The notes beneath the pieces were generated by a model. It was not told the origin of the DNA, searched no databases, and saw only the letters and a list, made by a program, of their open reading frames with translations. Both the position numbers and the translations under genes were made by a program. From Asparagopsis taxiformis (Eukaryota; Rhodophyta; Florideophyceae; Bonnemaisoniales; Bonnemaisoniaceae), in contig JALQPE010003128.1 in the NCBI GenBank assembly GCA_030407315.1, positions 1 through 64,000 on the forward strand: DNA of 64,000 nt. The letters are read 5' to 3'. Positions 1 to 64,000 of the stretch are shown here, in pieces (positions within the stretch are counted from its first letter, which is position 1; each line of letters opens with the position of its first letter).

Positions 1-345
1 CCCTGGCGTATTGAGCCTGAAATCGACCCTCGTCAGGACGCCATTTAGCCTTACAGTTAGTGCTTACAGAAGCCAGTGATGAACCCCACTCGGGGCGGCG
101 GCCGGTGCTGGGGCCGTTGTGGCCAAATTATACACCCTGATTTGAATTAAAATTTGGGCTCTTCTCAAAAACATGCAACATGTGAACATGTTTTTTGAGA
201 TGGGGGTGTGCCGTACGGCACAATCGACCGCCAAATCGATGTTTTTTGCAATATTTTTTTGTGCCCGAAATTGTAGAATTTCTGGGCTGGCCAGCAATGC
301 ATCTGAGCTGGACATCCACCGGACGTCCATTTCAGGTTGATCGTG
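1..345 (+). repeat. R repeat, partial unit (copy 1)
   Basis: Part of a ~388-bp repeat found twelve times in the window. It contains the palindromic ACATGT stretch, the perfect 14-bp palindrome GTGCCGTACGGCAC at 208-221, and an AGCTGGACATCCACCGG block. It bounds the decayed cassette on the left and is cut by the window edge. Positions 346-613 resemble 49250-49515 and hold only the 3' flank of gene 1. Confidence 0.9.
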
Positions 346-613
346 TATCGTGCACGTCCACAACATTACCGGAAGCAAGTAGGCGATGAAGCACGTACAA
401 ACCCAATTGTTCTGCTATTTCTAGCATAGACCATCGAGTCTAGAGATGTGAGGGAATCGTCTGGAAATCATGCTCCAACCCACGAGGGAATGGACAATCT
501 AGTTTGAAAGCATGGAACGGAAGTACATTATAGTAGGTTCATAGATTGAAAGTGATAAAGGAGATGATTATATTCTCGATAATTGTTTACCAAAGTAGTA
601 GTTGTTAAGCTAT

Positions 614-3600
614 CTAGCCGTCGGAAAATTGTTCTTATCTTCGTCCTCACTATATTCAGGATCTCCCGGCAGAATAGGCATCGGAAACGTGGAGTTGAAT
701 AGCCTTCAAGTGATTCTTAGGCTGTAGGGTTCTTCTTGGGAGCTTCTGTCGTCTTCATCCGCATCATTCCGAGCTGCCCTGTCTTCGGCCTACGATCTTT
801 CTTGACCGGGATGGGACAACTGTCTTGTGGCGAACATTGACAGGTGCCGGTGACTTTGCCTGGCAGACCGGCGCGGAGCATTGGGGATACTTTCTTCTTC
901 GAATCCCAACCGCCTGATGAAACCAAACGAAACATTGTCGGGAATCGGATACGACGCATTCCTGAAAATACGTGTGATACCTCGTTGTCGTGTGTGACAC
1001 AACTCTGTCGACATGCCCTGCCCGGCATGTACATGGCCGTGACCGATGAAGAGCTGACCAACGTGGCGGAACGATTACCTTCTTCAGCTTCATCGTCTTG
1101 GCGTACATATCTAATTCCAGCGCTTTGGAAAAGACGTACTTGTGGGACCCTGGACACACCCAGATAGGGAATGGGTCATCTCCGTTGCAATAACAAAGTA
1201 ACCGGAAGTTGATCTTTGCGGTCGCGAGGAGGAACAGGAAATCATTGTGTGGGACCTGCCGAGGACACCCCTTTCCCGTTATCAAAACCGTCCCCCAGAT
1301 GCCGGCATGACAAGTTTTCTCCCGGTAAACCGCACTCCTCCAGCCCTATCAGCCGGACAAGGATTCCCAACCACACATCCAGAGGGCTCGCCGCGTCACA
1401 AACTTGAACCGGTCGATATGCGTCTCATCGTTCTCGGCATAGTCAACCAGGCAGTGGCGCGTAGACGTGAAGCGAGCCCTCCCCTCATTCCGGTTCTTCT
1501 CTCTGTTTCATCGTCCCCTGTATTGACAATGGGACTCCACAGCTGCCGGTTCCCAGGGTCCTTGTGCACCTGCTCCCCCTCCCATTTTCCCAATAAGTAC
1601 CGAAACAATTCCTGGTTAGGAATTTCTTCCATGAGACCCAAGTCAAATGGGAACTTGTCCGACGCATCGAGGTAGCTTACATCCGCGAAATTGTGCATCA
1701 CCGTATACCCTCGCTCGTTGATTTCCGTTCGGCAATTGTGGAAGTACGCCATACCAGTGCCGGCCTCATACGAATCCTTCCAGCTTGTAGACATTCGCGC
1801 AACCTGGGCGAAGTCCAGCCTCGAGGGTAGAAACGTCGATGTAGGCTCACACATCGCCTTGGCAGCCATCTTCCACGCTGCGAAAAACATCGGATAGATG
1901 GTGTCGATCTCCAAAACAAGATGACGAGCCCGATGTTGTTCCGGAATATGCAGCCCTCAAACACAGGGTCCATCGCCACTTGCTTCAAATACCTCACCTC
2001 TCTGCCCTCCTCATCGATTTCCACACTCTCCAATAACAACCTGAGCTCAATCGGGGGCAGACAGCCAACCCTCACGATGCGATGACGTCCGCGGGACGCT
2101 GCGCCAGATGATGCCCTTCGGCTCGGTCTTTGACTTCGAAATCGTCGGGAAGAGATGGCATACGGTCGTCGAACAGGAGGTCGTGTTCAGAAGGAGAGTC
2201 ACGAACGATGTAACCGTCTTCATCGACTTCCACTCCTTCCGGAACAGTGAATGTAATTGTCACTTCGCGGACCCCCTTGCTTTCGACTTGGCCCTCGTCT
2301 GCACCCTGTTTGTCTTCCTCGTCCGAAGCGGTATGGACAGATTCTTGGTTGGAGGGAGTCGCACCAGCACGTTGGTTATCTTGGGGGACAATCTCAACGG
2401 CAGAATCGGGGGAACGGGCGGAGTCTTCGTCACCCTCATCACCGGAAACAGTGGCTTGTTGTTGATCGGTGGGTTATCAACAAAACGGCCTGCTCTTCTT
2501 CCCCGGCGGATTGTTGTACCACAACCGGCTCTTCTTCCTCGAGGCGTGTGCTCCCCGTCGAGCGAAGTCGCTGTGAACGGCGGCGGATGCCATGCGAAGC
2601 AGGCTCATGTTCGACATTCCGCTGCTTCTTGTGAGTGAGTCTCACATTGGCAGCAGAAGGGCGGCGTTTGCGTCGAGCCTTAGTCTTCTTCAATGTCGGA
2701 TTGAAAAACTCTTTCAAGTTCGTTTCCAAATCCTGTAAACGCGTGGTTCTCCGTCGCATTCGAACCTCACTGCTCCGGTCGTCCCCTCTATACATTGCAA
2801 TGGCATTGGTGAGATGCCATTGCAACTCCTTCGGCTGCTTAACCGACCCAATTGCCATCTCTGTGCTCAGAAATGACTTGCGCATAATACTCTTTGGGCG
2901 CCCATACGCAGCGTACAGAGAATTTGCGATTGCAGTCACGCGACGGACGTATGTATAGAAGTCGTTCACGTCAAAGCGTCCATCCGGACGTCCACCATGA
3001 GCAGGGTTCAAGTACTCCGAAAGACCACGCAAGACGAAGACAAAGTTTTCTTCCAGCAACTCGCGCACTATCTTGTGGTCCAGGTGCGTTATCCCAATCT
3101 CGTTGCGGCGCTCGGAATTGTTCAGCTCACGCAACACTTCGTCGAGAACAGGATGCTTCAGCGTTGCTATAGCCAAACGCGTCCACCGCCGGGCCGTGTT
3201 CGTTGAATTCATCATCCCCATGAACTGCGCCTCGAACAATGTTCGGATGACATCAGACTCACGCAAGTCGCCAGCGTTTTCCACGTTTGTTTGCAACAGC
3301 AATCGTACGGATGAACTGCTGGATGGACGACAAGATTCGAACCAGGGAGCGCTCCGTCAGTTGCGTCCCAGTCGTATGGTTCGACTCTGCACTCTTGTGG
3401 ATGATCTCATGAGGCTGAAGATCACTGTCGTCCTTGCGGCGAAGGTAGTACACATCCAGAGGCTGAGTAACCCAGCGCAAGCGGTTTGCCTCCTGTGGCA
3501 GCTTGGTTCTGTGCATACGGGTGAGGCGCGTGAAGTCATCCGCAATGCTATGCATAGCATTGAGACGATGCAGTCCGTCGATCACGGTCACGTTCGCATT

Positions 3601-4583
3601 GGCATGGAATTTGCCATTCTGGAACAGACGCGTGTCGGCGGGCAGATGCGTGTTCTGCGACCTCAGCACCGTCACAGTGATACGCGAAGAGCTCACATAC
3701 CCCACAGCCAACATATTGTTGCGCAGGTCCTCCACGTGGTCTTCTTTCACATCGCGAAGGGTCACGGCCGGTTCCACTAGCTGCCTCACCAACACAGTCG
3801 CTCCTTCTCCGACGTAATCCGACGTCACAAACTTGGGCACCGTAGTCCCCTGCTGCTCACGAATGCTTTCCGCCACCTCCGGTTCGTCGTCCACCTCGGT
3901 TACGTCCTGCGTAGTAGCTTCGGTGACGTTGGAGCGAGCAGGGTGCTTCGTGCCTCCACTGGAGGCTCTAGCAGAGCGAGCAGGGTGCTTCGTGCCTCCA
4001 CTGGAGGCTCTGGCAGAGCGAGCAGGGCGCTTCGTGCCTCCCGAAACCGGAATGGAGCGTGCTGGATGCTTCGTACCCCCCGAACCAGTGATTTCGCCTG
4101 CTGGACCGGTACTGGGCATCCGTCCCGAGCTGGCCTGGTTCGTCGCTGCGTTGAAGTTTGACGCTGCAGCAGGGGTACGAATGTCGCTAGGGCCATCCTC
4201 CGCAGCGGGGCGCATCATCCGAGTATCCCAAGGGTAAAACGCCGCGGCGTATGCTCCACCCATCGTCTCCGGCGGTCCCTCGGCGCCATCAAACATGTAC
4301 GGGAACGGGAGGTCCTTGAACTTGTCCTTAGTCGCAATGTTGCGCACGACGATATAGTCCGCCTCGTCGGTTCCGGCAGCTTGTGGTTGTGCAGCGTGCG
4401 CGGAAGGCCAACATCGCCACCAGCAGTGCTCACCGAAGCCGTCCCAATATGCACAGCCGCACCGTCCACGTCCGCAAACAAGTCGACATCGACGCCGCGC
4501 TTGAGTCCGCGCGACTCCGCTGACGCGCTCACTTGATCGCCGCAAACCGTTGAAAACAAACTGCTGAAATGCGTATCCGCCAT
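614..4583 (-). pseudogene. Decayed copy of gene 1 (ParB-like + 2OG-Fe(II) dioxygenase)
   Basis: Reads on the minus strand from an ATG at 4583 and is nearly identical along its length to the intact gene at 49516-53448. Single-base indels break it: one T lost near 4374, one T gained near 3286, changes around 2470 and 2100, and several in the dioxygenase part (about 900-1340). The N-terminal repeat based on GGTKHPARS has three units here and two in the intact copy. The ParB-like motif DGLHR and the dioxygenase HND motif can still be recognised, in different frames. Gene context is the same as in the intact copy: R repeats on both sides and a gene 2 copy next to it. The high identity with many frameshifts points to a recent duplication followed by loss of selection, although assembly error could explain some indels. 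Confidence 0.85.
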
Positions 4584-4867
4584 GGTTGTTGAGTTGGAAA
4601 GGAAAAGAGATGGTTGACGTTGACGTATTGGAGTGATGTGGATGGTATGTTTCACGTTAAGTTGAAGATGGTCGTGAACGCCAATCGCTGGAAATAATAA
4701 CACAATACAACCGAAATTTTGTTAGGTACAGACCTATCGTGACCGCTGGAATGCAAGAGAGGCAATCGAGATGTGAGTGTCCGTTCGGAACGGGCCCGAG
4801 TCGGGCTCTCGAAACCTGACGAGGTGGCGTGAAGCAGGCAGTGTCCTTGATGTGTACTGTGTTAAAA

Positions 4868-4925
4868 TTACAGCTGTCAAGCTAGGCGGCTTTTGGGGCG
4901 GCTGCGAGCACCCCTTTATCCGGGG
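4868..4925 (-). promoter_or_regulatory. Conserved block upstream of gene 1
   Basis: Lies between the gene 1 start and the R units. Read on the minus strand it has GGGGTGCTCGC, a GC-rich stretch and GACAGCTGTAAT. The same block stands at 53735-53790 before intact gene 1, and on the plus strand at 60487-60522 before the 761-aa gene. It could be a shared promoter or a transposon subterminal end. Confidence 0.5.
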
Positions 4926-4927
4926 AA

Positions 4928-5480
4928 CACCCTGATTTGAGTTAAAATTTGGGCTATTCTCAAAAACATGCACATGTGAACATGTTTTTGAGATGGGGGT
5001 GTGCCGTACGGCACAATCGACCCGCCCAAATCGTTGATTTTTGCAAGATTTTTTTGTGCCCGAATTTTAGAATTTCTGGGCTGGCCAGCAGTGCAATCGA
5101 GCTGGACATCCACCGGACGTCCATTTCAGGTTGGTCGTGGAGAGTGAGGCGGGACCATGATGGAACAAGGACCAAGACCTGTCCCTGGCGTATTGAGCCT
5201 GAAATCGACCCGTCGTGAGACGCCATTTAGCCTTACAGTTAGTGCTTACAGAAGCCAGTGACAACCCCACTCGGGGCGGCGGCCGGTTCCTGGGGCCGTT
5301 GTGGCCAAATTAGACACCATGATTTGAATTAAAATTTGGGCTATTCTCAAAAACATGCACATGTGAACATGTTTTTGAGATGGGGGTGTGCCGTACGGCA
5401 CAATCGACCCGCTGAAATCAAGGTTTTTTACAATTTTTTTGTGCCCGAAATTCTACAATTTCTGGGCTGGCCAGTAATGC
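4928..5480 (+). repeat. R repeat, two tandem units (copies 2-3)
   Basis: Two head-to-tail units with palindrome GTGCCGTACGGCAC at 5001-5014 and 5388-5401, 387 bp apart. The second ends in a junction that matches the reverse complement of 59930-60085. Confidence 0.9.
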
Positions 5481-6599
5481 AATAGCTATCTGCTCTAAAC
5501 CGATTCTAACAAGCAGAAAGAATCCTCTCCATGACGATGCTCTCGAATTGAGTGCAATGCAACGGACTCCCTCCAAGAGAACGACAAAGCATCGTCTTTT
5601 GCAAGGCATTTCCGTACGAAAAATAATCGAAAAACATATTTGACTTTAACCTAACAGCTATCGCGAGCACCGTACTCAGCTATATTTCCTCTGTAATTTC
5701 CTTCCTCCAACCAATCAATAGCCGCTTGGTCACAGGCTTAAAAGCCTTCCACTGTCTGTCCTATCCATCGAAGACCCTCGGAGGGTTCGATCCAGGCCTT
5801 GATCACCCATGATGGGTGTGCAACCGAGAAATTGAAAATGGAACATATTGCGACAGGGACGAGATGTCATTCAATGAAAGAGAAGTTCTCTTTCGTTTAC
5901 TTTTTTCTAACAAGATTCTAAACGTCTACAAACCCTATGTCGTCCGTCCGTTTTCATCCGGAGAGATGTGGATGTGAGGTAAGACGCAGTGGTGATGTTG
6001 TGTTGATTCCCACAGACGGAGGTGGAGGAGGTGGCTACGGAGGAAGCCTGGAGAACTTCTCTGGTACTGACATCTCACATGTTGAGAACATGTGAGATGG
6101 CAGTACCCATGGATGAGAAGAAACACATGTTCAGGTCCGGTTCGGATATTCTTTCCATTAACGGAGGTGGAGGAGGCTATGGTGGAAGCCTGGAGAACAT
6201 GTGAGATGTCAGTACCCATGGATCACAAGAAGAACATGTTGAGGTGCGGTTCGGATATTCTTTCCATTAACGGAGGTGGAGGAGGCTATGGTGGAAGCCT
6301 GGAGAAGAATAGAATAGTCCTATACCCATGGATCACAAGAAAACGTTGTTGGGCTCCTTTTCGAAGCCCATTCGTCTCTTGAATAAATTTAGCACCCAAA
6401 TCATATACGATTGCCGAGTTGACACCCCGTATGTCTCGTTGGTAGAAATAGCAGGGGTTCCACCACTCAGCTGGCGGGAAGTAGTTACTGATTATATGAG
6501 ATATGGCTTAGCTCCCGCCAAAACCGATAGCTCTGGGCTCAGGTTCTCTAAATGTGGTTATACGAATGTGTTCTGACAATGCTAGAAGACGAATATCTG
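5481..6599 (+). repeat. Spacer shared with the second cassette, with minisatellite
   Basis: About 1.1 kb matching the reverse complement of 58830-59930. No gene is supported. At 5999-6360 is a GGAGGTGGAGGAGG-bearing minisatellite with units of about 110-145 bp, which gives glycine-rich reading frames by chance. Confidence 0.8.
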
Positions 6600-6795
6600 C
6601 ATCCTGATTTGAATTGAAATTTGGGCTATTCTCAAAAACATGCACATGTGAACATGTTTTTGAGATGGGGATGTGCCGTACGGCACAATCGACCGCCGAA
6701 ATCGATGTTTTTTGCAATATTTTTTCTGCCCGAAATTTTAGAATTTCTGGGCTGGCCAGCAATGCATCTGAGCTGGACATCCCCATGTCCAGTGG
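6600..6795 (+). repeat. R repeat, partial unit (copy 4)
   Basis: Carries the palindrome GTGCCGTACGGCAC at 6673-6686 and ends in the AGCTGGACATCC block. It is the reverse-complement counterpart of the unit at 58630-58830 beside gene 2. Confidence 0.9.
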
Positions 6796-7131
6796 CCGTC
6801 CGGATGTCGCTCACCTGGTAAGCGTGATGCACCTGTGACAACCTATGTGACTGCAGTCACAGCCGCCATGGCGGCCGTGCAGTACAACACTCAAAGACAG
6901 GGAATCACAATCTTTTAATATTTTTCTCTACCACGTATCCGTCACAACTTATTACCTACACCGGTTACGGGTTTCAAGACCTTTCCAGTGCTGTGTACCC
7001 GTATACTCTGTTCCGTTCGATATCAACCAGTGTTCCTCACCAAAGAGTGCAAACGTCACGAGATACGTCGTCAAATTTGACTGTCTCGCCGAGCGGTCGC
7101 CATCCTGTACCGAATTTCCACTCATTCCATT

Positions 7132-7863
7132 ATGACGAATAAGCGCAGGCGCAACAGCAATCCGATCGTTGACGATGCAACCGTGCCAATTCTGCGCGAA
7201 CCCGCTAGCCCTTGGGAGGATTCTAGTGACATGGGTACACGTCGAAACGTAGGTCGCGCCGCCCGCGAAACTACTCTCGCTGGCAAAGACTTCCTCCGCC
7301 TCTTGCTGGATTTGTTCGCCCACTCAAGTTTCGCAGACTTCACGGACAAGCCGGGAGGTTTCACATACGCGGACCTTGGCGCTTGGGTTGCGCAGGGCAC
7401 GGAAGAACAATTTCTGGCGCTGCAAGGTCAACTCAGCATGTCCTTCAGCGGTCGTTGGAAGAATGCTGGAGTCCAGGCGGATGTTGCCGAAATCGTCATG
7501 GCAGAGATGAACGTTGAGCGAGCCAAGCAGATTGTTCGTCTGGCATTACCGATTGCCGAGTTTTCAAGACAGGATGAGCGTATCGGGCAATGGGTTGAGC
7601 ACTGCATCCTTTCTGGGATCGTGCCGCAGACCTTCCTTATTGGATGTAACATGCTTCCTTCGCCACTACAGGCGCCGCAGCGCGGGGAACCAAGCGCCTT
7701 CGTTCTTGCTCCACCGGAGACGTTCGAGGTATTGATGTATTTCCAAGCGTTGTCTATCATCCGAAATCACAGCAAGAACCTGCCGCGTCGCCGAATAGGC
7801 GACGCGGCCGAAGAGGGGAACGAAGCCGCACGCGTCCCAGCCCATCGGAAAAGCACTAATCGA
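7132..7863 (+). pseudogene. 5' fragment of gene 2 (methyltransferase-SET)
   Basis: Starts at an ATG with MTNKRRRN and matches the first ~244 residues of the intact gene 2 at 55112-58309, including its helical N-terminal region. Homology stops at about 7863 (after HRKSTNR), where unrelated ACTGTC-rich repeat DNA begins. The methyltransferase and SET domains are therefore missing. Orientation relative to gene 1 is opposite to that in the second cassette: here gene 2 is on the plus strand with gene 1 on the minus strand. Confidence 0.9.
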
Positions 7864-7885
7864 CACTACGGTGTTGAAAAGGGGG

Positions 7886-8460
7886 CCTCAGACAGTACGG
7901 CGAGACAGTGATTTTTACTGTCTGAGACAGTAAAAATCACTATGCGGCAAATGAAAATTAATGCCACACTTGGAGACAGTGATTTGCACTGTCTGGCAGA
8001 CAGTACGGAACACTGTCTGCAGACAGTAAAAAACACTGTCTCACAGTACTGTCTGAGGCAGTGAATGGAGACAGTAAAAATTAATGATTTATTCAATAGC
8101 TGGATATGATGTAATTTACTGTACTGGGCCGTGTTGGCGGATAGTGTTTTGTATTGGCCAAGGCAACATGGCCGGATAGTGAAATACGCTGCCTGGGACA
8201 ATAGATGGAACCAACACGGTGCACTGTCCTGGGCAGTACCTGGAGACAGTGATTTTCACTGTCCTGGGCAGTACCTGTAGACAGTACTTTGTGCTGCCCT
8301 GGGCAGTACCTGTAGACAGTATTTCGTGCTGCCCTGGGCAGCACCTGTAGACAGTATTTCGTGCTGCCCTGGGCAGCACCTGTAGACAGTACTTTGTGCT
8401 GCCCTGGGCAGCACCTGGAGACAGTAAAAGTAGTGTCCTGATATAGTAAAATTCGGTGTC
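7886..8460 (+). repeat. ACTGTC/GACAGT palindromic array with 35-bp tandem repeats
   Basis: Dense inverted copies of ACTGTC and GACAGT. A hairpin at 7907-7941 has 17-bp perfect arms and a 1-nt loop. From 8226 to 8433 there are six units of 35 bp carrying CCTGGGCAG and GACAGT. There are no spacers, so it is not a CRISPR array. Confidence 0.85.
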
Positions 8461-10227
8461 TGGGAGTGGTGGATGAGATGGAGCGTCACGCTGTCGTGGG
8501 CATCTTTCTGGGGTAGAGGAAGGCAGTTCTAGCGCTATGAGGATGGGGCATGGACGGTATTCATATGAGAATGGACAGAATAGTACGGCTAGGAATTTTT
8601 ATTTCGTAGTGACTATGAGCTAGCGAGAGGTATACGCGGTAGGATAGGTAGCAATCTAAGAGGGTGCGATATGGGAAGCTTCACTCTGGATTTGTTTATT
8701 TGCGCAGGCTACATTGAGAGTAAACAATCCCTATGTTAAAAATGCTACTACAACTAACACTATTCCGACGAGTAAAACTAAAACTACTAGAAAAGTCTAG
8801 AAATCTATCAACTGATTGAGCTGCATGAATAAGCTAGGAAATGAAGAGAAGAAGAAAAAATGATGTAGAGAAAGGAAACAAGTTAGTGACGTTGAATTGG
8901 AGAGGGAAATTGATGGTGATTAGGAGACTAACGTACCTTAACAAATACCATTGCATCCCAAATTGAGATATGTACTCACAGGCAGAAAAGAAAAGTAGTG
9001 GAGAAGTGGTAAGAGAGAAAGATAAATGAAAGTAGAAGTGGAACACTCACCGACTGGAAACCTGAGAAAGAGAAAACGAATAGAAAACTGGGTTAGTGGC
9101 GTGAGTTGTGGAAACGTACCATCATGGTTCATAACAGTCGGAGACAAAGCAACAACTTTGGCTTTGGAAGCAGTACTGATGATCTACAACTTATGCTTTG
9201 GAAGCAGTTTAGATGATCTATACGGCTTCCACGGCCAAGGTTGTTGCTTTGTTTCCGACGGATATGAAGATGGAAACAGGGATTTCCAGAATCTGTTGTT
9301 TAAGTAGCACTCTGCGGGCGGAAATGACGTGTAGGAGAACAATAGAGGGATGAGTTTGAAACGGAGCGGTGCGATGGGAGGCCCAGAAAAACGATACCTA
9401 GGGTGCGAATTACGCTTTGAAGCACATGACCTGGCAGAACAGGCGCAAAATTATTGTATCTTCTACCGCCTTCTCTAGTCTATAATGACGTCATCACTAC
9501 AGAAATATAGGAAAAACACTAGCATATGGGGCCTACAGAAAAGGGTGAGGCAAGGAGTAGGAAAACTGGCGCACTTTCCTGGACGAGGAGTCCGCGCTTC
9601 CAGTGATGATTTGGACGGTATATATCGATGACGTCATTGCATGCTCTGAGCACACTTGGCAGGCAGTCAAAGCGGGCCACGTGGATGTGGGCGGCTAGGA
9701 AACAGCAGTGTGGGAGAAATTTTATAATTTTCATGTTGCAAGCGAGCAGTGAATCTGCATTGCAATATATAAATTTATACTAATTTAAGATATCACACCG
9801 AGTACGATTCAACGAGAGATTGTGCTTTCAACTTGTAAATAGGGCCGAAAATGGTAGAGTATACGAGTAGGAAGTACGTGTATGAGAAAATCAGATTCAG
9901 TATTAGTGCCTAGAGCATCACTGCGAAATAAACGGCCGTTTTCCGGAAATGGATACATCTTGGCTGGGTTTGTGGTTAGGGGATGCGATACAAGATAGCA
10001 AAACGATGTTGAGTCCGGATGAAATAGCAATCAATGTGCATAAAGCAATGAGCATAGGGCAAAGCATTGTGGTGAACCAGTTCATTGGATCGAATGAAAG
10101 CCTGGAAAGGTTTCGTAACGGTTAAAAGTAGTAGTACTGTATTGAGATAGTAGTCATGTCGTAGAAGTTTAGAGTTGTATTCTATGCAACAAAACTGAGC
10201 GAAGAAGAAAAGAACAAAAACATCAAG
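8461..10227. other. Region without a supported gene
   Basis: AT-rich DNA with only short open frames. A small direct repeat of CTTTGGAAGCAGT is at 9157-9210, and two copies of the palindrome TGACGTCA are near 9486 and 9629. The left end of the large transposon may lie here, but I cannot place it. Confidence 0.5.
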
Positions 10228-11084
10228 ATGGCTCCGAGACGGACTCCTATTCGAAAGAAAACCACAAGTCGTAGGACAAAGGCGAGATTCGATTCACTCA
10301 ATGTGGCCAGTCCCAGTAAACAGCTTCCTGGGAAACTGCAGGGAGAAATCCGCAGCAGTGATGCAGCCTGCATGAACAAAGAAATCCCGAGAGGTAATGA
10401 GCTACGACGTGAGTGTACCACAGATGACCTATTGGAGTCCCTAATCCCTATGGGTGACACAATAGAAGGTTGTATTGATGTGTACAGCAACAACGATGAA
10501 GCTGGAAGTGACATCTACATAGCATCGAGCACGCTAATGGAATCGGAAGAAGCAACCGGACGAGGTTCTGATTCTATTTCAACTGGAGGCCCGATAGACC
10601 CAAATGCTGGGGATGAAGCATGTGGTGATTTCAAGGCACTACTACGAAGGCCTGCAATGTATGGGGCTCTTCAGCTGAGTGGAACTCAAAGAATGACAAG
10701 AGCCCACTATGAAGGTACCCTGTTCGGAATGAATTTCCGCAGAGATCCAAGTGAGCATGTCCCGTCGGACTCTGTGATGCGACAGAAGATACTACCATTC
10801 TTGAGGAAACACTGCTATGCAAAGAGCTGTGACATAGAGTTTCCGATAGACCTTCGAAAGAGCGGAGCAAGAGCTGCACAGCATCGAGGTGCAGTAGGAA
10901 CCCGTGGAACAACAGATGACAGAGACAATTGTGGAGGAATGGCGAAAGTTCGTATTGTACTCCCAAGCACATGGGCTCTGAAAGATGTCCAGACTCGACC
11001 AATCTTTAAAGCATTCCGCAGTGATGCGAACAATCGAAGCTCGGAAGGAGAAAAATCAACCGCAGAGTGCAGCATTGAAGATTC
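10228..11084 (+). pseudogene. Unrecognised transposon gene, cut by copia element A
   Basis: An open frame from an ATG encodes about 286 residues before entering the LTR of element A at 11085, which supplies the stop. The N-terminus is strongly basic (MAPRRTPIRKKTTSRRTKAR), consistent with nuclear or DNA binding. The middle is acidic and disordered, and residues ~145-215 look folded (HYEGTLFGMNFRRDP, ILPFLRKHCYAKSC). I recognise no family. An open frame beyond the element, 17050-17147 (RVGDVSLVARCGMYRTWVV then stop), may be its tail, but the flanks of element A lack a target-site duplication, so the join is unproven. Confidence 0.55.
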
Positions 11085-11550
11085 TCTTAGAGGTGGTTGA
11101 TTTTACTGAGATGAGAGAGGGAAAGTAGTTGAAGTGTTGGATGACTAAATTCTCTAGCTGCTGGTCTGTGGTAGTCCCTTTTATAGGGAACTCGGTGTGT
11201 GGGATTTCTTCCTCAACGGCTCTCTGCCTGTTCTCAGATCAGATCTGCGGCGGCGGCGGCGGTGAGCGATTAGATCAAGTTTCCAGAAATATATTCCAGA
11301 ATTTCTGAAAACCACACGTGGAAATGGTGCAAATGCAAAAGTTGCAAAATATGATTTCACACAACGGGCCTCGAACTCACGACGCTTCGCACCTCAGACT
11401 GCGTTCTTGACCACTAGACCACACCAGCCGATTTGCTCCTGGCTCTTTCCGATGAGGCACAGTATATGAATCCACAATCATTCCAGAAAACTGTCCAACT
11501 GGTCCACTATCACCAACCAACTAAACAATCATGTGATCGAATCTACAACA
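11085..11550 (-). repeat. 3' LTR of element A
   Basis: Begins TGTTGTAG on the minus strand directly after the purine tract ATCGAGGGGGAG and ends CTCTAAGA. It holds a tRNA-like box A/box B pair, in the sense orientation, at 11411-11421 and 11366-11376. Confidence 0.93.
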
Positions 11551-11576
11551 CTCCCCCTCGATTACATGATCTACTT

Positions 11577-14500
11577 TTACTTGTGTAGCCCGCAAAGCCC
11601 CACGAACTTCTGGAACAAGACACGCCCCAACGGCTTTGTCAACATGTCCGCTGGCATCTCTGTAGTTGGCTCATATTTCAGGGACACCTTTTTCTGCTGT
11701 ATTGCATCCCGGACGAAGTGGTACGCAATGTCAATGTGCTTGTTCCTGCGGTTCATAGACTCGTTATGAGCTAGTGCGATCGTCGACTTGTTATCTGTGT
11801 GCAACAATATGCTGCGAACACTTTTCTTTCCTTGCATGTCTGCGAAGAGACGGCCGAGCCATATAGCCTCCTTGGTACACATGCACAGCGATATATACTC
11901 GGATTCACAAGTAGAGGCCGCAACCACGGTCTGCTTGCGGGAGGACCAACTCACTGCACCTCCTCCCATCAGGAAGACGAATCCGCTTGTTGACTTCCTG
12001 TCCGTCAAGTCTCCACCCCAATCGGAGTCACTATGCCCTACTAGGGATAAGTCACCCTTGCCTTTGTACTCTATGCACATGGAGATTGTACCAGCTAAGT
12101 AGCGAAGTACTCGCTTCACTGCCTGCCAGTGTATCTCCTGCGGATCTTGACAGAATTGGGAAAGTCGACCTACACAGTAGGCCAGATCGGGGCGAGTTGC
12201 TATCATCAGATACATGAGGCTTCCGATGGCCTGTCTGTACGGAGCCTCAGTCAGTGGAGACTCGTTAGTTGAGTAGGCATCTAGACGTGGCGTGTCGGAA
12301 CGAGATAACTCCATGGGAGTCGGAACAGGTCGCGAATCTGCCATACCAAGGCGTTCTAGTATTGCACGGGCATACTTGCTTTGTCCAATTCTCAAAATAC
12401 GATTTGCCCGATCGCGAGAAATCTCAAGTCCGAGACACAGACGAGCTTCCCCGAGGTCCTTCATTTCGAAGCGTTTGTTCAACTCCCCCTTGATCCATGT
12501 AATGGAAGAGGTACAGTTTCCTGCAATGAGCAGATCATCAACATATAGCGCGATGATCATTTGCTTGTTGCCTTCATACTTGACATACATGCAGGGGTCG
12601 TTCGGGCTGCTGAAGAACTTCAAGAAGTCGATCAAGAACGAGTCAATCTTAGCGTGCCACTGCCTCGGAGACTGCTTCAGACCATACAGTGCTTTGTTCA
12701 ACTTGCATACATGGTCCTTCTTTTCATCGTGACAGCCATCTGGCTGTTCCATGTATATGTCTTCATCTACTTCACCATTCAAGAATGCAGTCACGACATC
12801 CATTTGGTGCAATTCGAGATTCAAATGAGCCACAGTACTCAGAAGAAGTCGGACAGATGTGAGCTTCACTACTGGGGCGAATGTCTCGCCGTAGTCAACT
12901 CCTTGGATCTGTTGAAATCCTCGGGCCACCAGGCGAGCTTTTGGCTGATGAGTCACGTCCCCATGGTCGTTCAACACGTCTTTGACTTTGAAGACCCACC
13001 TTGAGGTGAGGATATTCGATGCTTCGCTACGGGGAACAAGAGACCAAGTGTTGTTCTTGTATTGGGAATGGATCTCGTTTTCTATCCCGATCTTCCAGAA
13101 CTCGACATCTGGACCTGACATGGCGTCACGGTATGTTAGAGGAACCTCAGCTGATATCCCTTCAGCGATGGGAGAGCAGTCTAGCGTAAGGTACGCTTTC
13201 CACCAGGACCCCGTTTGTTTGCGGGGTCGAGAGGATCTCCGGGGTCCAATCGGTGCCGGCTCGGTGTTCTGCACTTCTTCATTGTTACTCGTATCTTCAT
13301 CTCGTTGAATATCATTTTCCATATCGTTTGATGGCCCGATCGACATGGTTTCATTTGCCCCACCTGTATTTACCGGCGCTGCGCCTCGGTCCCAAGGTTG
13401 CTCGGACTCGGCTCGAATGTCTTCTGTTTCGACCACCTGGTATGTTGTGGAAGAAGAAGCGGGAACATCTCGGGAATCGTAATGGATTGTCTCCTGTGCG
13501 GTTCGGCCAATGTCTTTATATCCTTTCGATTCTTCGAAAACCACGTCTCGAGAGATTATTATTTTGCACTCCTCGGTATCCCACAGTTTGTACGCCTTGC
13601 TAGCTTGTGAATACCCGATCATCATTGCGCGCTTACTCCGGGAGTCCACTTTCTGAATATCGGTGTTCAGAACATACCAACAGATACACCGAAACACGCG
13701 GAGATGTTTCACATTCGGGGCTCGACCTTTCCAAATGTGGTGTGGTGTGATGTTCGCAGGTAGAGATCGTGAAGTAACTCTGTTTCGAATATACACAGCT
13801 GTGTTCAATGCTTCTGCCCAAAACGAGTTATCAACATTTCGATGGGCTAGCATCGAACGTACAAGTTCTAGGAGAGTTCGATTCATTCGCTCTGCAACAC
13901 CATTTTGCTGAGGTGTGTATGCGGTACTGAACTCGTGATGCGTACCTTTGTCCTGGAGGTGAGCGGAAAAGTCCGAAGAAATGTACTCTCCCCCTCGATC
14001 ACTGCGCAGGACTCGGATACGGCACCCTGTTTTGGTCTCGGCCATGCTCTCGAATATTTTATAGTATTTGAACACTTCGGATTTATGTTTCATGGTGTAG
14101 ATGGTGACCCACTTAGAGTGGTCATCAATGAAAGTCACGAAATACCTTGAACCTCCTAGTGACTCAACTTCCAAAGGACCGCAAACTTCGGAGTGGACTA
14201 GACCGAGGAGATGTTTTGCACGCCCACTTTCTCGGAGTTTGGGTATGGGTGTTCGACGGGCTTTGCCATTGACACAGGATGCGCAAGTGTCGTCACTCGA
14301 CGTTCCCTTGACATCCATCCCGTCGACCACTTTATTGCGTACCATGGCCTGCAGTCCCTTGAAGTGTACGTGAGCCATCCTCTCGTGCCACCTATGCAGG
14401 GTGACAACGTTTGCTTTTTCCGGACTTGCCATAGAGGGCGTATCAAGCACATAGAGAGAATTGTGCTGTGTGGCAGTTGCAATGGTGCTCCCGTCTTTTG

Positions 14501-15737
14501 AGATGATGCCGAGGTTATTTTTGAAGGTAGTAGTTATCCCAAGGGCATCCATTTTGCTCACAGATATTAGAGAGTACTCAAAATTGGGAACATGAAGGAC
14601 ATTCTTTTGCATGCACTTCCTGGTGCGTCCTTCACATAGGAGGTCTATTAATACATCTCCGGATCCCACGACAGTGGCGCAAGCCTTGTTTCCCATTTCA
14701 ACGTTGGCTCTCCTCTCGGGTGTGTAAGTAGTGAATGCAGTTCGGTCAAAAGTTAAATGTGATGTACACCCGGAATCCACAATCCAGGTGTCTGCACGAC
14801 GAGGGGAGCTTTTATTGTGTGCATGTGACATGAGACAAACGTACTCATCATCCTCTTGAATGTTCGGTTGCGGAATGTTGACCTCGCCAGCCAGAACCGT
14901 TGGCCTCGAAGATTGTGACACTGATCCTTGGTGAGGACCGGGTCTCGGGCGATTGCTGGAGCGAGGGAACGAGGGTGGAGGATTACGACGCCAGCTTGGA
15001 TTCTTCCTCCAACAGTGAGATACTGTGTGTCCATCTCGACCGCAATGGGTGCATTTCCGAGTATTGAAAGAGTTTTCGCCAGACCTCCGATATCCTGCAG
15101 CTGAGTCGTGGTCCACGTTCAAGAGAGCTGATGAGTCTGTCTTGTTTCTGTTTCCGGCTCCGCGCATCGATGCTCTTTGCTCCTCTTGGAGTAGGCGGCT
15201 CTTCACGAAGTCCAGCGTAAACATGCGATCTTCGGTACCCAGCGCATCGAGAGCTACAATGAGGTTTTCGAATCTCGGTGGGAGCCCGTTGAGGACGGTC
15301 ATGGCCATCTCTCCATCGTTTATGGCCACGTCCATTGACTTCAGTGTTGAGGCTAGCTGCCGAACGCGGTTAATGAAAGACAGGACTTGTTCACTCTCAC
15401 CCATACTGGCGGTGTAGAAGCGACGTCTAGCAGCCAGACGGTTGAGAAGAGTGTGTCTCTCAAAGACATTCATAATGGTTTGCCACATCTCCTTGGCGCT
15501 TGTGACCTCTCGGACGTGGTCGAGATGCTGGTCGGATAGCGACAGTCCAATGATAGCTTTCGCTTTCCTGTCACCCCGGATCCAAACCTTTCGTTCGTCA
15601 TCGTCAGCAGGGGGATCGTCTTCAATGTACTGATCCAGGTCCCGGAGGGAAAGGAGCAACTGTATCTTCTGCTTCCAAGCATGGAAGTTACTATCGGTTA
15701 ACTTCTCAATTTTTGTTGAGCCGAAGGAGTCATCCAT
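11577..15737 (-). CDS. Copia gag-pol polyprotein, element A
   Basis: A 1386-residue ORF without frameshift. In order: gag (UBN2-like, LTDSNFHAWKQK near residue 14), CCHC zinc knuckle CTHCGRDGHTVSHC (~228), aspartic protease WIVDSGCTSH (~317), integrase with its HHCC region (~447), catalytic DDH, D near DRGGE (~582) and E in GVAERMN (~610), reverse transcriptase with YVDDL (~1064), and RNase H starting HSDSDWGG (~1236). The order protease-integrase-RT-RNase H is diagnostic of Ty1/copia. Gag and Pol share one frame, so no recoding is needed between them. The ATG lies 43 nt after the stop of the zinc-finger ORF. All key catalytic residues that I can check are present, so the element may be active. 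Confidence 0.96.
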   Translation of the reverse strand: MDDSFGSTKIEKLTDSNFHAWKQKIQLLLSLRDLDQYIEDDPPADDDERKVWIRGDRKAKAIIGLSLSDQHLDHVREVTSAKEMWQTIMNVFERHTLLNRLAARRRFYTASMGESEQVLSFINRVRQLASTLKSMDVAINDGEMAMTVLNGLPPRFENLIVALDALGTEDRMFTLDFVKSRLLQEEQRASMRGAGNRNKTDSSALLNVDHDSAAGYRRSGENSFNTRKCTHCGRDGHTVSHCWRKNPSWRRNPPPSFPRSSNRPRPGPHQGSVSQSSRPTVLAGEVNIPQPNIQEDDEYVCLMSHAHNKSSPRRADTWIVDSGCTSHLTFDRTAFTTYTPERRANVEMGNKACATVVGSGDVLIDLLCEGRTRKCMQKNVLHVPNFEYSLISVSKMDALGITTTFKNNLGIISKDGSTIATATQHNSLYVLDTPSMASPEKANVVTLHRWHERMAHVHFKGLQAMVRNKVVDGMDVKGTSSDDTCASCVNGKARRTPIPKLRESGRAKHLLGLVHSEVCGPLEVESLGGSRYFVTFIDDHSKWVTIYTMKHKSEVFKYYKIFESMAETKTGCRIRVLRSDRGGEYISSDFSAHLQDKGTHHEFSTAYTPQQNGVAERMNRTLLELVRSMLAHRNVDNSFWAEALNTAVYIRNRVTSRSLPANITPHHIWKGRAPNVKHLRVFRCICWYVLNTDIQKVDSRSKRAMMIGYSQASKAYKLWDTEECKIIISRDVVFEESKGYKDIGRTAQETIHYDSRDVPASSSTTYQVVETEDIRAESEQPWDRGAAPVNTGGANETMSIGPSNDMENDIQRDEDTSNNEEVQNTEPAPIGPRRSSRPRKQTGSWWKAYLTLDCSPIAEGISAEVPLTYRDAMSGPDVEFWKIGIENEIHSQYKNNTWSLVPRSEASNILTSRWVFKVKDVLNDHGDVTHQPKARLVARGFQQIQGVDYGETFAPVVKLTSVRLLLSTVAHLNLELHQMDVVTAFLNGEVDEDIYMEQPDGCHDEKKDHVCKLNKALYGLKQSPRQWHAKIDSFLIDFLKFFSSPNDPCMYVKYEGNKQMIIALYVDDLLIAGNCTSSITWIKGELNKRFEMKDLGEARLCLGLEISRDRANRILRIGQSKYARAILERLGMADSRPVPTPMELSRSDTPRLDAYSTNESPLTEAPYRQAIGSLMYLMIATRPDLAYCVGRLSQFCQDPQEIHWQAVKRVLRYLAGTISMCIEYKGKGDLSLVGHSDSDWGGDLTDRKSTSGFVFLMGGGAVSWSSRKQTVVAASTCESEYISLCMCTKEAIWLGRLFADMQGKKSVRSILLHTDNKSTIALAHNESMNRRNKHIDIAYHFVRDAIQQKKVSLKYEPTTEMPADMLTKPLGRVLFQKFVGLCGLHK

Positions 15738-15780
15738 TGCGAAAGGGAGAGAGAGTAGTTTTTATGAGGACAAGAAGGTG

Positions 15781-16473
15781 CTAATTATCTGAATTTGACC
15801 TGAGTACAACCTTGAGATGTGCAGCACCGTTGCGGTGGCGACTTAAGTGTTCGTGAGACTCGAAGGTTCTATTGCAGATGTTACAGTGAGGGGTGCACTT
15901 CTTATTCTCTACTCTAATACGATGTCCTTTGGACTTAGTATGGTCGTAAAATACCTTGGCACTATTGCAACTGATCTGGCAGACCTTACAAAAACGTTTA
16001 TGGCGTGGAACGTTCTTTTTCTTTTGTTTGGCCTTGTGGTCCTTTTTGGCCTGTTTGTCCGCTAGGACCGCGCCTTTTTTGTTGGAGAGGCGATGCACTT
16101 TCGGTGCCGACGGTGGTTTCGGCAGAGGAAGCCGAGGGATGCGATAAGGAGTTGCCGGTGCTGGCGCAGAACGAAGCCCAGTCTGGAAAGGTATTGGGAG
16201 TTTTGCTATACTGTCGGGCTCTTCGACAGTAACTTTGTAAGTATTATAATCTTCCGTAACAGCAGTGCTTGCTGTCGCACCGCACCTATAAGGTACAAGT
16301 GCGTTGTCTAGAACTAACACAACCCAAAAAAAAAATATTGGTACACACGAGTATAAGAGATCGTCAGTAACAGGTTAAGGAATTAATGTTCAACAGAACC
16401 ACCAAAACGTGCAAAGAGAATCTCTTAGTTGTGAAGGCAATAGACACTCAGAAGTTCAGAACTTACTAGTCAT
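15781..16473 (-). CDS. Spliced accessory two-zinc-finger protein, element A
   Basis: Exon 1 contributes only ATGACTA (16473-16467). A GTAAGT donor follows at 16466 and the acceptor TTAG ends at 16314, giving a 153-nt intron with TTACTGAC as possible branch point and a long T tract. The joined ORF is 179 residues: a low-complexity N-terminus, a basic linker rich in lysine (~95-110), then two U1/matrin-like C2H2 fingers, CKVCQISCNSAKVFYDH...H and CNICNRTFESHEHLSRH...H. Such fingers usually bind double-stranded RNA or RNA-protein complexes; the role here is unknown. The ORF lies between the 5' LTR and gag-pol, and elements B and C have equivalents. The intron is inferred from sequence; without it the frame has no ATG at this place. 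Confidence 0.75.
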
Positions 16474-16569
16474 CACCGTTTCCAAGATCTACTCCCTCAG
16501 AGATTCCACAAAGCTGTCAAAGCTGTTCAAAAGTGCCTCAGGGTAAAAAAAAGAAGGGTTAGCGTAGGG

Positions 16570-16583
16570 CTGGGCCCATAACC
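16570..16583 (-). promoter_or_regulatory. Primer-binding site, element A
   Basis: GGTTATGGGCCCAG on the minus strand directly after the 5' LTR. Its complement CTGGGCCCATAACC equals the anticodon stem-loop of eukaryotic initiator tRNA-Met. Drosophila copia is known to prime from a half tRNA of this kind. Confidence 0.85.
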
Positions 16584-17049
16584 TCTTAGAGGTGGTTGAT
16601 TTTACTGAGATGAGAGAGGGAAAGTAGTTGAAGTGTTGGATGACTAAATTCTCTAGCTGCTGGTCTGTGATAGTCCCTTTTATAGGGAACTCGGTGTGTG
16701 GGATTTCTTCCTCAACGGCTCTCTGCCTGTACTCAGATCAGATCTGCAGCGGCGGCGGCGGTGAGCGATTAGATCAAGTTTCCAGAAATATATTCCAGAA
16801 TTTCTGAAAACCACACGTGGAAATGGTGCAAATGCAAAAATTGCAAAATATGATTTCACACAACGGGCCTCGAACTCACGACGCTTCGCACCTCAGACTG
16901 CGTTCTTGACCACTAGACCACACCAGCCGATTTGCTCCTGGCTCTTTCCGATGAGGCACAGTATATGAATCCACAATCATTCCAGAAAACTGTCCAACTG
17001 GTCCACTATCACCAACCAACTAAACAATCATGTGATCGAATCTACAACA
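16584..17049 (-). repeat. 5' LTR of element A
   Basis: 466 bp, with about four mismatches to the 3' LTR (near 16671, 16731, 16748 and 16841). It contains a TATAAAAG-like box on the minus strand near 16678 and the tRNA-like box A/B module. Its right end CTACAACA borders GAAAG. Confidence 0.93.
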
Positions 17050-17325
17050 GAAAGTGTCGAGTAGGAGACGTCAGTCTGGTAGCGAGGTGTGGTATGTACA
17101 GGACGTGGGTGGTGGCAAAGGAAAGAATACGCACCATCCACCACTAAATTATGAAAAATAACCGTTACGTAGCACTGGGAAGCATTATTATTATGTAGAG
17201 TAGAACAGGATGGATGCATCCACTGGAATGATATTTGCTACAACACTGCGGTACTAAGCGTGACATCCTTCTTTCAAAGCACTTCTCCACTTCTCCTTTT
17301 AGCAAACTCCAATTGCAAGTTCAAC
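17050..17325 (+). other. Interval between element A and the coiled-coil gene
   Basis: Starts with a short open frame ending at 17147 that may be the tail of the gene cut at 11084. The rest is AT-rich upstream sequence of the gene starting at 17326. Confidence 0.4.
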
Positions 17326-17391
17326 ATGAATCCCGAAACCTCCGTAAGCATCGCCGCATTTTCCGAAATAACGCGTGAGGGCTTTTCGAAC

Positions 17392-17879
17392 TGTTGACTC
17401 ACTGAGAATGGGCCTGGTAGGCCTAATTCCGTGAGAAAACTTTGACCCTCGATTTCTCTATGAAGGAGTGGTCTGAGCGCTCTGAAACCTATCTCATCGT
17501 ATTCAGCGTGCCCGAATTAGTCGGGTAGCAACTTCTCCGGGGCTCCTACGACACTCCATTACGGAGTAACTGGCCTCTGAAGTTTCAATTTGTTTGTCAT
17601 ACTTTCAATTAGTAATTAGAAATGCCAAGATGGGTTGCCATCATGGCACAGGGAAAATGTTATGATAAGTTTACACGTGTGGATGATATGATAGAGAAGC
17701 CCACGTGTACCAGATTGGCAGCGGGTGCTTGCTAGGACAGACTGTCAGTGACAGTCTGTCTGGAGCAGCCTTGAACAGGCTGTACTTAGCACCGCCGGCG
17801 CACCTCGGCGAGAATACAAATTATGTAGTGAGCTCGCAGATTCAATAAACGCTCGGTAAGCGACCAAACTTTATCAACA
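17392..17879 (+). repeat. 5' LTR of element B
   Basis: TGTTGACT...CAACA, 488 bp. It contains a near-perfect palindrome, GACAGACTGTCA and its inverse around a 1-nt centre (about 17736-17760), and AATAAA near the end. Related over much of its length to the LTR of element C. Confidence 0.95.
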
Positions 17880-17893
17880 GGTTATGGGCCCAG
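17880..17893 (+). promoter_or_regulatory. Primer-binding site, element B
   Basis: GGTTATGGGCCCAG directly after the 5' LTR, identical to that of element A and complementary to the anticodon stem-loop of initiator tRNA-Met. Confidence 0.87.
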
Positions 17894-18252
17894 TGCGCTC
17901 GGTCGGGTCGTTTCTTATTCTCTAGCGCTGCGGTGAGTGTCTCTTTCGCGTCGGCGTGTGTCTTACCTTTCTCGCCTTGTTTCTTCTCGTTTTGTCTTCT
18001 TTCCTGCGCGTCCTCCTGCTCCCGTTCTGCGCCTCCGTGCGCTTTCGCTCGCCTGCGCGTCGCGTTCGTCGCGCTCGCCACCCGGCGTCCGTCTCGCCTC
18101 CCCTCGGCGTACCATCGTGTCATCTGACTGTCACAGTGACAACATCTACTGCCATCGTGACACAAAAATTCTGTCATCAAGTGACATCTCTTGGAACACA
18201 TCGGATCTCTCGCTGGAGCTATCTCGCGCCAAATACAAAAATTTCTTCCCGC

Positions 18253-18332
18253 TCTCGCTGGGACTCGAACGCACGACCGCGAGATTCCGCGCTGCACAGC
18301 ACGGCTTAACCGCTGAGCTACTGGCCCACTTA
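18253..18332 (-). other. Degenerate tRNA-like module in the leader of element B
   Basis: On the minus strand, box A TAGCTCAGCGG (18321-18311) and box B GTTCGAGTCCC (18270-18260) are well formed, with a possible anticodon stem CCGTG/CGCGG and a long variable region. T and acceptor stems do not pair well, so it is not called a functional tRNA gene. It is antisense to the element. Confidence 0.55.
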
Positions 18333-18498
18333 AGGCCAACATACTGGAATCGACTGCTCCTAATAAAAGACTTGTCTATACCTTTCTCAACTCGGTTCTG
18401 CTCTTGTAAGTCAGCAACCTTGTCCTGATCGGTATAGCATTAATAAGTCACACAATAATAAACTTCTGCATTGGTTAACCTACTCATTCATCTTCAAA

Positions 18499-19015
18499 AG
18501 TAAGTTATACCTTTCATCTTTCGGTCAATTTCAAGGTTTAGACCTTAGTACTGATCGGTATAACTGCTAACCTCTTCTCTCTCTCTATCTCCATAGTGTC
18601 TAGTAGTGACGAGGATCGCATCGAGCCGAATAACGAGCAGCCAGCTCCGAGGCTTCGACGCGACGGTGAGTCTCTTCGCGACCGTGTTTTCCGAAAGGCG
18701 TATAGCATCGCCGAAAGAAGGGACAATAAGAAGAAATACGCCGCTCACAAGGCTGCAAACCGTTCCAAGTGCTCTCACTGGAACGTATATCTCAATTCCG
18801 CTGAGTCCAGAGCTGCTCATCTCAACGGATCCAGACACAAGAAAACCATCGAGCGCCTCAAGGAGGGTCCTCTAAAAGTTTGCAGGCCCTGTGGTGTCAT
18901 CGTCCGGACTCAGAGTGAGTTCGACAACCATCTTCGCGGCAACCGCCATCGCAGTATTGCGAAGGCCCTGGAAATCACCAAAGCTTCCAAAGCTTCTTCT
19001 TCCTCCGATAAGTAG
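18499..19015 (+). CDS. Spliced accessory two-zinc-finger protein, element B
   Basis: The intron at 18500-18596 (97 nt) has GTAAGT donor, TGCTAAC branch-like motif, pyrimidine tract and TAG acceptor. Exon 1 ends in A (18499) and exon 2 starts TG (18597), so splicing itself makes the ATG. The 139-residue product begins MSSSDEDR, has a basic region with RRDNKKKYAAHK, then two U1/matrin-type fingers. In finger 1 the second cysteine is tryptophan (CSHW; element C has CHHC), which should weaken zinc binding. Finger 2 (CRPC...HLRGNRH) is intact. The tail is serine and lysine rich. The ORF stops 185 nt before the gag ATG. I infer a nucleic-acid-binding accessory factor made from a spliced RNA. Confidence 0.78.
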
Positions 19016-19200
19016 TTTCTCTCTCTCCTCTAGACACTAGAAATCTAGCTGATTTCGTATCGTTAAACCTTGCTTTCTTGTTCTCCATCCACTTCGCTCT
19101 TAGCTAGACAGTCTCTATCCTATAGATCCCAGCTTGGTCCTCGACGACTATCGGTTGTCCACTTGGGAAGGGTCGAACAGATAAGACTTACTGCAGAGCC

Positions 19201-22200
19201 ATGGAGAGTAATACTTCCGGCATCCGCATCGAGAAGCTGGATTATTCAAACTTCCACTCATGGAAGCAGAAGATGGAACTCATCCTTGGCCACCGCGAGG
19301 TGGACGACATGATCAATTGATCCTAATCTTCGCCCTAGACGTCCGACAGACCAAGAAGAGCTCTTAAAATGGCTCCGCAAAGACAAGTCAGCTCGAATGG
19401 CCATCGGAATTACCTTGTCGGATGAAATGCTCAAAAATGTTGCACACACCACGACTGCCTTAGAAATGTGGAAAGAGATCTGCAACGTGCATCAAAGGCA
19501 CACTCTCCTACACAAACTCGCTGCAAGGCGCGACTTTTACACAGCGACTATGAAGCCAGGTGAACAGATGCTCGTATACATCAACCGTGTTCGACAAATG
19601 GCAACGGTACTATCAGCAATGGGCGTCGACATTGATGATAAAGAAATGGCTATGGCTGTTCTCAATGGCCTCCCATCTTCCTTCCAGACGCTGATAACCG
19701 CTCTTGATGCAATTGGAGATGAAGATCCTACCTTCACATTCGACAAAGTTCGCAGTCTCCTCCTTCAGGAAGAACGCAGGGCAGCTATTTTAAAACCGGG
19801 AAGTTCCTCAACAGACACAGCCGCTCTACTTTCCAAGTCTGGAAAACAGTTTGGGAACAACCGGAAGAAGTGTACCCATTGCGGTCGAACAAATCACACC
19901 GAGCCATATTGCTGGCAGAAGTATGGAAGACCATCTCGCTCCCGCTCGAATAATAAACCACGCAGTTCTCCGAACTTGTCTCTGGCGCAGGGGAATATTG
20001 GCTCTATGGCAGCCGTAGCCACTGAGACTGAACCGAGCAATGATGAAGAAAAGGAGTACGTCTGCCTTTTGTCAGCCTGCTCGGATTCAGCTAAGTCGGT
20101 ACAAATCACATCTACATGGTACATCGACTCCGCTGCTACCTCACACATGACCTTCGATCGCTCAATGTTTGTCTCGTACCGTTCCGTGACTCCGTTCCAA
20201 GTGATTCTCGGAGACAAATCCACTTCTGTAGCAGTAGGATGTGGCGATGTCAAACTGTCACTCCTTGTCAATGGGAAGGCAAGAATCTGCATACTCCAGG
20301 ACGTTCTCCACGTCCCCTCCTTCGTATTCTCACTCATATCCGTTAGTACTCTCACGGCTCGAGGAATTGGAGTTCAGTTCACGAACAATGCAGTCCTCTT
20401 AACCCAAAACGGGGAATCAATAGCTGCTGGCCATAGACGCCACGGGCTCTATGCAATTGGCCTCTACATGCCCTCCAGAAATAAACAACAGCCCTTTGAG
20501 TTAGCTTGCATCGCGTCACTGCAGCTGTGGCATGAGCGACTTGGGCATGTTCACAAAAACGGAATCTCTCGTATGGCAAAGACATCAGCGGTCAAAGGAC
20601 TCCGAATCAAACCTGAGCAGTCCCCACCTGAAAATCTATGTGAAGGGTGTGTTACTGGTAAAATGTCTCGTGCTGCTATCCCAAAATTCTCCGAGGCAAG
20701 AGCCTCTGAGCTTCTCCAACTGATCCACACAGATCTGGCAGGGCCAATGGAAATACGTTCGAAAGGGGGAGCTCGATACTTCGTGACCTTCATCGATGAT
20801 AAGTCTCGCTGGCTAACTTTGTATCCGCTCCACCGTAAGTCGGATTGTTTCGATGCATTCCAACGATTTCTGCGCCTCACTGAAACTCAAACAGGATGCA
20901 AACTTCGTCAACTACGCTCAGACGGAGGGGGAGAGTACTTCTCAAACGAATTCAGCTCTTTCCTTGAAGACAAGGGTATCCAACGTCAAACTACCTGTGC
21001 CTACCTACACTCCCCAACAAAACGGAGTTGCGGAACGCATGAATCGCACCCTTAAGGAACATATGCGGGCCATGCTTCTCCACAATTCCACTCCATTGGA
21101 GTTCTGGGCGGAAGCACTTTCTTGTGCTGCCTACATTCGAAATCGTCTCACCAGCCGTGCTCTCCCCGCTGGAACCACTCCGTATGAGCTATGGTATGGG
21201 CGGAAGCCAAACATTGCACACCTGCGAACATTTGGAAGCATTTGTTGGTACAAACTCCCGAACACACATCTCCAAGCGCTCGATTCTCGTGCTGTTCAGG
21301 CTATCATGCTAGGGTATGCAACATCACAGAAGGCATATAAACTGTGGGATCTAACGAATGAGAAAATAGTTGTCTCTCGCGATGTCGTTTTCGAGGAGAC
21401 GAGGTCGAGGAAACTACCGTCACATCTAGACATTAGTGGAGCTGATGTCAGTCTAGAAGATACCTCACAAGACCCAATGAGGGAAAAACCTTATGGAGGA
21501 ACTCCCAGAAATGAATCTTCTTCCTCCCATTCAGGTTCAGATTCGGACCATATTTCACCTCAATCACCTCCGCCAACGCCATCCTACAGTCAAGATGCCT
21601 CGTTACTCAATGCTCCCCGTAAATCGCCTCGCACCCGCAAACCTCCGAGTGAGTGGTGGAAAACCACTGCACTCGTCACTACCGCGCCCGATCCTACTCC
21701 AGAACACCTCCTCACCTTCACTGAGGTGACCAAGGGGGAGGAGAAAGACCTTTGGATCGGTGCCATTCAGTCTGAAATGAATTCCCTTTATACAAACCGC
21801 ACCTGGATTTTGGTCCCTCGCAGTGAAGCTGTCAACCTACTTTCATCCAAATGGGTGTTCAAACGCAAAGATGTTGTCAGTGAAACTGGTGAGCACTCGG
21901 TCAAACATAAAGCTCGCCTGGTAACTCGGGGATTCCAACAGAAGTACGGTGTTGACTATGCTGAAACATATGCACCGGTTGTCAAGTTCTGCACTATTCG
22001 CATGTTCTTCGCTCTGACTGTCCATCACGACCTCCATTGCGACCAAATGGACGTCAAGACAGCTTTCCTCTACGGAGACCTCGAACAAGACATATACATG
22101 GAACAACCGGAGGGTTTTGTCGACCCGAAGTATCCTAATCATGTTTGCAAACTGCAGAAAGCTTTGTATGGACTGAAACAGGCTCCGAGGCAATGGCACG

Positions 22201-23294
22201 CAAAGATCGACGAGTTTCTCATTTCAGAACTAGAATTCCAGAGTTCTCCGTACGACCCATGTTTCTACGTGAGGTACCGTAAAGATTCGATGATAGTCAT
22301 TGCCCTCTACGTTGATGACCTCCTTATCGCTTCAAGCAGCAGAGACATGTTGAACGAGCTGAAGGCTGAGTTCAGTAGACGCTTCGAAATGAAAGATTGT
22401 GGGAAAGCTAGAGTGTGCCTCGGGCTGGAAATCGTAAGGGACTCACCTAGAGGACTACTTCATTTGAATCAAACTCGGTACGCTGAAAATGTATTGGAAC
22501 GATTCGGCATGGAGAACTCAAGCCCTGCTGCAACCCCTATGCAGGCTCAGATTTCCATCAGTGATACTGAAACAGAGGCTATCGACTCTACATTATACCG
22601 CAAAGCCATTGGAAGCTTGATGTATCTCGCAGTGGGAACTCGCCCCGACATCGCATTTGCTGTTGGAAGACTTGCCCAATTCGTGGAGACTCCAACCAAA
22701 TCTCTCTGGGTTGCTGTCAAGCGTGTTCTAAGATACATTTCTGGTACTCGAAGCCTTGGTGTGCTGTACAGGGCATCGAAGCCTCTGTCACCTGTCGGAT
22801 ATAGTGACTCAGATTGGGGTGGTTGTACGATCAATCGCAAATCCACCAGCGGATACGTGTTCATGATGGCTGGAGCAGCGGTGAGCTGGAAATCTCACAA
22901 ACAGAGTTGTGTAGCGCAATCCTCCTCCGAAGCTGAATATATGGCTCTCAGCGCTGCAGTGAAGGAAGCTATTTGGTTGAGTAATATTGTTGGGTTTGGC
23001 TGTGGAAGCAGCTCGGCGGATCCGATCCTAATCAATGTCGACAACCAAGGTTCCATCAAGATAGCTACGAACGATGCCTCAGGAACTCGTACCAAACACA
23101 TCGACATTCGGTATCACTTCGTCCGAGACAGCTTACTCAAGACGTTGTTCGGCATTGACTACTGTCCCACATCAGATATGGCGGCAGATCTGTTAACCAA
23201 GCCCCTGCAACGAGTTCAATTTATCAAGCTCCGGGAGATGATCGGCGTGTCAGATATTTCATCCATCGAGCAGGTCAAAGAGGGGGAGTGTTGA
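19201..23294 (+). pseudogene. Copia gag-pol, element B, two frameshifts
   Basis: ATG at 19201. The frame stops after 39 codons because of four extra bases (AATT near 19313) compared with element C. It resumes in the next frame through gag, the zinc knuckle CTHCGRTNHTEPYC, protease WYIDSAATSH and integrase up to about 21010. There a repeated CTAC adds four bases and moves the frame again, just before the integrase motif TYTPQQNGVAERMN. From there RT (YVDDL at 22311) and RNase H run to a TGA that lies in the first bases of the 3' LTR. Protease, integrase, RT and RNase H motifs are otherwise well preserved, which fits very recent damage or assembly error. Confidence 0.93.
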
Positions 23295-23776
23295 CTCACT
23301 GAGAACGGGCCTGGTAGGCCTAATTCCGTGAGAAAACTTTGACCCTCGATTTCTCTATGAAGGAGTGGTCTGAGCGCTCTGAAACCTATCTCATCGTATT
23401 CAGCGTGCCCGAATTAGTCGGGTAGCAACTTCTCCGGGGCTCCTACGACACTCCATTACGGAGTAACTGGCCTCTGAAGTTTCAATTTGTTTGTCATACT
23501 TTCAATTAGTAATTAGAAATGCCAAGATGGGTTGCCATCATGGCACAGGGAAAATGTTATGATAAGTTTACACGTGTGGATGATATGATAGAGAAGCCCA
23601 CGTGTACCAGATTGGCAGCGGGTGCTTGCTAGGACAGACTGTCAGTGACAGTCTGTCTGGAGCAGCCTTGAACAGGCTGTACTTAGCACCGCCGGCGCAC
23701 CTCGGCGAGAATACAAATTATGTAGTGAGCTCGCAGATTCAATAAACGCTCGGTAAGCGACCAAACTTTATCAACA
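23289..23776 (+). repeat. 3' LTR of element B
   Basis: 488 bp, preceded by purine tract AGAGGGGGAG and followed by the target-site duplication CGAAC. One base differs from the 5' LTR. Confidence 0.95.
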
Positions 23777-25119
23777 CGAACATCACTGCAGAGCTGAAAG
23801 CCCTGAGTGATAAAATGGATGCCGTCGAGAAGAGCACCATTCAATTACGCGAGACTCTCGGAAATGTCGCCAAGACTGTCTCCATGCTAAACACCGATAT
23901 GCAGGAGGTCAAGGGCATCGTCGATGGGCTTCTGAGCCAGGGACAAGGACATCCGAAGAAGATCGCCTCTGAGAAGGACAGGGAACGTCTCCGCATTGCG
24001 CAGGATGCGGAGAAATCGTTCACGTTCGAAATGGTGTGTGCTGTGCTGTGTGCTGTTGTTCCAACGTACACGAAGGCAATGGTGGATAAGAGGGATAGGC
24101 ATTTCAACGGATGCGAGCTAATCAATACGCTGATGTTCGCCAGGCAGAGCAATGAGCGAAAGGATGTGTTCAATAGGACGCTTGCCGGCCGGAACCACAT
24201 TGAATTGCGCTGCCAAGTTGTGACCTCTTCAATCAAGAATATGTGTCAAAACAATTCTTTCAGAGAGGGAGGAGACCGTTCCAGCTCCAATGGAACGTCG
24301 GAAGGTATCGAACGGTGGAGGGCGCGGGGGTATGTGACTACCGGGACCATTGAGGAGACAATTCGCGGAACGGACTCTGCTCGCATGGATGGAATGCATG
24401 GGACGTCCGAGGCAAGTGATGGGGCCGCTCGAAAGCAGAAGCGAAGAAAGGTTGGTGACAATGGGCCGTTGCACAGAAAGGAGGTAGGCATCACTGTGAC
24501 GAAATCGGCACTCACGGCAGTGACCGGGTTTATGAACAAGTCCAGAGATCATGTGCGAAACCGGTTCATCCGAGATCTTGGATTCGTTCTATACAGTGGG
24601 TTTCAAGGTTCAGTCCGCATGGAGCATCATTTGCACGACGGTGGGCTGGACATTGAGTCAGTTCCAAGTCTGTACTCGGCGCAGAGGAAAATGAATGCAG
24701 CGGAGCGCGCAGCAATGGATGACAAGAATATGAAGATTCTTCGCGACTTCATTGCTGTGCGAAAAGAAATGGTATTCAAAGTCGAGTACGAAGTTCAAAT
24801 AATTGGAGAACCGGACAAGAGGTTTGTGACTAGGAGGATCAATTTAGTAGAGGTTGCACTGAACTTTGCAGTCGCCTACACGCAATGTTCTGATAGGAAC
24901 ATGTTCCTGCGACGTTCAGAATACTCCTTGCAATTCATCTACATACTTGCATACGGGTTCCGAACGATTTTGAAATTTCAAAGTGGAGCAGAGGTGGGAG
25001 GAGCGCAAATCCGGGAAATCAATGAAGCAGTGAAACTGCTTCTTCCCGGGGAGCGGGTGAGTAGTCGTTTTATGAATGAGGAGGTTTTGACTATATCGCG
25101 TGATAGATATGAGAACTGA

Positions 25120-25516
25120 ATGTAGACGATGGAGGGGACTCAGTGCTGGAGGAGAGCTTCAGGTCTATGGAAGAGGACGGAGGAGATGAAGAATATGTGA
25201 AGGTATTTGTCGATGATGAAATCGAGAATGAAGGGGAGTAGTATCGGATGAAACCGGTTTCGGTATAGTAGACGAAGAATGAAGAAATAAAATTTCTGTT
25301 GAGTTGAATTTTGTAATAGATGGAAGTAGATAGATACGAGACATCAGGAAACCAGTCAGACGATAGTGTCAAGTCGAAGGAATAGCGCAGAGACAGGTAG
25401 TGGAATAGTCGAAGTAGGAAGGGGCGAGGGTATCCGTCTTTACTAGAAATTGATGGCCACAGGAGCTCTAGAATGAAATACCCAGGAACAGGATAACTAC
25501 GGATAGATGTACTTTA
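25120..25516. other. Interval between two convergent genes
   Basis: Lies between the stop of the coiled-coil gene and the stop of the minus-strand 453-aa gene. The plus-strand stretch 25120-25250 is acidic in one frame (SMEEDGGDEEY) and may be an out-of-frame continuation of the upstream gene. No other gene is supported. Confidence 0.4.
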
Positions 25517-26878
25517 TTATTTTTGCTCAGGACTGCAGTTGGCAGGTGGAGGAGAGCGAGGGTGGGTATTGTCTGAATCCGCATTGAAGCCAAGACGAGA
25601 GATAGCCTCATAGCCAATGTCTTCAAGCTCCTGGCATGTAGTAGTACCACTGAAAATACAGCAAGGTAAGCGTAGATGTAGTGTACCAAACGTCTCTGCG
25701 GTTGATAGAGGCTGGAAAGTGCTGTAACAAGCTCGGCGCTGAATACGTCTCCACAGTAACGAAAACGTTGCTCCATAGGTAACAGTAGCCTTATCACGTA
25801 GGTGGAAAGAGTCCACGATGCTAGACTGTGATAGTTGGCTAAGACATAGGGGATGTAAAAATGTATTGTTGACGTGGTCAAACTCGTAGGAGTCTCTGCA
25901 AAGAACTGTCATACGTTGGTCTGGGCTGGACAGGACGTAAGCAGATGAGCCGACGAGAAATGCGGAAGAAGGAGCATCATGAGAGCAATCAACGTCGACT
26001 AGATTTCCTAAAATTCGGACAATCGATGAGCTGCCTCCATCGCGTTCCGCCCTGCTCTTCACCAATATTTTCTGGAACCCGTGTTGCGAGGTACCTATGG
26101 AGTCACATAGTGCCTGAAAGGTGGGGAAAATGATGGAAAGATCCGACTCATTTCCAGAGGGAAAGGTGATGTCCTCAAAGGACGGCTGGAAGAGAACGTC
26201 ACGATTCTCTTTCGCCTTGCATTGAATGGCAATAGTGCGGAATTGAGCAAGGGAGCAGTCGGCCTGTACTCTGATTTCTTCTTGCGATGTTTGTCGCATT
26301 CCCCTGGAGTGCTCGGATTTCGTCATCCGGAGGGAGAGGGGCTTGTCTGTGTACACACCAAGCTTCTGAAACAGAATGCTACATACAGTCAGAGCAGAGG
26401 AGGTCATGGAACTGTTGGAATCGAATGGAGGGGGTAGAGGATGTTTGGCAGCTGACTCCAGCTTTTCCAATCTTGCCAGCATTTCTGCTACGGTCTTCTT
26501 CATTTGATCCGCAGTGCAATCTTGAAGGATGCCGCGGTGGCGGTGGCGAGTGTGGTCAATGCCGTAGTCCGGGTCTCTCTCTGCTGGGGATGGAGGTGAG
26601 TCCATACTGCGAAGCTCACCACTTCGCCACGGGAGAACCCTTCCGGAATCCTTGTCGACGAGCTCGTTACGATCTGAAATCTTGACTTGAGAAAGGGTAG
26701 AGTCGAAACCATATTCAGCTTTGTATTCGAGCAATGCATGGAGGAATGGGTCTGTTTCAGTCTTGACCTGAGTAATTTCCTTGACGATTGCAGACCACCA
26801 CACAATTTTTCGTTTCCTCCCAAACGGCCGAAGTTCCCATTGAACTTCTATAACGTCGTTTGGAGCGAGAGGAAGCAT
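25517..26878 (-). CDS. Unrecognised 453-aa protein, possible Tudor/SH3-like N-terminus
   Basis: Open from an ATG at 26878. Residues 1-80 have short strands with aromatic residues (DVIEVQWEL, RKIVWWSAIVKEI, LEYKAEYGF, VKISDRNELV, VLPWR), the pattern of an SH3-like barrel of the Tudor or chromo-barrel kind. Residues ~125-145 form a short helical or coiled segment (MKKTVAEMLARLEKLE). The rest shows no motif I know. The gene is convergent with the coiled-coil gene and divergent from the ParB-methyltransferase-SET gene at 27389. A chromatin-reader role would fit its neighbours, but that rests on pattern reading alone. Confidence 0.6.
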   Translation of the reverse strand: MLPLAPNDVIEVQWELRPFGRKRKIVWWSAIVKEITQVKTETDPFLHALLEYKAEYGFDSTLSQVKISDRNELVDKDSGRVLPWRSGELRSMDSPPSPAERDPDYGIDHTRHRHRGILQDCTADQMKKTVAEMLARLEKLESAAKHPLPPPFDSNSSMTSSALTVCSILFQKLGVYTDKPLSLRMTKSEHSRGMRQTSQEEIRVQADCSLAQFRTIAIQCKAKENRDVLFQPSFEDITFPSGNESDLSIIFPTFQALCDSIGTSQHGFQKILVKSRAERDGGSSSIVRILGNLVDVDCSHDAPSSAFLVGSSAYVLSSPDQRMTVLCRDSYEFDHVNNTFLHPLCLSQLSQSSIVDSFHLRDKATVTYGATFSLLWRRIQRRACYSTFQPLSTAETFGTLHLRLPCCIFSGTTTCQELEDIGYEAISRLGFNADSDNTHPRSPPPANCSPEQK

Positions 26879-27388
26879 GTTGGGATAGCTATGGAATAGA
26901 ATTGTTGTATTAGTGAAAGCCTAACCGTTACCTTCTGCTAAAGAGTAGTATATACTAGGAGGATTGAAAGGTCTAGAAGAGATGTTTAGCTGGTGTAGAA
27001 ATAGAATGGACAATTGACAAAATTGACACGTCAGTGTGGATGATGTCTGCCATGAACTGATTGCAGCATAAAATTTGATGTGAATAATCGTTCTAGAAGT
27101 GAATGTCGGATGCATACGATTGGACTACAAAGATACGTTTAGAGATGTTACGGGCCCAATAAATTGCATGGAAAATATTTTGAGTATTACTTTAGTATTA
27201 GATTGATTATTGAGCTAACAGTCGATGTAGTTATCTTGTAAAGGTTCGGACAGGGGTGGAAAGGAAACAGCCACCGAAGTGCTACCACTCGCTGACACTT
27301 TGTTTTAAACAACCAACTTCTGCTTTGCGCCACCCTGGTCAAGCAGCAACCAACTATCCCTTTCTTAAAAACTATACCTTTGTTCGCC
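26879..27388. promoter_or_regulatory. Divergent intergenic region
   Basis: A 510-bp AT-rich interval between the divergent 453-aa gene and the ParB-methyltransferase-SET gene. It must hold both promoters; I cannot define the motifs. Confidence 0.4.
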
Positions 27389-30300
27389 ATGGAACGAACG
27401 TTCCACAATCACGGTGAAAAGCACGACGGATGGGTGTTCATCGACCCCAATCAAGTCAGCAAATTCGTATCGATTCGCGATGTTGATGCAAGTCATGTGG
27501 AAGCGCTCATGGAGAGCATTCGCAACAGCGGTTATGACACAGCTCATCCCGTGACTGGCAGGTTTCGAGAAGGCGTTCTGGAGATATTGGATGGAGCGCA
27601 CCGCTGCATGGCAATTGTACGTGGAATGGAGAAGGGCGTCTTTCCTCCTGGCGTTACGATTCCTATGCGAGAAGAGTCTATCGTGGCGGACACCAACAGC
27701 AGTACTGCTGTTGTGCTGGACCGTGTGAGAGCGACGACATCCAACGACATTGCAGGCCTGCAAGGCGCATGATGTTTGTTGAGTATCTGATGATCGCCGT
27801 TGATCTCAGAGACGAGTACTGGGTCCAAAACGGAAAGGACAAGTACGCTCACATTTCGTCTGTGAGGATGGCTGATGTGTTGGGCTGGATCAAATCCTGC
27901 GATCCAAGCGGCCAAATTGCTTCAAGCCTGAGTGGTAAACCGCAGTACAGCTCATGCATGTCTATTCTGGCTGTGCTTCGGCCGTATCACCGAGCAGAAG
28001 ATTCGAGTGCGATTGATTTGCGTCTGTGGCAAATGTTTTGTCATGCATGGGGACTCAATGCAGAGATGGGTGATTCTCCGAGGATGGTTGAGTTTCCGAA
28101 ACAGGTGGGGGTGACTAGTTCTCGTGCCGTCGAAATGTTTGGCAAGACACCCCGCGGAGAATTGTCCTCTCCACTGAACCGTGAACTGCTTTCGAGCAGG
28201 TACTTTCTGGACGGCGCTACATCCGACATGCAAGATTCTTTGCAGGCTAGCCAGAAGCGGTTCAGGAGGCTGATGGTTATGATGTGCCAGTGTATCTTGG
28301 CTATTCGCAGTAAGGAGATGGGCAGTGTGCCATCTAGGCGGGCCAGAGTCACATCCGGGGCCATTGGTGGTGGTGGAATGGTTGGAATTGCAACATCCAG
28401 TGCGCAAGCCAACCAGCTTGGATTTGTTGTCGACCGTGTGTTAGCTGCATGGGATACCGGGGCAAGAGTGTTGGGGTATGAGGATGTTGAATCGATGTGC
28501 TGGCCGTTCATGGTATTCGATCCCGCGAGCCTTTGCTTCAGGTCACTCCCGAATCGGTCTGATGGCTGTGCGGTCGAGGAGCATCGGAAAAACCTGACCA
28601 TTGTCCCGAAAACTGTAGACAGTGAAAACGGGTTCTGTGCCGACCTTCCAGTGGCTGTGGATGCAAGGCTGCGATCATTGACAAGCGCCTTCCTGCTGTC
28701 GATACGCCAATGTGTCACTGAGGTGAATGTTTTCGCCGAGCGTGGTCAGCTGATGCAGAGACTTCGAGCCTTGCTTTTCGACACTCCTGACAAGTTCGGA
28801 TTGAACTCGTTCATGCGAGCCAAGTTGAACACGTCTCATGCCCTGGATGGTCAGAGGAGGCTGAAGGCTTGGTTATTGCGAACCCGAGAGCAACGAAAGC
28901 TTCCTCTGACCATGGATGAGTTGCACGGTCTTGAGGATACGCCCGAGCCTGGCATCCTTGAAGGTGCACCTGCGCAGATGGAAATATCCGCAGCAGTGCC
29001 AAACAATGGCAGCGAGGATATAGAAGAGGATAGTCTGGAGCCACAGAGGAAGAAGGCTAGGCTGGAGCGCGGTGGTGGAGAGACGATAATGCGGCGGTTG
29101 CTAGCGAAACAGCAACAAGAGAAGGTGCGGAAGAGGATGACGCTATGGAGGTTGACACTGTATCGCCTACAGAAGCACCGCTCGTTGACGTCGGAAAGGA
29201 AACCAAGCCAGAATACGTCACCAAGCTGGAAGCTGTGATGGGGCGTTACATTCACACTGTGAATTGTGACGCCACTGATGTAGCCAAAGAGGTGGAGGAC
29301 AAAATTAGTTTCCTGGAAGATGGCGTGTTGGAGGACAGTGTTCAGCTTGTGCTCACTGATCCTCCATTCAACACGAGGCGGGAAGGCGGCAGAGAAAACT
29401 CGGAGTACGATATTCTGGAGCCGGAAGAGTTGGCGAGTGTTGCGTGTGAAATAGTTCGAGTTCTTCGGCCTGGCGGCCATGCTCTATCTATTCCAGCGTG
29501 CGCGCAACTCGTGGCATGGATGGATGCAATCAGAAATGCCGAGCCTGGCAAGATGATTGTGGAAAGTGTTCCAGTCGTGCTATCTCGCCGACCACACAGC
29601 TTTACGTCCAATCCATCGACGAAAACGTGCACAATGCATAATATGCACGATTTCGTTATCCATGCGTATAAGCGGGGGAAGGGTATGGCTGCGTACGATA
29701 TGGTGGATTACAGGTTGCACAATCCGGACATATCGAGGCACCCTGGGTTCACCAACGCGATTGACAACGTTCCGAGGTTGTCGGCTGGTGAAGCTCAATA
29801 TGATGGGCAGAACAACCGACTGCGCCATGAGCAGAAGGCGTTGACCACTCTTCGTGAGCTTCTGGAACGATTTTCGAAGCAGAACGATATCGTGATGGAT
29901 TTCTTCTCGGGAACGTACAGCACAGCCATAGCGTGTATGACGTTGAGGGATGGTACGTATCGTCGGTTCATTGGGTGTGAGAAGGAAAAAAGGTGCCACG
30001 ATGCATCGCAGGAGTGGATACTGCATGCTTTCGTCAGTGAGGTGAAAGCCGGGCGATATGGGGGGATCTTGCAGCGTGAGGTGGAGAGTATTCTTGGGGA
30101 CGAGTCGGTACCGGTCACAGGAAAAGCTCCAAGGCTTCGTCAGAAGCACATCTCAGATGCACCAGAAGGATTCCCTGCTGTGACAGCATTGCCGAACCAT
30201 CTGCTTGTGTTCGTTGCGTCAATGAAGAAGGACGGGTCTATGCTTCACAGATTGAGCGGGGTGCCTATGGACCAGTGGCCGGCCGAGGACATGCACTCGT

Positions 30301-30620
30301 TTTGGAGTATAGACCCGGACGCGATTCTGGCTGCTGATGCCGCATTCTACGGTGTCTATGTTTCGCAATCGGAGGTAAGAGGTGGTGGGTTTGGCGTATT
30401 CGCGGCGAAGAAACTGAAGAAGGGGACGGTCATTGGCTGGTACAACGGGACGATTTTCTATGCGAAGATTCGAGACTCGGAACCGCAGAGATCAGTGATG
30501 TACGGCCCGGAAGGATTTGGGTGCACAGGAGAGAGGTTCCAGGACTACAACATGGAATTGGAAACCACGTACATAGGGAGGGGTGCACCTGTTCGGAAGG
30601 TCTGGCTCGTTCCAGCGGTC
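27389..30620 (+). pseudogene. ParB-like + DNA methyltransferase + SET gene, frameshifted and truncated
   Basis: Three consecutive frames. Frame one (27389-27772) has a ParB-like domain with DGAHR at 27590-27604. Frame two (27769-29238) starts at an ATG overlapping the previous stop (ATGA) and encodes a large helical region. Frame three (open from 29061) has a beta-class methyltransferase with DPPF (29358-29369), GGH and, downstream, DFFSGT (29898), then the start of a SET domain (GGGFGVFAAKKLKKGTVIGW, ~30387). The frame runs into element C sequence near 30620, just before the SET catalytic half. ParB-methyltransferase fusions are known in bacteria and phages; adding SET makes a eukaryotic chimera. 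Each shift is by -1, so either the gene has decayed or it uses overlapping ORFs or recoding; decay is more likely given the truncation. Motif order (IV before I) defines the beta class. Confidence 0.8.
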
Positions 30621-30740
30621 TATAATCGGTCCTGCTCTTGTAAGACAGTGACCTTGTCCTGATCGGTATAGCGTTATAGCCTCTACATATCACCGAATAA
30701 ACTCATCGGACGTTTGGTTTTCTCATCAACTCTATCCACA

Positions 30741-31257
30741 AGTAAGTTTATACCTTTCACCTTTCGGTCTATTTCAAGGTTTAGACCTTAGTATTGATCG
30801 GTATAACTTCTAACACTCTTGTTCTCTTCTCTCTGCAGTGTCTAGCAGTGACGAAGACCGCGTGGAACCGCGCAACGACGAGCAGCCTCCCAGGCTTCGT
30901 CGCGAGGGGGAGTCTCTTCAAGACCGGGTCTTCCGCAAAGCCTACAGCATCGCCGAAAGGAGGGATAACAAGAAGAAGTACGCCGCTCACAAGAAGGCAA
31001 ACCGCTCGAGGTGCCATCACTGCAACGTCTTTCTCAACTCCGCCGAGTCTAGAGTCGCACACTTCAGCGGCTCTAGACATAAGAAGACTATCGAACGCCT
31101 CAAGGAAGGTGGTCGCAAGGTCTGCAAACCCTGCGGTGTCATCGTTCGCACCCAGAGCGAGTTCGACAACCACCTCCGCGGTAGTCGCCACCGTGGCATC
31201 GAAAAGACTCTCAAAGCCGCTAAAGCCTCTAAGGCTTCCTCGTCCTCCGATAACTAG
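30741..31257 (+). CDS. Spliced accessory two-zinc-finger protein, element C
   Basis: The intron at 30742-30838 is 97 nt, the same length as in element B, with GTAAGT donor, TTCTAAC branch-like motif, a strong pyrimidine tract and CAG acceptor. Exon 1 ends in A (30741) and exon 2 begins TG (30839), again making the ATG by splicing. The 139-residue protein keeps both zinc fingers complete: CHHCNVFLNSAESRVAHFSG...H and CKPCGVIVRTQSEFDNHLRG...H. The C-terminus is rich in serine, lysine and alanine. It is preserved although the gag-pol downstream has decayed and the promoter LTR is missing, so it is probably no longer expressed from its own LTR. Confidence 0.78.
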
Positions 31258-31440
31258 TACTCCCCTTCTCTAGACACACTAGAAATCTAGCTGATTTCTC
31301 TTTGATAAACCTTGTTTCTTGTTCTCCACTCATCTAGCTCTTAGCTAAAAGTCTTTATCCTATAGATCCCAGCTTGGTCCTAGACGACTATCGGTTGTCC
31401 ACTTGGGAAGGGTCGAACAGATAAGACATAATACAGAGCC

Positions 31441-34400
31441 ATGGAGAGCAATTCATCCGGCATTCGCATTGAAAAGCTGGATTACTCCAACTTCCACTCA
31501 TGGAAGCAAAAGATGGAGCTCATCCTCGGCCACCGCGAGGTGGACGACATGATCGATCCCATTCTATGCCGCCCTCCTCCAGAGGATCCAAAGGCATTGT
31601 CTAAATGGACTCGTAAAGAGAAGACTGCTCGCATGGCAATCGGCATCAGTCTGTCAGACGAAATGCTGAAGAACGTTCGCCACACTACTACCGCCCTAGA
31701 AATGTGGCAAGAGATCTGCAACGTCCATCAACGTCACACTCTTCTGAACAAGCTCGCTGCTCGTGACTTCTACACTGCAACAATGAAGCAGGGGAGCAAA
31801 TGCTTGTATACATCAATCGTGTACGTCAAATGGCTTCCCACCTCGAGTCAATGGACGTCAAGATTGACGAAAAGGAAATGGCCATGGCTGTACTCAATGG
31901 CCTCCCATCATCCTTCCGAACGTTGATCACGGCACTCGATGCAATTGGAGATGACGACCCTTCGTTCACCTTTGACAAGGTGCGCAGCCGCTTACTGCAG
32001 GAAGAAAGAAGAACTAGCATGCTACGAAACTCTTCACGCACATCTCAACAAGCATCAGCATTAGTCAACTTATCTGGGACACAACCTCGTCGTGCCAATC
32101 GAAAATACTGCTCTCACTGCCACAGAACCAACCATACCGAACCCTATTGCTGGGAAAAGCATGGTCGTCCCAATCATTCTCGGAGTAACAAGCCTCGAGG
32201 ATCCACATCTCCAGCAACCAGCGTTCCAATGCAAACCGCTGCAGTAGCAATGGAACCATCCGAGGAAGAAGTCGACTACGTATGTTTACTCAGCAGTGCT
32301 ATCGAGGCGTGCAACAGTTCTCACGAACGCAAGGCAACAGTCTGGCATATTGACTCTGCGGCCACCTCACATATCACCTTCGACCGATCCATGTTCAAAA
32401 CGTATACGTCAGAGATCCCTTTCAACGTTACCATGGGCGACAAGTCCTCCTCCATAGCCATCGGTCGAGGAGATATCCACCTACCTATAATAGTAAAAGG
32501 TGTCACTTCAACGTGCATACTCCGCAACGTGCTGCACGTACCCTCATTCGTGTTCTCCCTTATCTCAGTTTCCACCCTCACCAGTCGTGGTCTCTCCCTC
32601 TCCTTCATAAATGACACTGTCGAAATCAAAAAGAACAACTCCATAGTTGCTCTAGGGACTCGTCGACATGGACTCTATACTCTACACACTACTCCTGACG
32701 AACATAACGTAGAGGTAGCATGTGTGGCCAGCCTGGAACTCTGGCATCGTCGCCTTGGACATGTACACCATGCAGCAATCTCGCATATGGCAAAACACTC
32801 CCTCGTTAAAGGTCTCCAAATGCCGGTGGGACGAAAACCAGCAACCGTGCAAAGGCTGCCTGGCCGGTAAAATGGCTCGAGCACCAATCCCCCATGCATC
32901 CGATACTCGAGCAACCGGTTTACTTGACCTTGTCCACACTGATGTAGCCGGACCTATGGAAACATTTTCAAAAGGGGGAGCACGTTACTTCGTTACCTTT
33001 ATCGACGACAAGTCCCGTTGGCTTTCCGTCTATCCTATCGCACATAAATCAGACAGCTTCAGCTCTTTCCAGCACTTTCGAAATACTGCAGAGACACACA
33101 CAGGACGAAAAATCCGCCAACTTCGCTCGGATGGTGGTGGTGAATATTTCTCAAATGAGTTTAGCGAGTTCCTCATAACTCACGGAATCACTCGCCAGAC
33201 TACCGCTCCCTATACCCCGCAGCAAAACGGTGTATCGGAACGGATGAACCGGACTCTAAAAGACCTCATTCGTGCCATGCTCCATCACAATTCTGTCCCT
33301 GCAGACTTCTGGGCGGAAGCCCTTGACTGTGCAGCATACGTCCGAAATCGTGTCACAAGCCGTGGGATACCCTCAGATAGAACTCCGTTCGAGTTATGGA
33401 TGGGTCGTAAACCTGATATCTCCCATCTAAAAGTATTCGGTAGTCAGTGTTGGTACAAGGTCCCACAAATACGCCTAACATCTCTAAACAGTCGCTCATC
33501 TCCTGCCATGATGATCGGTTACTCCAAAACCCAGAAAGCGTACAAGCTGTGGGACGACCAAACGAACACCGTGGTAATCTCAAGGGACGTCGTCTTCGAC
33601 GAATCGGCATCGGATGAAACCACTCAACCTCGCTCTGTTGAAGACTCTACATATATTGATGACGACAACACCTTGAGCTACATACCGGACCATCCTCAAA
33701 CCCGCATGCAAAAATCGGATGACGAGTCGCCCACGCCTCCACAGTCTCCCACCATCTCCGGGGAGAATCGAGCCCCATTGCTTCTCCAAGCAGTCCTGCT
33801 CATCCTACCATACCGGCTTCCCCGAGCAACCTCTCCATTCCATCTGCTCCTCGGAAGTCTTCAAGACCTCGAAAGCCCCCGACTCAATGGTGGAAACCGA
33901 CTGCACTCGTTAGCATTGCTCCAGAACTCCTCACCTTCACTACCGCGACAGAGGGGAGGATAAAACTCTGGCTCAAAGCAATAGACTCCGAAATGGAATC
34001 TCTCTACACCAACCAGACCTGGATTCTTGTCCCTCGCAGTGAAGCCCGCAATCTTCTCTCCTGCAAATGGCTTTTCAAAATCAAGGATGTTGTCAACGAC
34101 GACGGAACGAACGGTGTGAAGTACAAAGCACGACTTGTCACTCGTGGTTTTGAACAACAATACGGTGTTGACTACGAAGAAAACATACGCTCCGGTTGTA
34201 AAACTATGCACTCTCCGCACGTTCCTCGCTATTGTTGCTCACAAATCCCTCCATTGCGACCAAATGGATGTCAAGACAGCCTTCCTATACGGTGATCTCG
34301 ATCAAGATATCTTCATGGAACAACCAGAAGGGTTCGTTCATCCGCAATACCCGAACCATGTGTGTAAACTGCAAAGAGCACTCTACGGTCTAAAACAAGC

Positions 34401-35597
34401 TCCGAGACAGTGGCACGCAAAGATCGACGAATTCGTGATCGGTATCCTCAAATTCGAGACTTCTCCGTATGATCCATGCCTTTACGTCAAGTATGAAGGA
34501 GGAGCAATGGTGATCATTACCCTCTACGTTGACGACCTACTCATGGCATCAAGTAATCGCCGACTACTTGATTGGCTAAAAGGGGAGTTCAATAAAAGGT
34601 TCTCAATGAAAGACTGCGGAGAAGCCAAGGTCTGTCTTGGACTCGAGATCGTTCGCAGCTCGTCAAGAGGAACTCTGCACCTCAGCCAGAGTCGTTATGT
34701 CCACAAGATGCTAGAACGCTTCGGGATGCTTGACTCGAGTCCCGTAGTCACCCCAATGGAATCGCAGATAAGTCCTGCAGACCTCGAAGGGGAACCTATA
34801 GACTCTACACTATATCGAAGCGCTGTTGGTAGCCTCATGTATCTATCGGTCGGGACTCGCCCCGACATATCCTTCGCTGTGGGACGGCTTGCCCAACATG
34901 TGGAACATCCGACAACAAGACTGTGGACAGCAGTTAAGCGCGTACTCCGCTATGTGAATGGAACAAGGAATCTGGGCTTGCTCTATCAAGCCGATAAACC
35001 GTTCCACCCGATCGCGTACAGTGACTCCGACTGGGGTGGCTGCACCATCAATCGAAAATCCACCAGCGGTTACGTTTTCCTAATGGCGGGAGGGCCGTCA
35101 GCTGGAAGTCACGCAAACAAGGTTGCGTTGCTCTTTCCTCCTCCGAAGCGGAGTACATGGCTCTGTGTGCAGCTGTAAAAGAATCAATCTGGCTTAGCAA
35201 CATTTTCCGCTCAATCACAGCAAGCGAAGAATACGAGCCGATCTGCATCAACGTCGATAACCGAGGATCTATCAATATGGCTCGAAATGATGTGTCCGGA
35301 ACTAGAACAAAGCACATTGACATTCAATACCACTTCGTACGCGATAGCCTGGACAAAAACCTCTACACCATGCAATACTGCCCCACATCAGAAATGGCTG
35401 CCGACTTGCTCACAAAACCTCTTCCCCGTCTTCTCCTTCACAAATTCAAAGACCTCATCGGACTTCAGAACCTCCCTACATCCGGTGCTTCATCGAGCTT
35501 GTCACAGAGGGGAGTGTTGCGAATAATTGAGTCACAGCAACAGAAGCACTCAATCTCGAGAATCTCCTGTGAAAATCTCGATGAAGGAGTCCTCTAG
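31441..35597 (+). pseudogene. Copia gag-pol, element C, multiply frameshifted
   Basis: Gag begins at 31441. Frame changes are needed near 31790, 32830, 33780, 33950, 34180 and 35095. Recognisable parts: gag with MESNSSGIRIEKLDYSNFHS, zinc knuckle CSHCHRTNHTEPYC, protease WHIDSAATSH, integrase with TPQQNGVSERMNRTL, RT with LYVDDLLMAS, and RNase H with YSDSDWGG. The last frame runs into the LTR. Closest relative in the window is element B. Not functional. Confidence 0.92.
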
Positions 35598-36130
35598 GAG
35601 CCTTGAAATATGGCTCATCGTGTTCCTCGTTGAAAAACGGTTGAAGCACTCACTGTAATAGGTCGTGAGGGGCTCAGTTACGTGAGAAAACTTTAACCCT
35701 CGATTTCTCCTAGAAGGAGTGCTCTAGGCGCTCCAAAACCTATCTCATCATGTTCAGCGTGCCCGAATTAGTCGGGTAGCAACTTCTCCGAAGCTTCTAC
35801 GACCTTTCTTCATGGAGATAATAGCGTCTGAAGTTTCAATTTGTTTGTCAGACTTTCAATTAGTAATTAGAAAAGCCAGGATGGGTTGCCATCATGGCAC
35901 AGGGAAAATGTTATGATTAGTGTACACGTGTGGGTGGTATGATAGAGATGCCCACGTGTACCAGATTGGCAGCGGGTGCTTACCAGGACAGACTGTCAGT
36001 GACAGTCTGTCTGGAGCAGCTATTAACAGGCTGTCCTTAGCACCGCCGGGGCACCTCGGCGAGAATACAAATAATGTAGTGAGCTCGCAGATTCAATAAA
36101 CGCTCGGCAAGCGACCATTTCGTTCCAACA
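35514..36130 (+). repeat. 3' LTR of element C
   Basis: 617 bp, TGTTGCGAA...CCAACA, preceded by CAGAGGGGAG. Its distal two-thirds resemble the LTR of element B, including the GACAGACTGTCA palindrome. The solo LTR at 40775-41390 is the same family. Confidence 0.93.
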
Positions 36131-36967
36131 GTTGCGGCCTCTACTTGTGAATCCGAGTATATATCGCTGTGCATGTGTACCAAGGAGGCTATATGGCTCG
36201 GCCGTCTCTTCGCAGACATGCAAGGAAAGAAAAGTGTTCGCAGCATATTGTTGCACACAGATAACAAGTCGACGATCGCACTAGCTCATAACGAGTCTAT
36301 GAACGCAGGAACAAGCACATTGACATTGCGTACCACTTCGTCCGGGATGCAATACAGCAGAAAAAGGTGTCCCTGAAATATGAGCCAACTACAGAGATGC
36401 CAGCGGACATGTTGACAAAGCCGTTGGGGCGTGTCTTGTTCAGAAGTTCGTGGGGCTTTGCGGGCTACACAAGTAAAAGTAGATCATGTAATCGAGGGGG
36501 AGTGTTGTAGTTCGATCACATGATTGTTTAGTTGGTTGGTGATAGTGGACCAGTTGGACAGTTTTCTGGAATGATTGTGGATTCATATACTGTGCCTCAT
36601 CGGAAAGAGCCAGGAGCAAATCGGCTGGTGTGGTCTAGTGGTCAAGAACGCAGTCTGAGGTGCGAAGCGTCGTGAGTTCGAGGCCCGTTGTGTGAAATCA
36701 TATTTTGCAACTTTTGCATTTGCACCATTTCCACGTGTGGTTTTCAGAAATTCTGGAATATATTTCTGGAAACTTGATCTAATCGCTCACCGCCGCCGCC
36801 GCCGCAGATCTGATCTGAGAACAGGCAGAGAGCCGTTGAGGAAGAAATCCCACACACCGAGTTCCCTATAAAAGGGACTACCACAGACCAGCAGCTAGAG
36901 AATTTAGTCATCCAACACTTCAACTACTTTCCCTCTCTCATCTCAGTAAAATCAACCACTTCTAAGA
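36131..36967 (+). mobile_element. 3' fragment of a copia A-family element
   Basis: Begins inside RNase H (ASTCESEYISLCMCTKEAIW) and continues to the polypurine tract and a complete 3' LTR (36503-36967). One base is lost near 36306, shifting the frame within RNase H. The LTR ends directly in the transposase gene on the right. The 5' part is missing, where element C abuts. Confidence 0.93.
36503..36967 (+). repeat. LTR of the A-family fragment, with tRNA-like boxes
   Basis: 465 bp, TGTTGTAG...TCTAAGA. In the sense orientation it contains box A TGGTCTAGTGG (36631-36641) and box B GTTCGAGGCCC (36676-36686), 34 nt apart, as in a tRNA gene; stems are only partly paired. The next bases (GCTGT) belong to the transposase gene. 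Confidence 0.9.
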
Positions 36968-39250
36968 GCTGTCCGTCGATATCTGCAACGAGGAGGGTTG
37001 CATCGGGCAGCAGGGAGGCAAAGTCGTGCAGTGCAACGGTGAATCCGTCGCGAACGAGTACTGCACCGTCTGTGGGAGATATCATCCGTGGGTTTCCCAA
37101 TGTGTTCGATGGGGTGTGACCAGTTGGAGTGGCCAAGGAGAATTCCATGTGGCGAATAGTCTCTTCCATGGCTGTGGAGCGCCTTCGAGAGGTTTTCCTA
37201 TAACTCTGTTTGAACAGAAGATGCGAGTGTTCGTAGGGGCCTGCATCAATGTGTTCCAGGGCGCCATATCTCTGCAAGTCACCGGGAAGATGGTCTAGAA
37301 GATGGAACTTGAAAGTTTTGAGACCTGTGGTGTGGAATGGGCCGAGGGTGGAGAGCATTGATTGTTTGAAATAGGAAATGGAGTTTTGGAGGCTTTCTAG
37401 TTCGGCGGCAGTCCAGTGCTTGATGCGACCGCGTTTCATGACCCATGCGACGAGGTCAGAGTATTGCGTGCAGATGGAAGTGAGGGGGGCTGTATCTACT
37501 TCGTCACAGCATGTGTCAATGAATGCTGCGATGAAAGGGAACACCATGTCGACATGGTGATAGTCTTTGGCTGCGAGCATGCCGCGTATGCCGTCCTCCG
37601 TGAAGAGGCCGTTCAAACTGGTGCCCTTCTCACCCTTGGAGAAGTCGACATGAAGACCGGTGATGTAGTAGTCGCGTTCGATAGCGGACAGAATGCTGTT
37701 TGAGCCGGCGAGATGGATTTTTCACCTTCTTGAAGGTGCGAGGTGTCCCGGAATGGAGGCAGTGGTGGTGGTGAGGTCTGGGGAGCTGAGGCGGTGGACA
37801 ATGCACTGTTGATGAGCTTTGAGATGCCGAGGTGGAGATTGTGCAGAGGCTCGAAGGAGAAAATGTTGTAGGGGTCTAGGGGAGTGTTGGTGGGTAAAAG
37901 AGCGGTCGATTCGAGGACAGAGTGTTGTTCGAGGAGGGAGAGAGCTTCGAGCGGAGCAGTTGTATGCTCCTGAGCGCTCTCTTGGCGTGCAGAGCGTGTA
38001 TCATCGAGGGAGCGGGGCTGGTGTGGCGCGGTGGATTCAAGTTGAGTGGCGGGGATGTAGCAGCGGTGGCAGGGATGTGTGGTGGTAGTGCTGTTGCGAG
38101 TGCATGACAGCTCTTTGGCCTCTGGAAAGTCGCAGCAATAATTTGCTAGGATGGGAAAGCATTGGCGGGCAGTTGCAGTGGAGTCTGTGCAGGGGAACCC
38201 GGAAGAGAACGCGGTGGATAGGGACGAAAAACACTTTTCGAGTGCTTTATGAAGAATATCAATTTTGCGAGCGCGACTAGCAGAACTAGAGGTTGTCGGC
38301 ATTTCATCACCGAACAAGGCGTTGGACGAAGGGTTAACAATGTACGGAAGATACCCGACGATGGTGAGGCCGGTACGGATGCAGTGGCGACGGAGGGGGG
38401 CGGAGAAGTTGAGCAGTGTGACGTGTATGGGGTATGCGACGATTGCGGAGCTCTTGAGGCTTGTGCTGCTCTTGTCGGAGTACACTTGGAGGAGGCCGGC
38501 AAAGGAGGAAGCGGTGGGATCAGTTTCCTCTGCCCATACGACCTGTGGATCTTCCGAGAGCTGCACGCGCTGTCTAGTAACCTGGTGCAGCGTTTTCGCG
38601 AATTCTGTATGTAGGGGATGAGAAAATATTGCGGTGCCGTCTGGGGCGGTCTGTGGGGAGGGGTGGAAGAGAGTATTTTGGTCGTTAGCCAGTGCTAACT
38701 GCCTGCGGAGCATGTCGACTGGGTCGCGGAGGTACAGCTGTGCCGAGTACTTACCAGTTTTGTCTGGAATGATGTGGCTCTTGTAACCTTCGGTGCGGAA
38801 ATGTGTTTCGACCATGGAAGCGGTAACGTGGCGACATTCTTCTACGGTGCGAACGGCGCTGTTGAACTTTTCTAGGGAGAATGCGGGGTCTTGTAGGATG
38901 GTGATGACTTCGCTCACGCGGCCAGCGCCGGCCTTGTACTCGAGGGTTGTGAGACTGGCGGCGAGGGATTGCACGAGGAGGTCTGCGCGGGAGGGGGTTG
39001 AGGTTGGTGGCAGTGGAGCGTCACAGGGTGAGTCGCTGGAGGAAGCACGACCAGATTCTGGGTCTGGGGAGCTGGGTTGCGGGGAATCATGGTCGCCGTT
39101 TCGAGCAGGCTCATGGGTGACGGCAGGGACACGAGCGTTGTTAAAATGTTGGGGAGAGGGGTTGAAACGGTAGCGACACGTTCGCTCATGCAGCGCGAGC
39201 GCATAAGCATCTACGCAGTAGTAGAAGCACCCTTCATACTTGCATTCCAT
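36968..39250 (-). pseudogene. Plavaka/CACTA-type transposase, interrupted
   Basis: On the minus strand, ATG at 39250 (MECKYEGC). Residues 3-25 make a C-C-H-C finger, as at the start of Plavaka transposases. Further motifs fit that family: QVYSDKSSTS (first catalytic Asp), AYPIHVTLLNF, TIVGYLPYI, CFPILANYCCDFPEA with CHRCY, FEPLHNLHLGISKLI, and near the end FHLLDHLPGDLQRYGALEHIDAG. A frameshift in an A5 run near 37720 separates the two halves. The gene ends at DIDGQ, where the LTR of the A-family fragment begins; the uninterrupted copy at the right edge of the window continues DIDGQPDPATLL. It is convergent with the ParB-methyltransferase-SET gene. Non-functional. Confidence 0.85.
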
Positions 39251-39848
39251 GTCGAGTTTTGACGCAAAAGGGAGGATTGCGAGCTGAACAGGGGAGACTG
39301 TGCGTCCAGATGCGACCAATTTTATTTTTGTGGTGCTTTCGAGACTTGGAATGTAACGTGTTCGTTCGTAGTTTTGTGGGTAGTAGTTTTGTGCTCACTC
39401 CAGCTGACATCCCAACGGTGGAATTTAACCGAAAGTTCAATCATTTCCAACTGTTACATCACATTGCGTGCTGGCAACGTGTGCATGGAAGGACGAACGA
39501 CTGCCTGGGACATGAATTTCAATTAATTCATTTGTAATAATAAACTTTTTTATTTCCGAACTTCGTGGAATCTGAATGTGCTTTACAGCGGATATGCCAC
39601 GGATCATGTAAGGAAAGCAAATGGATTCTCATATATATGATTATATGTTTATATTCGTTGTTCTCGATCCGGATCTCATTGTTCGGGGAATCAGAGACCA
39701 TGGCTTGGGCCATACTCAATCTCATTGCCGGCGATGATTTCGAGTATGCACAGCAAGACTTAAGCGGACGCTGAAAGCTGTCCGGTCGATGCCGCAGGCT
39801 CCACTCCGCCCTCATCACCGACTGAGATTCTTTGACCGCCTTTGCTTT
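39251..39848. other. Region without a supported gene
   Basis: 5' flank of the transposase gene and AT-rich DNA. The right end of the large transposon could lie here; I see no clear terminal repeat. Confidence 0.4.
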
Positions 39849-39886
39849 GTACGTGTGCGAATCTTGATCAAGATTCGCGCACGTAC
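39849..39886 (+). repeat. 38-bp hairpin
   Basis: Two 19-nt arms starting GTACGTGTGCGAATC with one mismatch and no loop. It stands at the edge of the tandem-repeat region that follows. Confidence 0.85.
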
Positions 39887-40774
39887 CTTCGTTTCATCCT
39901 CTACCCTCGAGGGTATGCATTGGGGTAAGCGTGGGTTTTGAGTTTGACTATTTCCGTTGATGCGATATTTTTCATTGGAAGCCTGTTGACTCATGGTGTG
40001 TATTGAGCGGAGGATGGAAGAGAGGTACGTGAAGTTTTGAAAGTATGCTGCGAGGGAAGGTTGGTTTTGGGTCTGACTGTTGTAGTTGATTCCGATGTTG
40101 TGTAGATGATGCAGGAATGTTGATGACGGAAGGTAAGTTTCATTGAATGCCAAGATGTGGTTTGCGAAGGTATGGACTGCTGACTATGATTATTATTCAT
40201 TGCAAGGTTTTTGGATCATGGTTTGTATTGTGTGTAGGATGGATGAGAGGTACATTGCGAGTTCTCAGGGTATGTAGCGAGGGAAACGTTGGTTTTCAAT
40301 CTGACTGTTGCGATTGAATCCGATGTTGCGTAGGTGATGGAGGAATAGTGATGACGGAAGGTAAGTCACATTGGGCGCCCAGACCGGTTGTGCGAAGATG
40401 CGGAATGCTGACTACTTTTCTTGGCTACACGATTACGTGATTTATGGTTTTTATTGTGTGCAGGATGTAACAGGTAAGGTAAGTGTGCGAGTTTTGAAAG
40501 TAAGCAGCGAGGGAAGGTTGGTTTTGAGTCTGACTATTTCTGTTGATGCGATATTTTTCATTGGAAGCCTATTGAGTCATGGTGTGTATTGTGTGGAGCG
40601 AAGGTAAGTGTGCGAGTTTTGAAAGTAAGCAGCGAGGGAAGGTTGGTTTTGGGTCTGACAGTTGTGGTTGATTCCGATGTTGTGTAGATGGTGCAGGAAT
40701 GTTGATGACAGAAGGTAAGTTTCACTGAGCACCAAGACTTGTTTCGCGAAGATATGGACTGCTGACTTTGATTA
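39887..40774 (+). repeat. Imperfect tandem repeat region, left part
   Basis: Alternating units of roughly 100-250 bp with repeated blocks such as GCGAGGGAAGGTTGGTTTT, TGATGCGATATTTTTCATTG and GGAATGTTGATGAC. No coding function is visible. The array continues at 41391-41880 beyond a solo LTR. Confidence 0.8.
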
Positions 40775-41390
40775 TGTTGGAACGAAATCGTCGCTTGCCG
40801 AGCGTTTATTGAATCTGCGAGCTCACTACATTATTTGTATTCTCGCCGAGGTGCCCCGGCGGTGCTAAGGACAGCCTGTTAATAGCTGCTCCAGACAGAC
40901 TGTCACTGACAGTCTGTCCTGGTAAGCACCCGCTGCCAATCTGGTACACGTGGGCATCTCTATCATACCACCCACACGTGTACACTAATCATAACATTTT
41001 CCCTGTGCCATGATGGCAACCCATCCTGGCTTTTCTAATTACTAATTGAAAGTCTGACAAACAAATTGAAACTTCAGACGCTATTATCTCCATGAAGAAA
41101 GGTCGTAGAAGCTTCGGAGAAGTTGCTACCCGACTAATTCGGGCACGCTGAACATGATGAGATAGGTTTTGGAGCGCCTAGAGCACTCCTTCTAGGAGAA
41201 ATCGAGGGTTAAAGTTTTCTCACGTAACTGAGCCCCTCAGGGCCTATTACAGTGAGTGCTTCAACCGTTTTTCAACGAGGAACACGATGAGCCATATTTC
41301 AAGGCTCCTAGAGGACTCCTTCATCGAGATTTTCACAGGAGATTCTCGAGATTGAGTGCTTCTGTTGCTGTGACTCAATTATTCGCAACA
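40775..41390 (-). mobile_element. Solo LTR of copia family C
   Basis: A 616-bp complete LTR on the minus strand, flanked by target-site duplication GATTA (40770-40774 and 41391-41395). The LTR matches 35514-36130 apart from a few bases. An unoccupied version of the site exists in the same tandem array near 40187. It formed by recombination between the two LTRs of a full element. Confidence 0.95.
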
Positions 41391-41880
41391 GATTATTCAT
41401 TGCAAGGTTTTTGGATCATGGTTTGTATTTTGTGTAGGATGGATGATTCACTCATCCTCTCGGAGAGGTAAGTAAGGGAGTTTCTAAGATATCTGTCGTG
41501 GTAAGCGTTGCTTTTGAATCTGACTGTTGGGGTTGATGTTTTGTATGTGATGCAGGAGTGGTGAAGCAGGAACGGCAGGACTGAAGGAGAGTGAAGAAGG
41601 GATCTAGGAAGATGGGGAATGAAGCTGTGAGGTGTTTCTGGTATGTGTATATTTTCGAGCATACAATAGAAGTGAGAGTGGGTTTCAAGTGGTGTAAGAT
41701 TTTGCTGACCATGTTCGTGTTTGATGTCTTGATGATTTAATGGGCTGGGGTGGTGTCGAGGAAAAAGGGGATGGAATTGGGAAGGAGCGGATTTTTGTAA
41801 TCTAGGTCGTGAGGGTTCTTGAAATATGTGCGGATGGTGGTGCATGGCGTTCGGATGGTAGGGAGAACGCGATAGTGAGG
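41391..41880 (+). repeat. Imperfect tandem repeat region, right part
   Basis: Continues the array of 39887-40774 (block TTCATTGCAAGGTTTTTGG). It grades into sequence without recognisable features. Confidence 0.6.
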
Positions 41881-41902
41881 GAGATGGGTGATCGACGATA
41901 TG

Positions 41903-42055
41903 CTGACAGGTATTTCGTATTCTGGCTGGATACATATTCCGTATTCTGACTGGATACATATTCCGTATTCTGGCTGGATACGTATTTCCTATTCTAACCC
42001 GGTATTTATTTCCTATTCTGACCAGATATGTATTTCCTATTCTAGAGAGACGTAT
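41903..42055 (+). repeat. 24-bp minisatellite
   Basis: About six units of 24 bp based on TATTCCGTATTCTGGCTGGA. The minus-strand open frame through it repeats an 8-residue unit of the form RIRNMYPA, which I regard as a by-product of the repeat. Confidence 0.8.
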
Positions 42056-42175
42056 TGTATACGAGCAGTTTCCTAAATGAGAGAATAAAATACGGTCCGA
42101 TATGGGCCCTGAATTTACCATCCGCTGTAATTTCTTCCCTCCCGGTTTTCGCTGATATATTGTATACTGGATGTC

Positions 42176-42294
42176 GGGTCCTAGTATTCCGCCAAACGTA
42201 CTAGAGAAAGTGGACGTCCGCATCCAAAAAATTTTTATTTTTTTGGACGCGGACGTTCATTTGTTCTAGTAAATCTCGGGGCCGACTAGGACCC
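42176..42294. repeat. Nested fold-back (MITE-like)
   Basis: Outer inverted ends GGGTCCTAGT and its complement; inside is a second palindrome with ACTAGAG...GGACGTCCGC on the left and GCGGACGTTC...CTAGT on the right, around an A/T centre. It belongs to the GGACGTCC family also present at 46700-46900. Confidence 0.75.
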
Positions 42295-42295
42295 G

Positions 42296-42345
42296 TACTA
42301 GAGAGACTGGACGTCCGCGTCCACTTCCGAAAACACAGACGAAGC
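42296..42345 (+). repeat. Left inverted end beside the gypsy element
   Basis: GTACTAG, GGACGTCCGCGTCCA, TTCCGA and ACACAGACG occur in order here and, inverted, at 46683-46733. Together they bracket the gypsy remains like terminal inverted repeats. Confidence 0.6.
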
Positions 42346-42369
42346 GACCATTTTGATTTTCACACCCGC

Positions 42370-45300
42370 CACGCCAACGAACCTTTGATATGCAGAGACC
42401 TCCTACGAGCGCTCGGACTAGATGCCAGAGCAGCACTAGCTGCTGCGTGTGAGACATTTAATGGACAAGTAGATGCACAGGATCTTCTAGCTGGAAGCGA
42501 ATATCCAGATGGAAGTGTTGCTCGTCTGTTATCTGAAAATGGGGTATATCATAACGGAGACAACGCGGATGAAACATGTGATGACAAGTCCATATTTCTG
42601 GAGATAGGTATGGACAAGGAAGAAGACGTGCAGGCAGCATTCTCTAAAATGCTACAAAATGCTGTTGATAATGGCATGTCATCTAAAGGATTCAACGATC
42701 TTCAAAAAGTCATGCACAGCTTCCGTGATGTTTTCCGCATACACCTCGGAAATGATCCGCCGGCCAAAGTTGAGCCAATGAGAGTCCAGTTAATACCGAA
42801 GACACAGGGTATCATTACAAAATCTAGGCGATACAGCCCAGACCAACGAGAATACATGAAACGGTTTCTTATAAGGGCCAAGAACTACGGGTTCATCAAG
42901 GAAATGAAAATAGGAATGCAACATGGGCAGCTGCACCACTGTTGGTTCCTAAACCAAAATCAAATAAGTTTCGGTTGACGTTTGACTACCGACCCGTCAA
43001 CGCTGCCACGCTTTCTACTGGTTGGCCTATGCCGCATCTGGAAAGTGAATGTGCCGATTTCGCAGGCAGCAAATGCTTTGCCGCGATTGATTTCTGCTCG
43101 GGCTACTGGCAGCTACCTTTACACGAAGACAGCCAATGCGCACTCAGCTTCATTACACATGAAGGAATTTGGCAACCGACCCGAACGCCCCAAGGAGCCA
43201 AGAACTCAGCGTGCAATTTTCAATCACGCGTGGAACCATGCTTCATTTCCATTAGGCAAAATGTGAAAGCATGGCAAGATGACTTTATTATACATCATAG
43301 CGATGAGCAAGGACTAATACAGACGTTGGAGCACTTCCTGCAAATATGCAGAACACGAAATCTAAAGATTTCAGCAACGAAGTCCACTCTTTTCACAACG
43401 AGTGTGAAATGGTGCGGTCGACTTATCGACCAGTTTGGAGTCAAATATGATCCCAGAAATCTCAGTGGCTTACAGAAAGTCACATTGCCATAAACCGCAG
43501 AGGAACTATCCCAATACATCCATTGTCTACAATGGATGTCCCAATCAATACCTGATTTTGCTAACCGCATCAGCATCATGCGTGATGTCGTGGAAGAAGC
43601 TTATAACATGACTGGCGAACGCAACAAGCGATCCATCGCAAGCATACCATTGCGAAACCTTTCATGGGGCAGGAAACATGAAATTCTATTTCAAGAACTA
43701 CAAGAAAGCCTTCGACAATTAGTCACACTCGCTCTTCCAAATCCTGAAATGCAAATATGCATTCTTACCGACGCCTCCGACAATTTCTGGACGGCAGTCG
43801 TCACACAGTGCATTACAGATGAACTGAACAAACCTCTGGAACGTCAACAGCATCAGCCACTAGCTTTCCTCAGTTGAGCCTTTAAAGACAGCGAGCTACA
43901 TTGGTCTACGTATGAGAAAAAGAAGGATTCTCGATTTATCAAGTTTTTAAGCGCATGGATTACCTACTACTAGGTAAAAATCCCTCGCATGTGTATACGG
44001 ATCATCGCAACCTTCTGTTCGTGTATAATCCACTTAGTATGGAGCCAGAAATGAGCAGACATGTGGTGAACAAAGTGCAAAGATGGGCTCTATATCTATC
44101 CAGATTTCAATATACAATTGAACACATTTCTGGAGAATCAAACATAATGGCAGACATAATGACAAGATGGTTTGCCGGATATAGAAAGAAGAAGATCGCC
44201 TCAAGAGTCACATCCATTAGGAAGACAAAACACATTGCTCAAGATATTGTGCAATCACCCTTATCCAAATCCTTTATATGGCCGAACATGGATACTATAC
44301 AAGCATCACAACAGGAGCACAAAGCAGAAGTGCCTGAAGAGGGTAAGCTCAACGAAAAACCAATAATGATTATGAACAAAATATGGATTCCCAAACAAGA
44401 TCTGGAATTACAGATGAAGCTGCTAGTCATCTCACACTGCGGATACAGCGGACATAGAGGAACAGAGTCTACTCTGAGCATCCTTACAGAGAAATATTGG
44501 TGGGAGACAATGCAGAACGACTGCAAAATGTTTGTCAAGAGTTGCATACGTTGCATAATGTCAAGAACGGGAAATAGAATACCGCGCCCACTCGGTCACA
44601 ACGAGATTGCATTGCGTCCAAATCATGTGCTTAATTTTGACTACTTATATATGGGAAGAGGAAACACAGGAGAAAGGTACGTACTTTTCTTACGGGATGG
44701 CTTCTCGAGTTACACATGGCTGTGTACATCGAAAGGAGCAGACACAGAAACTGTAGCAACCAATATTGCCAAATGGATACACATTTTCAACTATGGAAAT
44801 ATGGGTGTCAGATCAAGGCAGCCACTTTAAGAATAATGTCATGCATGCTCTAGCAAGCAAATACCACATAAGGCATCACTTTACAGTCGCTTACTCTCCA
44901 TGGAGTAATGGGGCAGTAGAAAGGTGCTGCAAGGAAGTACTGAGAGCAACAACAGCATTAATATCTGAAATGAGACTTGCTCCACAAGATTGGCCGGAAA
45001 TTATTCAGTTGGTTCAGAAAGTAATCAACGAATCTCCCGTGGAAAGACTGGGAAGGAGAGCAGACGGTGTATATCGGTCTCCATTGGAAGTCATGACGGG
45101 GATAAAACCATCCAGAGCCGATTCGAACTACATAATGGAGAAGGAGATATCAGTAACATTCAAGGAATGTCAAAGGACAGTGAAGATTGAAGAACTACAA
45201 TCAGCACTCACAGACATGCACAAGATACTTTCTAAGAAGATCAGCAAGAGCAGAGAAAGACACATTAAGATTCACAATGCAAGAACCAACATTGTGAGAC

Positions 45301-45764
45301 CTTTTAATATTGGAGACTTTGTCCTAGTGCGGAGAGCGCAGGATAAGGGGCACAAATTGTCATTTAAGTGGCAAGGACCGAAGCGTATAACCAGGGTTAT
45401 TAATATTCTGGTATATGAAGTTACAAGTTTGATCAAGAATCAAACCGAAACTGTGCATGCAACACGCATATGCATATACAGAAATGACTTGGATGGAGTT
45501 CCACCGTCCAAAGAATTACTCACTCATGCCGAGCACACTGAGACGCAATACGAGGATATTAAGTGTCTCAAGTAGTTGAAAAAGGTTGGAGAAGAATATA
45601 AGGTATGTGTAGAACGGGAAGGACTACCTGATACGTGTGATTACACATGGGAGCCTATTGACAATCTGCATGAAGATGTACCTGAGCTTCTCATCAAATT
45701 TCTAAAAGACGAGAACACAGCAATGGCAAAGAAGGCCATAAAGTGGATAACTCATAGCAATTGA
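42370..45764 (+). pseudogene. Ty3/gypsy (chromovirus-like) pol, 5'-truncated and decayed
   Basis: Starts within the end of the protease (RDLLRALGLD). It continues through RT (FRLTFDYRPVNAAT, AAIDFCSGYWQLPL, variant active site WQDDF), RNase H (CILTDASDNFWTAVV, YTDHRNLLF, HISGESNIMADIMTRW), integrase (zinc region HRGTESTL to CIRCIMSR, then SDQGSHFKN and SNGAVERCCKE) and a C-terminal chromodomain (LPDTCDYTWEPIDNLHED, to 45764). There are stops at 43492, 43878 and 45573, and frame changes near 42930, 43950 and 44780. RT-RNase H-integrase order plus chromodomain define a gypsy chromovirus-like element. Gag is missing. Confidence 0.88.
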
Positions 45765-45770
45765 AAGCAA

Positions 45771-46146
45771 TGTTCTGCAACACTGACTCACAGAACATGG
45801 GGCAGTGTAGACATTTGCAAATTGCAATACAAGCTCGGGAATATTCAAAGATGGAAATTATTTCAACGGAAGTCTACAAGCCATAATAACGTGCACACAT
45901 TCTAATGTGTGGTTGATAATGTGATGAGGTGAATAAACGTCACTTTCAAATAAGCAGATGGTTCACAGTCATTGAATAGAGTAACGGAATAATGAATAGA
46001 ATAGTATATATAGTAGGTCTGCCTTGAGCAGACAAAGAGAGAGGCACGTGGAGAGAGCACGCCAGCCATCAGAGGTTCTAACCTACTGCCATATCAGCCT
46101 TAATAAAGACTGAACATTTCCACTAATTCCAGGGCTTCTTGGAACA
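45771..46146 (+). repeat. 3' LTR of the gypsy element
   Basis: TGTTCTGCAA...TTGGAACA, 376 bp, starting seven bases after the pol stop. It has a TATATATAG box near 46010 and AATAAA near 46101. No matching 5' LTR is in the window. Confidence 0.75.
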
Positions 46147-46560
46147 TACTTGGACCCTGCTGCCTCGTTCCTGATATTCTCTCAGGAAGTTGACACTGGT
46201 TTACAGTATCAATTCTACCTATGTTATATACTGGTACCTGAAGGCATTTCGTATCTAAAACTTTCAGTGTATGCACAGTCCGTTCAAGTGATTGAACTAA
46301 ATTATTTCAATCTTGAAGTGCTTCAAATGGCTACACTGCCCCATGTCTTGTCAACAGGACATTCGTTAAGTCATTTGTGCAGGGTTATGTATTTCATTAC
46401 ATTTTTGCAATTGTAGAACGATCATTCGATAGATATTCTCGGAGTAGATCCGGTATATCTTCGTTTAGGTTATTGATCGGTTCCCATGTGTTGTCACATG
46501 GGTCAGGGAGTCCTTCCCATTCAACTCTTACTTTGAATGAGTCTCCATTGTGGAATAAAA
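46147..46560 (-). pseudogene. Inverted 3' fragment of a second gypsy element
   Basis: On the minus strand a chromodomain end (WEGLPDPCDNTWEPINNL, about 46560-46397) is followed by an LTR start TGTTGACAAGACATGG at 46356. That start shares ACATGGGGCAGTGTAG with the plus-strand gypsy LTR and then diverges. It abuts the LTR of the first element in opposite orientation. Confidence 0.75.
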
Positions 46561-46682
46561 TGGCTTTGTCGACATGGACACCGAAGGAATAGAGGGAAGT
46601 ACTAGAGGCGATAGCAGGAAGCCACAAAGGCCGGGTTTCTGGAGATGCTTGGGTTTGCTCGTTGCTTCTTGCTTGCCCTCTC

Positions 46683-46900
46683 CTCCGTCTGTGTTCTCGG
46701 AAATGGACGCGGACGTCCACAACCTCTAGTACACCTAGTATTACTAGGCGGACGTCCATGTTCTCCAGTATTTTTGGATGTCCGCCTAGAACCGGACGTC
46801 CATGCGGTCTAGTACGTCTAGTATTACTAGGGCGACATTCATTGTTTCTAGTACCACGGATGTCCCCCTCGGGATGGACTTCCGCCATGTCTATGTCCAC
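46683..46900. repeat. Cluster of GGACGTCC fold-backs and right inverted end
   Basis: Includes the inverted partner of 42296-42345 (to 46733) and two further fold-backs: CTAGTATTACTAG, and GCGGACGTCC inverted at GGATGTCCGC. Same family as 42176-42294. Confidence 0.65.
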
Positions 46901-48319
46901 CTAGGACGGGCGCCGGTTCAGAAATTCAAAAATTTCGACCCCAGAAATTTCTGCCGCCGTGCTCGACATGGATGTCCGCATCCATCACGGCGACCACTCT
47001 ATTTTTCCTTGTCGGTCGACTCCAATTTTGTCTTTAATTTTTTCATCCTCTCGCTCACACCCCCTTCCTGTTGGTGCTCACCTCCCCCGTACTGTACCTC
47101 AAACACCCCCAATACCACTCTAGCACGCATTTTCAGATACCTATCCCCGCTTCCACGGTGCACACCTCCATTCCATACCTACTTTTCTGCTCTACCGTAC
47201 AGATTTCGTATAACCAGTCCTCATACTACCTCAGAATAGGGCAAAACACCCCCTATCTCCTCGACCATGCTCTCCCCCATCACCTTTGAAACGTATTGTT
47301 CTTCAGTACCCTCTCTCCTCTACCCTCAACCCTCTCCTTCGCCCTCTACACAAACTTCCCCTGCAGCTTACTCTTCCAAAACCTCTCACTCCCCATCCCG
47401 TACCCGACCTGCTCCACCCCTCCCTCCCTCAGCTGCTCCATGCCCCCACGCCATCCGCATCTTCGATACCGTATACACCACCACCACCGGCCCACGCTCC
47501 CGCACTGCGGGGTGGCTCCCCCGCCGTCTCCCCAGAAACCTCCCCGCTCTGAAACACATATCAACCCCCCACTTCGCACCCTTCCTCCCACTCCCCTCCC
47601 TCCCCAAATACAATAACCCCCTTCTTCTCCATCACATCCCCACTCACCACAGCCAGAACAGACGCCACCCCCTCCCCTTCTTTCTCCTCACTTTCCTAAA
47701 AACCCCTCCTCTCGGCGCCTTCAACCGCACCCTCCTACGGTCCCACCTAAACACCTCCTCCGCCCTCACTACCCCAACACCCCGCAGCGTCTCCCCAATC
47801 CCCATAATATGCTTGTCGGCACTCCTCTCCGAATCACAATCCATTCTAAACCCGCACTCCGTACATTTCCACCTCCCCCTGTACCATCCCAAGATTCCAT
47901 CCCCCCACAGAACACATCCTCATACCACAGAAGAATTTTCTTCCTCTCATACCTCATCCTTAAAACCTCCATCAGCTCCATGTAAATTTCGATGAAAATA
48001 TTTTCTCTACTATGCAATCTCAAACATGTATGAGCCTATGCCTTTCCGCTTTGTCAACCCTGAATATTGGTACTCATGTATTCATAAAATAGGGCCACCC
48101 ACATCCCTATCCCGTTCTGCAAGCTTTACAAACCACTAGACGCATACTCCACAACTATACAACAAACACTACTCGCTATTTCAGACGACGCGGTACACAA
48201 GTAGCGTAGTGTCAACCTTCCGTGACGCCTTCCCTGATGCGTACAAGTGGGAAACACGTCTAGACGTATATCAGAACTGAGTGCGGGAATTTTCGGCACA
48301 GGAGATGCTGGGCCACCAA
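46901..48319. other. C-rich low-complexity region
   Basis: From about 47040 to 47960 the plus strand is strongly pyrimidine rich and gives long proline- and serine-rich frames. One minus-strand frame near 47870 contains WKCTECGFRMDCDSE, weakly like a zinc finger, but frames are short and broken. No gene is called. 48000-48319 shows nothing recognisable. Confidence 0.5.
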
Positions 48320-49245
48320 ATTGATTTTTCGGAAATTTTAGAATTTCTGGGCTGGCCAGCAATGCAATCGAGCTGGACATCCACCGGACGTCCATTTCAG
48401 GTTGGTCGCGAGAGGGTGGGGCGGGACCATGATGAAACAAGGACCAAGACCTTTCCCTGACGTGTTGAGCCTGAAATCGACCCTTCGTGAGACGCGATTT
48501 TGGCTTACAGTTGGTGCTAATAGAAGCCAGTGATAGCCCCGATCGGGGCGGCAGCCGGCTCCGGCTTACAGTTGGTGCTTACAGACGCCAGTGATAGCCC
48601 CGATCGGGGCCGGCGGTCGGTTCCTGGGGCCGTTGTGGCCAAATTAGACACCCTGATTTGAATTAAAATTTGGGCTATTCTCAAAAACATGCACATGTGA
48701 ACATGTTTTTGAGATGGGGGTGTGCCGTACGGCACAATCGACCGCCCAAATCGATGTTTTTTGCAATATTTTTCTGTGCCCGAAATTTTAGAATTTCTGG
48801 GCTGGCCAGCAATGCAATCGAGCTGGACATCCACCGGACGTCCATTTCAGGTTGGTCGTGAGAGAGCGGGGCGGGACCATGATGGAACAAGGACCAAGAC
48901 CTGTCCCTGGCGTATTGAGCCTGAAATTGACCCTTCGTCAGACGCCATTTAGCCTTACAGTTGGTGCTTACAGAAGCCAGTGATAGCCCCGATCGGGGCC
49001 GGTGGCCGGTGCCTGGGGCCGTTGTGGCCAAATTAGACACCCTGATTTGAATTAAAATTTGGGCTATTCTCAAAAACATGCACATGTGAACATGTTTTTG
49101 AGATGGGGGTGTGCCGTACGGCACAATCGACCGCCCAAATCGATGTTTTTTGCAATATTTTTTTGTGCCCGAAATTGTAGAATTTCTGGGCCGGCCAGGA
49201 ATGCATCTGAGTTGGACATCCACCGGACGTCCATTTCAGGTGATC
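48320..49245 (+). repeat. R repeats left of the second cassette (copies 5-6)
   Basis: A partial unit and two units with palindromes at 48722-48735 and 49111-49124, 389 bp apart. Between units is a short duplicated block (GGTGCTTACAG, CCGATCGGGGC). Confidence 0.9.
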
Positions 49246-49515
49246 GTGTATCGTGCACGTCCAGCCATTACCAGAAGCAAGTTGGCGATGAAGCACGTAT
49301 AAACCCAATTGTTCTGCTATTTCTAGCATAGACCATCGAGTCTAGAGATGTGAGGGAATCGTCCTGGAATCATGCTCCAACCCACTAGGGAATGGACAAT
49401 CTAGTTTGAAAGCATGGAACGGAAGTGCATTATAGTAGGTTCATAGATTGAAAGTGATAAAGGAGATGATTATATTCTCGATAATTGTTTGCTAAAGTAG
49501 TTGTTGTTAAGATAT

Positions 49516-52500
49516 CTAGCCGTCGGAAAACTGTTCTTCCTCTTCGTCCTCACTATGATAGTGAACTAGATATCCAGGTTGTCCCGGCAGAAGAGGCACT
49601 ACCGGGGCCACACTCGGTGTGTGCATTACATCCTTGCGAGGTTCTGTCGTCTTCATCCGCATCATTCGGAGCTGCCCTGTCTTCGGCCTACCATCTTTCT
49701 TGACCGGGATGGGAACAACTGTCTTGTGGCGAACATTGACAGGTGCCGGTTGACTTTGCCTTGCAGACCGGCGCGGAGCATTGGCGATGACTTCTTCTTC
49801 GAATCCCAACCGCCTGATGAAACCAAACGAAACATTGTCGGGAATCGGATACGACGCATTCCTGAAATACGTGTGATACCTCGTTGTCGTGTGTGACACA
49901 ACTCTGTCGACATGCCCTGCCCCGGCATGTTGTACATGGCCGTGACCGATGAAGACTGAACGTGGCGGAACGATTACCTTCTTCAGCTTCATCGTCTTGG
50001 CGTACATATCTAATTCCAGCGCTTTGGAAAAGACGTACTTGTGGGACCCTGGACACACCCAGATAGGGAATGGGTCATCTCCGTTGGCAATAACAAAGTA
50101 ACCCGGAAGTTGATCTTTGCGGTCGCGAGGAGGAACAGGGAAATCATTGTGTGGGACCTGCCGAGGACACCCCTTTCCCGTTATCAAAAACCGTCCCCCA
50201 GATGCCGGCATGACAAGTTTTTCTCCCGGTAAACCGCACTCCTCCAGCCCTGTCAGCCGGACAAGGATTCCCAACCACACATCCAGCAGGGCTCGCCGCG
50301 TCACAAACTTGAACCGGTCGATATGCGTCTCATCGTTCTCGGCATAGTCAACCAGGCAGTGGCGCGTAGACGTGAAGCGAGCCCTCCCCTCATTCCGGTT
50401 CTTCTCGTCTGTTTCATCGTCCCCCGTATTGACAATGGGACTCCACAGCTGCCGGTTCCCAGGGTCCTTGTGCACCTGCTCCCCCTCCCACGTTCCCAAA
50501 AAGTACCGAAACAATTCCTGGTTAGGAATTTCTTCCATGAGACCCAAGTCAAATGGGAACTTGTCCGACGCATCTAGGTAGCTTACATCCGCGAAATTGT
50601 GCATCACCGTATACCCTCGCTCGTTGATTTCCGTTCGGCAATTGTGGAAGTACGCCATACCAGTGCCGGCCTCATACGAATCCTTCCAGCTTGTAGACAT
50701 TCGCGCAACCTGAGCGAAGTCCAGCCTCGAGGGTAGAAACGTCGATGTAGGCTCACACATCGCCTTGGCAGCCATCTTCCACGCTGCGAAGAACATCGGA
50801 TAGACGTGATCGATTTCGAATAGCACACGAGCCCGATGTTCTTCCGGAATATGCAGCCCCTCAAACACAGGGTCCATCGCCACTTGCTTCAAATACCTCA
50901 CCTCTCTGCCCTCCTCATCGATTTCCACACTCTCCAATAACAACCTGAGCTCAATCGGGGGCAGACAGCCAACCCTCACCGATGCGATGACATCCGCGGG
51001 ACGCTGCGCCAGATGATGCCCTTCGGCTCGGTCTTCGAAATCGTCAGGAAGAGACGGCATACGGTCGTCGAAGAGGAGGTCGTCTTCAGAAGGAGAGTCA
51101 CGAACGATGTAACCGTCTTCATCGACTTCCACTCCTTCCGGAACAGTGAATGTAATTGTCACTTCGCGGACCCCCTTGCTTTCGACTTGGCCCTCGTCTG
51201 CACCCTGTTTGTCTTCCTCGTCCGAAGCGGTATGGACAGATTCTTGGTTGGAGGGAGTCGCACCAGCACGTTGGTTATCTTGGGGGACAATCTCAACGGC
51301 AGAATCGGGGGAACGGGCGGAGTCTTCGTCAACCTCATCACCGGAAGCAGTGGCTTGTTGTTGATCGGTGGGTTTATCAACAACGGCCTGCTCTTCTTCC
51401 CCGGCGGATTGTTGTACCACAACCGGCTCTTCTTCCTCGAGGCGTGTGCTCCCCGTCGAGCGAAGTCGCTGTGAACGGCGGCGGATGCCATGCGAAGCAG
51501 GCTCATGTTCGACATTCCGCTGCTTCTTGTGAGTGAGTCTCACATTGGCAGCAGAAGGGCGGCGTTTGCGTCGAGCCTTAGTCTTCTTCTTCAATGTCGG
51601 ATTGAAAAACTCTTTCAAGTTCGTTTCCAAATCCTGTAAACGCGTGGTTCTCCGTCGCATTCGAACCTCACTGCTCCGGTCGTCCCCTCTATACATTGCA
51701 ATGGCATTGGTGAGATGCCATTGCAACTCCTTCGGCTGCTTAACCGACCCAATTGCCATCTCTGTGCTCAGAAATGACTTGCGCATAATACTCTTTGGGC
51801 GCCCAAACGCAGCGTACAGAGAATTTGCTATTGCAGTCACGCGACGGACGTATGTATAAAAGTCGTTCACGTCAAAGCGTCCATCCGGACGTCCGCCATG
51901 AGCAGGGTTCAAGTACTCCGAAAGACCACGCAAGACGAAGACAAAGTTTTCTTCCAGCAACTCGCGCACTATCTTGTGGTCCAGGTGCGTTATCCCAATC
52001 TCGTTGCGGCGCTCGGAATTGTTCAGCTCACGCAACACGTCGTCGAGAACAGGATGCTTCAGCGTTGCTATAGCCAAACGCGTCCACCGCCGAGCCGTGT
52101 TCGTCGAATTCATCATCCCCATGAACTGCGCCTCGAACAATGTTCGGATGACATCAGACTCACGCAAGTCGCCAGCGTTTTCCACGTTGTTTGCAACAGC
52201 AATCGTACGGATGAACTGCTGGATGGACGACAAGATTCGAACCAGGGAGCGCTCCGTCAGTTGCGTCCCAGTCGTATGGTTCGACTCTGCACTCTTGTGG
52301 ATGATCTCATGAGGCTGGAGATCACTGTCGTCCTTGCGGCGAAGGTAGTACACATCCAGAGGCTGAGTAACCCAGCGCAAGCGGTTTGCCTCCTGTGGCA
52401 GCTTGGTTCTGTGCATACGGGTGAGGCGCGTGAAGTCATCCGCAATGCTATGCATAGCATTGAGACGATGCAGTCCGTCGATCACGGTCACGTTCGCATT

Positions 52501-53448
52501 GGCATGGAATTTGCCATTCTGGAACAGACGCGTGTCGGCGGACAAATGCGTGTTCTGCGACCTCAGCACCGTCACAGTGATACGCGAAGAGCTCACATAC
52601 CCCACCGCCAACATATTGTTGCGCAGGTCCTCCACGTGGTCTTCTTTGACATCGCGAAGGGTCACGGCCGGTTCCACTAGCTGCCTCACCAACACAGTCG
52701 CTCCTTCTCCGACGTAATCCGACGTCACAAACTTGGGCACCATAATTTGCGTCCCCTGCTGCTCACGAATGCTTTCCGCCACCTCCGGTTCGTCGTCCAC
52801 CTCGGTTACGTCCTGCGTAGTAGCTTCGGTGACGTTGGAGCGAGCAGGGTGCTTCGTGCCTCCACTGGAGGCTCTGGCAGAGCGAGCAGGGCGCTTCGTG
52901 CCTCCCGAAACCGGGACGGAGCGTGCTGGATGCTTCGTACCCCCCGAACCAGTGATTTCGCCTGCTGGACCGGTACTGGGCATCCGTCCCGAGCTGGCCT
53001 GGTTCGTCGCTGCGTTGAAGTTTGACGCTGCAGCAGGGGTACGAATGTCGCTAGAGCCATCCTCCGCAGCGGGGCGCATCATCCGAGTATCCCAAGGGTA
53101 AAACGCCGCGGCGTATGCTCCACCCATCGTCTCCGGCGGTCCCTCGGCGCCATCAAACATGTACGGGAACGGGAGGTCCTTGAACTTGTCCTTAGTCGCA
53201 ATGTTGCGCACGACGATATAGTCGGCCTCGTCGGTTTCCGGCAGCTTGTGGTTGTGCAGCGTGCGCGGAAGGCCAACATCGCCACCAGCAGTGCTCACCG
53301 AAGCCGTCCCAATATGCACAGCCGCACCGTCCACGTCCGCAAACAAGTCGACATCGACGCCGCGCTTGAGTCCGCGCGACTCCGCTGACGCGCTCACTTG
53401 ATCGCCGCAAACCGTTGAAAACAAACTGCTGAAATGCGTATCCGCCAT
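49516..53448 (-). CDS. Gene 1: ParB-like domain + 2OG-Fe(II) dioxygenase, intact
   Basis: 1310 residues from the ATG at 53448 (MADTHFSSLF); the decayed copy at 614-4583 has the same start. Residues ~130-180: repeats on GGTKHPARS. Residues ~235-400: ParB-like domain with VIDGLHRLNAM (D324 G L H R328), the conserved motif of ParB/sulfiredoxin-like nucleotide or DNA-binding domains. Then a helical region (~400-620), a basic patch (KKKTKARRKRR) and an acidic low-complexity linker (~700-850). The C-terminal ~920-1220 has the double-stranded beta-helix signature of 2OG-Fe(II) oxygenases: H1100-N-D1102, H1174 in VQHAG, R1190 in TTRYH. Iron ligands and the 2-oxoglutarate arginine therefore all seem present. 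Likely a nuclear oxygenase acting on DNA or chromatin proteins. Whether it is TET/JBP-like or phytanoyl-CoA-hydroxylase-like I cannot decide. Gene 2 lies upstream on the same strand. Confidence 0.82.
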   Translation of the reverse strand: MADTHFSSLFSTVCGDQVSASAESRGLKRGVDVDLFADVDGAAVHIGTASVSTAGGDVGLPRTLHNHKLPETDEADYIVVRNIATKDKFKDLPFPYMFDGAEGPPETMGGAYAAAFYPWDTRMMRPAAEDGSSDIRTPAAASNFNAATNQASSGRMPSTGPAGEITGSGGTKHPARSVPVSGGTKRPARSARASSGGTKHPARSNVTEATTQDVTEVDDEPEVAESIREQQGTQIMVPKFVTSDYVGEGATVLVRQLVEPAVTLRDVKEDHVEDLRNNMLAVGYVSSSRITVTVLRSQNTHLSADTRLFQNGKFHANANVTVIDGLHRLNAMHSIADDFTRLTRMHRTKLPQEANRLRWVTQPLDVYYLRRKDDSDLQPHEIIHKSAESNHTTGTQLTERSLVRILSSIQQFIRTIAVANNVENAGDLRESDVIRTLFEAQFMGMMNSTNTARRWTRLAIATLKHPVLDDVLRELNNSERRNEIGITHLDHKIVRELLEENFVFVLRGLSEYLNPAHGGRPDGRFDVNDFYTYVRRVTAIANSLYAAFGRPKSIMRKSFLSTEMAIGSVKQPKELQWHLTNAIAMYRGDDRSSEVRMRRRTTRLQDLETNLKEFFNPTLKKKTKARRKRRPSAANVRLTHKKQRNVEHEPASHGIRRRSQRLRSTGSTRLEEEEPVVVQQSAGEEEQAVVDKPTDQQQATASGDEVDEDSARSPDSAVEIVPQDNQRAGATPSNQESVHTASDEEDKQGADEGQVESKGVREVTITFTVPEGVEVDEDGYIVRDSPSEDDLLFDDRMPSLPDDFEDRAEGHHLAQRPADVIASVRVGCLPPIELRLLLESVEIDEEGREVRYLKQVAMDPVFEGLHIPEEHRARVLFEIDHVYPMFFAAWKMAAKAMCEPTSTFLPSRLDFAQVARMSTSWKDSYEAGTGMAYFHNCRTEINERGYTVMHNFADVSYLDASDKFPFDLGLMEEIPNQELFRYFLGTWEGEQVHKDPGNRQLWSPIVNTGDDETDEKNRNEGRARFTSTRHCLVDYAENDETHIDRFKFVTRRALLDVWLGILVRLTGLEECGLPGEKLVMPASGGRFLITGKGCPRQVPHNDFPVPPRDRKDQLPGYFVIANGDDPFPIWVCPGSHKYVFSKALELDMYAKTMKLKKVIVPPRSVFIGHGHVQHAGAGHVDRVVSHTTTRYHTYFRNASYPIPDNVSFGFIRRLGFEEEVIANAPRRSARQSQPAPVNVRHKTVVPIPVKKDGRPKTGQLRMMRMKTTEPRKDVMHTPSVAPVVPLLPGQPGYLVHYHSEDEEEEQFSDG

Positions 53449-53734
53449 GGTTGTTGAGTTGGAAAGGAAAAGAGATGGTTGACGTTGACGTATTCGAGTG
53501 ATGTGGATGGTATGTTTCACGTTAAGTTGAAGAATGGTCGTGAACGCCAATCGCTGGAAATAATAACACAATACAACCGAAATTTTGTTAGGTACACACC
53601 TATCGTGACCGCTGGAATGCAAGACAGGCAATCGAGATGTGAGTGTCCGTTCAGAACGGGCCCGAGTCGGGCTCTCGAAACCTGACGAGGTGGCGTGAAG
53701 CAGGCAGTGTCCTTGATGTGTAATGTGTTAAAAT

Positions 53735-53790
53735 TACAGCTGTCAAGCTAGGCGGCTTTTGGGGCGGCTGCGAGCACCCCTTTATCCGGG
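53735..53790 (-). promoter_or_regulatory. Conserved block upstream of gene 1
   Basis: Same block as at 4868-4925 and, shorter by about 17 bp, at 60487-60522 before the 761-aa gene: GGGGTGCTCGC, then CCTAGCT and GACAGCTGTAAT. Always between an R array and a gene start, so a promoter or transposon subterminal element. Confidence 0.5.
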
Positions 53791-53794
53791 GAAC

Positions 53795-54890
53795 ACCCTG
53801 ATTTGAGTTAAAATTTGGGCTATTCTCAAAAACATGCACATGTGAACATGTTTTTGAGATGGGGGTGTGCCGTACGGCACAATCGACCCGCCCAAATCGT
53901 TGATTTTTGCAAGATTTTTTGTGCCCGAAATTTTAGAATTTCTGGGCTGGCCAGCAGTGCATCTGAGATGGACATCCACCGGACGTCCATTTCAGGTTGG
54001 TCGTGTGCTGCCTACATCCACGCATTGCAGCAACTAAGCAGGCGGGTTCACTACTAATATAAAGTGCACGGAATATGAGTAACGTGATGGGTGAGTAGTG
54101 TTTCTGTTGAGGGAGTAAGGCGGGACCATGATGAAACACGGAAGAAGATTTCTCCCTAGCATAACTTAGGCTTGAAGCCTGCAATCGGCCCATCTTCCGG
54201 CGCCATTTAGCCTCACAGTTAGTGCTTACAGAAGCCAGTGATGACCCCGCTCGGGGCGGCGGCCGGTTCCTGGGGCCGTTGTGGCCAAATTAGACACCCT
54301 GATTTGAATTAAAATTTGGGCTATTCTCAAAAACATGCACATGTGAACATGTTTTTGAAATGGGGGTGTGCCGTACGGCACAAACGACCCGCTGAAATCG
54401 TTGATTTTTTACAATTTTTTTGTGCCCGAAATTTTAGAATTTCCGGGCTGGCCAGCAGTGCAATCGAGCTGGACATCCACCGGACGTGCATTTCAGGTTG
54501 GTCGTGAGAGAGTGGGGTGGGACCATGATGGAACAAGGACCAAGACCTGTCCCTGGCGTATTGAGCCTGAAATTGACCCTTTGTCAGACGCCATTTAGCC
54601 TTACAGTTAGTGCTTACAGAAGCCAGTGACAACCCCACTCGGGGCGGCGGTCGGTTCCTGGGGCCGTTGTGGCCAAATTAGACACCCTGATTTGAATTAA
54701 AATTTGGGCTATTCTCAAAAACATGCACATGTGAACATGTTTTTGAGATGGGGGTGTGCCGTACGGCACAATCGACCCGCTGAAATCGATGTTTTTTGCA
54801 ATATTTTTTCTGCCCTGAATTGTAGAATTTCTGGGCTGGACAGCAATGCAACTGAGCTGGACATCCACCGGGCGTCCATTTCAACTTGGT
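53795..54890 (+). repeat. R repeats between gene 1 and gene 2 (copies 7-9)
   Basis: Palindromes at 53867-53880, 54368-54381 and 54756-54769. The last two units are 388 bp apart. They face the inverted R units at 58630-60470, so gene 2 is enclosed by inverted arrays. Confidence 0.92.
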
Positions 54891-55111
54891 CTTGTATTTT
54901 GCATCTGCACGCATAACAGCAACCAAGCAGTCAGGTTCACTGCTCGGACGAAGTGCACCTAGAGTGTGAACGATTGGTTTTTGACAGGCGAGTACTGCCG
55001 AATAGGTTTCACCCTGGACTAATGGTGGCTGGACATTCTGCATTATATGATATACTTCAACTCTGGAACGTAGCTTTATTTGTAGTCGAAATGAAAACAT
55101 CTTTCGTGACC

Positions 55112-58100
55112 CTAATTCCATGCTCTAAACGCTGTCCCATAATGAACGTAGAGCTCCTGCCCCGGACGGATATCGCGGATTGCACGTACTACAATGATCT
55201 TCGGATTTTCTAGGTCCTTCGCCTTGAGCTTCTTCCCCGTCGAACCGCTGCTGTAGTTCTCGACAAACTCGACGTTGGCCATCCGCCTGGTGTCTTCCGC
55301 CGGAGTGTCCTCACCTCGCAAATACCGCGGGTCGTTGATGAACTGCGCCGAACAGAACGGAGCCGGAACAATCCAAATTGGATGCTCGATGTTTTCGTCG
55401 TCCTCCGCTGTTGCATACAGCTTGATAGCATACATCAAGAATGTTTCCTTCGTTATCGCCATGTGACCCTCTCCGTACGCGAACCTCATCGACTCCTTGC
55501 TCATATCAGAGTACACAACAGTTCCGTAGTATGCACATACTTCGTCACCAACATTAAATGTCTGTTCAGCGAAGAGCCCTCTTCCTGCATTTGGATGCTT
55601 AATCAGCGATGGTCGAACGCTCAATTTTTTCGCAACACAATCGTGTGCCCGCATCACGCGAGGGTTTTCAGTTTGCAACCAGCGGCGCAGGGAAGGTGGC
55701 CAATAATGTACCGGTTTCTCCATGTGCTCGCGCGACGCAATCGACTCTGGGCACAGCTGCCAGAGGTACTGCCGAATATATTTCGGGAACCTCTGGTACA
55801 GGGGAAGGCCAGGTGGGGGTTCGATGATCCTGCGTTCCCTCTGCGTACGCATCGTGACAGAGGGGGACGCCAAGAACTTCTCAGCACTCTGTTTCGCTTC
55901 TGTCGTGACCCTCATGTCAGTGTTGTTTGAAAGAATTACACGTGACATGACTGCACACAGCTTTGGAAGCGATCGTACCACACACAATTTGTCCATGTCA
56001 CTGCCGACGAAAACACGGTGCTCAGGCAAGCTCATAGCTGCTTTTCCCGTTGCGAAAGTGCCAGAGAATGGATCGACAACAATATCACCAGGCTGTGAAT
56101 GCTGGCTGATCAACTCCATCATGAGAGCGACGCTCTTCTGCTCTGCACGAACTCTGACCGTAGCACCGGTTGTGCTCCTTGTTCGCCACACCATCTCATT
56201 CGAATCGATGGCGGGCATATTGATGGTGACGTTGCACCACGCCGGGTACGTGCCGTCCATGTATCCGTGGTTCCTATAGGCCACCATCTCGCTTCCGGTC
56301 TTGAACGGAACACCTCGCTTCCAGAAGTGGATAGCGACCTCTGCCATGTTCATGCGTTGGTACCTCTTCCGCCCCGGCATTTGATAGAGGTGCCCAGGTA
56401 GTCGGACAAACAACAGAGGTACCTCGTCAACGAAGAAAACTGAATTCCGAACGACGTCCTCCTCCTCCTCGTCCTCCTCCTCATCCGCACTTTCTTCGCC
56501 ACTGTGCTGCGATGCTTCGGAGTCCGAATTCATGGACGTAACCTCTTCTTCATCCGACCCGTCATCACTGGCAGCAGTATCGGTTGGGCCTTCTGACTGC
56601 GGTCCTTTGTACGTTTCCAAGTAATGGAACCATTCGTAGAACTGCAAAACCGAGCAGAACACGATGCCGTGGCCACCGGGGCGCAACAGCTCGTCAAACA
56701 CTTCGATGCTAGCCTGCATATCTTCTGCAGTTAGCCTGTCGTACGAAGAGTTGGAATCGTTCCTCTTACGACGAACATTGTAGGGCGGATCAGTCAGAAT
56801 GAGCTGAACGTTGCCCGTGATGGGCACGTGTTCTCGGCTCTCGTCGGCACTGACCAAATCTTCGAAAGGGACGTCGTACACCCGGCAATACTGACTCATT
56901 TTCGAAAGAAAGTCCTTTGCGAGAGCCTGCCCTTCACTTTCCTGCTCTTCTGTCGCATGGGGTGACGGTGACGGGGGAGACGGCCCTTGGGCAGTAAGAC
57001 TGGTCCTCCCAGGTCCAAGTTGAAGCCTGGTTGTGTGTCTTGTCGACGGAACCAAACCTCTCCCTCCTGTGTTGCGACGAGTGGGAGTGTCATCAACCGG
57101 CTTGGGGACCTTTTCTGCGTCCGCGGCTTGTGGTGCCGGGCGGAGGACAGCCATAACGTCTTCGTCGAGGGTGTCAAAATACGCTGGCAGCTTGTCCGGA
57201 TTTCCGCTTGAGAAGTATATTTCCAGTGCCCCCCAGCGGTCGGACTCCGGCCAGGTGTACAGGTCCGGGTTGACGATAAGAAACTGCAACCGGTCGAAGA
57301 ACTTCCTCACAAGGTCCCTAAATGCACTGTGCTGCGCACTGGTTCTTGTCTCTACTTTTCCACCATATCCATCAGGATGAGATAGGGGAGCTTTGTTGTG
57401 GTAGAGATCTAGCTTCTGCTCCATCGGTGCGAATAGACCTTCATCGAGCACGTCAAACCAATGCTCACTGCTGTCGAAAATGATGTACGGCGCCATCAAC
57501 TCTTCGAAGCTGGAAAACTTTGCGGCGTAGGCCACATCGGTCCAAGCATGGTATAAAACTTGAACCACGTAACAAGCTCGATTAGTGCTTTTCCGATGGG
57601 CTGGGACGCGTGCGGCTTCGTTCCCCTCTTCGGCCGCATCTCCTATTCGGCGACGCGGCAGGTTCTTGTTGTGATTTCGGATGATAGACAACGCTTGGAA
57701 ATACATCAATACCTCGAACGTTTCCGGTGGAGCAAGAACGAAGGCGCTTGGTTCCCCGCGCTGCGGCGCCTGTAGTGGCGAAGGAAGCATGTTACATCCA
57801 ATAAGGAAGGTCTGCGGCACGATCCCAGAAAGGATGCAGTGCTCAACCCATTGCCCGATACGCTCATCCTGTCTTGAAAACTCGGCAATGGGTAATGCCA
57901 GACGAACAATCTGCTTGGCTCGCTCAACGTTCATCTCTGCCATGACGATTTCGGCAACATCCGCCTCGACTCCAGCATTCTTCGAACGACCGCTGAAGGA
58001 CATGCTGAGTCGACCTTGCAGCGCCACAAATTGTTCTTCCGTGCCCTGCGCAACCCAAGCGCCAAGGTCCGCGTATGTGAAACCTCCCGGCTTGTCCGTC

Positions 58101-58309
58101 AAGTCTGCGAAACTTGAGTGGGCGAATAAATCCAGCAAGAGGCGGAGGAAGTCTTTGCCAGCGAGAGTAGTTTCGCGGGCGGCGCGACCTACGTTTCGAC
58201 GTGTACCCATGTCACTAGAATCCTCCCAAGGGCTAGCGGGTTCGCGCAGAATTGGCACGGTTGCGTCGTCAACGATCGGATTGCTGTTGCGCCTGCGCTT
58301 ATTCGTCAT
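55112..58309 (-). CDS. Gene 2: DNA methyltransferase (beta class) fused to SET, intact
   Basis: 1065 residues from the ATG at 58309 (MTNKRRRN). The first ~430 residues are helical and unrecognised, followed by a Pro/Ser-rich linker. The methyltransferase has motif IV TDPPY (507-510), RPGGHG, an inserted acidic stretch (DEEEDEEEEDVV), then motif I DPFSGTF (746-752). Motif IV before motif I and DPPY identify the beta class of N6-adenine/N4-cytosine methyltransferases (PF01555 type). The C-terminal SET domain (~890-1065) has NAGRGLFA, VCAYYGTVVY, FINDPRYL where usual SET proteins have NHS, and ELYVHYG where they have YDYG. The variant NDP may alter activity. One protein could thus methylate DNA and histones. 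It lies between inverted R arrays, upstream of gene 1 on the same strand. Adenine versus cytosine specificity cannot be told from sequence. Confidence 0.88.
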   Translation of the reverse strand: MTNKRRRNSNPIVDDATVPILREPASPWEDSSDMGTRRNVGRAARETTLAGKDFLRLLLDLFAHSSFADLTDKPGGFTYADLGAWVAQGTEEQFVALQGRLSMSFSGRSKNAGVEADVAEIVMAEMNVERAKQIVRLALPIAEFSRQDERIGQWVEHCILSGIVPQTFLIGCNMLPSPLQAPQRGEPSAFVLAPPETFEVLMYFQALSIIRNHNKNLPRRRIGDAAEEGNEAARVPAHRKSTNRACYVVQVLYHAWTDVAYAAKFSSFEELMAPYIIFDSSEHWFDVLDEGLFAPMEQKLDLYHNKAPLSHPDGYGGKVETRTSAQHSAFRDLVRKFFDRLQFLIVNPDLYTWPESDRWGALEIYFSSGNPDKLPAYFDTLDEDVMAVLRPAPQAADAEKVPKPVDDTPTRRNTGGRGLVPSTRHTTRLQLGPGRTSLTAQGPSPPSPSPHATEEQESEGQALAKDFLSKMSQYCRVYDVPFEDLVSADESREHVPITGNVQLILTDPPYNVRRKRNDSNSSYDRLTAEDMQASIEVFDELLRPGGHGIVFCSVLQFYEWFHYLETYKGPQSEGPTDTAASDDGSDEEEVTSMNSDSEASQHSGEESADEEEDEEEEDVVRNSVFFVDEVPLLFVRLPGHLYQMPGRKRYQRMNMAEVAIHFWKRGVPFKTGSEMVAYRNHGYMDGTYPAWCNVTINMPAIDSNEMVWRTRSTTGATVRVRAEQKSVALMMELISQHSQPGDIVVDPFSGTFATGKAAMSLPEHRVFVGSDMDKLCVVRSLPKLCAVMSRVILSNNTDMRVTTEAKQSAEKFLASPSVTMRTQRERRIIEPPPGLPLYQRFPKYIRQYLWQLCPESIASREHMEKPVHYWPPSLRRWLQTENPRVMRAHDCVAKKLSVRPSLIKHPNAGRGLFAEQTFNVGDEVCAYYGTVVYSDMSKESMRFAYGEGHMAITKETFLMYAIKLYATAEDDENIEHPIWIVPAPFCSAQFINDPRYLRGEDTPAEDTRRMANVEFVENYSSGSTGKKLKAKDLENPKIIVVRAIRDIRPGQELYVHYGTAFRAWN

Positions 58310-58629
58310 AATGGAATGAGTGGAAAATTCGGTACAGGATGGCGACCGCTCGGCGAGACAGTCAAATTTGACGACGTATCTCGTGACGTTTGCACTCTTT
58401 CGTGAGGAACACTGGTTGATATCGAACGGAACAGAGTATACGGGTACACAGCACTGGAAAGGTCTTGAAACCCGTAACCGGTGTAGGTAATAAGTTGTGA
58501 CGGATACGTGGTAGAGAAAAAATTTTAAAAAGATTGTGATTCCCTGCCTTTGAGTGTTGTACTGCAAGGCCGCCAGTCACATAGGTTGACACAGGTGCCT
58601 CACGCTTACCAGGTGAGCGACATCCGGAC

Positions 58630-58830
58630 GGCCACTGGACGTGGGGATGTCCGACTCAGATGCATTGCTGGCCAGCCCAGAAATTCTACAATTTCGGGCA
58701 GAAAAAATATTGCAAAAAACATCGATTTCGGCGGTCGATTGTGCCGTACGGCACACCCCCATCTCAAAAACATGTTCACATGTGCATGTTTTTGAGAATA
58801 GCCCAAATTTTAATTCAAAGCAGGATGCAG
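58630..58830 (-). repeat. R repeat, inverted partial unit (copy 10)
   Basis: Palindrome at 58741-58754, opposite orientation to copies 1-9. It is ~320 bp upstream of gene 2, equivalent to copy 4 in the decayed cassette. Confidence 0.9.
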
Positions 58831-59929
58831 ATATTCGTCTTCTACCATTGTCAGAACACATTCGTATAACCACATTTGGAGAACCTGAGCCCAGAGCTAT
58901 CGGTTTTGGCGGGAGCTAAGCCATATCTCATATAATCAGTAACTACTTCCCGCCAGCTGAGTGGTGGAACCCCTGCTATTTCTACCAACGAGACATACGG
59001 GGTGTCAACTCGGCAATCGTATATGATTTGGGTGCTAAATTTATTCAAGAGACGAATGGGCTTCGAAAAGGAGCCCAACTACGTCTACTTGTGATCCATG
59101 GGTATAGGACTATTCTATTCTTCTCCAGGCTTCCACCGTAGCCGCCTCCTCCGCCTCCGTTAATGGAAAGAATATCCGAACCGCACCTCAACATGTTCTT
59201 CATGTGATCCATGGGTACTGACATCTCACATGCTCTCCAGGCTTCCACCGTAGCCGCCTCCTCCGCCTCCGTTAATGGCAACAATATCCAAACTGGACCT
59301 CTACATGTTTTTCTTGTGATCCATGGGTACTGACATCTCACATGTTCTCCAGGCTTCCTCCAAAGCCGCCACCTCCACCTCCGTTAATGGAAAGAATACC
59401 CGAACCGCAGGCTTCCTCCATAGCCGCCTCCACCTCCGTTAATGGCAAAAACATCTCACCGGGCTGAAAACGGACGGACGACATTGGGTTCGTTCCGCTG
59501 CGTAGACGTTTAGAATCTTGTTAGAAAAAAGTAAACGAAAGAGAATGACATCTCATCTCTGTCGCAATATGTTCCATTTTCAAGTTCTCGGGTTCCACAC
59601 CCATCAAGGCCTGGATCGAACCCTCTTCGATGGATAGGACAAATAGTGGAAGGCTTTTAAGCCTGTGACCAAGCGGCTATTGATTGGTTGGAGGAAGGAA
59701 ATTACAGAGGAAATTTAGCTGAGTACGGTGCTCGCGATAGCTGTTAGGTTAAAGTCAAATATGTGTTTCGATTATTTTTCGTACGAAAATGTCTTGCAAA
59801 AGACGATGCTTTGTCGTTCTCCTGGAGGGAGTCCGTTGCATTGCACTCAATTCGAGAGCATCGTCATGAAGGAGAGGATTCTTTCTGCTTGTTAGAATCG
59901 GTTTAGAGCACATAGCTAATGCATTACTG
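58831..59929 (-). repeat. Spacer with minisatellite, second cassette
   Basis: Reverse-complement counterpart of 5481-6599. From 59080 to 59460 it holds CCTCCACCTCCGTTAATGG-type minisatellite units, more in number here than in the first copy. No gene is supported. Confidence 0.8.
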
Positions 59930-60470
59930 GCCAGCCCAGAAATTGTAGAATTTCGGGCAGCAAAAATATTGTAAAAAACCTTGATTTGGGCGGCCGATTG
60001 TGCCGTACGGCACACCCCCATTTCAAAAACATGTTCACATGTGCATGTTTTTGAGAATAGCCCAAATTTTAATTCAAATCAGGGTGTCTAATTTGGCCAC
60101 AACGGCCCCAGGAACCGACCGCCGCCCCGAGCGGGGTCATCACTGGCTTCTGTAAGCACCAACTGTAAGGCTAAATGGCGTCTGACGAAGGGTCAATTTC
60201 AGGCTCAATACGCCAGGGACAGGTCTTGGTCCTTGTTCCATCATGGTCCCGCCCCGCTCTCTCACGACCAACCTGAAATGGACGTCCGGTGGATGTCCAG
60301 CTCGATTGCATTGCTGGCCAGCCCAGAAATTCTAAAATTTCGGGCACAAAAAAATATTGCAAAAAACATCGATTTGGGCGGTCGATTGTGCCGTACGGCA
60401 CACCCCCATCTCAAAAACATGTTCACATGTGCATGTTTTTGAGAATAGCCCAAATTTTAATTCAAATCAG
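59930..60470 (-). repeat. R repeats, inverted (copies 11-12)
   Basis: Palindromes at 60000-60013 and 60388-60401, 388 bp apart. The array ends at 60470, followed by the conserved GGGGTGCTCGC block and the 761-aa gene. Confidence 0.92.
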
Positions 60471-60486
60471 GACGTCTTCCGGACAT

Positions 60487-60522
60487 AGGGGTGCTCGCGG
60501 CCTAGCTCGACAGCTGTAATTG
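60487..60522 (+). promoter_or_regulatory. Conserved block upstream of the 761-aa gene
   Basis: AGGGGTGCTCGCGG followed by CCTAGCTCGACAGCTGTAAT. It matches the minus strand of 53735-53790 and 4868-4925 next to gene 1, with about 17 bp fewer in the middle. It links this transposon gene to the R-repeat cassette. Confidence 0.5.
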
Positions 60523-60704
60523 TACCTCATTAAATACTGTTGATGACTGCCTACCGTATACAATCTGGGCTGTTGGCGTATTATCCGGTACTTGACCTGA
60601 CCTGAACGTTCATCGCAGACCGTTGTGGTTACCGACACTATACAGCAATCTTTTTTGTATCTCGTGCAACTCAATCGTTCCATCGCTTCCGGGAAAGCTT
60701 CATT

Positions 60705-62990
60705 ATGCCGCCGCGTATTGCGAAGAAAGCTCCAAAGCCTCCGGGCCTCCAGAAAACCCGGTCAGCAGCTGCTGTATCGAGTGCCCGACAATCCCGTGCG
60801 AAGAAGCGGTCTGGGCCTACCGGCAGCATTGAACCGCGGTCCGGTAGTCGCAAGACGGACCGGCGCAGAACTGGGGATCCGCAGCGAGAAAGTGAGGAAG
60901 GAGGAACGGCGCGGAGAGAGATGGGGCTTGACCGAGGCAAGCGTGCTCGCAGGGACAGTGAACATCATGATGATGACATGATAGTGGCTCAAAACATGTT
61001 GGAATTGCGGCAGAGTGCTATGGCAAAGGTAGTTCCTCCCGGGTTGGCAGATGCGGAGGTGCTGCAGACGGAGTCCCAGCCGGGGGTTCCCGAGACACTG
61101 GAGGCTGTGACCCCCACTGCGCCAACTATGCCGAGTACATCAGCCCCAGCAGGTAATGCAGTCAGGGACCCGAGGATAGCGGCAAGGGATGTTGTTTCTG
61201 AGCAACGTTCACAGGATGCCAACTATCATCGGCGGTCAGGTGGTACTGAGGGGAGAGAGCAGCCGGAGTGCGGGCCTCGTCACAACAGACTGTCATTGGT
61301 GCCAAATATGCGCGTAACGCCCCCGCGACGTCAGGCTATTGGCGATGGAGGACATCATATTCCCGATAGCGTGGGAGATGGGGGGACGGTGAGGGCAGAG
61401 AGGTTGCATCCGCCGGAATCCATCGATTTAATGGCGAGTCGCATCAATGCGCAGAAGAAGAAGATCGCGGAGCTGGAAAAAAAAGTGTTTAGCCAGGACA
61501 TAGCAAACAAGGCGCTCACCACGGAGATTGTTGCGTTGGAGGCTAAGGTGAAGACTCTGCAGGCGGAAAATGCCAGCCTTACTGCAATTGCGAGAACAGG
61601 TAGAATCAGTGATCACGGTGGCGGTAAGTCGAAAATACAGAAAGCCATTCCTGTGAAATACCTTGGAGTTCTTAGGGCGGTTGAGGAAAACCTGACAAAG
61701 TGGTGCAAGAACGAGACTATGGAGCTGGACCCTATAGCGGAACAAACGCAGAGACGTTGGACTGGACGTACCATCGAGGTAGAGCCGGTAGAAGGGGCAC
61801 TTTGGAGCGAAAACGGTGTAGGATATATTGCTACCCCTCCGGGCTATATCATCAAGAATCTGCAGTGGTATACACCTTCGTACAGGGACGAGAGTGATCT
61901 GCTGAATGACTTGGTGCGACACGTACTGCGTCAAAGTCCGTGGTGTGATGTGTTTTCCGATGAGGAGCAGCGTGTGTGCTGTCAAGAGGCTGTGGCGGGG
62001 AGCAAGGAATTGAAAGTGAAGGTGACGCAGAAACTGTCCGACGTGATGAGTGCACGGAAGCGTAATGCGAGGGACAGATTGTTCGGTTCGCTGGGGTACA
62101 CGAAATTAATGTCTAGATGCACGATGCTGACGACGCGAGCTGAGATGGACGAGCGAGAGGAACAAAAGCGCGAAGCGTCTGAGAAGCTTTTGAAACGGGA
62201 AAGTAACGGTGATTTGGATATGGGGAGGTGGCGAACGGCACCGTTCTCAGAGCTGCGATACAGCAAAGGCTTGGTTCCTGACAGCTTCGAAATGGAAGTG
62301 AATGGTGATGCATGGTTTAACAACCGAGTAGCTGTGAATGTGCTGGACATCTTCAGGGGTTATTCGATACGACCAGAACAAGTAATGGACATAGAGACGA
62401 GCATACTAACGCTGGCGCGCCTGGATGCTTGGCTAGTGACTACTGTGGAGTGTTTGGATGAACCGAAGGGGAAAGGAGGTGCACGGCAGAAGGAGTTTAC
62501 AAGGCGGTACAGTCAATATGTGGGGGTAGCTTTTCAGCAATTAGTTGGTATGGTGGTGTACTGCATGTCTTGTCTCCAAGGCTCGCAAGCAAGGGAAGAA
62601 ACGGACGTTGTCGAGAGCGAACAGCGGACTAGTGCACAGTCACGGCATGTGTTTGCAAGCCGTACTGTGACGAGAGAGGCTGTTGAAGTGTGGCAAAGCG
62701 GAGAGGGGTCTGGAATTGTTCATGTCGTTGATGATGTAAACCGCTGCTCATCACTTGTTCTAGTGTCCGAGGATTGGATTCAATCGCATATTACGTCAAA
62801 CCTCGGTGCTGTAATGGATTGTGTGATTGCGCAAGGACTAATTGGCGCAGAACTTTTCGTCGTTGACCCATATGCTGGACACCTGACTGCAAACCTGAAT
62901 GTCGAAATCAATGCCCCACAGTATGGGGGCATGGAGCGGCGCCATGCAGCCACTGCTGATAACGGTTTTGGCGTAATGGAGGATGGTTGA
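60705..62990 (+). CDS. Coiled-coil transposon protein, 761 aa, intact
   Basis: Starts at ATG 60705. Residues 1-240 are basic and disordered (KKAPKPPGLQKTRSAAA, KRARRDSEHHDDD). Residues ~245-300 form a strong coiled coil (KKKIAELEKKVF, VALEAKVKTLQAENASL). Residues ~310-640 look folded, with AVEENLTKWCKNETM, HVLRQSPWCDVF and VTQKLSDVMSARKRNARDRLFG, then a helical stretch YVGVAFQQLVGMVVYCM. The tail ~640-761 is variable. It resembles in plan the split 467-aa protein at 17326-25119. The gene is convergent with the transposase gene, stops 77 bp apart. I know no named family; a DNA-binding or scaffold partner of the transposase is the likely role. Confidence 0.75.
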   Translation: MPPRIAKKAPKPPGLQKTRSAAAVSSARQSRAKKRSGPTGSIEPRSGSRKTDRRRTGDPQRESEEGGTARREMGLDRGKRARRDSEHHDDDMIVAQNMLELRQSAMAKVVPPGLADAEVLQTESQPGVPETLEAVTPTAPTMPSTSAPAGNAVRDPRIAARDVVSEQRSQDANYHRRSGGTEGREQPECGPRHNRLSLVPNMRVTPPRRQAIGDGGHHIPDSVGDGGTVRAERLHPPESIDLMASRINAQKKKIAELEKKVFSQDIANKALTTEIVALEAKVKTLQAENASLTAIARTGRISDHGGGKSKIQKAIPVKYLGVLRAVEENLTKWCKNETMELDPIAEQTQRRWTGRTIEVEPVEGALWSENGVGYIATPPGYIIKNLQWYTPSYRDESDLLNDLVRHVLRQSPWCDVFSDEEQRVCCQEAVAGSKELKVKVTQKLSDVMSARKRNARDRLFGSLGYTKLMSRCTMLTTRAEMDEREEQKREASEKLLKRESNGDLDMGRWRTAPFSELRYSKGLVPDSFEMEVNGDAWFNNRVAVNVLDIFRGYSIRPEQVMDIETSILTLARLDAWLVTTVECLDEPKGKGGARQKEFTRRYSQYVGVAFQQLVGMVVYCMSCLQGSQAREETDVVESEQRTSAQSRHVFASRTVTREAVEVWQSGEGSGIVHVVDDVNRCSSLVLVSEDWIQSHITSNLGAVMDCVIAQGLIGAELFVVDPYAGHLTANLNVEINAPQYGGMERRHAATADNGFGVMEDG

Positions 62991-63067
62991 AATTAGTGCA
63001 GTAAATGTGACGTTGACTAGAAGGTTTATCATGTAGTACATTATCAATAGAGTGCTGCGATTTAGAT

Positions 63068-64000
63068 TTATTCTTCTTCATTATCATCTGTGAATTGGTA
63101 ATCAGTGTTGGTGTAGAAGCGGTTGAGATAGAAACGGTGGTCCGACCAGTGCATTTGTTTCGTAAATGGCTTGACTGGAAAGTTACTTCGTACGATGTGC
63201 ACGGTGCCAGATATAGTAGATGCAGGAATGAGGTCAAACCAAGGACCACCTGCACTGTGGGATGCAGTGTCATTGCTGTCAACGGATCCGTTGTCCGGGT
63301 CCCATGTGGACCACTTTAAACAAATGCACCCAAGTGATTTTTCCACAGCGGTTTTTGGGGCAAAGCAGGTCATATACTGAACGAAAGCGAGTTCTACAGG
63401 TTGAAACAGGTTTGGAGACTGCAGGCGTACCAGTGCCAGGACGCGCCCTACCCATATGGTTCTGTAGTCATCGGCAGTTCCGGAGATGACGACAAAGGAG
63501 TACTGCGATCTCTTTGCGGGGCCGAACGATGAAGTTGCAAAGACGCGCTGCTGCTTGTGCCTCGACACGTTTGTGGGGCGAAGCATGCCACTGTGCGGGT
63601 CAAAGTCGTCGGCATCTGGGACGTACCCTCCCATGACGTAGGCGGACTTTACCACGGTGACGGAAATGTCCATGTCATGTATTGGAGGGCCTTCTGCCGT
63701 GGCGCGCAGTCTAGCGAGGGTGAGGAACGCTTGTGCAGCTGTGTCACCGAGTTGCTGGAATAGCGTTATGGTGCCAGACGGGAACGAGGAGTTGTGCAGC
63801 GGCAAAAGAGTGGCAGGATCGGGCTGTCCGTCGATATCTGCAACGAGGAGGGTTGCATCGGGCAGCAGGGAGGCAAAGTCGTGCAGTGCAACGGTGAATC
63901 CGTCGCGAACGAGTACTGCACCGTCTGTGGGCGATATCATGCGTGCGTTTCCCAATGTGTTCGATGGGGTATGACCAGTTGGAGTGGCCAAGGAGAATTC
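63068..64000 (-). CDS. Plavaka/CACTA-type transposase, C-terminal part, runs off window
   Basis: Open to the window edge. Its first ~55 visible residues (from 63991) match the end of the interrupted transposase at 36968-39250 with one or two changes (GNARMISP versus GNPRMISP) through DADIDGQ-type sequence VADIDGQ. It then gives the part lost in that copy: PDPATLLPLHN, YMTCFAPKTAVEKSLGCICLKW, and an end DDNEEE. The region after the catalytic core (MGGYVPDADDFD, RVLALVRLQSP) resembles the C-terminal regulatory part of Plavaka transposases. No frameshift is visible, so this copy may be whole. It is the best candidate for mobilising the elements in this window. Confidence 0.8.
   Translation of the reverse strand, partial: EFSLATPTGHTPSNTLGNARMISPTDGAVLVRDGFTVALHDFASLLPDATLLVADIDGQPDPATLLPLHNSSFPSGTITLFQQLGDTAAQAFLTLARLRATAEGPPIHDMDISVTVVKSAYVMGGYVPDADDFDPHSGMLRPTNVSRHKQQRVFATSSFGPAKRSQYSFVVISGTADDYRTIWVGRVLALVRLQSPNLFQPVELAFVQYMTCFAPKTAVEKSLGCICLKWSTWDPDNGSVDSNDTASHSAGGPWFDLIPASTISGTVHIVRSNFPVKPFTKQMHWSDHRFYLNRFYTNTDYQFTDDNEEE

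Follow-up and report, generated by a model that had tools for sequence, protein, structure and literature searches.

In the literature surveyed, as far as the available excerpts go, transposon-encoded epigenetic enzymes have so far been described singly. Several of the described systems resemble the locus studied here in part. DNA transposons with a SET-domain gene, HarbingerS and MuDR, occur in Phytophthora (cited in PMC12730594, excerpts), and the same excerpts describe fungal TET/JBP-carrying Plavaka, KDZ and other transposons, in which a Plavaka-family transposase and a gene of the HxD...H dioxygenase type share one element. Dinoflagellate and charophyte retrotransposons with captured C5 DNA methyltransferases (DNMTs) are likewise mobile elements that carry a DNA methyltransferase (PMC5890265, excerpts). 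The Plavaka giant repeats of Amoebidium hold genes whose database matches include red algae (PMC11244446, excerpts). Finally, in bdelloid rotifers, which lack C5 methyltransferases, N4CMT combines a bacterial-type permuted amino-methyltransferase (PF01555) with a chromatin domain (PMC8885841, excerpts).

Here we describe a transposon gene, gene 2, whose protein carries a DNA methyltransferase (MTase) domain and a SET domain in one polypeptide. The gene lies in a stretch of 64,000 nucleotides, which we call the window; the features discussed below are collected in Table 1.

Table 1. Features of the window, with positions counted from its first nucleotide
Feature	Position	Strand	Details
Decayed second copy	1..7863	.	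Broken gene 1 (-); of gene 2 (+), the 5' part at 7132-7863
Family-2 MTase-SET gene, broken copy	27650..30626	(+)	Open copies elsewhere in the genome
Right-hand fragment of another element copy	36968..42341	(-)	Broken Plavaka transposase gene
Transposon, part in the window	46686..64000	.	TIR 5'-CGTCTGTGTTYTCGGAARTGGACGCGGACGTCC; whole element 46686-68952, 22,267 bp, contig C2995
Repeat array downstream of gene 1	48309..49250	(+)	Units of 300-390 bp
Gene 1	49516..53448	(-)	1,310 aa; assigned by motif only, from a ParB-like DG.HR and an HxD...H core of 2OG-dioxygenase type
Repeat array between gene 1 and gene 2	53675..54903	(+)	Includes one of the two inverted arms that flank gene 2
Gene 2	55112..58309	(-)	1,065 aa; conserved N-terminal region followed by a beta-class N6A/N4C methyltransferase and a SET domain
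PF00856 SET domain of gene 2	55136..55585	(-)	Residues 909-1058; Pfam
PF01555 methyltransferase domain of gene 2	55988..56809	(-)	Residues 501-774; Pfam
Inverted repeat copies around a tandem repeat	58636..60502	(-)	Copies at 58636-58827 and 59919-60502, 112-bp tandem repeat at 59122-59409; second of the two inverted arms that flank gene 2 also here
Gene 3	60705..62990	(+)	761 aa; coiled-coil-like; all Pfam matches below cut-off
Plavaka-family transposase ORF, C-terminal part	63071..64000	(-)	Whole ORF 63071-66178, 1,036 aa stop to stop

The frame of gene 2 (1,065 aa plus stop) contains no inner stop codon. An earlier reading of this DNA, made from the sequence only, had recognised a beta-class N6A/N4C methyltransferase by the motifs TDPPY and DPFSGTF and a SET domain at the C-terminus, and had proposed a search with the two corresponding profiles. 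Both passed their curated Pfam cut-offs, PF01555 with 57 bits (cut-off 26.7; 3.4e-15) and PF00856 with 29.5 bits (cut-off 22.4; 1e-06), so the SET assignment was not refuted, and the motif positions given earlier proved right within one residue. The same reading would have been overturned by the two domains coming from separate transcripts; at the level of the frame, they share one open frame in all 43 scored copies.

In beta-class enzymes motif IV, (D/N/S)PP(Y/F/W), stands ahead of motif I (FxG), which is the permuted order. The gene 2 protein has this order, with motif IV (T506-DPPY-510) ahead of motif I (DPFSG, 746-750, within DPFSGTF, 746-752). The permuted beta-class arrangement is also set out in the excerpts of PMC8885841, according to which bacterial N6A enzymes have DPPY and most bacterial N4C enzymes SPPY. 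Because motif IV reads DPPY here, 6mA is predicted to be a likelier DNA product than 4mC.

The hallmarks of SET domains are an NHS/NHxC pseudo-knot, GxG, YxG and a C-terminal Tyr. At the pseudo-knot position the gene 2 protein reads FINDP, with N992 and D993, and the replacement of the catalytic NHS by NDP pointed out earlier is indeed there: the Asn is kept and His is changed to Asp. A fold model of the protein had a mean pLDDT of 52.1, which is too weak for use.

The element that carries gene 2 is mobile, as had been supposed. Both of its ends lie outside the coordinates of gene 2, the left at 46686 and the right, read past the window, at 68952. They carry inverted repeats (CGTCTGTGTT...) and GGACGTCC-rich repeats, and the termini read CGTCTGTG..CACAGACG. 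In the genome searched (141.5 Mb in 3,156 contigs, the window being part of contig C2995) the terminal inverted repeat (TIR) pattern, with up to 2 mismatches, gave 1,356 forward and 1,383 reverse matches (2,739 together); the same pattern read backwards, used as a control, gave 0 and 0. An identical 2-bp target duplication flanks 6 of 12 end pairs from the repeat family of the element (C12a AA, C14 TG, C20 AT, C90 TT, C52 TA and C436 TA), for which the binomial P is ~4e-5 at a chance of 1/16 per pair. The other six, C11, C12b, C88, C100, C67 and the window copy, have no identical duplication; the pairs were chosen among opposed ends listed as lying near each other, and some may therefore not belong to one element.

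The transposase matches Plavaka (PF18759) with 87.3 bits in the C503 copy (cut-off 26.3). Together with the TIRs and the 2-bp duplications, which fall within the 2-3 bp expected, this places the element in Plavaka. Termini of TGT..ACA and CATCA..TGATG are given for subfamilies A and B, respectively, in the excerpts of PMC12730594. The termini found here fit neither PlavakaA nor PlavakaB, so we did not file the element under A or B.

The genome holds at least 43 copies of the gene 2 protein, a lower bound given that the genome search saw 4,133 candidates. All 43 scored copies are 100% identical over residues 1-1065 and free of stops. At the DNA level, 11 of 13 compared copies (8 whole, 5 partial) match the window gene exactly; the remaining two differ from it in 2 and 4 codons, all of them synonymous. 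The copies are too alike for dN/dS, and their near-identity would also be expected if they had spread recently and had hardly had time to decay. The flanks diverge beside the almost invariant gene 2, an observation that is confounded by repeat shuffling and not usable as evidence of selection.

When ten copies were compared, seven (C110, C436, C444, C632, C787, C933 and C503) ran without a break from the element genes into a transposase stretch that matches the window from 36968 onward, and gene 1 was present in six of these seven. The other three (C476, C426 and C749) are rearranged or lie at a contig end. Not every copy is complete. The C14 copy, 11.1 kb long, keeps both ends and the target duplication, contains no ORF that reaches 200 aa, and is a non-autonomous derivative. 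In the decayed second copy of the window, gene 2 lies inverted with respect to gene 1, on the other strand. The frame of gene 3 is altered by an indel in several copies, and a comparison of gene 3 with ORF23815 detected no relationship.

Gene 1 is a candidate partner of gene 2. It was 100% identical in 35/35 scored copies, among the matches listed. Its protein fell into no Pfam, NCBIfam or PHROG family, Pfam being checked up to E=10, and within the same Pfam range there was no profile match to TET/JBP. One database relative was found, P0009, with 34% identity over the alignment. The ParB-like DG.HR stretch is kept in 3/3 aligned relatives, and HxD with the distal H in 4/4; by this motif the protein is a candidate 2OG-Fe(II) dioxygenase. 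On contigs up to C1039, gene 2 lies within 3 kb of 15 of 21 gene-1 matches (14 more, on later contigs past the end of the gene-2 listing, were left out of this count); the other six have no gene 2 among the listed matches, which may reflect the listing or contig ends.

A second MTase-SET family is present in the same genome, with at least 85 places scored, of which 84 are ~98% identical to the remaining one. At 55/85 of these places the listing has an open frame 1,186 aa long. One family-2 frame (L133:16-3207, 1,063 aa) scores above the Pfam cut-offs for both domains and is 23% identical to the gene 2 protein (P0001). No transposase or ends were found for family 2, which by its copy number is probably also a transposon. 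At the one family-2 locus examined, on C1734, the gene is adjoined by a convergent relative of gene 1 (31.7% identity over 145 residues, 4e-12), which is spread over three frames and whose ParB-like part is recognised at E=0.002 only. On the opposite side lies a further oxygenase-like ORF (29%, 1e-19). Since the pairing thus recurs in families whose MTase-SET proteins share 23% identity, it suggests that the two kinds of gene may work together, and it is the best evidence for this.

The homologue search with P0001 covered 5.8 billion proteins, of which 7,994 candidates were scored and seven matched: P0002 (98%) and six proteins, P0003-P0008, at 28-33% identity (BLAST). P0002, as a near-duplicate, was left out of the aligned set, so alignment A3 holds, in this order, P0001, the family-2 protein and P0003-P0008 (n=8). 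Its members are 23-33% identical to P0001, and the fusion aligns in all eight. Both Pfam cut-offs are passed by six (P0001, the family-2 protein, P0003, P0004, P0006 and P0008); P0007 stays under the SET cut-off (18.2 vs 22.4 bits), and P0005 is cut off inside SET, where it aligns without a reported PF00856 match. A renewed profile search with alignment A1 found P0002 alone and so added no member to the family.

Taken in the row order of A3, motif IV reads DPPY, DPPF, DPPY, DPPQ, YPPY, APPQ, DPPL and DPPF. It is DPPY or DPPF in 4/8, among them P0001 (DPPY) and the family-2 protein (DPPF), and degraded in the other four, so methylation may not be the function that is conserved across the MTase-SET family. 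At the SET Asn-His position all eight members read Asn-Asp, and the pseudo-knot is altered throughout. GxG, YxG and the Asn are kept in 8/8 rows, and the C-terminal (H/D)YG in all seven complete ones. Compared with solved structures, the MTase-SET family profile matched the DNA methyltransferase DpnA (7.6e-14). A SET-only profile matched KMT2C in the PDB (2.1e-6) over two collinear stretches, the second of them weak; the pseudo-knot stretch with the ND motif is unaligned in the PDB matches to this profile.

Domain trees grouped P0003 with P0005 in 3/3 cases and P0006 with P0008 in both trees that hold the two. Family 2 and P0007 grouped in the N-terminal and methyltransferase trees, and the SET tree lacks that grouping. 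Judged from these alignments and trees, one old fusion behind all MTase-SET proteins would be the simplest reading. We also considered a prokaryote or phage origin of the fusion and rejected it: a GTDB scan with P0001 found no relative, and the viral and phage matches (78 viral loci and 16 phage records) cover the methyltransferase part only.

The host is likely a red alga, since its genome matches include 10 light-harvesting (LHC, PF00504) and 13 phycobilisome-linker (PF00427) genes; one contig, C38, holds genes of both kinds together with element ends. A fungal host, which the Plavaka match had at first suggested, was set aside in view of these genes; a search with PF04082 gave 0 candidates, but its control was negative too, so this result carries no weight. 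The C5 methyltransferase profile PF00145 had no match in the host genome and, as a control, matched in 10 of 14 prokaryote genomes. The observed/expected CpG ratio (CpG o/e) was 0.97 in the element, 1.00 at the RPL3 locus, 0.89 in the window at 7901-36900 and 0.87 in the non-autonomous copy. Taken together, the missing PF00145 match and the CpG o/e values indicate that 5mC is probably absent from the host, and the enzymes of the element are therefore unlikely to act on 5mC.

What might such a protein do? We tentatively favour, at slightly less than an even chance, a role in which the MTase-SET protein puts methyl groups on the DNA of its element and on histones close by, whereby the element would escape silencing and stay mobile. 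The N-terminal region of the gene 2 protein and the ParB-like part of gene 1 may help to find the element repeats, the putative oxygenase part of gene 1 might remove or mature a mark, and the SET domain would write or hold a lysine-methyl state. Where the host has no detectable C5 machinery, this would amount to a private marking system, not to an eraser of host 5mC. What speaks against this role is the loss of motif IV in half of the aligned proteins, the Asp in place of the SET His, the pseudo-knot left unaligned in the PDB matches, the assignment of gene 1 from motifs, and the six gene-1 matches that have no listed gene 2. Escape from silencing is also the role given to transposon-borne TET/JBP genes in the excerpts of PMC12730594. 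A more far-reaching version appears rather doubtful to us: a private epigenome on a transposon, in which one polypeptide would write both non-5mC DNA marks and histone marks and an oxygenase of the element would edit the DNA mark, in a host without C5 methylation and in at least two mobile families. Methylation could also serve the transposase, if the methyltransferase and its gene 1 partner marked the terminal repeats and so tied transposition to replication or to the state of the element, with the SET domain docking on chromatin. Dam is known to make this kind of tie for some bacterial transposons. The unbroken run from gene 2, mostly with gene 1, into transposase sequence agrees with such control, as do the repeats at the element ends, but the C14 copy, which has the same ends and target duplication and lacks a long ORF, neither needs nor excludes marking in trans, and we consider this explanation unlikely.

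The altered Asn-Asp of all eight SET rows and the loss of motif IV in half of the proteins raise the question of whether only one half of the fusion works. The SET domain would then be a non-catalytic binder and the protein a chromatin-tethered DNA methyltransferase like N4CMT, for which the bdelloid enzyme, in a host lacking C5 enzymes, is a precedent (PMC8885841, excerpts); or else the methyltransferase would be dead and SET the enzyme. Against this, motif IV is kept in both P0001 and the family-2 protein, and the other SET hallmarks, down to the C-terminal Tyr-Gly, persist, so that we find a single working half somewhat improbable. The genes might also be passive cargo that hitchhikes in a giant Plavaka-type repeat without benefit to the element. 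Amoebidium offers a parallel in its 'Plavaka giant repeats' of intron-poor genes (PMC11244446, excerpts), and at least one copy here has moved without the genes. However, the same two kinds of gene adjoin in two families with strongly diverged MTase-SET proteins, as judged from the single family-2 locus, and six further proteins retain the fusion; mere hitchhiking is in our opinion very unlikely.

The sequence-only reading had seen in this protein a new kind of selfish epigenetic tool. As to the fusion itself, we found no report of an N6/N4-methyltransferase fused to SET among the titles and abstract openings searched in the open literature, subscription journals and Repbase Reports being outside the scope, and no open paper with both Pfam accessions, PF01555 and PF00856. 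As a kind, the claim is too strong, because transposons with SET or TET/JBP genes and retrotransposons with C5 DNA methyltransferases have already been published. In the present case an intact high-copy element carries joined DNA-methyltransferase and SET domains next to a gene for a candidate oxygenase, and no C5 methyltransferase was detected in its host. If the protein proposed to mark the element is active, it would couple the marking of DNA to that of histones in cis. Gene 2 is present in at least 43 identical copies, and long-read sequencing of the alga should be able to measure any such marks.

Set against the systems named at the outset, the locus differs from each. HarbingerS and MuDR belong to other transposase superfamilies, and the excerpts of PMC12730594 mention no DNA methyltransferase in their SET protein. 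From the TET/JBP transposons it is set apart by a gene 1 without a Pfam match and with a ParB-like motif, by the MTase-SET partner and by a host that is likely a red alga. In the giant repeats of Amoebidium many genes are tyrosine recombinases, and no MTase-SET protein is mentioned in the excerpts of PMC11244446. The retrotransposons with captured DNMTs carry a C5 enzyme, again with no SET domain mentioned (PMC5890265, excerpts). Finally, the gene for N4CMT belongs to the host, has conserved introns and encodes an SPPY motif and a chromodomain, whereas the gene described here is transposon-borne, forms one open frame and combines DPPY with SET.

Gene 2 of the element, which encodes the MTase-SET fusion, is flanked in the window copy by a pair of inverted repeats of 373 nt (54405-54777 and 59992-60364, 96% identical). 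Two of the ten copies compared, on contigs C426 and C444, carry gene 2 flipped relative to the remainder of the element. The same is true of a decayed copy at the start of the window, in which gene 2 is cut at residue 244 and the gene-1 part is frame-broken, with a DNA identity of about 95%. The stretch with gene 2 between the inverted repeats is an invertible segment.

Internal inverted repeats are also present in the non-autonomous copy on contig C14, which is bordered by the target site duplication TG. Several other opposed pairs of terminal inverted repeats lie 10–12 kb apart. The frame of gene 3 (60705-62990), read from stop to stop, spans 794 aa in the window copy and at loci L104 and L101; owing to an indel it spans 670 aa at L090, L087, L097 and L096, and it is shorter at L100. 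Outside the window, positions 67630-68440 of contig C2995 match the 24-bp tandem repeats listed in the table.

In family 2, the second high-copy MTase-SET family of this genome, the gene is surrounded, at the one locus examined, by extra dioxygenase-like and ParB-like genes (L134 and L135); apart from these there is a single further ORF, the one at L134:3-1193. The plus-strand ORF adjoining family 2 in the window has 97 scored genomic matches at 98–100% identity, several of them close to family-2 genes. On contig C1734 (L134), the match to 17050-17391 joins directly onto the match to 23778 onward, and the intervening copia element therefore lies within the family-2 repeat. A separate copia fragment, starting at about 30626, interrupts the family-2 gene.

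Features of the window and of related loci (bare coordinates are window positions)
Feature	Position	Strand	Remarks
Decayed element copy	1-7863		
Copia element	17392-23776		LTRs 99.8% identical
ORF adjoining family 2	23815-25119	+	
ORF adjoining family 2	25517-26878	-	
24-bp tandem repeats	41911-42044		unit like TATTCCGTATTCTGGCTGGATACA; right-hand part of element
Gypsy-type retrotransposon fragment	42205-45575		integrase zinc-binding and core domains
Non-autonomous element, 11.1 kb	C14:6193-17321 (L131-L132)		ends as in full element
ORFs around family-2 MTase-SET gene	L134:3-1193 and 2319-3467	-	
ORF near family-2 MTase-SET gene	L135:274-3857	-
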